In this document: positions 1 through 64,000 of the stretch, piece by piece
Layout of the letters: each line of letters starts with the position of its first letter
How positions within the stretch are numbered: the first letter of the stretch is position 1
Assembly (NCBI GenBank): GCA_014058105.1
Contig: JACGCM010002238.1
Location: 1,860,001 to 1,924,000, forward strand
DNA length: 64,000 nt
Origin: Kingdonia uniflora
Lineage: Eukaryota; Streptophyta; Magnoliopsida; Ranunculales; Circaeasteraceae
Direction of reading: 5' to 3'
Program-made: the position numbers and the translations under genes
Notes under the pieces: model-generated
The model's input: only the letters and a program-made list of their open reading frames with translations
Told to the model about the DNA's origin: nothing
The model's database searches: none

Positions 1-238
1 TTCTCCAAGACTTCAAACTTCTTATTCACAAGATCAAGCATTTCTAAGTCTAGAGATCACTTGTAATAAGATATCAGCCTCAAACAATAAATGTTACTAT
101 TACAAAAATTCTCAACCCGAGGTCGTGGTTTTTAACCTATTTATAGGCTTTCCACACTAAACACCTGTGCCATTTTTTGTTTTCAATTAGATTTTGTTAC
201 AGGTACATTGGTGTAAGAGCTAATTCCAGGCCATTTCA
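1..238 (+). mobile_element. E: 3' end of a B-family Tat-like LTR
   Basis: This stretch matches the last part of the LTRs of element B (8750-9003 and 22380-22643) almost base for base, from 'cttcaaacttcttattcaca' through 'aggtacattggtg'. It ends in CA at 238. Immediately after, the minus strand reads as the protease of element D, so this LTR was inserted into D. About 24 bp near its 3' end ('aagccacta...ggaatt' in B) are missing. The rest of the element, or a solo LTR, lies left of the window. Confidence 0.85.
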
Positions 239-400
239 TGCTCAAATACCGAGTAAGGAATTAGGTTAATACTGGCACCTAAATCAAGCAAGGCATTCCC
301 TATTTGGTTTGTCCCTATATGGCAAGAAATTTTTGGCATTCTAGGATCTTCGTATTTCAGAGGTGATTTGTTCAATATTATAGAGCTAACTTAAGAATCC
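239..400 (-). pseudogene. D: aspartic protease fragment, truncated
   Basis: On the minus strand the frame reads through 'CHIGTNQIGNALLDLGAS' and 'INLIPYSVFE'. This is the retroviral-type aspartic protease of Athila-like elements, with DLGAS as the catalytic site. The product would cleave the Gag-Pol polyprotein. Only the N-terminal part is present, because the inserted LTR E ends at 238. It is a relic. The family assignment is strong from the motif. Confidence 0.85.
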
Positions 401-786
401 AATTAAATAACATTATCAATGTCATAGATGTTGAAAGCCTTTTTGGAAATATTCCTTCATCGTTTGAATGTGCATAAGTCCTTGACATGCCCCGCTAAAA
501 GGAATACTGATCTTAAGATTTTTAAAGATTTCATTAACCTCTTCATCGAGAATCTTCTTTCTATTCTTAGCAAGCATGTGAGGAAAAGGTGTCTTAGGGC
601 CTCTAGGATGAATATTTTCAATTTTCACCGCAGGGGAGACATTTTCAGTCTCTTCCCCTATGACTGGTGTTTCTTCGCTTATAGACTTTTCCTCTACTTC
701 AATAACTTTTGTAGTAGGATTAGGACTAACATAAGATTTATCCTTAGGTATCCTAACTTTGTTGTCTATAGTTTTACCACTTCTAA
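400..786 (-). pseudogene. D: gag-protease linker
   Basis: The minus-strand frame contains 'PRGPKTPFPHMLAKNRKK' and 'IFKNLKISIPFSGACQ'. It matches the well-known Athila-type segment between gag and protease, usually of the form PFPxRLxK followed by IFKKLxINIPFxEA. It begins at the MITE edge with SGKTIDNK, the second half of the LRSGK motif whose first half is on the other side of the MITE (1266 onward). An acidic stretch (EVEEKS...EETPVIGEETE) precedes the conserved block. The frame stops at 422. Confidence 0.8.
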
Positions 787-869
787 GAATATCTCATAAA
801 GTGCCTGACTAACATGGTTGAAAAAAAACCAAATCCAAGTTAGTCAGACTCTTTTTTTACCAACAGTAC

Positions 870-1115
870 CTGACCTGAATTTTTTAGCAGGCACCACTTG
901 GGCGCCTGTTTTTTTTTTCAATTTTTTTTTCACAAGTCTAAATTGGGCGTCCAAGACTTGGGCGCCCGATTTGAATTTTTTTTAATAATAAAATTGAGCG
1001 CCCAAGTCTTAGGCACCAAATTTGAATTTTTGTTAAAAATATAATTGGGCACCCAAACCTTAGGCGTCTGTTTAAAAATATAATACACACCCAACACTTA
1101 GGCGCCCAATTGCGA
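870..1115. repeat. Spaced palindromic GGGCGCC motifs inside the MITE
   Basis: Variants of TTGGGCGCCCAA recur about every 20-60 bp (near 898, 944, 957, 988, 1048 and 1100), separated by T-rich or A-rich tracts. The motif resembles a retrotransposon primer-binding site only superficially. It repeats and lies within the MITE. Confidence 0.6.
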
Positions 1116-1123
1116 CATTAAAT

Positions 1124-1162
1124 TCCAAGGTCGAGTCTTGAAATCCAAGACTCAACCTTGGA
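1124..1162. repeat. Hairpin: 17-bp stem, 5-base loop
   Basis: Bases 1124-1140 (TCCAAGGTCGAGTCTTG) pair with 1146-1162 with one mismatch, around a 5-base loop. The hairpin is internal to the MITE. Transcribed, it would make a strong short stem. Confidence 0.85.
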
Positions 1163-1265
1163 TTTGGAGGGTAAAATCCAAGTCAGTAAGGCACTGCTGG
1201 AGGACAAAAATCCTAGGTGGTACCTTGGAATTCAAGGTAGTGAGGCACTTTAGGAGATGCTTTAA

Positions 1266-1577
1266 GTATGATAACCGCATTTGCAAGATCACGGTTATTG
1301 GAGCTCGCACTTTGATCCTTCGGGTTGGGTTGAGTTTGACTTTGAAATGTACCTTTGTCTCTAGTACTTAACCCATTTGCCAATTGAGCGATGGCTGTTT
1401 CTATCCTAGCCATGGATTATTGATTCGCTTGCATGAATTATCGTATGAGTTGGGCATTTGATTGTAATAAGGCTTGGATGCCATTCTCTGAAAATGGTTT
1501 CCTATTATGAGGAAGAATATATGGAGGATTCTGTTGAGTAGGTTGGTGGTTGGACTACTAGGAGGAACCAAATTGAT
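1266..1577 (-). pseudogene. D: C-terminal gag, frameshifted
   Basis: The minus strand reads 'MARIETAIAQLANGLSTRDK', then 'SQTQPNPKDQ' and 'RDLANAVIIL'. This is the conserved tail of Athila-type Gag just before the LRSGK motif. The preceding part (FMQANQ) is in the same frame with a stop between. It is separated from the long gag ORF upstream by frameshifts and interrupted downstream by the MITE at 1262. Confidence 0.75.
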
Positions 1578-2897
1578 TCAGATTGGGTTTGTATGACTGT
1601 CCCCATGTAGTGCTCCCCTGATGATAAGATTTACTATACAAATTGCTGAAATTGTTCGAAAATAAGTTGTTCCTTCCTGAAGAACTTCGTTGATTGAAAG
1701 GTTGGTTGTAGAGCAGCACAAAAGGTTTTTGATAAAAGCATTTACGTGCTCCTTCTTTGCCTCCCTTATTCCATGAATAAATGGGCAGTCTTGAATTGAA
1801 TGTTCTAGGTTATCACACACTGCACATGCTGGCATTTCGGCGTGAAAAATGGGCATTCTAGCGGACATCTTGCTATTTTCTATTTCTAAAGATTCCAATT
1901 TTTGCATGATTGTCGTCAATGTAGGGTCCAACTGGGAGTTGGATCCAACTCCAAAGGTATTACCTCTCTTTTCTTGTATATATTTTTTTCTCATGGTTCC
2001 CCAAGTTTGCAATTTTTTAGCCATCTCTTCTAAGAAGTCCAAGCCCTCTACATCATCCTTATCATTGAATTTCCCTAAGCAAAGGGATTCTATAGTTTTC
2101 TTGGTTTCAGCATCCAATCCATCATAAAGATTTATAGTTATGACCCATGAGTCGATACCATAATGAGGGCATTGTAGGATCAGCCCCTCATATCTCTCTT
2201 GATAATCCTTTAAGCTTTCTCCATTAAGTTGGGTAATCCTAAAAATAGCCCTCCATAGGGTCTTAATTTTCTCAAGAGAGAAAAACTTATTGTAAAAGGC
2301 TTCAGTAAGAATCTCAAACCTTGTGATAGATTTAGGCCGTAGAGCTTGAAGCCCTCTTTTAGCCTTTACTAGTAAAGAAAATGGAAATAAAACGAGTTTC
2401 ATAAACATTAAATCATCAAAATATCGTACATGGGCATATGGGTTCTTATCCTCCCCTCTCGAGTATTTTGGCAATGAATTGATAAGCACATTTCTAAGTT
2501 CAAATTGTCCAGTGGTAAAAGGTAAAATAATGCATAAAGTACGATTTATCATTTTAGAAAACATATGATCCTTAAGTGGGACCTGTACAGGCTCCAAACC
2601 ATTTACATTGTTATTCCCATTTTCATGGATATCTCCCATCTTAAATAATTGGGGTGGAATACTAAACTGATAGAGCGATGAAATTAGTCTCGGATCGAGT
2701 CTCAATGGAGATATGTGGAACAAAAAGGTTTCTAACTCACCCTCAACAGGAAAGAGACCCCTACAGGTGTGGTTTGTTTGGTCTCTAGTATCAATGGAGA
2801 TTGGAATCTTCTGATGGGTAGACTCAATTAACTCAAAGTGGATTAGAATATTAATCAGATTAGATTCTCTAAGCCTCTCAAGACGATACTCAGGCAC
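1578..2897 (-). CDS. D: Gag polyprotein ORF (439 codons open)
   Basis: This is the longest open frame in the window. It encodes the Athila-type Gag, which would form virus-like particles around element RNA. Visible parts are a likely true start at MGDIHENG (near 2640), the retrotransposon_gag core with FELRNVLINSL, FPFSLLVKAK, ITQLNGESLKDYQERYEGL and CPHYGIDSW, and near the C terminus a CX2CX4HX4C knuckle (CAVCDNLEHSIQDC). About 30 residues between FDDL and KLVLFPFS, compared with relatives, appear deleted. The ORF extends 5' of the presumed start through non-conserved sequence. It ends at a stop at 1578, and the real C terminus continues in another frame (1266-1577). Confidence 0.8.
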   Translation of the reverse strand: MPEYRLERLRESNLINILIHFELIESTHQKIPISIDTRDQTNHTCRGLFPVEGELETFLFHISPLRLDPRLISSLYQFSIPPQLFKMGDIHENGNNNVNGLEPVQVPLKDHMFSKMINRTLCIILPFTTGQFELRNVLINSLPKYSRGEDKNPYAHVRYFDDLMFMKLVLFPFSLLVKAKRGLQALRPKSITRFEILTEAFYNKFFSLEKIKTLWRAIFRITQLNGESLKDYQERYEGLILQCPHYGIDSWVITINLYDGLDAETKKTIESLCLGKFNDKDDVEGLDFLEEMAKKLQTWGTMRKKYIQEKRGNTFGVGSNSQLDPTLTTIMQKLESLEIENSKMSARMPIFHAEMPACAVCDNLEHSIQDCPFIHGIREAKKEHVNAFIKNLLCCSTTNLSINEVLQEGTTYFRTISAICIVNLIIRGALHGDSHTNPI

Positions 2898-5565
2898 TCG
2901 AAACCATTATTTCATAAACTACAAGAAGTGCACACAATGATGATCAGGCAAGAATGAGGTGTACAAAAATAAACACAACAACCGTTAACCAAAGGTCAGG
3001 TACTTCCTTTGTCTAGTAAACGACTCCACCTAGGAATTAGGGGGTTCCGATTGTAGAACACCTTGAATGGTAATTCTGTATAAATTGGGTGTCGATTACG
3101 TGAGGTAATCCCTCGCTTTAATCTTTTTAGATGGGCCTTATTTATGGTCAAGTTGAAAGCCCGGTCTTAGGGTTCGGTTGCTCCTATTCCTGATAGTAGA
3201 TCTGTTCGCATGTTGAGTTAATTTTGATGGCTTTAGCAATAACTCACGTGCAGTTCTAGTCACCTAGAAGCACCTGTGCTAGAAGGTGGGGTAAACCGCT
3301 TAGAATTACCTTTCCATACTAGTTATGCTAGGGACCATACTTCCTCCAGATAAACGTAGCCACTATCAGAAGTCTTAATGTGCGTGTTCCTGTACTCCAG
3401 GTCCGAGCTCTATAAGCCTTTGATTACCAATGTATTTTATGGCTTAATCTTGGTTTCTTTTAGTCAATGTCCCTTTCAAAAAAATGTTAAACCGGGTTGT
3501 GACATTGTGGGGTCCTAGCATGCGGTGTCACACACGGGTGATGAAATCCTACTTTTTGTTTGCCCTTTAGCTAATGTTGAACTTTAAATTGTACAAACCT
3601 CAAGCACATGAATAATGATTGACCGTTTCGCAGAAGGGTGCGATGTAAGAAAGTACCTACAGGGCGGCCTTTTTAGGGGATCGTTATTTACCTTGTTAGA
3701 GCCGTTGAGATAGCACACCCGGGCCCTCTGGTTCAAGTAGGCATTGTAAAGAGGTCATTCCCGGATGTGGGTTCCAATATAACTCTTGCAGAAAAATTAC
3801 AATTGTACTCTCAGTTTAATTACATACTCAACAATCAAGATATAAGTTGTTCCGCACTACAAGTTACTCAAAGAGGGGAGAAAGAATAAAAAACAACTCT
3901 AATGTTTTTTGTTTTTTGTTTTAGGAATTAAATGAAAGAAATAACAAGGCAATGACAATTGGAAGGCAAGAAGAAGATCACAACACCCAATTTTTTTTTT
4001 TTTTCTTGTGGGAGTCCAAAAAGCTTTTATGGTGGCGCTCTTCAAATTATGTAGAGATATATGCCTTCGTTAACCTACGATCTCAAAAACCAAATATACC
4101 TCATAAGCTAAAGGAAAATAATTATAAACTAAAACAAACAAGATTTTTATTTTTTATTTTTTTATTTAAGATAAAATAAAATAAATCAAAATCAAAATGG
4201 AAACGAAAATCGAACGATTATTGATTGACCATGGGAAACGACGCCATTTGATAAAGCCATATCAAATTGGGCTTAGTTAATATAGGTTTTGGGTTTTGTC
4301 ATTCACTAGGCCAAACAATTGTTAGATAATATTTTCAAATTAAACTACTAAACTAATAAATAAAAGAACTAAAGAAAATTTCAAGAGATTTTTGGGTTAC
4401 AAATAGATTAAAGACTAGCGGAAAGCATGGATTCACCGTAAATATATACTCAACGTAAATACAAGCATAAATTGCTCTTGGAAGAAATAATAATTTTGGC
4501 CAAATGTTTATTTACCATCTCTTAAGAAGCAAATTTATTAAAATACATTAGATGAGAAATCATATATGAAAATACGAAACGTTAAAGCAAGCTAAATACG
4601 TTTCGCTAATCTTTGATTCACAATATAATGTTAATAATAATTGTACAACTAAAATAAACTGCATTAACATTCATAAAACTTGATTCATATCAATTTGATC
4701 ATGAACCAATAATAAAATTGTTAACATAAAAATAGTTTGACGTTAAAACAAAATGAGCAATTTACGTTTAGTTGATCGCATTAAATATATATTGAATACG
4801 GCTTCATCCCTTCCCATAGAGGATGGTTTACCTAGACATGAATCCTAAAATACAACATACTAGTAAAAAGAAAGACATCATGATAATGAAAATAAAACAA
4901 TTTATTGATCAAATAAAACATACAAAAGGTCAATTGCTCCGAGGTTACAAACAACTCCAAAAAATTCAATCGCTTTACCCTCTAAGCAATACTCTCAAGC
5001 TCTAAAAATTAGATAATCATTCATGGTCAAGACCTCTCCTTTTTTAGATGAAGGAGAGGGTTGCATATTTAGTAAGAGAGTATTTTTGCCAAATCAAATA
5101 TAATCAAAATTTAAAATTTATTCAGAAATATATACTCAGTATTAAAATTTGAAAAAATTCTATCAAATATCTTCATATATTGGCAACTTCTCCAAAAAAA
5201 ATTAGAATTTTTGGGTGAATATAAACCTACCTGCTTGTCACATCTCCTATTTTCTTGAAGATTCTATTCTCAGTGAAATATTTATTATATTCAATAAAAT
5301 CTTCCTAGTCATAATAAAATATCCCCAATATGTCAAATATTATTTTGATTTTCTCTTGAGATTTATTTTCTATTGAAGATTTTCTGAGTTATAGCTTAGA
5401 TAGGTGATCTTCTCCAACAGTTGCAGCTTTGGCACTCAAATTCAGCTTTGTGTACACTCTTATCTAACATAACCTAAAATAATAATAAATTAATAATTAA
5501 TATTTTTAGCAATAAAATGAAGTCTAGAACCCTTAAATATGTAGGGTAAAATGAGCATTTTTACA
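2898..5565 (-). mobile_element. D: 5' LTR and leader, internal boundary unresolved
   Basis: There is no supported coding sequence here. The minus-strand LTR start is TGTAAAAATG at 5565. A TGGCGTCGTTTCCC stretch (minus, about 4250-4237) is a weak match to the Athila primer-binding site. If real, it would make the LTR about 1.3 kb and the leader about 1.3 kb. A small perfect inverted repeat (CTCTCCTT/AAGGAGAG) lies at about 5034-5056. The second LTR is outside the window, so the boundaries cannot be checked here. Confidence 0.5.
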
Positions 5566-5990
5566 TGCCCATCAGTGCTCCACATGCCCCTAATAGATTT
5601 CTTCTATAACCGTCGTTACCCATTTTCCTGTACTACAGGTGCGGTATGGGGTGTACAGGATCGTCTGGTTGAGCTCATTGTTTATGACCACATATTTTTC
5701 TGCCATGTTTCTGATGCTCTCAACGACCGACTTGTCTGCGGGGAGGATACGGTGTTCACTAAAAAAATCAATAAGTGGTTTCCTCATGTCGGGTTGCTCG
5801 TTTGGATCCCCATTGTAACTCTGCATTACTTCTACCGTATTTTCCATCATGCTTGGCTTGTCGAGGACTTCTAATTGGATAACTCCTAGTCGATCACCGA
5901 TGATTCTGGTCAGGTATGCGAGAGTATCAGAGTATTTATTCTCGCCTCTGTGGATGCATTTGAGGTTAATCTTCTTGATCTTTCAAAACC
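5566..5990 (-). pseudogene. A: integrase N-terminal fragment
   Basis: The minus-strand frame at 5850-5590 shows 'ENTVEVMQSYNGDPNEQPDM', then 'AEKYVVINNELNQ', 'LYTPYRTC' and 'VTTVIEEIY', followed after a frameshift by GACGALMG. The same block in element I (55183 onward) reads MVIKNELYQMSLYAPHLTC...EIHDGVCGAHTVG, the zinc-binding N-terminal region of gypsy integrase. The homology stops exactly at 5566, where D begins. The catalytic core is missing. Confidence 0.8.
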
Positions 5991-5999
5991 TTCAGTTCA

Positions 6000-6330
6000 A
6001 GATCTTCATGTATTATACCATTTTTCCATTAGCCTGGAACGTCCTGCTATGCTGGTTAACAACTAGTTGTGAGTCAGTAAAGATGAAATTTTTTTCCACG
6101 CCCAGTGCCAACGCTGCCTCTAGTCCACACAAAAGGGCTTTGTATTCAGCTTCATTGTTACTTAGTGGGAAGTTAACTCTGATTGCTTTTTCTATATTTT
6201 TGTTGTTTGGAGTTACTAACATGACCCCTAGGCCTGACCCACCTGCGTTAACTGATCCGTCCGTGTACAGTCACCACTCCTTTGTTTACGGTGTATTACT
6301 GTCCTCTGAGGGAACAACTTGGTCATTGTC
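6000..6330 (-). pseudogene. A: additional (archaeal-type) RNase H domain
   Basis: The minus strand carries VNFPLSNNEAEYKALLCGLE and, adjoining, FIFTDSQLVVNQHS. These are the conserved blocks of the second RNase H that distinguishes Tat-lineage elements. NNEAEYKAL and TDSQLV contain the expected acidic residues. A corresponding pair is present in I at 54600-54850. Fragmented by frameshifts. Confidence 0.8.
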
Positions 6331-6339
6331 TTCTTTATT

Positions 6340-7500
6340 AACCTAATTATTATCGATAATGGGGAGATCAGCTAACAAATCTACAATGACCTGTTCCTTA
6401 ATTACCACTTGTGGCACAAATCGAGGGTCAAATTCCCCTAGGGTAATCGCCCATTTCGCTATTCTACGAGCCTTATCTTTTTTTGCAAACACCTCCCTCA
6501 ATGGTTGAGTCGTTATATCCTTTATTTTGTACACAAGAAAGTAGGGTCGTAATTTATACGACGTGTTTACTCAGGCAAATGCTTGTTTTTCTACCATAGA
6601 ATACTACAACTTTTCCCCCAAGAGGGTCTTATAGATGAAGTAAACTCGTTTCTCAATTTTAACTTCTATTCAGACGAGGACTGCGCTGAGAGATTCTTCT
6701 GTGTTGCCCTTGTACAATCCCATGAGCTCATTTTTTTTACGCACTAAGGATTGGGGGTGTAGCCAAGTACCTCAGCATATCTTAGAGTACTACCTCAGAT
6801 TCCATATTCCATTGACATTTATAATTTTCCTTAATATATCGAAATAGTGGCGGACATTTCCATAAGGCTTTGTAAATAAAGTGACCGAGTGCTGCAATCT
6901 TTCCTGTTAGTTTCTAAACTTGTTCCAGTATATGAGGTGAGGGACATATAGGCTAGGGCTCATATCCATTCAGGGCCGGCCTCAATCCCTCATTGAGTTA
7001 CAAAGTGCCCCAAGATTTTTCCTGATGAAATGCCAAAGATGTATTTCTCAGGTTTAACCTCACTTTGAAATGCCAAAGCTTGCTGAAGACAGTCTTTAAG
7101 TCGACTAGATGGTTATTTTTAGCTTTTCTTTAGCGAGCATGTCATCGATATAAAATTCCATAGCTTTTCCCAACTGTTTTTAAATATCTGCTAATACGTG
7201 GATCCTGCATTTTTCAGACCGAAGGGCACCACTGTATATAAATACAGGCTTTGTTCAGTTGTGAATAAAGTACATTCCTAGTCCTCGGCTGCCAAAGGTA
7301 TTTGGTTATAACTCGAGTAGTTATCCATAAATGACATTCGTTTGTGGTTGGTCGCTAAATCTACTACTTTTACGATGAGGGGCATGAGGAAACTGTTCTT
7401 TGGACAATTTTGATTTAAATCGGTAAAATCAATGTAGACTCGTGTTTCCCATTTTTCTTTAGGATTGCCACTACATTCGTAACCTATCATGGACAATCGA
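6340..7500 (-). pseudogene. A: reverse transcriptase and RT-linked RNase H
   Basis: Minus-strand RT pieces are 'TRVYIDFTDLNQNCPKNSF' with 'MPLIVKVVDLATNHKRM' and SFMDNYSSYNQIPLAAED (7496-7278), then degraded palm and connection sequence down to about 6900. The end of the RNase H domain is at 6534-6343 (ITTQPLREVF, ARRIAKWAITLGEFD). Homologous to element I's RT at 53520-54000. The YIDD region is destroyed in A, so no activity is possible. Confidence 0.8.
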
Positions 7501-7830
7501 TGGGTCTTATAAAGTTAGCTCTCAAAAGTTTTTGAATTTCATCATTTATGTCCTCTTGTAGCCTTAGAGCTGTTCGTTGAGTCTTATACTTTACGGGTTT
7601 TGCTTTGAGGTTAATGAGCAACTAGTGGCATGAAATACAAGGGTCAATGCCCAACATTTCCTCAAATGGCCAATCAAACACATCTTTGTATCATTGTATG
7701 CGGGTTGTAAGCTCTGAATGTTCTTCTTTCCTGTCAATAATGAGCCAATATATGTGGTTCTTGTAGGGCCATCAAGGTTAATTTTGTTAACTGGCTTTAC
7801 GAGGGGCGGTGTCCATTCTTGGCTAAACAT
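7501..7830 (-). pseudogene. A: protease-RT linker and RT start
   Basis: The minus frame at 7830-7591 begins 'MFSQEWTPPLVKPVNKINLD' and continues GPTRTTYIGSLL. It matches the segment just before RT in element I ('TPPLVELVDKINLDGPTGTT'). The rest is frameshifted fingers sequence. Confidence 0.75.
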
Positions 7831-8039
7831 GTATATAATTACATCATTCTGGTAAGGGGAACGTTGCTATTGTTCAAATCACCATCTCCATGGGATTGTT
7901 CCCTGTTCGTTGCTATTGTCTAATTTTTATACCTTTCCCTTTATTCTGTGTTATTTATTTTTTCCTTTCCCTTTCTGCTTTGAATTCTACAGGGTAACTA
8001 ATTTTTAAGGAAATTAGCATAGAAAATACGAGCAGCCAC

Positions 8040-8390
8040 GTGACAACCTTGTATTTGATATGTTCCAAACTTGGTTGGGAAATGTATTACCTGATGGTAG
8101 GATGTTGACACTGCCTTCATTCCATGAATCCATTCTCTACCTAGGATGCTGTTATAGTAAAATGACAGGTTGTTCACGATGATAAAGGTCGTTGATAATA
8201 TTACTGCCCCAGCTTACACCTGAGTGACTAGCTCCCCAACTACTTTCTTCGTCGGCCCATTAAAACCCAAGATCTCTATTTTTTAGGAAGTCATAAATTT
8301 CTACATGTTCATGTTGACCAAGGCGTTATGATATAGGATGTTGCCTCCAATATTTGATTCTACTAACATCCATTTAACGAAGACTCCTCC
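8040..8390 (-). pseudogene. A: protease, C-terminal part (split by B)
   Basis: On the minus strand the protease reads from GVFVKWMLVESNIGG through VKWMLVESN (active-site area degraded), FNGPTKKVVGELVTQV and ILGREWIHGMKAVSTSYHQV. The last motif is the typical protease end before RT. The first part of the domain is at 22644-22830, across inserted element B. Several in-frame stops are present. Confidence 0.8.
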
Positions 8391-9003
8391 TGTAGGGGAC
8401 TACCCCTCGATCTTACCTGAATTGAGCTGTCTCCAGTTCGAACTACCTCCATATTAGACTCACGCATTCTCCACATGATATCTCCAGTCAACATTACCAC
8501 CTACTCCACGAACTGATGAAAAACATTGGTCGAGCTAAAAAAAAAAACCCTGAATAAGTCAAAGACACCTGCCTCTCATGAATTCAATAGTTACTCAGGA
8601 AACCGCCGCTAACCACATTGATCGGATAACTTGCTTCAGCACGATGAAGAACTGCGGAGAAGGCCTATATAAAGAAGAATCTTTAGAAGAGACAGGACCT
8701 GAAAAAGATATGGGAAATTACCAAGAAAACTATATTTTCTAGATTCGCAAAGCTTCAAACTTCTTATTCACAAGATCAAGCATTTCTAAGTCAAGAGATC
8801 ACTTGTAATAAGATATCAGCCTCAAGAAATAAAAGTTACTATTACAAAATCCTCAACTCGAGGTCATGGTTTTCTACCTATTCAGAGGTTTTTACACTAA
8901 ATTACCTATGTCATTTCTTGCTTTCTATTAGAATTTTGCCAAGGTACATTGGTGCAAAACCTAATTCCAAGCCACTACGAGCTTACGGAATTAGGCCATT
9001 ACA
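8391..9003 (+). repeat. B: 5' LTR (613 bp)
   Basis: It starts TGTAGGGGACTACCCCTCG and ends GGCCATTACA. A TATATAAA box sits at 8666-8673, likely the element's promoter. It matches the 3' LTR (21839-22643) throughout, except that the latter has a 192-bp internal duplication. Confidence 0.9.
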
Positions 9004-9024
9004 TTTGGCACCGTCTGTGGGAAA
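9004..9024 (+). other. B: primer-binding site
   Basis: TTTGGCACCGTCTGTGGGA directly follows the LTR end. It corresponds to the TTGGCGCCGTCTGTGGGA-type site of plant gypsy elements, and the same site occurs in A (30396-30377, minus) and I (50433 onward). Confidence 0.8.
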
Positions 9025-9049
9025 GAAATTATTTCCACGATATCCTAAG

Positions 9050-10460
9050 GCATTCATTCACTCTACTAGAAATTTCAATCATGGTCACATCCAGGCGACC
9101 AGCAACCGGAATCCAGCTCGATCTTTCAGTTGAGCCAGAACAGTATACAGAGTTATGGGCAAATCTTAACACTGAGACAGAGAAACGTAATAAGCTCGAA
9201 CGTTAATGCACTCTCGGCCGAGAGCTCCGTAAGAAGGAGCTCGACGCCGAATGACAAACTCATTTGACAGCGCTCAAACGACATGAAGATCAAATGGCAA
9301 CAATGTAGACTGCCTTGCAAGCTCTACAGAATACTCAACAGGATCTTCCAATACTTGATCGCATTTAGGTGCTAGAAGCCTGCTAGAAGCCTCCTGGGTT
9401 TCTGCACGGAAAAGATTGGGACTTCAAGGAGCCACCAACAAAGGTTTTTCTAGGAATATTCAGAATAAGCCTCAACCTTCCAATTATTTGGGCGGTGAAG
9501 TTCAGTCTGAGATCAGCCATGGTTACCGATGTTCCATATGTCAAAAGGAAGAACAACGACCTCAACTTCGAATTCTAGTACAAGATCTTTTGAGTAAAGG
9601 TACCGGTACTCATAATTTGCAACCTCCTCGTCAAACCACTCAATCGACCCGTCATTATGTCACACAAGAGAATATGGACCAACGTATTAAGAAGTTGATC
9701 AAAGCACAAGTTCTGGGCACTACCGGCGACCTTACCAAGTTATAAAGAAGTTCAATTGCCAAAAAACTATTCGATATGGAAATACTGAAAGGCTTCCATA
9801 CTCCAAAAATTTGCAAATACAAGGGTACTGATCCAAAGAAGTACATTCAACAGTACCGTGATTCATTGGGGTTGTACTCCAATCTTAACCACATTCTCTA
9901 CAGTATGTTTGCCACAAGTCTGCAAGAGGAACCACTTTGATGGTTCCACTCTCTAACTGAAGACTCCATATCCACATTCGACCAGCTGCAAAAGCAATTC
10001 ATCAAGACATATGATCAGAACAGAGATAAAGAAGAAAATTTATATTCTCTTATCAGTCTCAAACAGTCACACAGAGAGAAGTTCGAGGCTTTTGCAAAGA
10101 ATTTTTTGGAGTTCACGCGTAGAGTGGATAATATCGTCATAAAACAACTATTACTACTTTCACCAATGCGCTCTAACCCGACTGTAAAGCCAAGGAACAC
10201 CTTTTCCTCAATAAACCTGCGACCTTAAAGGATATGATTACCAAGGTCAATAGCTACGTCGACCTTGAAAGGATGATGTCCGAAAGGCATAAATCTACTA
10301 AATCCGTCCTAACCATGAAAGGTCCCTCTATAGATCGAAATACTAAACCAACGGAGGATCAGGGTGACCAAAAGTGTGCCAGGGGAAATACTGGCAATCC
10401 TCAGAAAGGAGGTTCACAAGTCAAACTGGTCCTCTCAAAGATGAATATTTAGATCTCCAT
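9050..10460 (+). pseudogene. B: gag
   Basis: Open pieces on the plus strand carry ATG near 9080 (MVTSRRPATGIQLDLSVEPE), a linker with 'NYLGGEVQSEISHGYRC', and the retrotransposon_gag core at 9760-10140: EILKGFHTPKICKYKGTDP, 'YSMFATSLQEEPL', FHSLTEDSISTFDQLQKQF and SLKQSHREKFEAFAKNF. A tail with DMITKVNSYVDLE follows. Stops interrupt several places, including the conserved AxxWF position, where W is preceded by a stop. Tat-type Gag, not functional. Confidence 0.8.
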
Positions 10461-10829
10461 AATTTTTCCAATCCTCTCAAAGGATAAGCTCTACCGTCTC
10501 TCCCAACCATTAGGACCAATTGAGAACCAACCGTACTGCATGCATCATAAGGTAAACCATCATTCTACTGACAATTTCTATACTTTACTGAGGTTTCTCG
10601 AATAGATTTTCAAGGAGGGACAGATGTTTGAATATATTGTCGACCTGGAATCATACAAGGATAACAACTATAAAAAGTCGCTTGAAGTTGTGCAGGTCAA
10701 AGATCAAGTTGAGGAGAAGCATCTCTACCATATGCACCATAACAACATGATCAAAATCCATCATATCACCAACTCTAACAGATTCAAGTGCAGGAGACTA
10801 TCATAATGCTACGATCTCACACCTCAAGA

Positions 10830-11330
10830 CAAAAAAGCCAAACTTTTGCCTGAGTTGAGCAATCGCCAGTTTGGGATCTCATTCAATAATTGCGATACTA
10901 GCCATGTCAAATTTCCATATCATGATACATTAGTCATAATGCTCAAGATGAAGAAATTTGTCATGCACACAATGATGATCGATACTGGCAGTGGTATTGA
11001 GATTTTCTTTCAAATCACTATCGACCAAATAGTATTGGCCGATCATGTTATTCAAAGTGACACTGATATCAGTAGATTCAATGGCTCTAAAGAAGATAAA
11101 GTAGGTAAAATCATCTTACCTATTACCGCAGGACTAGCCACCATCGACGTCATCTTCAACGTCATCAATGCCAAATCTCGTTATCTTGGGATTATGGGCC
11201 GTTGCTGGATTCATAACATAGAAGTCATCAAACACTCCACTTCAAATATAATAATGGTATTTATGAGATCAGGGGTAGTCAAAAGGTTTCTCAAGCTTGC
11301 AATAATAATGTCTTTGCTATTCTAGATTCC
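10830..11330 (+). pseudogene. B: aspartic protease
   Basis: The plus frame from 10846 contains FPYHDTLVIMLKMKKFVMH, then MMIDTGSGIEIFF (the DTG-type catalytic triad is intact), FNGSKEDKVGKIILPI and YLGIMGRCWIHNIEVIKHST, which matches the usual protease end YNxILGRxWLHxxxAVPST. About 159 codons are open. A later part before RT (11340-11600) is frameshifted. Confidence 0.8.
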
Positions 11331-11599
11331 TTTGACAGATATGTTGCATAGTAATTACAGAAAGCTGATCACCCCGATGGTCAGCCTTCAACGGAGGAGC
11401 CCACATAATACATCAACATTGATGGACGTAGCAGAGGTACTTTCATCAGGACTAAGCTGGTTTAGCATGAAAAATACGCTCTCATTCAGCTCTTACGACT
11501 AAATAGAGATGCTTTTGTGTGGTCTTTCAAAGAGATGCCTGGGGTCAATCCGGCCAAGGCATGTTACAAATTGGCCATCAACATCAATGCCACAACGGT

Positions 11600-12480
11600 T
11601 AAACAAAAATAATGATGACTATCACAGCGATTTCGAGATAAAGTTAACATGGAGATCGAGAAATTAATCAAAGTAGGATTCATTCAAGAAGCCAAATATC
11701 CAGATTGGCTATCCAACATCATCGTTGTCCCAAAGAACAATAGAAAAGTTTGAGTTTGTGCAGATTTTACCAATCTAAACAAACATACTCCAAATGACAG
11801 TTTCCCTCTACCTAGGATTTATCAGATCCTTGATTCTACAGCAGGTCACGAACTCCTATCTATGATGGACGCTATTTTTGGATATAATTAGATTCTACTC
11901 TTGGATGATGATCAAGAAAAGATCACTTTCATCACTAAAATATGACTTTACTGTTACAAAGTCATGCCCTTCAGACTAAAAAATGTAGGTGCAACCTATC
12001 AACGGTTGATTACTACTATGTTCAAAGTACATCATGGGAAAGTCGTAAAAGTCTACATTGTTAATCTCTTGTGCAAGAGAATACAGCTCACCAACCACAT
12101 TTCAAATCTCAACACAATATTTAATATTTTTCAATTTCACAGGATGCATATCAATCCTGATAAGTGTCAATTTAGAGTACATTTAGGTCGATTTCTAGGC
12201 CACCTCATCCGCAAGAATGGGATTGAGGCCAATCTAGGTCAGATTCAGGCTCTCCTTATCATGCCATTTCTAAAAATAACGAAAGACGTTCAGAAACTTG
12301 TTGGCAAGATTACCGCTATTAACCAATTCGTTTCGAAATCATCAGACCGCTATCATTGGCTATTCTTATAACTTTGCAGTTGTACCAAACAAGGAAAAGT
12401 TTAGCCAAATATAGAGGCTCAATAGACATCAGAATGCAAAATAGCTTTTTAGGATCTTAAAACCTATTTAGGGAAGTCTT
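11600..12480 (+). pseudogene. B: reverse transcriptase
   Basis: RT blocks in order: NMEIEKLIKVGFIQEAKYPD, WLSNIIVVPKNN, ADFTNLNKHTPNDSFPLPRI, MDAIFGYN then a stop, VMPFRLKNVGATYQRLITTM, and KVYIVNLL at the catalytic position where YVDD or YIDD is expected. Both catalytic aspartates are changed (V and N). The thumb follows (INPDKCQFRV, GRFLGHLI). An inactive relic. Confidence 0.85.
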
Positions 12481-12900
12481 TCATCATGAGCACTTCAATA
12501 GGTAATGAGGAATTGATTAACTACCTAGCAGTTACAGATACTTCACTCAACTCGGTTCTCATTCTACTTGAAGGGAAAATTGAGAGACCAGTCTACTTCA
12601 ATAGCAAAACCCTTACTCCAGCGGAAACGAGGTACTCTAAAATCTAGAAACTTCTTCTTACTCTTGTTTATACTTCACAGAAATTCAAGCACTACTTCCA
12701 AGATCTTTCAGTCAAAGTCATGAAAACTACCTACTTCGGGAGGTTTGGTCCAAGAAAAAAAATCATGAAAAGTGTAACAATGGTCAGTCAGTTTGGGAGA
12801 ACATGATATCATGTTCTAGCAACGTCATTCCGAAAAGGGTCAGGCCATTGCCAATTTTCTTGCGGATTTTCCATTCTTGTTCATAATTTGACGGCCTGTA
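12480..12900 (+). pseudogene. B: RT-linked RNase H
   Basis: The plus strand reads INYLAVTDTSLNSVLI, ERPVYFNSKTLTPAETRYSK (canonical for gypsy RNase H), then TLVYTSQKFKHYFQ, followed by frameshifted sequence. The expected substitutes for the catalytic DAS/TD motifs are degraded. Confidence 0.75.
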
Positions 12901-13189
12901 AGCGCATTGCTATACTTCTTGATCTTCATCATTTCAGAGAGTCGTATTATTTTTTTAACCATAAATAAAAGCGCTGAGGCTTGCCAATTGTGCTTTTGTC
13001 GTTGGTAATAGAGGACCTGTAAGAAAGAAGCCCTTTTTGCCTCTTCTTTTTATCTAGGCGGCCTCCAGTCTAAATGCAATTTCCTTCTCTTAACTCTTTT
13101 AAAAATCTCTTTCTTGCTCATGCCTTCTAACTACTAAAGCCTGCCTTAACTCACACCTATTAGAGATGAGCATGATCTTGACCTTGCAG

Positions 13190-13700
13190 AGGAAGTTACA
13201 AAAGATCTACCCCCCAAAGCATTTGACGAGCGAGCTGAATTGATTACAAGGAATGGGTGGAGACTTCTTATAGATGGATTAACAGGACTCGCAGGGGCAG
13301 GAATTGGAATCGTATTGATTACCCCTTTCAACGACAAAATTGAGAAATCAATCCGCCTAAATTTTGGGGCCTCAAACAATGTCACCGAGTACGAAGCTCT
13401 CTTTCACAGACTCGACCTCGATCTTGAGCTCGGTGTCCCATAACTCTCAGTTTACACATATTTATTACTCATCGTCCACCATTACTCTGAGCAATACAAG
13501 AAGAATGGCAAGATGATCGAATAAGCAGCCCTCGTTGAAGATATGACATACAAGTTCGCGCAAGCAACTCTGAATTATCTTCCTTGAGGATAAAATAGAG
13601 ACGCCGATTCCTTGGCATATCTAGATGGGGTCTTGGGCATAGAAGCTCGATATCTCCAAATTGGAGTTATTTCAACCCCCAGCATTGATTGTATTTTTGT
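13190..13700 (+). pseudogene. B: second (archaeal-type) RNase H
   Basis: The frame at 13240-13443 reads NGWRLLIDGLTGLAGAGIGI, then VLITPFNDKIEKSIR, NFGASNNVTEYEALFHRLDL and ELGVP. This is the extra RNase H of Tat-lineage elements. A following degraded part (DSLAYLDGVLGIEARYLQIG, 13608 onward) is the segment normally before integrase. The integrase core that should follow is largely deleted. Confidence 0.8.
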
Positions 13701-13879
13701 ATGCACGATCAACACTGGGGGCGATAAAGGGGGAGATGATGATTGGTAAAAGCCTTTCTAATTTTATCTCGGTATCGACAACAAATGCGAAGGACCACTT
13801 CTAGTAGATCCAAAGGAGCATCGACAGCTGATAGATATCTTAAAGCGCTATACTACCGCCATCCACTTACCATCCAATC

Positions 13880-14360
13880 TCTGCCGAGTACCATGTCTTA
13901 TGGGTATATAGTACCACTCTATGCCATTCGACAAGCTGCACTCTATTCCTCCTTACCTATGGTACCAAGACCATCATTCCTTCTGAATACTATTATCCAG
14001 TCAAAGATCACGAGCTAACTAACGAGGAAAATGAGCTCAAATTGGCTTGCAACCTCAATTGGATTGATGAAACCAGGGAATGCGATATCGTTAACATAGC
14101 TCGATATCACCATATGCTAGCCAATTCGTACATCAAACGAGTCAGAAGCCATACCTTTCAAATCGATGATCTCGTCCTTAGAGAAATACCTCAACACTTA
14201 AAGAGCCTCATGCTGGGAAACTAGCAGACAATTGGGAGGGTCAATTCCTTATCGTAGGTCTCTCAGTTCTGGGATCATATTACTTCATGACAGAAGAGGG
14301 AGTTTACATTTTAAATCCTTGGAATACTAGGCGACTGGAACGGTACTATCGTTAAGTCCT
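13880..14360 (+). pseudogene. B: integrase C-terminal end
   Basis: After a deletion of the zinc-binding domain and most of the catalytic core, the plus strand shows Y-(A)-(T)-TKTIIPSEYYYPVKD (13960-14010) and NEENELKLACNLNWIDETRE (14025-14090), then RYHHMLANSYIKRVRSHTFQ and DDLVLREI. It ends near TRRLERYYR at 14355. This is the tail of gypsy integrase (GTKAIIPSE and the DLVLR/GPY region). Truncated and frameshifted. Confidence 0.75.
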
Positions 14361-14480
14361 TCACTACTTCATTTTAATATCTCATTTTTTCTATTCCAAA
14401 AGCGAGATTTTCATCTCCATCCAATGTACATCCTTTTCTATTCAATAAAACTTACAAATTTTTATCATCCAATGTGACAT

Positions 14481-15035
14481 CATACCTGTTAAATCAAGGA
14501 TAACACTTGGTTTGGCTGACTCTACTAAATCTCTCCGATTAAGACTAAGGTAATAGTTGTTTTACATCAAAGACTCTACCACACATAAGATAAAGTAAAG
14601 GAAAATCTAGCTTTCATCTACCTTAATATGGTTGTGATATCATACCAGTTAAATCATGGATAACACTTGGTTTGGCTGACTCTATTAAATCTCTGCGATT
14701 AAGACTAGAGTATTACTTGTTTTACATCAAAGACTCTACCAGACATAAGATAAAGCAAAGGTAAAACTAGCTTTCATCTACCTCAATATGGCTGCGACAT
14801 CATACCAGTTAAATCAAGAATAACACTTGGTTTGGTTGATTCTACTAAGTCTCTGCGATTAAGACTAAGGTAATACTTGTTTTACATCAAAAACTCTACC
14901 AGACATAAGATAAAGCAAAGGTAAAACTATCTTTCATCTACCTCAATATGGCAACGACATCATACCAGTTAACTCAAGGATAACACTTGGTTTAGCTGAC
15001 TCAACTTAATCTCTACGATTAAAATAAAGGTTACA
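14481..15035 (+). repeat. B: 160-bp tandem array, about 3.5 copies
   Basis: Copies begin at 14481, 14641, 14801 and 14961 with CATACC(A/T)GTTAA, so the spacing is exactly 160 bp each time. The fourth copy fades after about 75 bp. Copies are about 90% alike by eye. The array lies between the integrase end and the stop of the antisense unit, a position where Tat/Ogre elements are known to carry variable tandem repeats. Confidence 0.95.
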
Positions 15036-15045
15036 TATACAACCT

Positions 15046-16500
15046 CTACAATGGATTATTTTCTACTATTAGGATGTTAACTACACTTTCCCCTGCAACA
15101 GGAGGTCGATCTGCCATAAATTCTCGAGCTTGAGTTGTCACAACAATCCTGTCATGCTCTATCAATTTAGCTTGTCGAGGGCCTAAATCTGCTTCCATGG
15201 ACTACTTACAATTTACTCAATCTATATCAGCTCTGCAAATGCATCCCCTGTCTGACAAACTATTGAATAAGATATCTCTTTCTGACTCAAGCTTTTTTAC
15301 CTCCTCTACAAAATGGGCAATCACCACCTTCAATAAATCTGAGCGTGATGCCTCAATTACAACCGACCTAGAGAAATTCGTTCTCGCCCTCTGAAGGTGA
15401 TCTTCCGACCTCGCATACCGTTCTTTTAGCCATGTCATTTCTCTATCTACTCGATCTGTAAAAGCAATGTTCTTTTCCACTTTCTTGTCAGCTTTAGTTA
15501 GCTTGATTAATCGCCTCTAAATTTGCCACCTGAGCATGAAGTACCTCAATCTCCCTGTTCACATCTTCCACAATCGAAATTTTCTTCAACAACTCGTCTT
15601 TCTGCTGTATAGAAATCTCTTTCCCTCTGATAGCCTGCTCTAGCCTTTATTCCCTGGAAAGAGCAGCATCCAGTTTCCTTTTGCACTCCCTTAACCGCTC
15701 AATTCCTTTTTTCACATGACCTTGTATTCGGCGACATCTCCCTCAAACTCTCTTATTCAAGCTGAGAGGCTTACTGCATCTCCTTGGACAAGGGAGACCT
15801 TGACATCATTTTCATTCTTCCTCAAGCATTCTCCGCCCTCGGTGTGTCTGGCACGTGAATTGGCCTGTACCAATTTGGTCTTTAATTACGCCACTCTTTC
15901 ATTCAATTTATCACACTTATATTATACTATCCAACACTTCATATCTTTAGCTGGTAAAACTATATACAATTGTTCAACGGAAACTTCAGTCACAGATAGA
16001 TCATTTTGAGCTCTCTTTAGCTCGTTATCTTTATTAATCAATTTCTTCTTCAATCGCTCCAGCCTGCTCCTGCTATTTGCTAAATCAGTTTGAATTTGCT
16101 CCTGATTGTTCATTTTCTTGATTAAATCATTCTTTAACTTGGCCACCGAGCGATTTAATCCTTTCTGTGATTTTTTAGCGTCTATATATGGTAACAGGCC
16201 ATGTTAGCCTCCTTACTCTTTGCCATCATTGCCTCATTCTGGCTTTTGTGCTTCGCTGCATGTTCTTTTAACTCCACGAGCTATTTTTGCCCTTTCTTAA
16301 TTTTGGCATCCTTCTCGATCTGCCGGGCACGGTCGATAGCAGTCTGTGTTGCCTCAACTAACTTGAAGTGTACCTTTTCATGTTGATCTTTTCTATCTTC
16401 ATTTGCCTGTCCCATCCTATCAAACTCCACTACAAATTCTTGGTTACATTGGCGTGTATAATCTTAGCACAAGCGAGCTGACTCCAATTTGACCTACATA
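15046..16500 (-). pseudogene. B: antisense ORF, coiled-coil protein (3' unit)
   Basis: The minus strand has several coiled-coil-like open pieces: 16146-15922 (MAKLKNDLIKKMNNQEQIQT, then SRSRLERLKKKLINKDNELK), 15480-15217 (MEKNIAFTDRVDREMTWLKE) and a C-terminal piece from about 15197 (MEADLGPRQAKLIEH) ending at the stop at 15046, 11 bp from the tandem array. Heptad-like charge patterns suggest a long coiled coil. No enzyme motif is visible. It resembles the antisense ORFs described in Tat elements. Broken by stops, or by introns I cannot prove. Confidence 0.6.
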
Positions 16501-17103
16501 TTACAAATACGTTATATCGAGATCGATTCAGAATGCTAATTCAGTATATATACTTCATTTCTAACAAGATATCTATTTTTTGACATCTACTGTGTAAAAC
16601 TACTTCTAAACTTAAGGTCGAAGTACAATCTTAGATAGATTCTCCATAATGTATACTTCCAAGTCTAAGGTACACATTCTCTATATTTTAATTTGTCAAT
16701 ACTTTGGTATTTCCTGTGCATCATTTCAATGCCATTGCCTCTAAACTGATAACAGGTTTTTGGGTCTATCTCTACACTCTATTTATTGCTTTGTAGCTCT
16801 ATACTAATGAAGCATACAAGTCAAATATTTCTTGCTCTATTCTAACCTGCAGCTCCGCTCACGAAGACAATAGAGACGCAAAGGTCTCTATCTCCTTAGT
16901 ATGCTCAGTCTCTAAATATTTTATTCTGAGACACATTTCTTTAAGTCCCTACAACAAGGATTATACAAAAGAGCTTAGCCTACATAATTTTATCCGTCGC
17001 ACAATATCTTATCTGTTTGTAACATCCCAAATACTCATACAAACACAAAACCATCACACTACTCTACCTTCTCATTTTTCCCTTCTGGACGTTCATGATC
17101 ATC

Positions 17104-19610
17104 TCATTGGTTGTCTCTCACCGTTTGAGGAGAGACACCGTCCAGGCCGTCCACAACGCCAACAACAACATCTTCAATCTCTTCATCTTCCTCCTTCTCC
17201 ACATAGGTGTCGGCCCTAATAGCATCTACTTCATCTTCAGAATATCCTTTTGATACAAGGTGGCTCCCGAGTCTGCCACGCTCAGCTACCACCTCCTCCA
17301 AGTTCACTCTCGCTTCCACGTATAGATTGTTGATCTCTACCACTTGCGAAGCTTTTAGGGCCTCCATCCATTTTCCCTCCTTGAGCAAATCAGTTTTCAA
17401 TTGAGCTACGTTCCTTTTGATCTCGACCTTCTTCCTCTTCATCTTAGCTCTCTCCACCTCAACCCCGAGGCATATTCCCTTCATCAAACGAGCTGTATGC
17501 AAAGCAAACAAAATTAACCTTATTATTAACTCGAGCCGCAATAAAAAAATTCATCACGAATTTTGGAATATGAACCTACCATTTTTCTCATCTCCTCTTC
17601 CCTGTGGAGAACTGCCAACCTGGCTTTTCTCCTCCACCTCTTTCAAATTGTCCTCCATAACAGGTTGATCTTCTAGGACCTTCACCCCCAACATTTTAGA
17701 AGGTTTAACCCTTCTCTTTTTCACCTTTTCTATGGCCCACCACTTCCTGTGGTTCCAGAGGTCGAAGGGCGCTTCAACATTTGATTATTTGGAAACGTTC
17801 TAGCTAGCTTGCTCGATGAAGTAGACTTAGGTAACCCTGCGCAGTCTACTCCAGGGGCCTTGGGAAAATTCACTCGCCTTTTCCCATCAGTTCCCTTCTT
17901 CTTTCTATCGTTAGTGCTCGTTATTAGCCTTATAGACTGAGATTTTTGAACTTTTTCAGCTCGACTGTTAACATACTTCTTCCTGCTAATGCCATGTTCT
18001 TCCAACACAGCCTCAAGCTCTGTCTCTTCCTGAGCAACTGTATCCAACAACGACTCTTTCCTCATCACCTGAGATTTGAGAGCTGTCATTCACAAAATAT
18101 TATCATCAGTAGAAAATCATACAATTTTAACTATTAATCTCATACATTAAAAATTATTATACTTACTTTGATTTATAGTTATAAACAAAAGTTTCATAGG
18201 TTCTTCGTCATCTCTCAGAAGCTAATCACCCTTCACCCATATCACATTATCATTCCATTGTCAACCTGCTGAGTTCAGATCGAAAAAGCGAGGCTGAGTC
18301 GAGCTCGCAAAAAAATATGCCCCTCAACTTGCAGAATAGTTTTTTACCCCATAAAACTGTAACACATCCTCAGAGGATATCCTCTTTCTTCTCTCATCTC
18401 CATCCCACCGTGTATTTAGAGATTCACAAATACTTATCATATCCCACATGTTCCCGTTCATCTGAATAGGACATGCACTGATACGGTTCATAATCCATTT
18501 CGCCAGATTGCTTAGTGGAAGACTCAACTCGTACTCCAACTGAGACAGGTAGCATAAAAAGCCCTCTAAAAGTTTACTCTAAGCATTCCCATCAAAATAC
18601 TCTAAAGAGATCGATTCTTCTATACCCCTATCCCTTTTCTCCTTCTCCAAATTAGCTAACAAATAAAAATATCCCTCTCATGTGGCTGCAGTGCGACCTC
18701 TAAATTGCCTACCGACGTGTTTTATACAGTTACCCTATCTACCTCCTAGAGAAGCCTTGGTTTTACAGAACTCTTTGAATACATTAGAATGAGGAGGATT
18801 GGATACCAATCTTCCAAGGAAATTTAAAAATTGATCAACACCCACTTCTTCCTCACTATCAGACATTTCAATCTTAGACTCAGCTGACCGACCAGAGGTC
18901 TGCACCTCATTAATAGGGGAACTCACCATATCAACTACACAAAGGGATTTTATCCTACACAAACTCTCTTCACGATCAACCTACATGCAGGCCAAGGTAT
19001 CTATTATTATTTTATACTTATACATTATTCGCATACAAATATCTTTCATATATCATGTAGGAAATAAGTTTTCATAGATTACTATAAATAATAATTTTTA
19101 GATTTGCCTAAATACAAAATATGGTCTTCAAAAACACATACATACAACACGAATCCTCTACTAACCTTTTATGTCAGAATGCGAATCCAAGGTAGTGCCA
19201 AATCCTTCCCTCACAACACTGTTATATAACCACCTTCGTGACTCAGTCTCAGCAACTCTCTCACACTTTAACTGTTGATCACTTTCGATTAAATCCTCAC
19301 AAGTTTTTTTGCTATTTTTTCCTTTCTTCTTCCTTCCTCTCTCACTGCTCTTCAAGTTTTTAAAAGTTGATAAACGTTTGAATGAGAAAGATGAAGCTGC
19401 ATTTGTATTTTCTCTCTCTAACTGTTGGCAGTTATTGAGCCTCATACGAGTTGTCCTCAGTTTTGGAACTGAGGCATCCCTTTCACTATCCATGTTTAAC
19501 GTATTATATCTTTTCGGTAAAAACGCTTTCCCATTATTGCCCTTTATCTTATATTTTAATCTATTTTTATCCCTCATTTCCAAATCTCTCTCTGACCTAA
19601 CCATACTCAT
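17104..19610 (-). pseudogene. B: antisense ORF with transposase_28-like domain
   Basis: The minus-strand unit starts at ATG 19610 with a basic region (19610-19161), then a segment with SDSEEEVGVDQFLNFL (18962-18735). A conserved domain follows at about 18730-18190: YELSLPLSNLAKWIMNRISA, SSEDVLQFYGVKNY, AYFFASS, QPRFFDLNSAG and VIWVKGD. It looks like the 'putative gypsy-type transposon' domain (PF04195-like). A Ser/Lys-rich linker (18089-17730) and a coiled-coil tail ending EIEDVVVGVVDGLDGVSPQT complete it; the stop is at 17104. Several gaps between the open pieces could be introns. The function is unknown even in the family. Confidence 0.65.
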
Positions 19611-19646
19611 GATGACTCACGCTTACACGCAACTGAGTTTTCATAG

Positions 19647-19654
19647 CTTTTATA
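19647..19654 (-). promoter_or_regulatory. Possible TATA box of the B antisense unit
   Basis: On the minus strand TATAAAAG lies 37 bp upstream of the ATG at 19610. Element I has a comparable box (61718-61724). Inference only, from position and sequence. Confidence 0.45.
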
Positions 19655-19912
19655 CAAGGGACAAAATCTGAAGTTCCCTACTTTTTCTATGCTTGCTTCT
19701 TCTACTTATAGCAGCAATAACATTATTTTTGAAACTCTCATAATAAATTTTCAAATATTTTCAAATTTGTTTTTCATAACAGTCGCAAACAACATTCACA
19801 AAAATAGAGGATTTATTCAACTCTTATTCTTATTCTATTTTCTTCAGATTATTCAAACTCATATAATTACATACATTCTGTCACCTCTATTTACATTCAT
19901 TCTTTATTCACC

Positions 19913-20285
19913 TCACATATAATTGCATCTAAAATAGCCTTGATGGCCTGGGGAACTACATCCGATCAAATATCCTCTAACAGTCCTCACATCATCCAAT
20001 TCGATCTCCTCTACAACAAGCTCTCTCACATAAACTTTTCGAGTTGCAGGATCCAACATAATTTCTTGGAACATCTCTTCATATAATTAATGTTTATACT
20101 CGGGTTCTCTCCCAATCCCATCTAAACCTTCAAGTTGAACCACCCTCACTAGTAGATTAGCATCATAAGCTAGCAATCCAATAATTCACTCTCGCACTTC
20201 AGCGATCTTTACCGCCAACCGCGTTTCAGCGGTATAACGAATTCTCTCAGAACGAGTCCACACCATTCGTATTCCTTCCACTTTT
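19913..20285 (-). pseudogene. Unrecognised coding relic, B 3' region
   Basis: A minus-strand frame of about 124 codons with only two stops reads RMVWTRSERIRYTAETRLAV, then LVRVVQLEGLDGIGREPEYK, FQEIMLDPATRKVYVREL and VVEEIELDDVRTVRGYLIG, ending at TGA 19913. It is hydrophilic with no membrane segment. I do not recognise it. It may be another exon or ORF of the antisense unit. Confidence 0.5.
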
Positions 20286-20289
20286 TGGC

Positions 20290-21838
20290 AGGTTTTTTAC
20301 CCTTATTTATATAATTTTACAACCAATCCCCACAAGTCGTGATATTATCCTATTATCTCGTAACAGAAACCCTAATATCTTGAGAAAAGTTATTTGAACA
20401 TATCTCTCCCTATCGACATTCGTCATTTTCTACTACTCAAAATCAAGCTTGTTTTTTCCAAGTCTAATATTATAGAATGACCTCTCTGAGATCGATTTTT
20501 CATTATGAAATTTCTACAAATTTCCAGCCCCCAGGTCGAATCTTATTTGCCACTGGACACATATTTTTTCATTACAAACAAATTTCTAACAGTTTGATTA
20601 TTACAAATACATAGTATACATTCTAACCTCATACATTTCATTTCATCTAATATTCAAAAGTTTTTGGATCATACAGCTTGATTTCCAGAGTTAGTCTATT
20701 CTATATCAATACGGAATTTGGATAACAAATTTTATTCATCTCAAATCAAGTTACAGGTACTTTACAGATAAAAAGTCTTTCAAGGACTCAAACATCAGGT
20801 ACTTTATAGATAATAAGTTTTTTGAGTGCTTTTATAGCTAACAAGTCTTTCAGGCACTCTAAAATGTCAAATCCTCTAGTTCGTTCTACTTCAGTGATCA
20901 TTCAAGCTAATACAAAGTAGACATTGGAAATAACGAATATCTTCCCTCTCATGAGTTTTGTCGAAGTCTAGATAAACGTCAAATGGAAACTATAAAAGTA
21001 GGAGATTCAGTGCTGGAACCAACTTTTCAAACTGAAGGTCTCCTCAGCGCAAAGCAATGATGGAAGTGCAGAAGCAGACTTCTATTCTCCATCTTCCTCC
21101 TCCACTACCATCGCTGCCTCTCCTGTAGCCACCACCCTCACAGAGTTGGTAGAGATGAAGAGGGCCTAACCTTAGAATCCATTCGAGCGCAAGACTTTAG
21201 CATAATTGCCCTGCAGTTATGCTTATCCTTGCATCTGCCTCCCCAACCTTGTCTTCTGCAAGAATGTAGAGACAAACCCAGCATTGTTTGCCTGTTAAGA
21301 CAACGTGGTAAAACCTCTATCTATAGTAAAACTCTTCCTCAGCTTTAGCCACATATTTTTTGACATTCCTTGATACGTCGGTGGAACAGAAACAGGAGTA
21401 GGTATCTACAAACTCTAATTCCCAAAATTCTTCAACTTCAACCTCTACATTTCAGTAGCAATTCTCTCTTTAAGAACCATTCTACGGGTCTTCACCATCT
21501 TCAACAATTTTAGAAAATATTGTAGCAGAACAAGCGTACTTTACCACAAACAGCGATATAGGTACTATTTCTATAACCCTATATTTATTATGTAAGAACA
21601 TTTCCCCAAACATCATCATTCAATACAGAAAAAACTCTTCAATCCCTAACCATCGCACACATTAATATTTCCATCAATATTCAATACATGCACGTCCCCC
21701 CATAACACGCGTATTTTCCATGCAGTCAAGCACCATTATTACTTCCTTTATTATTCAAATTTCTAACCTGAATACCCATATATCCAAAGATTATTTCTCA
21801 ACCAAAGCCACTCGTGACTTCGGTTGTGAGGGGGCGAT
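20290..21838. other. B: 3' non-coding region up to the polypurine tract
   Basis: No supported gene. Short imperfect direct repeats around 'ggtactttacagataaaaag' and 'aagtctttcaggcactc' occur at 20755-20870. The purine tract GTGAGGGGGCGAT at about 21824-21838 immediately precedes the 3' LTR and fits a polypurine tract priming plus-strand synthesis. Confidence 0.6.
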
Positions 21839-22643
21839 TATAGGGTCATACCCCTCGATCTTACCTAAATTGAGTTGTCTCTAGTTCAAACTACCTCCAT
21901 ATCGGACTCACGAATTCTCCATATGACTTCTCCAATCAACATTTCCACCTACTCTACGAACTGATGAAAAACGTGGGTCAAGCTTAAATAGAAAAACTAA
22001 AATAAGTCAAATATACCTATCTCTCACGAATATAGGGGCCTACCTCTCGATCTTACCTAAATCGAGTTGTCTCTATTTTAAACTACCTCCATATCAGACT
22101 CACGTATTCTCCATATGACTTCTCCAATCAACATTTTCACCTACTCTACGAACTGATGAAAAACGTGGGTCAAGCTCAAATAGAAAAACCTGAATAAGTC
22201 AAATATACCTATCTCTCACGACTCAACAGTTACTCAGTCAACCGCCACTAACTACATTGTTCGGAGAATGTACTTTAGCACGATGAAGAAATGTAGATAA
22301 GGCCTATATAAAGATGAAGTTTAAGAAGAGACAAGACTAGAAAAAGATACGATAAATCACCAAGAAAACTATATTTTCTAGATTCTCAAAACTTTAAATT
22401 TCTTATTCATAAGATCAAGATTTCTAAGTCAAGAGATCACTTGTAATAAGATATCAGCCTCAAGCAATAGAAGTCACTATTACAAAAATCCTCAACTTGA
22501 GGTCATGGTTTTTTACCTATTCAAAGGTTTTCCACGCTAAATCACCTGTGTTATTTCTTGTTTTCTATTTAAATTTTTCACAGGTACATTGGTGTATGAG
22601 CTAATTCCAAGCCACTTCAAGCTTACATAATTAAGCCATTATA
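21839..22643 (+). repeat. B: 3' LTR (805 bp) with 192-bp internal duplication
   Basis: It starts TATAGGGTCATACCCCTCG, whereas the 5' LTR starts with TG, so the terminal dinucleotide is mutated. A second copy of the first 192 bp begins at 22031 (TATAGGGGCCTACC). 613 + 192 = 805, so the LTRs agree exactly in length apart from this duplication. The TATA region is at about 22305. It ends GCCATTATA. Confidence 0.9.
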
Positions 22644-23498
22644 CCTCTGATAATGATTGAAATGACTAGGGCTTCGTTATGTGGGTGGGATAGTGACCCC
22701 ATGTCGTTGTTTGTGAAGTAGATAGCTTACCCATGATTTTTATGAGATTACAGCTGTACCATAAGCTATTTTTTAATTCCCATTTAATCAGCAATACTAC
22801 TTCATAGAGTAGGAGATTGCATTGTGGGATGATACTCTGTTGATATCCCTAAATATTATCTTACAAATTACGATGTGCCCCTGTACTGGCGCAATCGCTG
22901 CAGGTTCTGCTAGCGCTCTGTGGGTTAGTACTTTTAGCAGGGATTGGTCATTTTAACTATTGAAAAATAACATCCTTGCCTAAACCATGTCTTAGTCATA
23001 TTGATTAGATCGTAACATTTTTCGATCTCGTGGTCATGAACTTCATGGTGAGCACAATATGGTCGTCTGGGGCTTTCAATTTCTGGGCGTGTCATAGTTT
23101 TTTAAACGCTGGGTCTTTCTTAATGATTACGAGAAGGTCTGTTCGTAAAATTGTAAGGTTATTGAGTAAGTATTATTCCTAGCGCTCAACCTTTGGTTTA
23201 CCCTCAAAAGAAGGGGAGAGGGGTTTTGGATCTTCCCCGCGTTTTATGCTTTCCTTTTCTTTTGCTTTTACATTCATTGTCTCTTTATTGGTCGTCTGGG
23301 CTACCTCTAGGGTACTTAGGCATTCCTGTATGCACTAGCGTCAATGGGGCAAAGGCTGTACTAAGAAGAGCTACTTCCTAGGAGGTCGATGCTCAGTGGT
23401 TATCTTCTACGTTTTGGTACTTGTACACTTTTTCAAAGAGATTTTCCAAAGTTTATTGTTATTTCTTGCGTTAGGCTTTTCGTAACTTTAAGTCAAGC
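22644..23498 (-). mobile_element. A (part 2): gag end and protease start
   Basis: On the minus strand, reading down from 23498: gag with FEKVYKYQNVEDNH (about 23440), a linker, then the gag zinc-like motif CAHHEVHDHEIEKCYDLINM (about 23060-23000), and at 22760-22644 the protease start AIYFTNNDMGSLSHPHNEAL. The same order is seen in I (HDHTTKECYDLINMTETL; GSVSHPHDDSLVI). Several stops. Flanked on the left by B and on the right by C. Confidence 0.85.
23494..23498. repeat. TSD of C (CAAGC, left copy)
   Basis: CAAGC precedes C's 5' LTR. The second copy is at 28907-28911. Joining the flanks at this site reconnects A's gag at the conserved AFMGACL block, so C inserted here. Confidence 0.8.
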
Positions 23499-24108
23499 TG
23501 ATCTAGGAGATCTAGATATTAAAGCTCTTAAAAAGATTCCAAGTCATTCAAACGAGTTTTGGGCCATTCGAGCGAGATCGAAGGAAAGTCTAGCTAAAGT
23601 TTTGTTGCTGATTCAAGGGTTATTTACCATAGTCGTTTGAAAGAGCCGTTCGAATGAATCAAAGACCAAAAGAAGGGATTCTAGCAATCTCATTTCCTAG
23701 GCTTATTTTGGCAAGTCGTTTAAACGATATTTGGAGTCGTTCGAACGACTCTAGCTTCCCAGAAGACCAAATATTCTGCCTCAGTTTTTAGGCTTAATTG
23801 GTGAAGTTGTTCGAATGACTTATGGGCTTGTTCGAACGACTATCGTGACTACTTATATTCTTAATACGCTTAAGGGAAATTTTATCCTATATTGTAACTA
23901 GAAAACTTGTAACCTTCATAAAAGGGCAAGCCTAGGAAATATGTAGATCATCCAAGTTTTAACCTGGAACTTAGGGTTTTAGGAGTAATTCATTGTAATC
24001 AATCCAATGGAGCAATAGATGTTCTTATTGAAAAATTATCCCACCAAATCGTTTATTTTATTGTTAATACTTCTTCAAGGTTAATCTCTAATTTGATTAT
24101 AGATTAAG
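23499..24108 (+). repeat. C: 5' LTR with paired TTCGAA-type palindromes
   Basis: It begins TGATCTAGGAGATC, and the last bases align with the 3' LTR tail. It holds eight copies of a GTCGTTCGAACGAC-like motif arranged as pairs (about 23545/23565, 23632/23646, 23715/23736, 23806/23829), with pairs repeating about every 85 bp. The 3' LTR keeps the same arrangement. Confidence 0.85.
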
Positions 24109-24120
24109 TGGTATTAGATT

Positions 24121-24960
24121 TTGGATTACAAATCTTGGTGGTGTTTATTTATGGTTTCTACAAACGACCGATTCAAGCAAACGAAGAAAATCCTTGTGAG
24201 TCTATTAAAGATTTACAGAAAACCTAACTTGAAGAAAAACGTAAATTCAGAGATGGGTGATTCAAAAGATAGACTCACAAAACTTAAAAATAAAGTTTCT
24301 AACCTAACTACTACTCTAGCTAGGGGAGTTGGTAGAGAAATTACATCTCGTAAACCATGCTAAAGTATCTACTTCGTTGAAGTAATAAGAGTACAAGAAG
24401 AAGAAGGAGTTACGGAGGAGGAGAGGGGCGAAGGTAACGAGGAGGAAGATAGAGATTCTAGAGATGCCGAATCCGTGGAAGAAAGATTGGATATTGCTAA
24501 GTCCATGAATCATATGCCTAATCTTCGTATTGATTTAAAAATTAAGATTTTAGTATTCGATGGGTTAATCGATGCTGAGAAATTGGATAACTGGTTAGAT
24601 AGGTTAGAAACCTACTTTTTAGTATATAAAATTTTCAAATGTTTAAAAAATATGCATTTCGACATTAAAATTCATAAGTCATGCACTCACATGGTGGAAG
24701 TCATATAAAAAATGTCAGATTATAGAAAGCTTGAGTTGGAAAGAGTTCAAGGTGTTGGTGAGGAAATAGTTTTATCCAATTGGGTATGAGTAAGAGAGAT
24801 GGTTCAAATGGCATCATTTGTGTCAAAAGCATGGGTAATTCGAATAGGAGTTTACTGTAGAGTTTCATAACCAAGTACACGGGGAGTTTATCATAGTTCA
24901 TTGAAAGGGAGTTAAAGTTCCAGTCGAAAGGAACTTTTTTATATCAGTATTCAGGTAAAG
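24121..24960 (+). pseudogene. C: gag
   Basis: The plus frames show a leader with coiled-coil-like 'DRLTKLKNKVSNLTTTLA', an acidic stretch (24390-24480), then the gag core 'LDIAKSMNHMPNLRIDLK' and FDGLIDAEKLDNWLDRLETY, the usual chromovirus FxGxxxxxxxxxWLxxxExxF pattern. Downstream, LSWKEFKVLVRK-like sequence is frameshifted. No zinc knuckle is seen. Confidence 0.75.
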
Positions 24961-25340
24961 TAGAGCTTAGAAGATGGCATTATTGATCCGTGTAGTCAGA
25001 AAAATTTAATATCTGAGACGTTAGAAAAGAAGATGGGTTTGATTACTACGGCTCATTCTAAGTTGTATGGTTTGGGGTGGATTCAGAAAATATGGAGTTG
25101 AAGTTCATAAAGCAGTGTTCATTCAATTTTACGATCACTAAATTATTTATTGACGAGGTGAAGTACGAGGTAGTTCCTTTGGATATGTGTCAAGTCATTT
25201 TGGGTATCCCTTATCTTCGGGACTGAGATACGATTTATTAGTGCAGAGCTCGCAAGTTTTCTCTTGTGAAGGAGGGAAATGAGTTTCACATCAATACTTA
25301 TAAATAGCATGTTACCATGAATGATTTATTAACGGTGACT
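24961..25340 (+). pseudogene. C: aspartic protease
   Basis: DPCSQKNLIS (about 24987) corresponds to the DSGSTHNFIS-like active-site region, then FTITKLFIDEVKYEVVPLDM and CQVILGIPYL. The last is the typical C/QVILGxPWL end of chromovirus protease. The catalytic DSG is poorly preserved. Confidence 0.7.
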
Positions 25341-25479
25341 CAGGTGAAGAGGTTGGTTAATACGAGTAGCAAGTTTATGTTATTATTGGTATGACCTACT
25401 CAAGAGGGTTCATCGGCTAAAGTATTGTCTACTATGGAAATATCTCCTAAGAGACCAACCTAAATAGGGAAGTTACAAG

Positions 25480-26330
25480 AGGAGTATAAAGACTTGTTTA
25501 TGGGAATAGAAGGGATACCACGTAAGAGGGATGTAGGGCATGATATTATAATTGTAAGTAGTGAGCCACTATCCAATATTGGGTTATATTCGACTTCAAT
25601 GACCGAGTCTGAGAAGATCAAGAAATAGGTACAGGAGCTCCTAGAGAAAGGAGTTATTAATCCGAGTTGCTCACCTTGTGGTTCACTGGTGTTATTGATG
25701 CCAAAAAAGGATAGGTCTTAGAGAATGTGTATGGATTATTGGGTGCTGAACAAGATTATTGTGAAGAATCGTTATCCACTTCTACGGATTGATGATCTTT
25801 TGGATAAGTTACAGAAGGCTCAGTATTTCACTGAACTAGATCTTAAGTTGGTTACCATCAAGTTTGAATTTGGGAAGAAGATACATGGAAGACGGCTTTC
25901 TTTACCAAACAAGGTCACTTCGAGTGGTTGATGAAGCCTTTTGGGTTATGCAATACTTCAGCGACATTTATGCGATTGACGAATGAGGTACTTCGTACTT
26001 TTATAGTTGATTTTGTGATTATTTATTTAGATGATATCTTGATATATAGTCAGATATGGGAGGAACACCTCGTGTATATATGTAAAGTGTTGGAAGCATT
26101 GAGTTCATAATAATCTTTTCTCAATAGTAAGAAGTGCGAGTTTGGGAAGAAGGACCTTGTGTACTTGGGGTTCATTGTTGATGGAGGTAAACTTAAGGTA
26201 GATCCAGAGAAGGTCTCCGTCATTACTAATTGGTCTAGGCCCCGTTCGGTGATGAAAGTGCGAAGTTTCATAGATTTTAACACCATTGTATTTCTTTGAC
26301 AAAGACCGGTATGAAGTTTATGTAGGAAGA
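25480..26330 (+). pseudogene. C: reverse transcriptase
   Basis: Blocks in order: YKDLFMGIEGIPRKRDVGHD, LLEKGVINPSCSPCGSLVLL, CMDYWVLNKIIVKNRYPLLR (normally CVDYRALNKxTVKNxYPLPR), LDKLQKAQYFTELDLKLV, then MKPFGLCNTSATFMRLTNEV and VIIYLDDILIYS with the YLDD catalytic pair intact. A thumb (KKCEFGKKDLVYLGFIV) follows. Frameshifts separate the pieces. Confidence 0.85.
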
Positions 26331-26780
26331 TCACCATGAGAAGACCTTTTAGCTACTGAAGCAGAAGATTACAGATGCACCAGTATTAGCATTACTGATT
26401 TTGTGATGCCTTATTAAAGTAGAAATAAATGTGCCAGAATATGCATTAAGGGTAGCTTTATTATAGGATGGGATGCCAGTTGCCTACCATTCTTAAGTAT
26501 TTATAAAAGTAGTGTACAACTATCCTACCTATGATAAGGAGTTTTTTGCATTATATTAATCAATAAATAATTGGCAGAGTTACTTATTGAGGAAGGATGT
26601 TGTGGTACATTCTGATCACAAACTGTTATACAGTTTTTATCTACACAGTCCAAGTTTTAGCAAGCTCGCCATATGAAGTGGATATCGTATCTGCAACAGT
26701 TTGCCTTAATTATAAAATATAAGAAGGAGTAGACAAAAAAATGGCTGACATGTTATCTCAACCCCCATTACTAACTATTT
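26330..26780 (+). pseudogene. C: RNase H
   Basis: KITDAPVLALL, then 'MPVAYHS', YNYPTYDKEFFALY, NWQSYLLRKDVVVHSDHKLL and ARHMKWISYLQQF-like sequence at about 26670-26710 follow the canonical chromovirus order. Several stops. The TDH-type motif appears as SDH. Confidence 0.75.
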
Positions 26781-26879
26781 CTATTTTATTGGTAATTATT
26801 CCATCTGAGTATGTTGCTGGGTATGGCAACGACAAGGAGCTCAGTGTAATTCACTAGTAGTTGGTACAAGGAAAATAAT

Positions 26880-28075
26880 GTGAGTATGAATTGAAGAATA
26901 GTTTGATTTACGGGGGAATTCTACTATGTATTCCAGAGGGTGAAGACCGTTTGTATTTGATTAGAGAGGCTCATAGTTCTCGGGTGGCAGGTTATTTTAA
27001 GGTTGAGAAGAGTATTTTGAATATGCGGCATTATGTCTATTGGATGAAGATACATGTGAATGTTACTCATGTGCTTCATGGTTGTGTTCTATGCAGCACA
27101 TTGAAGTCTTTCCATTGTACGTTAGGACTCTCCTTACCATTACCAGTACCTAGCCGACCTTGGGTGAGCATTTCGATAAATTTTATGGGTGGTTTGGTCA
27201 TAACCAAGTGTAAGAATGATTATCTATTTGTGGTGGTAGATCGATTCAGCAAGATGATAATACTTATTCCATGCCAGAAGACGATTACAGGGGAATGAGC
27301 AACGCAAGTATTTTTCAGAGACATTTAAAAGTATTTTAGCCTCTCTTCTTCTATTATTTATGATTGAGATAGCCACTTTTTAGGGCATTTTTGGAGATCG
27401 TTATGGGGAATGATGGACACTAAGTTGAAGAGTACCGTATTTCATCTCTAGACTGGTGGGCAAACAGAAGTCGTCAATCGTACTTTGGTTTATTTACTAT
27501 AGGAATTCCATTCTATGCATCCTAAGACTTGGGATGAGAGTTTACTGTATCTTTAGTTTTCTTTAACTAGGCAATTCATGGTTCTACTTTGAAGTCTCAG
27601 TTTAAAGTTTGTCTTGGGTACTTGCCTCAAAGCTTCTTTGATATGGCCTTTTGTCTTGGTGATAAGACGGTGTCTGGGATGGAAGAAAATGAACAAGTTA
27701 AAGATTAGTATTTCATTGAGAGGATAAGCAAGGTTAATGAGGTATTGAAGTACAATTAAAGAAGACTCAAGCAAAGTATAAGGCTCAGCACGATAACCAT
27801 CGGGTTGAGTGTACTTTTTAAGAGAGCAACCTAGTTTGGTTGCATTTGGGTAAGGAACGACAAAAGGGAGAAGGTAAGAAGCTCAAGCCTATCCGTTATA
27901 GTTTGTTTACTATACTTAAGAAAATTAGTGATAACGCATTCCGATTGGATTCGCCACCATTTATGAAGATGTATTCGGTGATTAATGCCGAGCATTTGAA
28001 ACTATTTGAGTCATCTCTCCTAGATGAAGACTCTACAATAAACACTTTCCTACCATTAGTTGATGATTTTTAGAT
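26880..28075 (+). pseudogene. C: integrase with GPY-like C terminus
   Basis: N-terminal zinc-binding domain: LIREAHSSRVAGYFKVEKSI, 'VLHGCVLCSTLKS' (H, H, C, C present). Core start: PWVSISINFMGGL and VVVDRFSKMIILIPCQKT; the second Asp region is degraded; GGQTEVVNRTL carries the Glu. The C terminus at 27840-28073 reads LKPIRYSLFTILKKISDNAF, then 'MKMYSVINAEHLKLF', matching the KLxPRxxGPFxIxxKINDNAY element. Stops throughout. Confidence 0.85.
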
Positions 28076-28283
28076 TGAAAGAGAAGATCTGTTGCAGGGA
28101 TAATATTTTAGAGAGGAAGTTTACTGCTACAAAATGAAGAAGTATTGAGTCATTGAAAGATGGGTAAAAAGATCAACTACCTTGCAAGTCGAAGTCGTAC
28201 AACAAGGAAATGGCCATAAAAACTTTTCCTCATCTCCAGTTCTAGCCTAAGTAGGAGTTCTAGGCTCCTAATGGGAGGAGCCA

Positions 28284-28906
28284 TGATCCAGGAAGATCCC
28301 GATATTAAATCCCCTACAAAAACACCAAGTCATTCGTATGAGCCTTGGACAGTTCGAACGAGATCGAAGGAAATTCAAGCCAAGGTTATTTTGATGTTTC
28401 TAAGCTTATTTTCCAAGGTCATTCGAGTGAGCCTTGGAGCCGTTCGAACGAGTCAAAGACCAAAACAGGTGATTCTAGCTATCTTGCTTTCAAGGGGTAT
28501 TTTGGCAAGTCATTCGAACGAGATTTGGAGTCGTTCGAGCGACTATGGCTTCCCTGAAAACCAAAGGTTTTGCCTCAATTTTCAAGCTTAATTGGTTAAG
28601 TTGCTTGAACGACTATGGGTTCCTTCGAATGACTATTGCGACTACTTCTATTTTTAGTACGTTTAAGGGCAAGTTTGTATTACATTGTAACTAAGAAACT
28701 TGTAACCTTCATAAAAGGGTGAGGCTAGGCAATATGAAGATCATCCAAGTTTAAATTTATAACTTAGAGTTTGAGGAATAAATAATTGTAATCAATCCAA
28801 TTGAGCAATAGAAGTCCTATTAGGATATTATCCTGTCAAATTATTTGCTTCATTGCTAATTCTTCTTTAAGGTGAATCTCTAATTCGATTGTGAATTACA
28901 GGTAAG
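28284..28906 (+). repeat. C: 3' LTR
   Basis: It starts TGATCCAGGAAGATCC after the purine tract AATGGGAGGAG (28271-28280) and matches 23499-24108 throughout, including the paired palindromes (28330-28635). The exact end lies between 28900 (TTACA) and 28906, where CAAGC begins. Confidence 0.85.
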
Positions 28907-30396
28907 CAAGCTCCCATGAATGCCAGGTAAATGGGATGGGTATCGACTCTTTCGAAAGGTACCAGGTTGGCCTTAAACTTTGTAAGGAATGAATTAATGG
29001 TTTCTTCGACCTGCTATTTTGAAGTAAGGAGTTCAGCTAACTACTTCTTTGACCCTTGATTATGTAGGCATTTTTTCATAAAAACTAATAAAAGTTGTTC
29101 GAATGTGGATATTTGCGCTCGAGGTTGTGGAGCCAGGCGAGGGCTTCATTGACGGGATGGGGGAAATAGGTATGACATGTGTTCATTAATTTGGTACTGC
29201 AGGTCAATATTGTATTGGAACTTAGAGATGTGGTATCCCGTGTCTTGACTTCAATTGACGGGTTCTACCTTTAGCTTGGAATAGCTTTTCCCTGGTATGT
29301 AATTTTGAATGTTCTCTATAAAGGGGGTACAGTAACCCTTCCGAAGAGTTTGTTGTGTTAATTGTTTAACCATGTTGTTATCCCAGTCTTATAATTTTTG
29401 TACCAATACCTTTACGGAGGCGGCTGTTAAAGGTAATTGGTAACTTCTTTAATCTTTCCTTCTTGACCTCGTCCTCCCCTTATCGAAGGCTCATCATAGT
29501 AACTTTCTTCGTTCGTCTCGTACGACTGTGTGAATTACAGCTTTTCTTGGTACCGCTCATTCTACCTATTGTTATATGCAAAGTTATTTCTCTCTAGGGG
29601 ACGTGGGTTTCCTCCCAGATATTGCCTCTTGCCATACCCAATAGGTAGGTAAGATGGGTCATCAGAACTATGTTGTTGATACCACAGAGGAGCATTATCG
29701 TTGCAATTAAATTAAGATGTCCCTGGGAATAATGGAGAAATGAGGAGATGCATACCATTGTATTATGGAGCATATCGATCGGGTGGTGGCGAACCCGTAT
29801 GGCAAAGCTGATATGCTGGCGGTAGGGGTCGATACTTACCAGGGGTTGTACTGGTCGTCTTGATGGTGGAAGTCATTATATACTAGGGAACAATACTATT
29901 CCACGAGGTAGCTGATCTTGGTTATAGATGGGACTAGCTTGGGGTGCGTACGTGGGCCATACATCAGTGGTACATTGGATTGATGTCTATCGTTATGGCT
30001 GTCGACTGGTACTATTCCATGAGGTAGTGGATGTTGGTTGTAAAGTGGTGTAGCCTAGGGATTATGCACTGGACCATACATTGTTAGTAAATCGGGTGGA
30101 GGTTTGTGGTTTTGGTTATTGACCTATACCTCATTCGGCGTGGAGTCTCCCACCATTTCAAAGGCTACTAGGGTAGCAGCGGGTGCTTAGTTTCCACTGC
30201 TAAGAATTTTGTGCATCTCATCATTTTCTTCCTAGAGCTGCCGGATTAGAACCTCTTTTATCATCATTTGGTCTGACAATTGTCAGAGCGTCATTCTCAT
30301 CTCGGCCATTGCTTGCTCATGTGTCTAGTTTTGTGTTAAAACTACCATTTTCGTATTTGTATAGAGTTTCCTCTCTAGGAGACAGACGGTGCCAAT
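28907..30396 (-). pseudogene. A (part 3): gag N-terminal half and leader
   Basis: On the minus strand a leader starts next to the primer-binding site (30396-30377, TTGGCACCGTCTGTC), then MVVLTQN and a Gln/Met-rich N-terminal stretch (30350-30150), a Gly/Tyr-rich region, and the gag core ending ETINSFLTKFKANL (29010), FERVDTHPIYLAFMGAC (28912). It matches element I's 'FGETIDFFLSRFKRKL...SLAFMGACL' and continues at 23498. Stops are frequent. Confidence 0.8.
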
Positions 30397-30935
30397 TGTA
30401 GTTTTAGTCACCTAGATTTATTAAGGGGATGACAATACGTAAAGCATCATTTGGGCTTGATACTTCTAACCAAAGGAAGGCACCACTCAAATATCTTTGG
30501 GTCTCTTCTCCCTCTTTCTCCAGAGCTGCTAGGGTTTGGTAGATGAAGGAGGAAGTTATGATAAAAAGGTCTTCTCTTAGGTTCCTCACCATCCCTATTT
30601 TTAAGAAGAGTTTTAGAGCTAAAGATTCTTGGGCTCACGTAACATGTGTAAAGTCTGAATTACCCCCACGGGGTTTTCGGTTTTAATTTTCCATGTGAGC
30701 CTGACACATAGTGTTTTTTTTTGTATAAGTGCTTTTGATATGGCTTGTGGGTCGTTTGCACGAGAATCCGCTAGTCCAAAGGTGAGGAGGTCATAGACGG
30801 CCCTCAAGATCGTGGGTAGCGGGAGCGTGCTTCTACACTTATAGTCCACTATTTTCTAGGTGGGGCCCTACGTGGAGTGGTGGGGTCTCCGCTGGGCTAT
30901 AGTCCCCCTAGAGTTTGACTAAGAAAAGAGGGAAA
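30397..30935 (-). repeat. A: 5' LTR (outer boundary approximate)
   Basis: The minus-strand LTR ends ...ACTAAAACTACA at 30397. It shares 'GTAGAAGCACGCTCCCGCTA' (about 30837-30818) with the LTR of element I (49939 onward). The start, near 30935, is not defined because A's 3' LTR was lost with the D insertion. Confidence 0.75.
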
Positions 30936-30998
30936 GACCTAAAAGTCACCAATATGAATATATGGAGACTCTGTACATTGTACTTAATGAAGTTTATG

Positions 30999-31014
30999 GT
31001 ATTTGGCCTTTTGG
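30999..31014. repeat. LINE target-site duplication (left)
   Basis: GTATTTGGCCTTTTGG, 16 bp, is repeated perfectly at 33419-33434. Two long copies flanking a 3' A-rich tail are diagnostic of L1-type insertion. Confidence 0.9.
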
Positions 31015-31191
31015 GATAACCCAACTTGGAAAATTTTGAGGCAATTTTGAGGCGAGTAAAATTTCTGGGAAATTCTATGTAAGTCTAACTTAGATTCATG
31101 GCAACATACAAATCATGGATCTGTGGCCTATGAAAGCAGCTTCCTCGGTCAAAGCTTTAAATGCTGAAAACATACTTCGCATACGGATCTA

Positions 31192-31677
31192 GTGAGACCT
31201 ACCACGGTAGATTTAATTAAGCTTTCTACCAGTACCAACAATCAAGGGGATCTACTAGCTATTAAAATTCTAGAGGATGGGTTTAAAAGAGGGTTTGATA
31301 TATACAAATTCAGTCTAATAGGCCGGTTGGATCTAGTAAAGACAAAATTGGCAATTGCAAGAACTGTTGCAATAGAACTATGGAGGATCAAAGGAAGTTG
31401 TCAATTTACACCATTAGGTAAGGGATATTTCACCATCTATCTTGATAATGAAGAAGATAAATTAAAAATTTGGAGAGGGCCGTGGAATGTTAAATCCCAG
31501 TTGACGAGAGTGGTACCCTGGTCAGCAGATTTTGATGTTCATAAGCAAAAAAAAATCACATGCTATGGTTTGGGTGAAATTCCCTGGTTTGGGGAACTAG
31601 TATTGGGAGGAGGATGTGCTAATATATATGGCTATAATGGTAAGAAACCCAATACAAGTAAATCCAAGTACTCTTAG
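31192..31677 (+). pseudogene. LINE ORF1-like protein with DUF4283 domain
   Basis: A 161-codon frame: VAIELWRIKGSCQFTPLGKG, then YFTIYLDNEEDKLKIWRGPW, LTRVVPWSADFDVHKQKKI and GEIPWFGELVLG. This matches DUF4283, the RNA-binding-like N-terminal domain of plant LINE ORF1 proteins (usual pattern FxFxxxxDRxxVLxxGPW...W). The zinc-knuckle segment after it is degraded: at about 31808-31862 the plus strand has KVCTHCKVVGHLVSECRD-like remains. Confidence 0.8.
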
Positions 31678-31679
31678 AA

Positions 31680-32240
31680 GAACTACTGGCTTGATTGCAA
31701 GTGTGCTACTGGATGTGGACTTTTCCAATCCTATTCCATCAAAAATTAAAGTAGAAAGAGAAGGGTACGTATGAGTTCATACAATAAATTTAGTTAGGAA
31801 GAACTCCTAAAGTGTGTACTCACTGCAAGGTAGTGGGCATCTGGTGTCTGAATGTAGGGATATGCTCAAGGAGATAGAAGAAGAGAAGATCAATAAAGAA
31901 GTAGAAGGGGTGAAAAAAAAACAAAAGAAAAAAAACAATAAGAAATAGGCACAAAATGGAGGAGGAAAAGAAGTAGAGGAGAGAGGAAAGAAGGGTGATG
32001 GAGTGACAGAAAAGAAGATGAAGGATGTAATTGTGGATACCATAGCTTGACTAGGATTGGACAGTGGGATCCACAATAATGGGGGCATAAGGAGAAAGGA
32101 TATATAAGATTTCGATATAACACATGAAACAAGTCTGGTAAAACAAACATGGGCGGATACAGAGGAAGAGGTAGAGGAGAGTACAAATAATAACCCAGAA
32201 GAAGTGGAAGGAGTAGGAGTGGAAGGAAAGATCATAAAAT
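31680..32240 (+). other. LINE linker region, purine-rich
   Basis: It encodes a degraded CCHC-like motif (about 31808-31862) and then a Lys/Glu-rich stretch (31870-32230, for example 'KEIEEEKINKEVEGVKKK'). Open in places. Consistent with the low-complexity linker of ORF1. The pyrimidine-rich complement has long but meaningless frames. Confidence 0.6.
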
Positions 32241-32690
32241 CAGGGAACCTGATTTGCATGGCAAATTCTCTACTAAGTCTGCGTATGAGATAGTGAGACA
32301 GAAAGGTACAAAGCAGTGGTGGCCCAATATTTGTTTAGAGAAGTTGTTCATTCCAAAAATTCAATATGGGGATGGAGATTGTACAACAATGTGGTTCATA
32401 CTAATGAGAATGTAAAGAAGAAAGGCATATATATGGCTTCCAGATGTTGTTTATGTGAAGATTCTAAAGAGTCGATGCAACATCTCTTTTAGGACTGTAA
32501 GGTGAATGTTGATCTATGGTAGTGGAGTATGAATTTGTTTAAGATTTATTGCCATGTTCATGATATCAAAAACATGATTAAGGCAGCAGATAACAAGATC
32601 TTTTATATCAAGGATCTGTGGATTAGTAGTATTCTGGGTGGTACAAACTTAATCTAGTTTACAAGGAATAGGAAAATCCATGATAATGCT
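32240..32690 (+). pseudogene. LINE: zf-RVT (RT zinc-binding) remnant
   Basis: In two frames: HGKFSTKSAYEIVRQKGTKQ then SIWGWRLYNNVVHTNENVKK, KGIYMASRCCLCEDSKESMQ and HLF followed by a stop and DCKVNVDLW. This is the CxxC...HLF.xC zinc-binding module at the end of plant LINE RT proteins. One frameshift near 32350 and one stop. Confidence 0.85.
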
Positions 32691-32809
32691 TGCATTAATC
32701 TAGCCAAAGAAAAAAAAATTTGATATTAAATATACAAGATATTGCTCTCATCTCTTCAGGACGAATGAATAACACTCAAGAGGATCTAAGCATTATGCTT
32801 TAAGAGTAC

Positions 32810-33170
32810 CTGTTCGTCCTAGGAAAGTGACCTTGATCAAATCTTGTTTCTGGGAACTACTAAGTATGGGCGAGGTTAAAATTAATATTGATGGTACATA
32901 AAAGGAGGTCCAGGCAAGAGTGGAGTGGGATATATTATAAATTATTCTGAGGGAGCTGTGTTAAGGGCTGGGGAAAAAGGCTTGGGAACTGCTACTAGCT
33001 TCCTTGCTGAATGTCAGGCTATTATCCAGGGTGTTAAGGGATCGGCCTCTAATGGGTGGCTGGTGGCTTGGGTTGAGGTAGACTCAGCTGCAGCAGTTAA
33101 AGCCAGTCAGGTGATATACCATGGAGTCTTTAGGGAGAGTGACATGAAACAAGCTTCAGTATAGAAAAAA
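32810..33170 (+). pseudogene. LINE: RNase H (RVT_3-like)
   Basis: VKINIDGT, then GPGKSGVGYIINYSEGAVLR, AGEKGLGTATSFLAECQAII and WVEVDSAAAVKAS. Catalytic Asp (IDG), Glu (AECQAI) and Asp (VDS) are all visible. One stop interrupts after IDGT. It is the plant-type RNase H that ends many L1 ORF2 proteins. Confidence 0.85.
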
Positions 33171-33434
33171 TTAGATTTTTTGCAACGTGGAGAGAGACAA
33201 ATTTTAACTCTTACAAAATGGTAAATATAGGTATAAAATTACAAACTGGTGTCGAAGAAAATTATGTAGGGCAACCTCAATGTCTATATAAAATTGAGGA
33301 GCTCATGGGAGATTATTTTGGGTTCTGTTAAGCTAGGAGTGACAACTTGTGTCATTCCTTCTGCTGTAATCTGTTTGTGTTTATAATTAATTCAGTCTAA
33401 TTTAGCAACAACAAAAAAGTATTTGGCCTTTTGG

Positions 33435-34235
33435 AGCCTTAGTAAAACCTCTTTATTCTCTTTATTATTGTTCCTACTCGGTTAACTATTATAGACGATT
33501 ACACGTTATCAAGCATGTTTGTTCTTAATTCAAGAAAAGTTTTTGGCAATTATTAGAGCCTATCTTAGGTAATAATCGCTTGTTTTCATATCTTTGGATT
33601 AAGGTAACCCTAGAAACTCCTCTTATTTCTAGGTTAATATTTTTTATCTAGTAATATGCATGTATAGATTAAGTTCTTGAAATATTTGTGCTTAGATCTA
33701 GTATTTGGTATGTTTTAGTAGGGTTAATTGTTGTTCTCTTCAACTTTTCATGCTATATACCTTAATTAATATGTATAGGTTAGATTAGGTTAGATTTGGT
33801 TAGATCTTGATGCATATTAGGGCTGCTACATATTAGATCTTGCTTTATGTAATTTAGGTTTGTATAATTCCATGTTGTAGATCTAATTTTTGTAAGTCCT
33901 CGGGTTTTTACTATTATTAACCTATAATATATTGAATATGCAATTTTTTCCATGTTATTAATGGTTTTTAGCACTATATTAATCAAAGATCATATGGTTC
34001 CAATATTGCCCTTAAAATTGCATTTATACGTGCTCTTCGATAAACCCTAATTTTTGTAAATTATTAGGCTATTTTTGGATTTATTTTAATAATATTTTTA
34101 GAATAAAGGATAATATTTAGTAAGATAAATCTCCTATATTTTGAGAAGTTAAGATATGATAGGTCTTTTAGAAGTATCCTTCTATTTTCTTATCTCTGTC
34201 GCCTATTTTGAGGACACTCAATAATTTTGAAAACT
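33435..34235. other. AT-rich DNA, nothing recognised
   Basis: No coding, repeats or motifs that I can support. It contains short GTTAGATT-type direct repeats (33778-33805). Confidence 0.5.
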
Positions 34236-35120
34236 CCTTGATAAGGCCACTTAGGTAGGTTGACCAGTGGGTCTAGACCTATGTAGGTTAGATGCACATG
34301 TAGGTTCGTATGTGTTAGCATTTGTTACAAAGAGGTCAACACATAAATTTGTTTTCAGACTTGTTTAATTTTTGCACTAGCAACAACCGGCCCCACCATA
34401 CCTTAGAAGATCTTAACTCCTAAGTGGGGGGGGGCATGGCAACACGTATATGTAGCACCTGTGGACCACATGCTTAAGTGTGGGTAAGTATTGGTGTGTT
34501 TACATACAATATCGCAACACTAGTGTATAGGCGGACCTGATAAGCCCAAGTCCACCGAGTCCTGTAGACTCAAGGTAGGCTTAAGTTGACCTTGTCCCTA
34601 CCCCTACCTAGTTTAGTCAGTAGCTGCTAACCTAATCCTAGGTTAAATTTGGTCAATCAGATCAATGTTCAGCACGTCCAGACGAGGCTCAATCCTTACC
34701 TGATCTAAACCAGATCCTAATGTCTAAACTCCTAGTCGAAACCCGATCTAGTATGTCTTGATCTGATGCGACCCTGAGCTTATTTCTTAGGTGGGCATCC
34801 CTGATCCAACTCAAAGGCCGACCTGAGCATACTGGCCTTTAGCCTGATAGCTCTAAGGTCTAACTCGAGCTTTCATACGAGGTATATGACCCAAATCCGC
34901 AATATCAAAAGTTCAACCCCGAGTTCTAGTAACCTCGAAGGGCCACATCTAAGCATACCTGACCGACTTCTTCCTAACTTGTTGATGTAAGTTACACACT
35001 AAGATAGGGCTTAACTATTGTGGACCTCAACATGAGCTGAGTACCCCGATCAGGATTAAGTCATGTCTAAGACTAGGTTTAAACTGAGATAACCTGCCTA
35101 CATGCTTAAGTCAACTATAA
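34236..35120. other. Unassigned, less AT-rich block
   Basis: The base composition is clearly different from the DNA before it. CCTGA, GACC and AGGTC words recur on both strands. No ORF of note. Possibly part of an LTR or a non-autonomous element. Not identified. Confidence 0.4.
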
Positions 35121-36459
35121 CTCGTTCTACAAACCTTAGATTTTAAATTACTTTGATCTACCTACTTCGTACTTGATAGACCTTCACTAGTCTAATTAAA
35201 ATCATACTTAACTAATTAATATATTAAAGGACAAGTAGGTATCAATCCACCAGGAGGTACGTTATTCTAGGGTAATCAAAAATCTAAGGGAAAAAGGGGT
35301 TTATTTTGTTGGAAATCTACATTAAACTAGGTGATGAAATTTGGATATTAAGGTTAACTAGACCATTGGATTCACCCTTATAGTTGCATATTAGGTTTAA
35401 AATATTATGCTTTTGATCTTCTCTTAAATTCTCTTTTTGAATCGAATTCGAGGAGTTTAGAGTTCTTTTCTTGTCTCCCCGTAAGGAAGAAAATAGATAG
35501 CTCAGCCCGTCAAGGTCTAAGCTCAAACTCTAGGGGTTGACCTAGGGTGTATCCTACCTTGTTATAAGATAAGAATAATTCATTGATAAAGAGGTCACTA
35601 AGTGGATTGAGAAATAAACCCCTTACCGAGGAAATTGATTTTCCTCCAGGTTAGAATTGCTCTACACTGCCCTAACTTGCCGAGTTTAGCAGAGTTGAGT
35701 AACAACCCTAAAGAATCATCTAAAACCTCTAGGTCAGACCTTTCACCTGCTTGAAAATCCTAACATACACCTATAGGGCTTCCTCCTCAGATCTAGTCTT
35801 AAGGGATTAACCCCGTAACATCTTAACAATCACAAATAATTGAAGGAAAAGATTTAACTTTCCTTAACAAGAAAATTAAAGATTTGAGATACAAAGTTAG
35901 CTCACAAGCACTTTTAAATCTAGCAAAAACAAATGTGGCTATGGAGGAAGAGAACAGAGCGTTTAATAGAGATACCCATATTTTAAAATGTCCTAATTAC
36001 TCCCCAGTTCACTCTAGCAATATTGTTTGCGCGTTCGTTGAAGATTTCATTTTACTAAACCTTCTGGGGATCTGTGTCAGAACAGCATGACTTATGAAGA
36101 TCGATGGTCGGTAATCGCTAATCTTCATGCCTTGGCCAGTTGAGATCTTCGGTTGGTAGTGGTCACAATCTCTAATATATTTGGGCTTTTCATTGCTTAT
36201 CTTGTAGAGGCTAAATATAGGTTAAGCCTATTGGTATCTTATTTTATGACTGAACTTGTTATGCTAAACTACTAGAGCGTCTCAAAGTGGTTCTCCTATA
36301 ATTTTATCTCAGATTTGGTACTTTTATTGTCAAATCACCTCCATTACAGTGGATAACCTGAAAGAGTGGTAACTAGACAATAATTGAATAAAAGGGTTTT
36401 AGGACGGCCAAAAATGCCTGATAAAATGGCTTAAATTCAGCACATAAATGTGCCTATCA
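35121..36459 (-). repeat. F: 3' LTR (start firm, end unknown)
   Basis: On the minus strand an LTR begins TGATAGGCACATTTATGTGC at 36459, directly after a polypurine tract. Its 3' end is not visible, because the other LTR of F is outside the window. The left limit given is a guess based on Athila LTRs being 1-2 kb. Confidence 0.55.
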
Positions 36460-36480
36460 AATACCCCCCAAACTTATCTT
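36460..36480 (-). other. F: polypurine tract
   Basis: The minus strand reads AAGATAAGTTTGGGGGGTATT and joins the LTR start. This is the usual Athila-type plus-strand primer. A similar AAGTTTGGGGGTGGGAA lies at 37600-37584. Confidence 0.7.
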
Positions 36481-37826
36481 TTTACTCGTCCTGAGTAAAA
36501 TAAAAGAAAACTAGACAATTTAAGCCACTTTTGCAGGTCTCGCGATTACATTTAGCATAAGCAATAAGCCTTTAAGCCCTCAGGTGTCTCTGGTAGATGA
36601 GTGTTGTCTTGTGAAGATTTTTAGTATTTTTACCCACATAAATCTTTAACTTAGTATTTCCTGTATTTCAAACTAATTATTTTGTTGTCTCTGTAACTCT
36701 TGTTAATCCCAAGATATATTGTAGATAGTTCCCAAAAAAGATCTTAGTTCATTTATCAATTTAAGAGGGTTTATAGAAATAATTAGGCAAAACCAATGGG
36801 AAAACAAACTATACTTCAATGACTACCCAATAAGATCCCCCTAAAAGGGTTATATTTCCGAGTATGTGTTGTCACAACTTCAGTATTATCTGCAAAAAGA
36901 TTATTATCCAACTGCTTAACTTCCTCATTATAAAGTTTTTTGTAGGAGAGCATCTTACTCTTTCTATTCGCTTGTATGTTTTTATTAGTTGGATTAGGAA
37001 CACTTATACATTGCTATCACATTTTATAGTAATTTTTCTGTATCTAATTGGTCTACATTCCATACTAGTTAGTTCAGGGTGCCAGGATTCGGAGTCCCTT
37101 CATGACCTAGACTTCAGGTTCACACCATTATTTACTATCTTTATACTTTGATAGTTTTTCTTCTATGTTTTTTTTTTGTATCATACTGTATCATTTTCTA
37201 ATCCATTTTTCAACTATTGTAGGTAGTAAGTTCATTACTCACTTTGAACTAGTTAAGTATTCTCTAATAAATCCCTTGGACAAATATTGTTGTTGATGCG
37301 AAGTGTAATTTCTTTCAAGAAATTGTTAACTTTATTTTTGCGAACGTCACTAATAAGTAATAATCATTATAGTATCATAAGCTTAATTATTTTTACTTTC
37401 AATTTTGGCGTATAATCCATAATCTCGTTAAGTAGCCAGAACTCTAAGGTTCCTTTAATTTTCCTAACTACTCAATCTAGAGGATTATTTAGAGCTATTT
37501 GCAATCATAGATTAATTAACTTTACATTACTAGTTATACATAGTGTACTGAGCTTTCTATAAAAACTTGAAAATAGTTTCCCACCCCCAAACTTATAATA
37601 AACATTGTCCTTAATGATGAATAGATAAATAAGTGCAATACTAAGTAAAATAACTTGGTGGAAGTAAACTCTGCTAATATGTCGCCAATAAGATGCAATG
37701 AACAAGAAGCTGAAACGAAAAATCTATACTAACTACAAAATATTTATATGTACTAGACAAGTACGACACTATTTCATGCAAAATGAAATAAAGACATACT
37801 CGAGAAAAAAGTAAAGTGTACGTCAG
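36481..37826 (-). other. F: 3' untranslated region
   Basis: AT-rich with no supported gene. It lies between the stop of F's last reading frame (37827) and the polypurine tract. Athila-type elements have long 3' non-coding regions of this kind. Confidence 0.6.
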
Positions 37827-37857
37827 CTACTCATAGTCGTGATTTGGGGTACCCATG
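37827..37857 (-). pseudogene. F: last codons of an ORF cut by the CACTA element
   Basis: When the CACTA element and one CCA copy are removed, the minus frame from 48775 runs on without a break: acidic NDDEDEEPMEEPMKD, EDEPVG, then MGTPNHDYE and the stop TAG at 37827-37829. The protein is unrecognised. Its position, between integrase and 3' LTR, is that of the extra ORF of Athila elements. Confidence 0.7.
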
Positions 37858-37860
37858 CCA
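37858..37860. repeat. CACTA TSD, CCA (left); right copy 48665-48667
   Basis: A 3-bp duplication as expected for En/Spm transposons. Both copies are CCA. Confidence 0.8.
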
Positions 37861-38420
37861 CACTAGACCAAAATGAGTAAAAAGCGGCGGGGTAGGTCAA
37901 TCATTATTTTGCTAAAGCGACATCCATTTTAGTCGAAAAAGCGTCGTTCTTTTTGTAGTAGTCTTATGTTATCGACTTGAAAAACATCGTAAATTAACGA
38001 CTGAGGGGCGGGTCAAAGCATCCGTCGTATTTACTAAAATTTATAACCCTTTTAACAGTCGTTTTAGTTGCAATAGAATGACACAATTCTTAGTCGCAAC
38101 AACCAATGTAGTTCATATTCTTTACGACTATAAAATCCATTAATATATGCATCGCTAACTTAAACGTCGGAAATAATAATCGCAGTAGATAATTTTTAAA
38201 ATATCCAGTGACACATTTATAGATTGTTTTATACATCGTAAAAAATGCATCATAAATAACAGTCACAACATCAGTCATATATAATAATTACATTTTAAGA
38301 CATGGAAATTAGTCATTTTATGTCACAAATATAAACGTCCCAATTTTTGTCACATTAACAGTCATTTTGTTTCAATATACAGCAATCATATCAATCGGGT
38401 CATAATCACAATAGTCATTA
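37861..38420. repeat. CACTA left terminal and subterminal region
   Basis: The terminal repeat is followed by many short GTCG/CGAC units (for example GCGTCGTTC, ACGACTGAG, CCGTCGTA, AGTCGTTTTAGTTGC, AGTCGCAACAACC, ACGTCGG) in both orientations. Such clusters bind the element's TNPA-type protein in known En/Spm elements. Confidence 0.8.
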
Positions 38421-38617
38421 TAAAATTTATTAACTAAAAACAATTAATATAAAAAACAACATATTTCAATAACAAGAACAAGTTTTATTATAAATTAAAA
38501 GGTTATTTCCTAATATCAATGTCAAACTTTATTTCAAGAACAATAAAATAAAAAGATGACGTTTACTCGAAATAGGTAAGACTCTTATACCTTACAACAA
38601 TTTTACCCGAAGAAATG

Positions 38618-38812
38618 TCACCTAGAGTACCCCCCTTCCATAAATAATTGCACATCATCGAGAATAACCACATCTACTAGGACACGATAAAACTCTTCAG
38701 GAGCTACCCCAGATAACTAAATACTTTTGTAAGCAATTGTTCTGCCATACATATCTTTCATAATGCAGTTTCTACCTCTCGCTCCATCAGGTGGCGGTGA
38801 ATCTTCTATTGC
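38618..38812 (-). pseudogene. CACTA Tnp1-like gene, last exon (PF03017-like)
   Basis: An acceptor at 38813 (TTCTTTTGTAG) opens a frame: DSPPPDGARGRNCIMKDMYG then RTIAYKSI, stop, LSGVAPEEFYRVLVDVVILD and DVQLFMEGG, ending TGA at 38618. The YRVLVDVVI block and preceding GR-IAxG pattern fit the Tnp1/En/Spm C-terminal domain of CACTA genes. One in-frame TAG. It is the most 3' exon of the element's transcript. Confidence 0.75.
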
Positions 38813-38814
38813 CT

Positions 38815-39865
38815 ACAAAAGAATAAAATGTGATCGTGAGTACATGGTAGAAGAACGTTTTAAACAAATAACAAGTTGTCTCAACAACATTGAAACTCAT
38901 AAGGCTTGATTGAATATTTATGTATGAAAAGCTATAATTTATTTTCTATAAAAAGTTTAAGTTTCTTTCTCCATCTCTATTAATTGGGCATTCTTAATTG
39001 ATAGTGTGTGATGCTTGTAATCTTTTTTCCTTCCCGAAAAACTTTACATTAATTATATTTGAGGAATAGTAGGCCTCAGCAGACCACAATAGATTAGACA
39101 CACAAGTGACATAATAATACCTATCACACAACAAAGTATTTAAAGCCATTCACATTGATTCCATGCTTTATTCATACATTTCAACCCCACATACGAAGAA
39201 AATATGAATCACCTATATCAGACAAGTAGGACACACTATATAACGATATTGGACATCTTCTTGGGCTTATATAAACACAATAGATGTTCTTTTGGATCAA
39301 ATAACTGTGTCTGGAAACCTTGGGCTTACATAACAAAAAGGGTTGTTTAAATTACTATGGTTGGACCAGTTATAACCCATATAAAACCATTACACACCTT
39401 GTACATAGTCCTCATCATATACCAGTATTTTGTACATAATTTTTTATCCAATTAATCCTTATGAGATAGTCCATCACACATTCTAGTACTATCTTTAGCT
39501 TTTGATAATTTATAGGGAAATTTCCAAAATACTCTCTTCTTGTCATATTTTTCTTCAACCTTTTCTCATAACTTCTAAATGTACTTATCTTGATCAAGCT
39601 GAGATTGATAATATCATTTTTGGCATTTATAAGAATTGGAATTTTTTGTACTATTATTCTGGCATTCTGCTAAAGAAAATGTTGATTATTATTTTCTAGA
39701 TGTTATATAAATAGAAATGTTTTGCATGGAGTAAACTAGTCATATATAGATGGGCAGGGATTATGTATATCTAATATGATTCCTAGCTTTTAAGCAGTCC
39801 ACGTTGTTTACATTTTGTGATGTCAGATGCAAGTAATGTAAAGGTCAAATCAAGAAAATAACTAA
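38815..39865. other. Intron-like sequence between CACTA exons
   Basis: AT-rich, no supported exon. It lies between the hydrolase exon ending 39867 and the transposon exon beginning 38812. Confidence 0.5.
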
Positions 39866-39866
39866 C

Positions 39867-40925
39867 CGTTGTAAGTTGGTTGCTGATAATTTGGTCACCC
39901 TCGCCCCAGATAATTAGCGTCTCTTGCTTTATCTATGTAACAAAAGGTAGCCATAGATCAAAACAAACATCAGGATTAGCTAAGGACTATAATTTCCAAT
40001 TGTCTGTATGTGAACAAAACAATGCCAGCTTTCTTCCCTAATCTCATGGTATACGAAGTCTTTACTCTAAATAAGGCTCGAGTTTTTACATTCTAACATA
40101 CCAGCCTAAATTTTTGCGATATAGCACGACTTTCATTATCTTCTAACATTATCTTATGTCAATGTAAGGGTAGATCACAATATAATGTATGAAATGTAAG
40201 GATTATTGATAACAATATTGAAATATCATATCAAATGCCTATTGATCTATACCTGTAATTTATGATACATATTGCAACATTTGGAGCCAATTTTGAAAAA
40301 GGCGTACTAATAACCATTATGTACCTGCTTTATCTGTTCACCAACATTATAGCCTCCTCTGACCATAAAATTAATAGTTGCATCTTCCCACCAAGGCAAC
40401 AAGCAATGGAGGCGACCCACCTAGATACAAAAACAAGAAGTAAACACCATCAGATACTACCTTTACTTTGCAAAATCAAACAATCCTTACAATATTAATA
40501 GACATTATAAAACCCAGCGTAAATGTAGCATGTTAAATGAGATTTCTACTACATAAGTTAAGAAAGAGAAGAGATTATCACATTAGCCCACTCTATGCTG
40601 GTAGTGAATGAAATACTATTGAAGGCCAAAAAGTTTGCATATAATCACAGTGGAATGCTATTTAATAAAGAAACCTGATCCAAACAAAGAAGTTTAGGTA
40701 CATAAGAAAAGAATTACAGAATTGATGGGAGCTCTACATATGTTCATCAATGCTATAAATTGGGTATTTTAAAGGTGTTCCTTGCTACTTTTCTAGATAC
40801 CATATGAATACCAGTCCAGGAAGAAAGACACTTACCCCAGTATATGCTACTGCTCTAGGCAATGTGGATAACTTTCCGGTCCCTTCTATATAGAAACTTG
40901 CACCAATCAAGACCATCTTCGAGAC
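39867..40925 (-). pseudogene. Captured alpha/beta hydrolase, three consecutive exons
   Basis: Exons 40925-40836 (SKMVLIGASFYIEGTGKLST), 40420-40325 (RLHCLLPWWEDATINFMVRG then GYNVGEQIKQ) and 39932-39867 (ETLIIWGEGDQIISNQL) are each bounded by canonical AG/GT sites, are phase 0 and contain no stops (90, 96 and 66 bp). They match the C-terminal half of plant alpha/beta-hydrolase fold proteins: TLIIWGEGD holds the catalytic-acid Asp region. The nucleophile exon and the final His exon are absent. A gene fragment carried by the transposon; no enzyme could result. Confidence 0.85.
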
Positions 40926-41253
40926 CTAAAAAATTACATGAAATATTCAAGACATTACATCATATTCAAATTATTCCCTAATATATTCCCTAATAGGCAC
41001 AAGTGTTATAGTGGAACTACTGAAGATGTTTTTATGGCTTATAATGAGATGTAAAGCAAAGAAAAACATGGACTAAGAATCATTGGTGTTTATTTTCAAT
41101 GTTATCGTCTGATATATACTATCATTTGAAAATATGCGTAGTATAGTCTGTTGAATGTATTTTATTTTTCTTGTTCAGTAAAATCCAAATTCTACTAAAC
41201 ATTAAATTAGTATAAGTTGTATAAATAAGAAGTATAAGAGAAAGAAAAAAAAC

Positions 41254-41544
41254 CTGAGAGAAAGAGGCATTGCTTGGAAAAGCATGGTGTATATTTATTC
41301 CATGTCGACTCTCGCATGATTTAAATGCTCCAATCCTTTCTTCAAGTCTTCTACGTTTACTAGCTTCCACCTTTAGCTTTTCTTTAAATTCTTGTCACAC
41401 TGAAACAACCTCATCTGCAAGCTGGCTATTCTTAGATTTTTCCCGTTCAATGGCCTTCCTCAAAGGTGTTGTAACTTGAACACTTGTCTTATTAATATAA
41501 CCACTAAAGCCTCTCACATGCCCATTTCCATCTTCTCCATATTC
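41254..41544 (-). pseudogene. CACTA Tnp1-like gene, coiled-coil exon
   Basis: From acceptor 41545 to donor at 41253: GHVRGFSGYINKTSVQV, TPLRKAIEREKSKNSQLADE, then after one stop EFKEKLKVEASKRRRLEERI and GAFKSCESRHG. The GRVRGxGxxxTxxxL motif followed by a coiled coil is characteristic of the plant transposase (Ptta/En/Spm) family. One TGA at 'VSV*QEF'. Confidence 0.75.
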
Positions 41545-41890
41545 CTTTTAGACATGAAAACAAAATTTGATAAGAACGGAATTAAAGTAAGACATATCAC
41601 AAATACCTAGAACATTAAATTATTTACAAAATAGATACGCATTGAATAACTTATATACCAAGTGTAGATAAACAAGTTAACAAGTGTTTTATGTAGGTTT
41701 TAAAGTTCATGGATAGGAGTTGTCTCCAACTTTTATCTTATCCATGGGGTTCAGTCCCTCGCTTACCTTTCAAAAGTAACTTATAGAGTATTATGATGTA
41801 TTGACATGACTATACACGTAACACTGGAATCTAATCTTGCACAAATATGAACATGAATTTACACTCGGCAAGTACTGAAAGGGGTCAATA

Positions 41891-44450
41891 TCACGTACCA
41901 AAAATAGCAACAATAATTGGTATAAACCATTGACTTGCAAGGAGGACTTGCATATCAAACTGCAGGAAGCACAAAGATAAAACTCTGTTAGATAGGTGCA
42001 CATCTTAAAATATATAGTGAAAAATCCAAATATCGAAAACAATGAATTTTACCTCATCTTTCTTGAGTAAACCAAGAACGTCCATTGTATCATTGTACCT
42101 ACCGCTGGTGGTGAAGGAGTTCCTTTCATTTTTCTTGGGTAATCCGTCGTACCCAAATCTGGAGCGTTCCATGGTAGGATGCCAACCTCTTCCCATATCT
42201 ATACTCGGAATTCCTGGCAATCTTCTGCTTCAGCCTATTAGTTGCAAAATGTAACCTTTCATTCCCCATATTCATATCTAGAATCACATCGATAGATCAA
42301 TTCTTTGCCTAAAACCATAGAATAAGTAGAAAAACTTACATCAATTTGGCGAGATGGTAGCTGGTCGTCATCCCGATAAAGGGGCTCTTTCTGTCTAACT
42401 GAATCTGAGAAGAGTACTAGATCGCTAATATTCCTGCTGGTGAAATCTAATATCTTCTTAAGAAGCCAAAAACAGTTGGTAAACCATACGGCTGCTGTCA
42501 AGACAGTTGGAGTCACCGTACATGGAAATACGTCCATCACCCAACTCCACGAGGCCAAGAACAGGAGAGTCCGCCTAAATATTCCGTGTTAGCTGAGGAT
42601 CTTACATAGTAAAATTAGGGGTATGACCAGTCAGACTTTAGAGGTTTTTTTAATATAAATATAAAAAATTATTAACTAGAGTTTTACATGCTAACCTTCA
42701 TTAAACCAGATGTTTGCAGTACATTCTGAGGGGCACCACTTTCCGAACTATCCAAAAATAGAAAGCTATGTACAAACTCGCCCTCTGGGAGCTTCACTAT
42801 ATCTATTTCAGAAGCATAACGACTCTGTTCACCATCAATAAATAAATCCCCATACAAAATTTTATCCCCAAAAGCATTCCCAAATGAAGACAAAAGATCG
42901 TTCAATGCATGGATATTTCTGCCCCCTGTAATTGGCGTCCACCAGCTCCTAGTGTTATCATTGTAAAATCTCATCTTCACCATTGTATCTACATTGTACC
43001 ATTCGGCAAACACCACCAAACCCAATCTAGCATTAAGTATATCATCTATCAGCTTTTCAACCTCTTCCTGGAAATACTCATCCTCGAGGTCCACCATCAG
43101 GAGTGTCCCATACTGCCGAGCATCAAAGCATGTAAGGGGTGAGCCAAGTGTTTTCACATAGTATCCTGAGTCTCTCAACATGTTAAACATGAAGTAAAAA
43201 TTTGTATGCAAGTGATCCCCATGCCAGTCAAGAACGTCATTACGAACCTCTAAAGAGTCACGTGGTATATACCCTGGTGGAAATTTGATATTGTAATATT
43301 GATCCCTGAGTATCCTTTTTGCTCTTGGTAGAGTTGGAACCGCCTTTAGCTTTAACTAAAGGGCACATGTACATGTCCTTCATTAGCCTTTCTCTCCGGG
43401 TGGTGACGGGCTAAATATATTCCCTATCTCATTGCCTTCAATCAATCTTGAAAATTGTGCACCTTCATCCTTGATTTGCATATGTAGAGCGAGATAACCA
43501 AGGAAACCCATTCCATTGATCTTGGAGTAGGAGAAGTGAATGATGAGAATATTTCCCTTGTTATTGTTAGGGTGCCATGTAGGCGGGCCTTCAACATAGC
43601 CAAGGAAACCCATTCCATTGAGTATGGGGGCATTAAGAATGACTGGCATTGCACCTGCATAGAGTGGCTGGCAGGAGAAGGGCCAGGAATAAAGATGGTC
43701 TGTATAGTCGAGAATACTGGGAAACATGCTTGCCTGTGGACGGTACCTTTTCAGAATCTCGTATGACTCTAAGCTTGCATTCATAAATGAATCAAAAATA
43801 AAATAAGTTTTATTTCAGTAAAATAGCTGAAAAAGTAAGTTATTTCCATATAGGTCAAAGAACTAACAGGTCAACTCTACCCGCACCCTGTTCATACATA
43901 TTAGGACCTGAAAGCTTTGCAACCCCCTTAACCAACGCTTGTTTCACGCTTGCCAGATTTAGAATATCCTTTTGCTTATTTTCGGGAATGACATTAACAA
44001 GCAAGCATACAACACTTGCAAGTACTGGACTTGCCACACTTGTTCCTGAGAGGTTTTTGCAACCTGTACAAATCTTTGATCCCATGATTTCTCGCCCATA
44101 TACAACAATATCAGATTTCATGTGACCGTAGCTGCATGGGAAAAACAATGCAATAACTAACAATACATATTTTACGTCTTAATTAAGAAATGGTGCAATG
44201 AGATCAACTTTATTAATAGTTCTGATCAGTGAATCAAACTTCTCCATACTTGCTGCTAAAATGGTACCAAAACCTAGTGATAGCAAATGGCAAACAAGGA
44301 ATGAAGGGGAACAGGTAAAAGGTAAAGGCAAAGTTTTTTTCTTACCCATGAGGCATTTCCCAAGTACTCATGCCGTGTGAAGAGAATGAAGCTATACGAT
44401 CATTGTAATCAATACCACCAATACCAATCACATCACTTTGATCCACAAAC
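41891..44450 (-). pseudogene. Captured site-1 protease (SBT6.1/MBTPS1-like), 3' part
   Basis: Minus-strand exons: 44450-44346 ([20 protein letters not shown]), 44131-43868 (GSKICTGCKNLSGTSVASPV: the serine-nucleophile block is intact), 43773-42696 (ESYEILKRYRPQASMF ... YAGAMPVILNAPILNGMGFL ... LGLVVFAEWYNVDTMVKMRF ... DGEQSRYAS), 42574-42053 (YGDSNCLDSSRMV, DSVRQKEPLYRDDDQLPSRQ) and 41959-41891 with a membrane segment (QWFIPIIVAIFG). This is a plant Golgi site-1 protease, which cleaves membrane transcription factors. Defects: frameshift near 43383, in-frame TAG near 43340, frameshifts in the 42.5 and 42.3 kb region. Lacks signal, prodomain, and the Asp and His catalytic exons. Confidence 0.92.
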
Positions 44451-44634
44451 CTACATTATATATCTTTCCAAAGATGAAAGAATGTAATGTAGTAACTCTG
44501 CTGTATACTTAACGTTTATTTTTTTTTCATCACAAAATTTGTGTTTGGAAAAAAAAACATGTTTTGTAGTCGGCAGAGATGCTAGGATTTTCAGATACAT
44601 ATAGGATCATAAACATAAGTATCACGTGGCTCAC

Positions 44635-46266
44635 CTGCATAAGGAGCATCCGCCAACTTCTGCTGTCTCTTGGGTTTTCACGATGCGAATACACCTTTTT
44701 GATATCTGCTCTATAGGATCAACTCCCGATACCCTCCCGGCTACTTTTGCATTTTCATTAGTCACGCAAGACCTATCTGCAAATGCATTTTGGCAATATG
44801 CACAGTACCATTTACCACGTAGAATGCTTGATTGACCTACACACTCTGTATTAGGAAAGTGAGAATTTGATGAAAACAACATTGCATAAATCATAACACA
44901 AGCTACAAGAAACAAAATGGGGGCATCTTTAATAATTTACCTGAGTCGAATAAACTAAAACAATTTTACAATAAAATCAGCATTGTAAACCGGGAGCTAA
45001 ACAACAAAACTATCAAACATGGGATTTTCTAGTGAAATAAACAGGACAATTTTTTTCTTCTTTAGTGTCTGCGTCATTTCAATGGGTTTCACCTATGGGA
45101 TGGTAACCCAAATGGTATCTCCCTCTAAGACTTGAGGTTTGACATTAAAAGCCAACTCAAATTTCAAGTTCTACAACTGCTTATGGCAATCCAGATGAAG
45201 TATAACTTATTTTCTTTCTTGGTTTTCTTTATCTTTGTATGCCAACACAGATTGAACTTTTTTAGGTACATTGACTTGTAGAACATCTGATAATAGGGTT
45301 AATAGTCCTTTTATCCCTACCAACCCCAAAGTCACTGCCTAAGGTAAGGCTATGATGTTAAGAAAGTTACAACCCTCAAAATCATAAGAAAATAACCCTT
45401 AGGAAAGCTTATTCACTTAACCTTAGTGATCCATAAGTTGGTGTAAGACATAAGCTGTGAGTTTTTGGTTCTTACGGAGACCAAATTTGATGGGCTTTGA
45501 CTATCACTTATAATCTTAACCTTGTACAAGAGCTCATCATCAATTGACCACTAGAGCAATAAGATAGCAGAAAAGGTGGTAACGAATCATGGATACCGAT
45601 AGGGGAGATAGATATTCACCTTTGTGAAAAGCCCTAGGACATCTATCACAAAGAAAAAGATTTCCAAAGTTTGCATAGATGACACAGAGGTCACCGTTTT
45701 CATTTGCTGAAAGTTTCTAGCCTTTAGATAAAGGTAATGACAATTCATGAAGACGTACCCCATTCGATGTGAAAATGTGTAGGTAGCTGGCAACAAACAA
45801 GCATATGTCAAAGTAAGAGAAAACATGAATTTTTGTTGTTAAAATATGACCACCATATTATACAACAATAACTTACGGTTTACGACGTGGAGCATAACCA
45901 GCATGAGCTTCAAACTGCGAGGGGCTGATCTGCTCATTAATGGCGAACAAAATTACATCTTGTATACACAAACGATAATCACTATTAGTCCTTTGAATGG
46001 AATTGCAGTACCTCACTATTGCAACATCGACAAAATATTCCAATTTCCTTTTTATAGCCCTCGAGCACTTTCTGTCAAATAAATAATTAAAGGCAACATT
46101 AACGCAGGAGCCCCAAAGTAGCTTAACCCAAAAATAGTAGTGATAAAAAAGGAAACTCTTTTACATCATCGTAAATGTAACAACCTGTCCACGAGCATAA
46201 TACGCTAGTTCAGCTCCATCAGGTAAGCCATCTTTCTCAAAAACCGATCTATGAAGTCACAAATCC
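44635..46266 (-). pseudogene. Captured PHD-finger protein with TDBD domain, five exons
   Basis: Exons with canonical splice sites: 46266-46185 (RDL-stop-LHRSVFEK, DGLPDGAELAYYARGQ), 46071-46012 (KVLEGYKKEIGIFCRCCNSE), 45929-45877 (ISPSQFEAHAGYAPRRKP), 45786-45620 (YLHIFTSNGVRLHELSLPLS, then CPRAFHK) and 44845-44635 (RGKWYCAYCQNAFADRSCVT ... VDPIEQISKRCIRIVKT). They match the TDBD (Jas/TPL-binding-like) region and first PHD finger of the plant IDM1-like chromatin proteins with PHD and acyltransferase domains. The fragment has two stops, and one PHD zinc ligand is Tyr instead of Cys. It interrupts the site-1 protease fragment. Confidence 0.9.
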
Positions 46267-46456
46267 CTAGAAGAGAAGACATACAACTATCCGGTTAATT
46301 GACTTCTCCAAATGAAAAGGAAAGAATAGCTCTTGAAAAATTACAGACAAATTTCACTTCCTCATAAAAGAAATGAAACTATCTACAAGTAAAATCAAAT
46401 AAAGAAATAAAAGCCCACTTTCTAGTTAGCTTTCCATGACTCCTATTATGCCCCGC

Positions 46457-46782
46457 AATCATTTCCAATAGCCGAAACCATAATAATATTATTAGCTGTC
46501 AGCTCCCAAACCTGGAAACAATTGAAGCCAAATACCAATCATCAAAATTGTTTCTTGTGGGGGTCATTGATGAAAGATTCAAAAAGAAATCTGCAATTGA
46601 TAAATCATGCATACACACACACAAGAATGTACTGAAATTGGATCTACACTAATTAGAAGTAAAAAATTAAAGCAATAGTTGTAGAACAAATACACTTACC
46701 TTTTCTACGAATGGAAGATCCAAGTAATCAGGTCCACCTATACTTAAATTCAACACATCCATGTGGGTTGCCATAGCAATTT
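46457..46782 (-). pseudogene. Captured site-1 protease, 5' part (two exons)
   Basis: Exon 46782-46700 (IAMATHMDVLNLSIGGPDYL, DLPFVEK|GTAAG) and exon 46511-46457 (VWELTANNIIMVSAIGND). The Asn of the oxyanion hole region (GND) is the last conserved point; after it the sequence no longer matches. About a dozen codons further in the normal gene, homology resumes at 44450 (DQSDVIG). The gap is filled by PHD exons. Confidence 0.9.
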
Positions 46783-46789
46783 CTAAATT

Positions 46790-48440
46790 CAAAAGAAGGC
46801 TGTATGGAAATTTAGCTATTCTAAAATGTCTCCTAATGAAACAAAAAAACTAATATCCATAACAAACAGAGAGTACTTAAAAGTGTAGTTCAATTCTCGC
46901 AAATATAAAGTTAAACTGAATAATCACCTCTAGGATTATCAAAAGGCAACAAATTAAAACAAATTAAGACCCAAACAAAACCGGATTATCTCCAAATTGC
47001 ACCTTTAGATAAGATCAACTGCTAAATTAGATATCAATGTTATAGAAATTCATAATAAACAAAAATAAAACAAAGAACAAAGGAATGTGTGAGAGAGAGA
47101 AAAAACTTGTGATTGGAGAAGATGGGAGAGAGGGACATCAATAAAGTTGCAAGGTTTATTTCCTTCATATCAAATATATCCATAATGTCAAAATTAGCAA
47201 CTAAGTACATAATACACAGTAAAATATGAATTAGTTTAAATTGGATATAGCAGTTAAAAGGGGTTGTCAAAGACTATGGTTTATTTCAGATTCTAAGTCA
47301 GCCATTAAGACCTTTATAGCTAAGACTCTCAATCTTCTACAATATTCTTCTCCATCTTCTAAAAATTATTCGTTTAAGAACATTGCAGCCCCCAACAAAT
47401 AATACAACCGTTTTACTCAATTCTACTTAGCTCTTAACGCTTTTATACCAAAATACTAATACTAATAAAATAGTTACCCATATGTAGAATCACAACAACC
47501 ATATAACAAAACTCATTGTAATTTGAAATCATTAGCAATATTAAAAGACAAACCCTATAAATCTTACCTCTTGCAACAAAGACGACGAGATTTATATAGT
47601 AAGTCTGAAATCTATAACAACAAGATTATGATTAAGATATCAGACATTAAAAAAATGAAGAATAAGAAACTCTAGAAATTTATCACAAAAAAGTCCAAAT
47701 ACTAACAAAAATAGGAAAATCCCTAAATTCTGTATTCAAGGTCAAAAAATTAATATACTTTTTTTTTACTTTAAGTAAAGAAAAAATTAGCAAACAAAAA
47801 ATACCATAACAATGCATACCTCTTTATAATTTTAAAATTCCATGTAATTTCACACTGTTTCCAAAATGAATCAGGAATCTTTCAACTGCAATACATCAGA
47901 TAAGATAGAAAGGAAATCCATAAAAAGATCTAAATCCCTAAAACTTTAGTGAAATTAAAATTTTGAAGGGAAAAATTAGATGATTCTTCTGTCAAGTACA
48001 AACCTTATTGCAGCAAATTCCCAAAACAAAAGATCGATCTTCATCTTCTTCATGAAGAAGAAAAAAGGAGGGGAGATATGAGAGATGAATATATAACTAA
48101 AATTGGTGTTTAGAGTGTTTGGAGAATTAAAATTCAATTGGAAATTATAGATTTGCAGAGCTTAAACGCTTAATTGAAATTGGATTATGGCTCAGTTGTT
48201 GGAGAGGAAAAATCGATTGGGATTAAGGCTTTTAGGTGCTTGATTTATGTGGGGAAATTTGTTTTAGATAAGTCGATAAGAAGATTTAGGGATTTAGCTA
48301 GAGATTTACAAATTTCAAACTCTTGATGGAGTCGACTGTGGGAAAGAAAGAGAGAGGGCGTTGGCGGGAAGTTTGGAGAATTTAGAGAATTTGGGCAGGC
48401 TCTTCAATTTTATTTTTAATTAAGATGGATTAGAGTAGAT
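46790..48440 (-). other. CACTA 5' region: exon-like segments, no product recognised
   Basis: On the minus strand a short ATG frame (about 48063-48006, ending ...AATAAG|GTTTGT), a segment after TTGCAG near 47885 ending GAG|GTATGC, and another ending GAG|GTAAGA near 47570 look like small spliced leader exons. None encodes anything recognisable. They may be the 5' leader of the element's transcript or of a captured gene. Confidence 0.35.
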
Positions 48441-48664
48441 TAAGTTTAATTAATCAAAACGACAATATAAACCGTCTAAATTGGATTTGTTTTCCAACGA
48501 AATACGCAGTCGCATTTTTTATGACGCAAATATGAGGAAATAAAGAATAAGCGACGGTGGCAATAAGATTATGACTGTTAACGGATGTCCAAATTTTCTA
48601 ACACACCTGCCTGGTCATAAATGTATATCCAAAAGTGTCAATATTTACTTATTTTGGCCTAGTG
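48441..48664. repeat. CACTA right terminal and subterminal region
   Basis: The complement of CACTAGGCCAAAATAAGTAA ends at 48664, preceded by ACGAC, CCGTC, AGTCGCA, TGACGCAA and GCGACGGTGG units as in the left end. Confidence 0.8.
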
Positions 48665-49326
48665 CCAACTGGCTCGTCCTCGTCAATCACCTCTAGGTTA
48701 TCCTCGTCAAAGTCCTTCATTGGCTCCTCCATAGGCTCCTCATCCTCGTCATCATTATGTATGCTCACAATCTACATGTAAAAAACCATCATGCTTGAGG
48801 TCTAGAATCTAACAAGGGATGGCCAAGAAATCTCCACGGTGCACGATCCATACATTATGTATGCAAGTATCCAACTCTTGTGAAATGTCCAAAGGTTCCA
48901 AAAGAACCTTGTCTGCATATCGAACCGCCAACGGGTCAATATATCAAATAATTAAAGTTACAAATGTTGGTAAATTGTAAATAATATCTTTTAATTTTGG
49001 CATTGCTGAATGAGCATTTGTAGCACACTAGTAAATGTTACCGCCAATGCAATTTATAATATCATATCTAAGGGTATCCTGATGAAAATTACATATTAAT
49101 TTTAAACCATTAATTTCAATACTGGTCAGACGGCCTAATGCCTGTACATTACCATAAAATCAATACAAAATAGCTAACTGGTTAGAAAAGAAACTGAAAA
49201 TCGGGAGACTATCCTCATCCTATATGGTCATCTCTCAAAATGAAAAATCTTTAAGATAGTCCTCACGGCTAGAAGAAAGTCTCTGATCGAAAAAATATGG
49301 AACTCAAGATACTCCGGCGATTGCTC
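48665..49326 (-). pseudogene. F: extra ORF region between integrase and 3' LTR
   Basis: The minus strand carries open stretches IGRLTSIEINGLKLICNFHQ, LRYDIINCIGGNIY, MPKLKDIIYNLPTFV and DPLAVRYADKVLLEPLDISQ with few stops. The acidic frame NDDEDEEPMEEPMKDF (48755-48700) continues across the CACTA insertion to the stop at 37827. No family is recognised. The position corresponds to the env-like or unknown ORF of Athila elements. Confidence 0.5.
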
Positions 49327-49334
49327 GTAGAAAC
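49327..49334. repeat. hAT target-site duplication (left)
   Basis: GTAGAAAC here and GTAGAAAT at 62024-62031: an 8-bp duplication with one mismatch, the length expected for hAT transposons. Confidence 0.8.
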
Positions 49335-49868
49335 TAGGGCTGTCAATCAAACCCGAACATGGCCTACTTTAAATTGGGTTTGGGTCATAAATTGGTTGAC
49401 CCGCTAGAGACGAGAGCTTAACCTGTCGGGTTATATTTATGAAGATTGACCCACGGGTTGACTCGCTAACCCGTTAGTAGTTAGAGTTCATTTGGGTTGA
49501 GGGGATTTAGGTCGTTCTTCATATTATACGTATAACATAACAATCAAATCCTCAATTTTTGTCTACCATATCTTAGTCTCTGGTGGGTGCTATTGATTCC
49601 ATTTTTTGTTTTTTCACTCTCGATTTGAAGATAGCATCCATCTCTTAATTTTTAATTTTTCTTTCAATCTTACTTTTTTCAACATATAAACATTTTTCTT
49701 GAAGAATTATGCCCTCATATTCTTAAAGCTATACTTTAAAGATATTTTCTCATTTACAAAAGCTGAAAATGTAATGTATAGGAGGTTAGGGTTGGAATAG
49801 AACCAAACCACCATAACCATCCCAACTTTAGTTTTGTTTTATAACTTATAAGTTGCAAGGATGGGCGG

Positions 49869-50430
49869 TGTTAAACCATAGTAGGGAGGGTCATGGGCAC
49901 ATGGAGAAGGAAGAATGGACATGAAATTGTAGAAGCACGCTCCCGCTAGCCATGAGGTCGAAGGTCACTGGACGATCTCTCCACCAAAAGCAGAAGCACT
50001 CCAGCTAGCACAAACCGCTTAGGTCATCATGCGAGCTTCCTTCTAGCGACGAGCATACCTCGGGCGGGAACTCGTCTAACGACCCTAGAGGCACAGTGAA
50101 CACAACCGATGGCGATGGGCGTTAGCCCCTGCTCACGTAGAGATGTAGAGCCTACGACCCTGAAGGGATACCTTAGGAATTACATAAGGCACGTGAGCAG
50201 GAACACTCTTAGGTCAAACCCTCCCTATAAATAGAGGGGGGAATGTAACCTAAAAGGGATCTTCTTCTTCTTCTTCTTCTTTTCTGAACACTTCCTCTTC
50301 CTTTAAAGAGAGAGAGAGTTTAAGAGGAGAAACCCAGAGAGAGTCGAGTGGTGCCCTCCTCCAGCAGGATGTGTCAAGCCAAAAACTAATATACACTTAT
50401 TTTCAACCCCGAGAGGAATCACGTGACTAT
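49869..50430 (+). repeat. I: 5' LTR
   Basis: Probably begins TGTTAAACCATAGTAGGG. It shares 'GTAGAAGCACGCTCCCGCTA' (about 49939-49958) with A's LTR and ends ...ACGTGACTATA before the primer-binding site. TATAAATA at 50226-50233 is a good promoter TATA box, followed by a TTC microsatellite (50261-50281) and a GA tract in the transcribed leader. Confidence 0.75.
50226..50233 (+). promoter_or_regulatory. I: LTR TATA box
   Basis: TATAAATA in a GC-richer context (CTCCC-TATAAATA-GAGGGG), about 200 bp before the LTR end. Expected position for the retrotransposon promoter. Confidence 0.65.
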
Positions 50431-50445
50431 AATTGGCGCCGTCTA
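50431..50445 (+). other. I: primer-binding site
   Basis: AATTGGCGCCGTCTA immediately follows the LTR end; TTGGCGCCGTC is shared with A and B. Confidence 0.8.
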
Positions 50446-50589
50446 TGTTCACACCTTCAACCTCTATCTAAACCGAGCGAAGATGGTGGTTTATATACGA
50501 AACTAATTATAAGAGCAAGCTATGGCAGAAATGTGAGCTACACTGTTACAGTTACAAGAGTAGATGTCCACTAAGGAGGACCAAATCTG

Positions 50590-52370
50590 CCAGCTCTAAT
50601 TGGCCAATGACGAACTATGCGACACTCTCGTCGCTGGACCTCAACCGCCGCCTGGCGGCCAGGCGACATCCACATCTGTTAGCAAGTCTATGTCGTACGA
50701 AGCAACACCCAATAACGGTACCTTGCCCCTAGTCTGCAGGCTAGTATATGAGCATCCGCCTACATCAGTTCATCACCCGTACCTGCCACCCCGAGGATCA
50801 CTAGTACCCCCGGTCATCCAATTCCCCCAAACACTGTAGCCTCCTGACCAGTTCATACCATATGGAAAGCCCACCTCAGCAGCGACCTGTTTACCAGCTC
50901 AGCCGCAATGACCCACCACCACAGTAAGGAGGCATGTTCCCCCCCCCCCAGCGCCTGTCACAAACTTCTGGGCCTGACATGATGAAGACTATGCAAACCC
51001 CTCAGTAGCACCAACCATATAGCCCTGCAACCCCTCTTACCCACCTGGGCAGAGCTACAGACCCTACCATGAAATAGTTCTTGCCTGCAACAACCAATTT
51101 CATGAATGGTACCCCAACATACCTTCATACGAATAACCATACGAGCAGTACTACTAGAGTTACTAAGATGAGTTATCCACCAGAGGTGGGGTCTCCCCAA
51201 GATGGGACGCCACCAGAACGACCCATTACCATTAACAGCTGCATCTGTGGAGGTGCTAATAAAAAATGTGCAAGGTAACGACCCTACTAAACGGTTAACT
51301 AAGGAGACCCTCCGGATCCACAACACACCTTTCACTGCATATATCCAGAGTTGCGTCCCAGGCCAGAGCTATTCCAGACCGAAGATGGAGGCCTTTACCG
51401 GGAGCCAGGACCCAGGCCAACACCTCTCAAAATTTCATTACAGTATTGACTTACAACATCAAACCGATGAGCACATGTGTTGCTTGTTTACCTTGACCCT
51501 GTCCGACGAAGCCCTCGCCTGGTTCCAGAGCCTTGAACCCAACTCAATCTCAACGTTCGAGCTACTCTTCTTGGTATTCATAGAATAGTACCAACACAAC
51601 AAGCAATCCAAGAAGCAGTTAGCGGAGCTGTTTTCCTTGAAGCAATAGTTCGGAGAAACCATCGACTTCTTCTTGTCAAGGTTTAAGAGAAAACTCACCT
51701 TAATTGAGTGGGTCGATGCTCTGACTGCCAGTCTCGCTTTTATGGGTGCCTGCCTTCCCAGTTTCAAACTTTATGAGGCCTTACATATGATGCAACCCAA
51801 AGTACTCGAGGACCTCTGTGAAAAAGTAAGAAAATACCAGAATATGGAAGCGGATAATCGAGCATCTGCCTCACAACAACCCTCCTCAGTACCGCTTCTG
51901 CCCCCTCGCCTGTCGCTCATCCAAAAACTTTTAAACACTCGAGGGACTCATACGATTCCCAGTGTGATCCTAACGATAGCAGGAATAAAAGGCTCATTGG
52001 GTGAGACCCTCGAGATAAAACTGAGCCCCCACATATGGAAGACCAAAAGTCCCACGCTAGGAACATTACTCACCCAGTGACCTTACTTTCACACGGGCAG
52101 ACCTCCTCGTCATTATCAAGAATGACTCAAACTACAGGGATCCACATTAAAAGCCCGACCGTCCTGGACAACCATACTGCCCACACCACAATATTCATGA
52201 CCACACGACTAAGGAGTGCTATGATCTAATCAACATGACTGAGACTTTGTTTTACCAAGGGTATTATACCTAATACCTCAAGCGGCCAATCCCATTGGCA
52301 GACAAACTCCTTCGCAAAACCCTCAAATAGTTAGTAATGACCATTCAGGCATAGGGACATGTGGTAGTAT
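50590..52370 (+). pseudogene. I: gag
   Basis: Start near 50600 (MANDELCDTLVAGPQPPPGG), a Pro/Gln-rich N-terminal region, then the gag core: TPFTAYIQSC, MEAFTGSQDPGQHLSKFHYS, FTLTLSDEALAWFQSLEPNS, LFSLKQ-stop-FGETIDFFLS, SLAFMGACLPSFKLYEALHM and MQPKVLEDLCEKVRKYQNME. The tail shows the HDHTTKECYDLINMTETLFY zinc-like motif. Two frameshifts and a few stops. Tat-type Gag; the best preserved copy for this family here. Confidence 0.82.
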
Positions 52371-52499
52371 ATAAAATGATCCTAGGAGATCACAATAGAG
52401 TATCATCACATAAGGCAGTTTCCAACTCCATGAAGCAGTGTTATCGCCTTAATAAGAACCAACAGACGCCCATAGAATTGAGATGGGCCCAGAGCCGCA

Positions 52500-52890
52500 G
52501 CACGAATAGGCCATCTACTTCATGGACAACGAATTGGGCTCAGTCTCCCATCCGCATGACGATTCTTTAGTCATTTGGATTGGAATCGGGGGTGTCCTCA
52601 TTAAGCGTATGCCGGTAGATTATGGCAGTGGCATCAACTTCTTGTATTATGATGCCCTTAAGAACATGAACATGCAAGATTGCCTGGCACCGTCCAAAAT
52701 AGAGATTTCAGGTTTTAACGGGTCCACCGAACGAGCCATGGGAAAAATCGTCACTCAGGTACAGGCTGGAGCAGTCCTGGTACCCATAACGTTCGCCATC
52801 ATCAACAGCTCCACAGTTCATTATAATGACATCCTAGGAAGCGATTGGATCCACGCTATAAAGGCAGTACCATCTTCCTATCATTAGGTA
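52500..52890 (+). pseudogene. I: aspartic protease
   Basis: The frame at 52522-52887 reads ELGSVSHPHDDSLVIWIGIG, VLIKRMPVDYGSGINFLYYD, FNGSTERAMGKIVTQVQAGA and YNDILGSDWIHAIKAVPSSY. The catalytic DTG/DSG is DYG, so the active-site Thr or Ser is lost. Otherwise a full-length domain. Confidence 0.82.
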
Positions 52891-53049
52891 ATATGCTTCG
52901 CCACAAATTCGGCCCGTACCACATATGAGGTTGCCAAGTAGCAGACCGTATTTGTTACACCAACTCTCTAAAAAAATTGATGGTCCGTGAGAACTCAAAG
53001 AGATAGGGAAAGAGTATCGTCGCTGAGAACTAACAATGAATAGGGAATG

Positions 53050-54150
53050 AGCCCATGGCGATGGACTCTTCCCCCACTCCTCGCCACCCCAACATGTACA
53101 TAAAAATAGATGCACAACCCTCTGATCAAAATAATATAGCTATAAGCACGTTCAATAGAGATTGGACACCGCCTCTCGTGGAGCTGGTCGATAAGATTAA
53201 CCTTGACGGCCCCACGGGAACAACCTATATTAGTTTCTTATTCGCAGGTAACGAGCGCTCGGACCTTATCACCACCCTTCAGCAGTACAAAGACATCTTC
53301 GCCTGGCCGTTCAACGAAATCCCAGGCATAGATCCCGACGTGGCATGTCTCTACTTGTACATTAATGACAAAGCTACCCCCATCAAGCAGAAACCACGAC
53401 GAACAATCCCGAAGTTACGGGGAGACATAAACGATGAGATCCAAAAGTTACTATTGGTTAGATTTATCAGACCCGTAGACTGCCCATGATGGGTAGCGAA
53501 TGTGGTGGCCATCCCTAAGTAGAATGGTAAAGCGCGGGTCTATATTGATTTTACTGACCTCAATAGGCATTATCCGAAGGATAGCTTCCCTATGCCCCTC
53601 GTTACCAGACTAGTGGATTCCACAGCCAACCACGAGCGGTTATCATTCATGGACGATTATTCTGGGTACAACCAAATCCCTTTGACAGCCGAGGACCAAG
53701 AGTCCACCTCCTTTACCACCGGGCATAACTTATATTATTATACCGTCATGCCTTTCGGCCTAAAGAACACGGGATCTACTTACCAGCGCCTAGTCACTTC
53801 CATGTTCGGAGACCAGTTGGGGAAGACAATAGAAGTTTATATTGATGACATACTCATAAAAAGTAGGCTTCACAGGGACCATCTAGTCGACCTCGAGACA
53901 GTCTTCACAAAGCTGCGGCACTACAGAATGCGACTGAACTCTAAAAAGTATAACTTTGGTCTCTCCTCATGGAAGTTCCTAGGGCGCATAGTCACTCAAT
54001 GAGGAATAGAGGTCGACCCCGACTAGATCCGTGCCCTCGCCTATATGCCCTCCCCACAAACCCTAAAACAAGTTCAAGCCCTCGTGGGAAAGATTGTCGC
54101 CCTCATACGCTTTATTTATAAAGCCACCTACAAATACCGTCCACTATTCT
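53050..54150 (+). pseudogene. I: reverse transcriptase
   Basis: TPPLVELVDKINLDGPTG, YKDIFAWPFNEIPGIDPDVA, PIKQKPRRTIPKLRGDINDE, then after a stop WVANVVAIPK, ARVYIDFTDLNRHYPKDSFP, MDDYSGYNQIPLTAEDQEST, VMPFGLKNTGSTYQRLVTSM and EVYIDDILIKS. YIDD is intact. The thumb (RMRLNSKKYNFGLSSWKFLG) ends near 54000. Two in-frame stops (near 53488 and 53520) and one at 54001 separate the segments. The best preserved RT in the window. Confidence 0.88.
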
Positions 54151-54159
54151 AATGTATTC

Positions 54160-54560
54160 GGGAGAACAAAAATAGCCAATGGAGCGACTAGTGCAAGGAA
54201 ACTTTTCAAGACATGTTACGATACTTGGCCACCCCCCAATCTTTAGTGCCCTAAAGAAACACGAACTACTGGGCCTGTATTTGGGAAACCCATACGCATC
54301 TATCAGCGTAGTCCTCATCCGAACGACCATTATTCCAAGCCCATAGGATCAAGGTTATCACCACCCAACTATTATGAGAGGTTTTTGCCAAAAATGACAA
54401 GACTCGCCACATAGCGAAGTGGGCAATCACTCTAGGGGAATTTGGCATACGCTTTGAGCCAAGGGTCACTATCAAGGGACATGCCATCGCTGACCTCCTC
54501 ATAGACTTCCCCATTAATGATGACAATTGGACAAACGTGGAAGATGGCGACCACCATACC
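54160..54560 (+). pseudogene. I: RT-linked RNase H
   Basis: Frameshifted pieces: AKNDKTRHIAKWAITLGEFG-like sequence (54388-54445), then ITIKGHAIADLLIDFPINDD-like sequence. They correspond to the RNase H end preserved in A (ARRIAKWAITLGEFD). N-terminal blocks are unreadable. Confidence 0.7.
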
Positions 54561-54579
54561 CATCTAGATGACACAGAGC

Positions 54580-54960
54580 CTACCTATACTAAGGGGTGGC
54601 AGCTATACACAGATGGATCGGTTAATGCAAGCAGTTCAGAATTGGGAATCGCCTTGGTCACTCCAATTGATGACAAAATCAAAAAGGCCATGCGAGTTAG
54701 TTTCCACCTCAATAACAATAAAGTAAAGTACGTGGTGTTATTGTGAGGAGTGGATTCAGTGTTAGCCTTGGGCATGGAAGAAATTTCCATTTTTACCGAC
54801 TCGCAGCTAGTTGTTAACCAACATAGCGGGACGTTCCAAGCCAATGGAAAAAATATCCGATTATATGGAAATCTTGAAACAACGGATTGGCAAGTTCAAA
54901 AAGGTCAACCTCGAGCACATCCATCATGGTGAGAATATGCACTTTGACGCTTTCGCATAC
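54580..54960 (+). pseudogene. I: second (archaeal-type) RNase H
   Basis: GWQLYTDGSVNASSSELGIA, LVTPIDDKIKKAMRVSFHLN, NNKVKYVVLL then stop, and VLALGMEEISIFTDSQLVVN QHSG in the next frame. TDGS and TDSQ carry the catalytic aspartates. The NNEAEY motif is NNKVKY, so the Glu is lost. Confidence 0.82.
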
Positions 54961-55099
54961 TTAGCTGGAATCATCGGCGACTAGCTCGGGGTTATTCAGG
55001 TCGAGATCCTTGACAATCCGAGCATACTCGAGCACAGGATAACGGTCATGCAAACTGATAGCTCAATCGCACCCTCAGACATCGACTGACGCTAACATT

Positions 55100-56323
55100 T
55101 TCTAGATTTTCTTGGGGAAGACCACATCCTCCCCATAGATCGGGCGGCCGCCGAGAACATCTAAAGCAGAGCAAGAAAGTACATGGTCATTAAAAATGAA
55201 CTTTACCAGATGAGCCTTTACGCTCCACATCTCACATGTATCGCAAGGGAATGGGTAAAAATGGTTATTGCAGAAATCCATGATGGCGTCTGCGGGGCAC
55301 ACACAGTAGGTAGGTCCATGGCAGACCAAGCTCGAATGCAAGGATTGTACTGGCGAACAAAGCAACAAAACTTCATAGCATATGCACAAAAGTACAAAAA
55401 ATGTCAATTCCATGAGCACCTTATTCACGCCCCTACAATACACCTCCATAATGTCTCTAGCCCTTGGTCATTTACAAAATAGGGGTTGGACATAGTCTGG
55501 CACAACCCATGGTAAGTGGGACACGCCAATGGTTACTTGTTGCGACAGACTATTTTACCAAATGGGTTGAAGTGATGCCCCTCGCTCGTATTAGGGAAGA
55601 AGAGGTAATCGCCTTCTTATAAAAACACATCATCACTCGGTTTGGCGTCCCTACAGTTCTGATGACCGACAATGGAACACAATTCGTGGCAGTAAGGCCA
55701 CCGAGTTCATTCGACCCTACAGCATCAAAATAATACCCTTCTGCCCTAGATACCCCTAGGGGAATGGACAAGCCGAGGCCACCAACAAAAAATTAATTGA
55801 CAGTATCAGTAAATGATTAGATGCAGCTAAAGGCCTATGGATTGATGAGCTACCCCACGTTTTGTGGTCTTACTGTACAACGCCACATAAAAGTATAGGC
55901 TTCACCCCATTTATGCTCTCTTACAGCTCTGAAGCGGTACTCCCCGCTGAGGTCATCGCCAATACTATGAGGTTAATGATTGTAAGCAGTGAGATCAACG
56001 ACCACCTCATCGTGAAGAACCTCAACCTGATCGATGAAACAAGAGAGGAAGCCTCATCCCGCATGCTCAGGTATCAGGAGACACTAAAGCAAAACTAAAA
56101 AAAATGGGTGCGCCCTCGAGGGTTTAGCGAGGGGGACTACATCATGAAGAAAATATTTCTTATAACTCACAATCATAATAAAGGTAAACTCCAACCTAAT
56201 TGGGATGGCTCATACCTCATATCCCGGGTGGTTGATGGAAACGCCTACTACCTAATGAATAGTGACGATGAAGAGCTTAAGCCCCCCTGGAATGCAATGA
56301 ACCTTCACAAATGGAATCAGTAG
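55100..56323 (+). pseudogene. I: integrase
   Basis: Zinc-binding domain (55183-55440): 'LYQMSLYAPHLTC', IAEIHDGVCGAHTVGRSMAD and MQGLYWRTKQQNF. Core: 'ATDYFTKWVEVMPLARIREE', TRFGVPTVLMTDNGTQF and GQAEATNK in shifting frames, so D, D and E are all visible. C terminus: IGFTPFMLSYSSEAVLPAEV, NLNLIDETREEASSRMLRYQ and GKLQPNWDGSYLISRVVDGN with a GPY-type fold, ending at 56323. Several frameshifts. Confidence 0.85.
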
Positions 56324-56401
56324 CATATCACAACATGTATAGAACTCACTGCAATACATATTTTTAATCCCAACCTCACACACCTTACAAACAAGATTTT
56401 A

Positions 56402-56807
56402 TACTGGGGGGGCGTTCTTGAAGTAGGACATCCTTGCAACTACGTGAGTCATTTTTTGAAGTAAAAACGTACTCCCCATACTGGGGGCACTTTTAAAGTA
56501 GGATGTCCTTACTCACAACTACGTGAGTCATTTTTTGAATTAAAAATACATTCCCCATACTGGAGGCGCCCTTGAAGAAGGACGTCCTCGCCACTACGTG
56601 AGTCATTTTTTAAAGTAAAGGCGTACTCCCCATACTAGGGGCCTTCTTGAAGTAGGACATCCTCACAACTACGTGAGTCATTTTTTGAAGTAAAAAAAGT
56701 ACTCCCCATACTGGGAGCATTCTTGAAGAAGGACGTCCTTGCCACTACGTGAGTCATTTTCTGAAATAAAAAGATACTCCCCATACTGGGGGCGTTCTTA
56801 AACTAAA
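56402..56807 (+). repeat. I: tandem array 1, 75-79-bp unit, about 5 copies
   Basis: The marker TACGTGAGTCATTTTTT occurs at 56441, 56520, 56595, 56670 and 56746, giving spacings of 79, 75, 75 and 76. Each unit contains ACTCCCCATACTGGGGGC and CTTGAAGTAGGACATCC. A sixth copy is partial. Confidence 0.92.
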
Positions 56808-56809
56808 CG

Positions 56810-57745
56810 ACCCCTATCAGGACTACTAAAAAAGTTATTGGGAATTTTGCCCTTAACTATCTCTATAAGGTCGCAATAGCGACTACGACTACATAGTCTA
56901 ACGAGGACTACTAGAAAGGTTGTTGGGAGCTTTGCCTTTAACTATCTGTATAAGTTTGTAATAGCGACTACGACTACATAGTCCAACGAAGACTACTAAA
57001 AAGGTTGTTGGGAACTTCGCTCTTAGCTGTCTCTAAAGTTATTGGGAACTTTGCCCTTAACTGTCTCTATAAGGTTGCAATTACGACTACAAGTACATAG
57101 ATCAACGAGGACTACAAAAGAGGTTGTTGGGAAGTTGGCCCTTAACCGTCTCCAATAACAACTACGACTACATAGTCCAACGAGGGCTACTAAAACGGTT
57201 GTTAGGATGTTTTCCCTTAACAGTCTTTATAAGGTCACAATAATGACTACGAGTACATAGTCCAACGAGGACTACAAAAAAGGTTGCTGGAAACTTCGCC
57301 CTTAGCTGTCTCTAATAATTACTATGACTACCTCGTCCAACGAGGACTACTAAAAAAGTTGTTGGGAATTTTTCCCTTACATGTCTTTATAAGGTCCTAA
57401 TAACGACTACAACTGCAACTACATAGTCCAGCGAGGACCACTAAAAAGATTGTTGGGAACTTTTCCCTTAACTATCTCTATAAACGAGTACGACTACATA
57501 GTCCAGCAAGGACTTCTTAAAAGATTATTGGGAACTTTACCCTTAGCTGTCTCTATAAGGTCGTAATAACAAGTACAACTACATCGTCCAACGAGGACAA
57601 CTAATAAATTTGTTGGGAACTTTGCCCTTAACTGTCTCTATAAGGTCGCAATAACGACTACGACTACATAGTCCAACGAGGACTACTAAAAATGTTGTTG
57701 GGAACTTTGTCCTTAACTGTTTCTATATGGTCGTAATAATAAAAT
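56810..57745 (+). repeat. I: tandem array 2, about 85-bp unit, 10-11 copies
   Basis: The marker ACATAGTCCAACGAGGACTA recurs at about 56891, 56976, 57095, 57170, 57255, 57330, 57421, 57496, 57581 and 57666. Spacing is mainly 85 or 75, with one of 119 and one of 91. Each unit includes GTTGTTGGGAACTTTGCCCT and TCTCTATAAGGTCG. Unrelated to array 1 and to B's 160-bp array. Confidence 0.92.
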
Positions 57746-58816
57746 TATCACACAATTCTTTTTTCATACCCTAAATAGCAAGTACAAAAGGAGAGCCTAG
57801 TAAGAAATGGCAACGATGCATCAAAATACTACACACAGCAAGGACATGACCTATCTCAATTGCCATAACTAGGACCCTTAACCCCAGACTCCCTCACGTC
57901 CTCCAGAGCCATGACCCTCAGGATAACCGTACGGCCGAACAAAGTCTTTAATTGGTTACGAAGAATAAGTTACTAGAACCAGCACTTTTGATGCATTTTT
58001 CTCTTACCATCGAGAAGGGCCGAAGGATCAACGTACGTCCGCTCTAACGGCTTCTCCCGCCATCCCACGATGACCAAAATATAAATGGGTATATAAGTCT
58101 ACCCACACATCTACACGAGTTTCAAAACAAGCCTGCGATCGGGTTTGTATTTTGTGATAAACAAACTGGGAAATAAGGTTACAGCTTCACACAATGGTTA
58201 AACCTCAAACACTCCCAATCCCCTGTTATAGGCCCCAAGAGAGGATGCACCTAGCATTTATTGGGGTGGTTACTAAGCACCTATTAATTTCTATGGGAAA
58301 AACTAACATCCCCTATGATTAATTACCATGCCTAATAAAGACACCGTTCTACTTCTTCCATGGCGGCCCCAAGCACGTTTAAAGTTCTTTGAAACTCCTA
58401 ATAGGCCTTTATGACATCAACACTAGGCCTCTGCTTGTAACGCATGGGTCACCGTTACGACCACGAAGCTTAGCCAGTCGTGGACTAGCGCAGCCCTCGT
58501 AGGTATCTAACCTCTCTGAAACATAAGTTGTCCTTACGCACATAGTGCCTAATCCCTTGAATCCTGGCAATAATTTGGTGAGTATCAACGAGATTATTCA
58601 CATCAGAGAAAATATGCTATTTTGCATGTGGCAGCACACCACAGACTCCATAACATTCTATAAAAAAAAATATTTACTAAAATTCACAGAGAAATAAAGA
58701 TATTGTTTTACAAAATACATAGCCTAGAAGGGCCCCATCCATCAAGTTCAACATAGCCACCACAGGCTCATTAACAAGTCTTTATACATCGCCACCACAG
58801 GCCTTACCACATGATA
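57746..58816. other. I: non-coding 3' region beyond the antisense stop
   Basis: No supported gene. It separates array 2 from the antisense ORF. A possible AATATAAATGG TATA-like word at 58078 is unsupported by anything downstream. Confidence 0.45.
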
Positions 58817-61150
58817 CTATGATTCTACTAACATTTGAGAGGCTGGTTCAGTGGCCGCTGTATCCTCCTCAGCCAGCTCGACCTCCTCCTCGGGGGTGAT
58901 GTCCATCCGATTCCCCATGGGCACTAGACCTTGTCGTGTAGAGTATCCTAAATGTCGTAGCTCAGGCATGTCCTGGGACTATCACAGAGTGAAGAACGAT
59001 GGGGCCAGCGTAGCAACCCACAAGTTGGTGGAGAGGCAAAATTCCATCTCAAGACGCGTCATTCCCCCCATCAACTCTGCCACACAACCCAGTAGCTTAT
59101 CAGACACCTGTTTCTCTCCCATGAGCTAATCTTGGAGTGCCTATTCGTACGCCTCCTTCTCTATTGCCAGCGTCTTAAGACGACCATGTGTAGCCTCCAG
59201 GCCCCCCAGGAGCTACAGCTTCTCCTCACTGAGCACTCTCACTTGTGCATCGAGCCCCCCAGTCATATTTTCCACATGGGAGGCCAGCTCGCGGTTCCCG
59301 ACCTCTTGAATGAGCCCCTTGTGATGGGCCTGCATGTTCACGAGCTGAAGCTCCAGCTCGGCATTTCGACCGGCTAGACTTTTGCCACGTAGCAGTGCGA
59401 CCTCAGGAGCGAGGGTGCATTGCGCGGCACAAATACAACCAGTTAGACAACATCAAAATAGGTTATAAGCATAAATGTCAAGCACTTCCTTAACCGTACG
59501 GCTGCCACGACCGCTGCACGACAGGCCCAAGGATCCTTGAGTAACTCAGCCAACTAAGCCTTTTCTTTATCCTTGTAAGGGGTGTTTTGGACCTCCCCTT
59601 CTGGAAAGTCACCAAAAAACAATTTCCCACTACCTACCGAGCGGGTCGCCTCCTCCACGAATGACTGGGAGAGGCCTACGGGCATAGATTTTTACCGCTT
59701 AGCAGTCGGTGAATCCTTTTCACTATGGACACTGATACCCCTCAGCCCGGCAATGTGCCCTGCCACTAGAGGTACCATTTTAGATGAGTCGACCACATCC
59801 CTCCCCCTCACAGATAAAAGCTGAGGCTTTATTCCCACGCTGTCTATTGATCTGTAGCTGTGAATGGTTTATACAAAAACTATTTTACTCGCAGTACGTA
59901 AACCTGGCTCGCTATACTTCTTCGCAGACCAATACTTATCCGAGTCAAAGGTCCTGTCAAGGATATTCGTCAGCACCTGATAATCCATATTCTGACAACC
60001 CAACAAACGTAACCGTGAATTCTTGTACGTAACCTTGGCGGGCGTCACACCTGAATGATAACGACCAGACGTTTAGACAGTATGTAAAACACATATGACA
60101 AGCAGAAGCACTGCATATAAAGGTAATAAGAGTTGTACTGTATACTTGGTGTTAAAAATATTATGGCGTATGAGATAATTGGGACCATTGTCAAAGTCAA
60201 AAGCACCGGTCAGCAAGATTGGGTGGCGATACCAATAGTTATTATTGGTAGGTAACTTAAATATCTTAGGCTCGCCAAACTTCCGAATAACGTAATACCA
60301 GTGCCTCTATTCAAGATTATAGGTACGCATGACCTTCTGGCACCTCGGTTCAGCCTCACCCTCCTTGACGAGGGCCGCCTTGGCCTCCACCGTTCTTGCC
60401 TTGGTCGCGGTCTGGGTCTGCCGCCCCTCACGACCCACTCTTGAGCGCGAACGAGTAACGCGTGATGACGTGGGCTCGTCCAACACCCTGGCCTCCCCCC
60501 CCCCTCATTCCTCATGCCCTCGGGAACCACATCCCATCGGCGAGGATAGTGTCCCATCTTATAAGTGACCAAAATGTCATAACAACCCACGTTCCTGTGA
60601 AGTGACAGTGATTGATTGATCAACCGGAACCCCGTCATTACTCTATAAAATTTACCATTCATCTATCCTCACACCCGGCCAATATAATTCAAGCATTTTT
60701 TTGTCAAGTCGTCCAACAGGAACCTTAAGCCCACATGGAACTACCTACAGTAGACGATGCACTGATTGGGCGCCAGCGTCTAGCAATCTGGCCAAATCCA
60801 GTCATTGCTGCCACTGGCCCTTACACGCTCATTAACCACATCTAAGTACTCCATCTTTATCCCAGTACTCTCGTACTCGGCTAAAAACTTTCACAGCTAC
60901 CCCTTGTACTACCACTAATGATGGCCCGGGCCACATCCCTCAACAGTCTACCATGTACCATAAACTCCAAACGCTCCTCGGCCTCTAAGTTATGAGGGTC
61001 CGAGGAACCCGTTTTGTGGTCGTGACTGCCCCCCATTCCATGGGTGCAGTACAGGGTGGTATGGCGACAGACCCTTCTGTCAACGACTCGTCACCCGAAG
61101 AAACCATTTCTCGCCTCGGTCTCTCAAACGCCAGGGTACACATACTCATG
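58817..61150 (-). pseudogene. I: antisense ORF, transposase_28-like and coiled-coil protein
   Basis: The minus strand starts near 61150 (MSMCTLAFERPRREMVSSGD). A middle domain includes FRLINQSLSLHRNVGCYDIL (about 60610), HWYYVIRKFGEPKIFKLPTN and YWYRHPILLTGAFDF (about 60300-60200), comparable to B's AYFFASS...FFDLNSAG...VIWVKGD block. It is followed by a coiled coil (SLAGRNAELELQLVNMQAHH; VRVLSEEK; 59390-59130) and an acidic end (MDITPEEEVELAEEDTAATE), with stop TAG at 58817. Stops or unrecognised introns interrupt it. Same architecture as in B. Confidence 0.6.
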
Positions 61151-61717
61151 CTCGGTGCTTAGACGTCCCTGCACGAGCCAGGTACAAATATTATACTCAA
61201 CCTAAAGTACGAAGGGCACAATGGTCATAAACATAACTAGGACACCTCAGGGACCTACTACCCATAAGCTCTCACCTGGCCTTACGCGGCCGCCACCCAA
61301 ACTGTGACCCCATGACAACCAATACATGATTCACCCCAGATTCATAGTTAAGCCACCCCAGGCCATTCATACTACCTCTAAATGACACACACCCACAACA
61401 TCACCGGTATCACTACATATTTTTTTAAATCCCTACCGATCAGAGACAGTACAGAGCGAGAAACATAGTTAAACCAAATAAACAATTATAATACACACTA
61501 CATACGTTTCACTCTACAAATCAAAAGAACTTACTAGAGAACTTACCAGTACTACCACTACGCACAGACGGACAGCTTACAGCCAAACGGATCGTCACAC
61601 TCAACAAAGATTTCCAGCAAAAACAGCGCTCCAAGAACAGGATAAGCAGAGTTCAAGTTAGCACAAAGATAACAAGTAAAGGCCCCCAAAGGCTTTCCCA
61701 AGTAATAGTGGTTCCTC

Positions 61718-61724
61718 TTATATA
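61718..61724 (-). promoter_or_regulatory. Possible TATA box of the I antisense unit
   Basis: CCC-TATATAA-GAGG on the minus strand, about 570 bp upstream of the first ATG; a leader intron is possible. Inferred by analogy with B. Confidence 0.4.
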
Positions 61725-61805
61725 GGGATACCGGAAACGCAGTTGTAATTAATGTTAGACCCACCATAATGATGGGACACATCGCAAGCAGCAGCGGCAG
61801 TACCC

Positions 61806-62023
61806 ACACGCCACACAATTTTCTAAATATTTTGATCAATCTTTCAATTAAACAATTTCATGGGTCAAATGGGTCAGGTCGGGTTAACCAGATAATTTAC
61901 GGGTCATGTTCAGGTCAGATTTTATAACCCATTTACTAAACGGGTCAGGTTTGTGTTAGTTACTTGTTAACATGAACCAGAGACAACATGACCCAAACAC
62001 AACCTGACCTATTAACAACCCTT
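61806..62023. repeat. hAT right arm
   Basis: A GGGTCA/TGACCC-rich subterminal region (for example CGGGTTAACC, ACGGGTCATG, AACGGGTCAGG, CATGACCCAAAC) ends in the inverted terminal repeat at 62011-62023. Confidence 0.75.
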
Positions 62024-62031
62024 GTAGAAAT

Positions 62032-63100
62032 ACACAATCAATCGTAATAGGTATATAACCCAAAAACCATATGTTGGAAAAAACATGTTCTGTGGAAATT
62101 TGGAAAGGTCTTGAAAAAATCATGAATGTGAATGCAAAACTTTTACCAAAATAATAGTCCCACTATCTCAATAATTACCAAAACATATGGCTGTACAGTT
62201 TTTATGCATCAATTGTTGTTGTTTGGTAAAATATTAGTATATCCTTAAATTTTGATTAGATTATAATGAAACCAGTTTCTGAGGAAATAAGATTCAATTA
62301 TCTACAACTATCAAGTTTTGAGTTTTGTCCGATTCATTATGCTCTGATCCCAGAAATTCATTCAAGTTAAGGGTGAAAAACTAATAGCATTAGGGTTTTA
62401 CTAGGGATTAGTATGAGACAAATTTTATATTCACCTGTAGATGTATAGTAGCCCACTTGAGATCATGTTCATGGAATAAAAGGGTATATGGCAAACACTA
62501 AACATGAAACAAAATACATGATAATTTGGGCCATTTTTCTTGGACAACTTTAGATTCGAAATAGAAAATCAAACATAAAGCAAACTAGACTCTATCTTAA
62601 AATATTTAGACAAGATAGTGAGCGTCAATTGCAGTTGAGGGAGCTTGTGGATTGACAGCGTCGGGTTGGTGGAACTTGAGAGGGTCCTGCTTCGCATGGT
62701 TCAGAAAAACGGTTATGTGCGAGAAGCTACGGCGAGTTTGTCAGTTTGGAGCTTCTCGATGTTCTTGATGGACTTTCGGTTTTTTTTAAGAACTTTACAA
62801 AAGTCCTCTAAACATAATCCCCTAAGTATAACGAGTGGTGGGGTCTTGTATGTGGACAAGTTTTTCCTTGATGGGCAAAGTTGGGCTTGGACTAAATTCG
62901 AGCTCTTCATGAACGAGATGGGCCAGTTCGTTAGGATCCAACCCCTGTACTCATGTCCATGGTTCTTGAGTACATCTACCCTAGGTGACTTTGGAATCTT
63001 TCTCCTAGATATTTATCTAGGGTACACTTCGGTTTGATGAGACCACTTTTACTTCAAGTCTACAACAATTTATGCAAACGATTTCCCTTGATACAGGGGA
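62032..63100 (-). pseudogene. F: degraded region after integrase
   Basis: Minus-strand open bits (for example LVHEELEFSPSPTLPIKEKL and 'DPLKFHQPDAVNPQAPSTA') with many stops. No family is recognised. It should hold the end of F's integrase and the start of its extra ORF. Confidence 0.4.
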
Positions 63101-63650
63101 AACAACCCTATAAATCCTATGTTTCATAATTCGTAAATCTCGCAGGTATAGGGTCGAGTGGAGTCATTCACTTTGGTATGCTTATAGTTGGAACATGACA
63201 TGTCGGACAACTTAAATAATAAATAATATAGGTGGGCATCCTTGCACAGCAAAAGCCGAAATGGGCCACTCTGGAGTATCTCAGCAACCATTCTCTTATC
63301 ACTGCAAAATCCCCCACAAGCTTTAAAATGGTAACGTGTGAGAACTTCTGGAATTTCCTCATCAGTTATGCATCTACGAATGATATGATCAGAACCAGTC
63401 TTGTAAGAATATGGCTCAACCTATGCAAAAAAATTTACTTCTGTAGGAAATCTTGCATGACTGTTGTGGACCAATGTCGAGGTATTTTATCACTCAAAAG
63501 GTAATTTTTTATCTTTTTATACCATGGCCATGCAAATAATGGAACGGAATTGAATTTCTCATTGAGTGGTGTTCTAGAGAGGTAGTCCGCAATGACATTC
63601 TTTGTCCCCTTCTGATTGCGGATCCCAATATCAGGCTTTACACTAGGTAT
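63100..63650 (-). pseudogene. F: RNase H tail and integrase zinc-binding domain
   Basis: Minus strand: GIRNQKGTKNVIADYLSRT (the last motif of gypsy RNase H), then PLFAWPWYKKIKNYLLSDKI, 'PRHWSTTVMQDFLQK', SYKTGSDHIIRRCITDEEIP, 'EVLTRYHFKACGGFCSDKR' and EILQSGPF, in shifting frames. It is the Athila-type pattern IRRCV...EVL..CH...GGH...KI/VLQSGF. The canonical H is lost in GGF. Next to it, at about 63690, the protease begins directly, so RT and most of RNase H are deleted. Confidence 0.85.
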
Positions 63651-63689
63651 GACTAATTTATTTATTGTAATGTTAATAGCAGTTCACCG

Positions 63690-64000
63690 CTTCGTCTGAC
63701 ACAGATAGTGTAGTCTTGTTTTTGAAAAAATTTAGTGTTGCTTTCATGTTCCCTAGAGATAGAGTTAGGACTCTTTATTGGCACTTTACCACTGCGTGTG
63801 TAGTGGCTAAAAAGGGTCTTTCCAAGATGATTGGTATATCTTTACCTGTATCTGTTGCCTTTTCGATCCCAAAAATAACAAATCAATAGGGAAATCTAAC
63901 CCTTCAACTCGAATAAAGACATCCATCAATATCCCTCTTGGGTACTTCAGTGAACAATCTGCCATTTCTAAACTCATTTTTGTTGGCTTTAAATCCCCGT
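63690..64000 (-). pseudogene. F: aspartic protease, C-terminal part
   Basis: On the minus strand: LKPTKMSLEMADCSLKYPRG, ILMDVFIRVEGLDFPIDLLF then, after a shift, IPIILERPFLATTHAVV. This is the highly conserved Athila-type protease block (SLQLADRSxxxPRGIxEDVLV and ILGRPFLATAxAxID). It begins beyond the window edge. Confidence 0.88.

Follow-up and report, generated by a model that had tools for sequence, protein, structure and literature searches.

A probable Pack-CACTA transposon with pieces of three host genes in the genome of Kingdonia uniflora

Transposons that carry host genes are already established in soybean, morning glory, rice and maize. The CACTA element Tgm-Express1 of soybean contains pieces of five host genes and gives spliced chimeric RNAs (Zabala and Vodkin 2007, PMC1947982), and in Japanese morning glory the non-autonomous CACTA elements of the Tpn1 family have captured host genes, with chimeric transcripts reported for one element (PMC5105172, citing Kawasaki and Nitasaka 2004). 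Pack-CACTA and other Pack-TYPE elements in Arabidopsis, rice and maize are non-autonomous DNA transposons that carry coding sequence taken from several loci, and in maize the largest number of distinct loci is held by the Pack-CACTA elements (PMC8903248). In Chenopodium, CACTA elements have host gene fragments upstream of their own coding region (PMC8978399).

The element described here is a well-preserved new example of this kind, and with a probability of about 0.9 it is a non-autonomous Pack-CACTA (transduplication) transposon with pieces of three host genes in a Ranunculales genome. Like Tgm-Express1 it holds, between CACTA ends, pieces of several unrelated host genes with both exons and introns, which may be usable as cassette exons, but in soybean the RNA has been shown, started from the F3H promoter (PMC1947982), whereas the present element is known from DNA; it is 10.8 kb long compared with 5.7 kb in Tgm-Express1, and the nested capture and the retention of part of its own small gene are features of the Kingdonia element. 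With the Tpn1 family it shares conserved ends, subterminal repeats and 3-bp duplications, but the host lineage is another one, and 339 copies were mapped there whereas a single copy is described here (PMC5105172). The Pack-TYPE elements were defined genome-wide, and the neighbouring-insertion route described for them leaves the exon-internal junction found here unexplained (PMC8903248), while the Chenopodium fragments are short (e.g. 80 bp of AP2) and a transposase-associated domain is kept there (PMC8978399). A limited literature search gave no report of CACTA gene capture in Kingdonia, the results concerning plastids or phylogeny as judged by titles and the beginnings of abstracts.

Ends of the element and its Tnp1-like exons

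By direct reading and an end search in the window, i.e. the whole 64-kb stretch of K. uniflora DNA that was analysed, the element spans positions 37861–48664 and is 10,804 bp long (Table 1). The left end is CACTAGACCAAAATGAGTAA at 37861 on the plus strand and the right end is CACTAGGCCAAAATAAGTAA at 48664 on the minus strand, and these 20-bp inverted ends are identical at 18 positions. With up to three mismatches allowed, the terminal pattern is found twice in the 64 kb, both times at the element ends, where 0.09 matches are expected by chance, and the two end matches together were found in none of 100 shuffles. A 3-bp target-site duplication, CCA, flanks the element on both sides, and the near-identical CACTA ends with a CCA duplication that had been claimed from the sequence are therefore confirmed.

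The subterminal zones had been described as rich in GTCG, which agrees with 10 GTCG/CGAC motifs in the left-hand 400 bp, where 300 shuffles gave 1.27 on average and at most 5, and 6 in the right-hand 400 bp, where they gave 1.16 on average and at most 6 (the right-end count thus being equalled by at least one shuffle), as against 13 in the 10,004 bp between the zones (shuffle mean 33). Of 636 sliding 400-bp segments over the 64 kb, 18 reach 6 motifs and three reach 10, element ends included. The subterminal repeats were judged by this short-motif count and are putative binding sites only. Inverted ends starting with CACTA, a 3-bp duplication and subterminal repeats at both ends place the element in the CACTA (En/Spm) superfamily. 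Further copies of the element would be expected to carry pairs of CACTAGRCCAAAATNAGTAA with 3-bp duplications; the same ends were found at no locus in viral contigs, a collection that is uninformative for a plant.

An autonomous CACTA (En/Spm) member carries a DDE transposase (TnpD/Tnp2) and an accessory gene of the Tnp1/TnpA type. No transposase domain was detected among the 40 ORFs of the element that were scanned against Pfam (out of 184 listed), consistent with a non-autonomous element. Both of the two exons originally predicted to be Tnp1-like are present and have homologs in K. uniflora, but the Tnp1 label is weak, since the ORFs of TNP_a and TNP_b have no Pfam match at E up to 1. Among five related K. 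uniflora proteins, two give Transposase_24 matches that stay under the cut-off (E 0.022 and 0.15), and the exons seem to come from a small multicopy protein that can weakly be named Tnp1-like by resemblance.

Table 1. Positions in the window of the ends, subterminal zones and exons of the element.
Feature	Position	Strand	Evidence
Target-site duplication CCA, left	37858..37860	.	direct reading
Terminal inverted repeat, left (CACTA end)	37861..37880	+	end search; 18/20 identical to right end
Subterminal CpG/GTCG-rich zone, left	37861..38260	.	10 GTCG/CGAC in 400 bp, CpG o/e 1.84
Tnp1-like C-terminal exon TNP_b; one in-frame TAG, frameshift near end	38569..38812	-	tblastn, K. uniflora P0241/P0242/P0246, 69–79%; no Pfam match
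Alpha/beta-hydrolase exon HYD_4	39867..39932	-	P0244 residues 271–292, 91%
Alpha/beta-hydrolase exon HYD_3	40325..40420	-	P0244 residues 239–271, 88%
Alpha/beta-hydrolase exon HYD_2; one in-frame TGA	40582..40674	-	inside P0244 196–239 match continuing into intron, 66%
Alpha/beta-hydrolase exon HYD_1	40836..40925	-	P0244 residues 178–211, 82%
Tnp1-like middle exon TNP_a; one in-frame TGA	41254..41544	-	K. uniflora P0241, P0243, P0257, 77–87%; no Pfam match
Site-1 protease exon S1P_7 (C-terminal hydrophobic stretch)	41899..41959	-	tblastn P0001
Site-1 protease exon S1P_6; two frameshifts, one stop	42053..42574	-	PF23090 2.2e-9 (initial part)
Site-1 protease exon S1P_5; three stops, 26-nt internally copied patch	42696..43768	-	PF23090 2.3e-100
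Site-1 protease exon S1P_4; motif GTSVASP, donor displaced 1 nt	43864..44131	-	Peptidase_S8 8.6e-5
Site-1 protease exon S1P_3; 5' part lost at IDM1 junction	44346..44443	-	homology
IDM1-like exon IDM_6	44635..44845	-	P0122 896–968, 90%
IDM1-like exon IDM_5 (PHD); Tyr in place of a P0122 Cys, one in-frame TAG	45620..45786	-	PHD E 9.4e-4, below cut-off
IDM1-like exon IDM_4	45877..45929	-	homology
IDM1-like exon IDM_3 (TDBD region, as judged against P0122)	46012..46071	-	homology
IDM1-like exon IDM_2; one in-frame TGA	46185..46266	-	homology
IDM1-like exon IDM_1; 5' part lost, starts inside S1P_2, 2-nt overlap	46419..46459	-	P0122 764–777, 14/14 identical
Site-1 protease exon S1P_2; cut by IDM1 piece	46458..46511	-	P0001 359–377
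Site-1 protease exon S1P_1; first captured exon, also in K. uniflora GIB67_009720	46700..46782	-	P0001 and P0257
Subterminal CpG/GTCG-rich zone, right	48265..48664	.	6 GTCG/CGAC in 400 bp, CpG o/e 1.18
Terminal inverted repeat, right	48645..48664	-	end search
Target-site duplication CCA, right	48665..48667	.	direct reading

The captured gene pieces and their junctions

Between the ends are host gene fragments, as in other Pack-CACTA elements, namely seven whole or partial exons of a site-1 protease, six of an IDM1-like TDBD/PHD gene and four of a VTE7-like alpha/beta hydrolase. All are on the minus strand, unspliced, and in the same orientation as the element's own small Tnp1-like gene, and because the introns are kept the capture took place at the DNA level. 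The protein matches bear out the original prediction of minus-strand exons from three unrelated plant genes, with the additions that the hydrolase piece consists of four exons and that the protease piece is discontinuous. The remaining stretches, searched for further captured genes with 20 ORFs from both strands, gave no convincing Pfam match.

The identity of the protease piece is certain (PF23090, 2.3e-100; human S1P chain 8uwc, 1.3e-70), and S1P_4 contains the catalytic-Ser motif GTSVASP. In the tree this copy groups with Stephania, Ranunculus, Coptis and Aquilegia at a support of 0.97, with Macleaya and Papaver outside that group, and its branch is 0.331 compared with a homolog median of 0.080; no K. 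uniflora protease is found among the best 120 of 838 matches. A 26-nt patch at 43494–43519 is a copy, at 25 of its 26 positions, of 43596–43621, and occupies the site where all 79 homologs have W-P-W.

The IDM1-like piece shows 89% identity to a K. uniflora protein in the search listing and 91.1% over 203 residues on alignment, pairs with K. uniflora at a support of 0.99, and has a branch of 0.108, hardly longer than the homolog median of 0.100. The corresponding K. uniflora gene is GIB67_018089. As read from the exon order, the captures are nested, the IDM1 piece being located inside a site-1 protease exon and interrupting the protease piece. At junction A (46458/46457) the two overlap by the nucleotides AT, and 11 codons (GPLYGTLNNPA, 33 bp) of the protease exon are missing at the insertion, and the frame is broken. 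A nested transposon was considered as the carrier of the IDM1 piece and rejected, as no inverted ends were seen at the junctions.

The hydrolase piece is lodged in an intron of the Tnp1-like gene and shows 88.6% identity over 114 residues to a K. uniflora protein. It falls in a clade with two K. uniflora hydrolases at a support of 0.95, and with P0244 alone at 0.79, on a branch of 0.115 compared with a homolog median of 0.065. The K. uniflora hydrolase gene is GIB67_009533.

For two of the pieces, the IDM1-like and the hydrolase, the closest relative is thus a K. uniflora gene (annotated products P0122 and P0244, respectively). A horizontal origin is not supported, all three copies falling among Ranunculales sequences in the trees. 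The K. uniflora gene model GIB67_009720 (P0257), a gene prediction only, fuses the same protease exon, S1P_1, to TNP_a, which suggests that the protease capture may be common to the element and another locus, and which is the one indirect hint at a multicopy element mobilised by the transposase of another. Kept introns, intact ends, the two K. uniflora relatives and this fusion all favour the proposed capture of gene pieces by a CACTA element.

It had also been claimed that nearly all splice sites fit, and indeed AG/GT is found at each of the 34 internal sites, the boundaries having been set by hand at AG/GT fitting homology; the donor at 43864/43863, one of the 34, appears displaced by a 1-nt deletion. 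With a neutral divergence of 0.04–0.06 the computed chance of finding all 34 intact is 0.06–0.015, which is mildly unusual, but as the boundaries were fitted to AG/GT and one donor is displaced we rejected this as evidence of selection. So young a capture would keep most splice sites by default, and intact sites alone are therefore no evidence of use; that three pieces share one orientation by chance has a probability of 1 in 8. The fit and the single orientation, from which a long chimeric transcript had been proposed, are both observed. Such a transcript is plausible by analogy with soybean Tgm-Express1.

Proposed history, rival readings and decay

The ancestral element would have carried a Tnp1-like gene. 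Upstream of TNP_a it would have acquired the 3'-terminal two thirds of a site-1 protease gene, and in the intron that follows TNP_a a hydrolase piece with four exons. The IDM1-like piece, about 2 kb in length, would have entered the protease copy, or have been in it already, at a break that removed 33 bp, probably by break repair with another locus as template. The element would have moved by a transposase supplied elsewhere, and its pieces would be passengers that encode no working product but that, given transcription of the element, might be used in splicing as cassette exons. A more specific version is doubtful, namely that the IDM1 piece was copied by template-switching repair into the captured protease exon (33 bp lost, 2-nt overlap, 26-nt patch elsewhere in the protease copy), that the hydrolase in a phase-0 intron gave an ancestral in-frame Tnp1-like/hydrolase/Tnp1-like fusion protein, and that the junctions record how CACTA elements capture genes. 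If this is true, less decayed sister copies in Kingdonia would display the steps singly.

Instead of template-switching break repair, the captures might be due to neighbour-insertion, where two nearby elements excise jointly with the DNA between them, a model put forward for Arabidopsis Pack-CACTA elements and applied also to the Pack-TYPE elements of rice and maize (PMC8903248). This route could account for the protease piece as a whole, but the IDM1 piece is embedded in a protease exon, where it replaces 33 bp and has no CACTA end at either junction, and the copied 26-nt patch also indicates templated repair, which makes neighbour-insertion a tentative alternative that we hold to be rather unlikely.

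It is improbable that the single orientation and the kept splice sites reflect a trans-acting source of small RNAs that silences the parent genes. It has been proposed that captured genes bring plants into epigenetic conflict (cited in PMC8978399), and the IDM1 copy has about 91% protein identity to its nearest K. uniflora relative, but among the inverted repeats listed in the element none is a long one that would form a hairpin (longest arms 28 nt at 71%), and nothing sets the pattern apart from ordinary silencing of transposable elements.

A working chimeric gene, in which a promoter near the right end drives a spliced mRNA for a fused protein under selection, agrees with the canonical internal splice sites, with the spliced chimeric RNAs of Tgm-Express1 (PMC1947982), and with the finding that TNP_a, HYD_1–4 and TNP_b are all phase 0, which in an earlier copy could have allowed an in-frame Tnp1-hydrolase-Tnp1 fusion. 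In the present copy, however, there are seven in-frame stops in the captured pieces and two in the Tnp1-like exons, with frameshifts besides; the reading frame is lost at the protease-to-IDM1 and S1P_7-to-TNP_a joins, and all 19 exons joined contain 72, 61 or 54 stops, depending on the frame. None of the pieces keeps a complete catalytic set. Conserved sites are changed at 47 of 357 positions (13.2%) in the protease, 7 of 74 (9.5%) in the IDM1 and 3 of 38 (7.9%) in the hydrolase copy, where the leave-one-out medians are 0.003, 0 and 0, and such decay is reached by 0 of 79, 0 of 115 and 2 of 100 homologs respectively, the hydrolase figure being built on three sites. By these counts the captured pieces decay without visible constraint, and an open frame under selection is contradicted, which makes a functional chimeric gene very improbable.

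The decay was also considered for dating the captures; it is highest in the protease, yet the pieces do not differ significantly in it (Fisher p 0.45 and 0.45), and the dating was given up. C-to-T or G-to-A make up 28 of the 52 single-step changes at conserved sites. An excess of these changes is also the usual plant mutation bias, and their share was set aside as a footprint of methylation.

That an old cluster of unrelated pseudogene pieces lies between chance CACTA-like ends can practically be dismissed in view of the two inverted 20-bp matches where 0.09 are expected, the matching CCA, the clustered subterminal motifs and the gene model with the same exon fusion.

By itself the Pack-CACTA element changes nothing known about function. 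It would add Ranunculales, a eudicot order that diverged early, to the lineages in which CACTA elements have captured several genes, and with a nested exon-internal junction and a gene model that may share the first step, the order and mechanism of the captures should be testable through sister copies in one genome.

Ends and exon map of the element

Positions 37861-48664 (10,804 bp) are bounded by inverted 20-mers, equal to each other at 18 of 20 positions and with CCA flanking them on either side, which bears out the near-identical CACTA ends and the CCA duplication of the original prediction; the terminal 20-mer has only two matches in the 64 kb at up to 3 mismatches (0.09 expected). The GTCG-rich subterminal zones it described are also present, with 10 GTCG/CGAC words in the first 400 bp and 6 in the last 400 bp against shuffle means (n=300) of 1.27 and 1.16, the right-end count being equalled by at least one of the 300 shuffles, and 13 in the intervening 10,004 bp (shuffle mean 33). 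The CpG observed/expected ratio is 1.84 at the left end, 1.18 at the right end and 0.45 inside. The stretch is a CACTA-type element, and no transposase domain was found in the 40 ORFs scanned of the 184 listed for it.

The exons predicted for a site-1 protease (S1P), an IDM1-like TDBD/PHD protein (IDM) and an alpha/beta hydrolase (HYD) all map to the minus strand, and two more (TNP_a and TNP_b) belong to a small multicopy protein that is weakly Tnp1-like. Nearly all splice sites had been said to fit, and AG or GT is found at 34 of the 34 internal ones, with the donor at 43864/43863 looking shifted by a 1-nt deletion. Since the introns are kept, capture was at the DNA level.

Exons mapped within the CACTA-type element
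Exon	Position	Strand
S1P_1	46782-46700	minus
S1P_2	46511-46458	minus
IDM_1	46459-46419	minus
IDM_2	46266-46185	minus
IDM_3	46071-46012	minus
IDM_4	45929-45877	minus
IDM_5	45786-45620	minus
IDM_6	44845-44635	minus
S1P_3	44443-44346	minus
S1P_4	44131-43864	minus
S1P_5	43768-42696	minus
S1P_6	42574-42053	minus
S1P_7	41959-41899	minus
TNP_a	41544-41254	minus
HYD_1	40925-40836	minus
HYD_2	40674-40582	minus
HYD_3	40420-40325	minus
HYD_4	39932-39867	minus
TNP_b	38812-38569	minus

Relatives and nesting of the captured pieces

In searches of a database of about 5.8 billion proteins, the closest matches of the captured pieces fell within Ranunculales. For the IDM1-like piece, the listed identity is 89% to K. 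uniflora GIB67_018089 (P0122; 91.1% over 203 residues on re-alignment) versus 65-74% to other Ranunculales among the matches listed, and for the hydrolase piece the identity to K. uniflora GIB67_009533 (P0244) is 88.6%. The nearest relatives of these two pieces are thus K. uniflora proteins, unlike that of the protease piece, where the top match is from Aquilegia (70%) and a K. uniflora site-1 protease is absent from the best 120 of 838 matching proteins; the parent protease may be unannotated, fragmented or diverged. TNP_a and/or TNP_b are matched by five small K. uniflora proteins among the best 120 of 198 matches. On this evidence, K. uniflora or a very close relative is the most likely host of the element. 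A Populus alba protein (D5086_029467, 1423 aa) scores 873 bits against the 219-residue IDM1-like query region, about twice the next match, because the predicted protein carries four tandem copies of the segment with 51-58% identity, reflecting either an array of tandem genes or a fusion in the gene model.

The IDM1 piece begins within protease exon S1P_2, where protease GND is followed by IDM1 IAGHNRSHGKLTRK with two nucleotides, AT, common to both, and where eleven protease codons (GPLYGTLNNPA in the Aquilegia protease P0001) are absent. Continuing the protease reading frame past the junction gives TAA as the fourth codon, and the protease sequence restarts beyond the IDM1 piece at DQSDVIG in S1P_3. 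The IDM1 piece is taken to end in the intron after IDM_6, as the exon that follows in P0122 could not be located. The intron that separates TNP_a from TNP_b holds the hydrolase piece; the sequences matching these two exons are contiguous in the K. uniflora proteins P0241 and P0242, and every join from TNP_a through HYD_1-4 to TNP_b is in phase 0. In S1P_5, 43494-43519 (26 nt) is a 25/26 copy of 43596-43621, 102 bp away, and occupies a W-P-W position kept in 79 of 79 homologs. We read both the junction inside the exon and the copied patch as probable marks of templated break repair.

The gene prediction GIB67_009720 of K. uniflora (P0257, 170 aa) starts with MDVLNLSIGGPHYYLDLPFIEK, corresponding to S1P_1, and runs straight into EYGEDGNGHVRGF, corresponding to TNP_a, with 86% identity over 22 residues and 87% over 77 residues to the respective exons in the window. 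If the window is from K. uniflora, P0257 represents another copy. This suggests that the gene finder joins the two exons and that a protease capture upstream of TNP_a is common to at least two elements. Beyond these exons, at residues 99-170, P0257 first shifts frame and then has some 50 residues, possibly another captured piece, with no convincing match in this element or Pfam.

Content and decay of the pieces

The protease copy starts in the intron before IAMATHMDVLNL and ends at the C-terminal hydrophobic stretch, spanning about residues 334-1062 of the 1090 in P0001. Of the motifs that we take to be the catalytic Asp, His and Ser sites, DTG (P0001 255) and GHGTFVAG (285) are not in the element and GTSVASP (450) is present. 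The IDM1 piece corresponds to residues 764-968 of 1250 in P0122, a span that includes the TDBD and the first PHD but not the IDM1_C domain at the C-terminus, and the hydrolase piece corresponds to residues 178-292 of 377 in P0244, leaving out the presumably catalytic GPSLG motif (159). On this reading of the motifs, none of the pieces could be an enzyme alone.

Sites at least 98% conserved among homologs (79 protease, 115 IDM1, 100 hydrolase; stops left out) are altered in the copy at 47 of 357, 7 of 74 and 3 of 38 positions respectively, against leave-one-out medians among the homologs of 0.003, 0 and 0 and maxima of 0.025, 0.054 and 0.147. The copy's value is reached by 0/79, 0/115 and 2/100 homologs, and the case for hydrolase decay is therefore weaker. 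There are nine in-frame stops: three in S1P_5, two in IDM, and one each in S1P_6, HYD_2, TNP_a and TNP_b. We conclude that the captured pieces are unconstrained. In trees, the branches of the protease copy (0.331, median 0.080) and hydrolase copy (0.115, median 0.065) are long, and that of the IDM1 copy is hardly longer than the median (0.108 versus 0.100). Decay at conserved sites is highest in the protease, which would fit a protease captured first, but the differences are not significant (Fisher p 0.45 and 0.45).

Surroundings and known systems

Removing the element and one CCA brings together the flanks 37700-37857 and 48665-48900 in a continuous minus-strand reading frame, which gives EVIDEDEPVGMGTPNHDYE and then a stop, and the insertion may thus lie near the 3' end of a coding exon; Pfam gave no match for the flank ORF of 40 aa. 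Decayed LTR-retrotransposon remnants surround the element at 1581-2906 (-), 11946-12368 (+), 26879-27295 (+) and 53523-53999 (+), with matches to gag (1.2e-10), reverse transcriptase (3.2e-6, just under the cut-off, and 8.2e-25) and integrase zinc-binding (1e-7) domains. The ORF at 31168-31674 (+) contains a DUF4283 domain (8.4e-9), frequent in plant LINE-like elements. GC skew has strongly negative values, down to -0.35, over 14-22 kb, changes sign near 22-24 kb and reaches +0.28 in a strongly positive stretch over 24-34 kb, and tandem arrays are located at 14476-15022 (period 160 bp), 21835-22221 (192 bp) and 56408-57739 (about 75-160 bp).

Transcription, movement and repair-based capture are what we infer for this element: a transposase from elsewhere would move it as a non-autonomous element, the captured pieces would be carried along as passengers, and upon transcription from the right end or from outside they could be spliced as cassette exons. 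Soybean Tgm-Express1 uses five captured genes as cassette exons in RNAs initiated at the F3H promoter (PMC1947982). The defining features found in this element, for which anatomy, relatives and decay are shown here, also occur in Tgm-Express1, the Tpn1 family (PMC5105172) and Pack-CACTA elements (PMC8903248). Transduplication of such kind is treated as a known mechanism in a 2026 review (PMC13317346). The element is of a known kind, and its nested capture is useful for studies of the mechanism.
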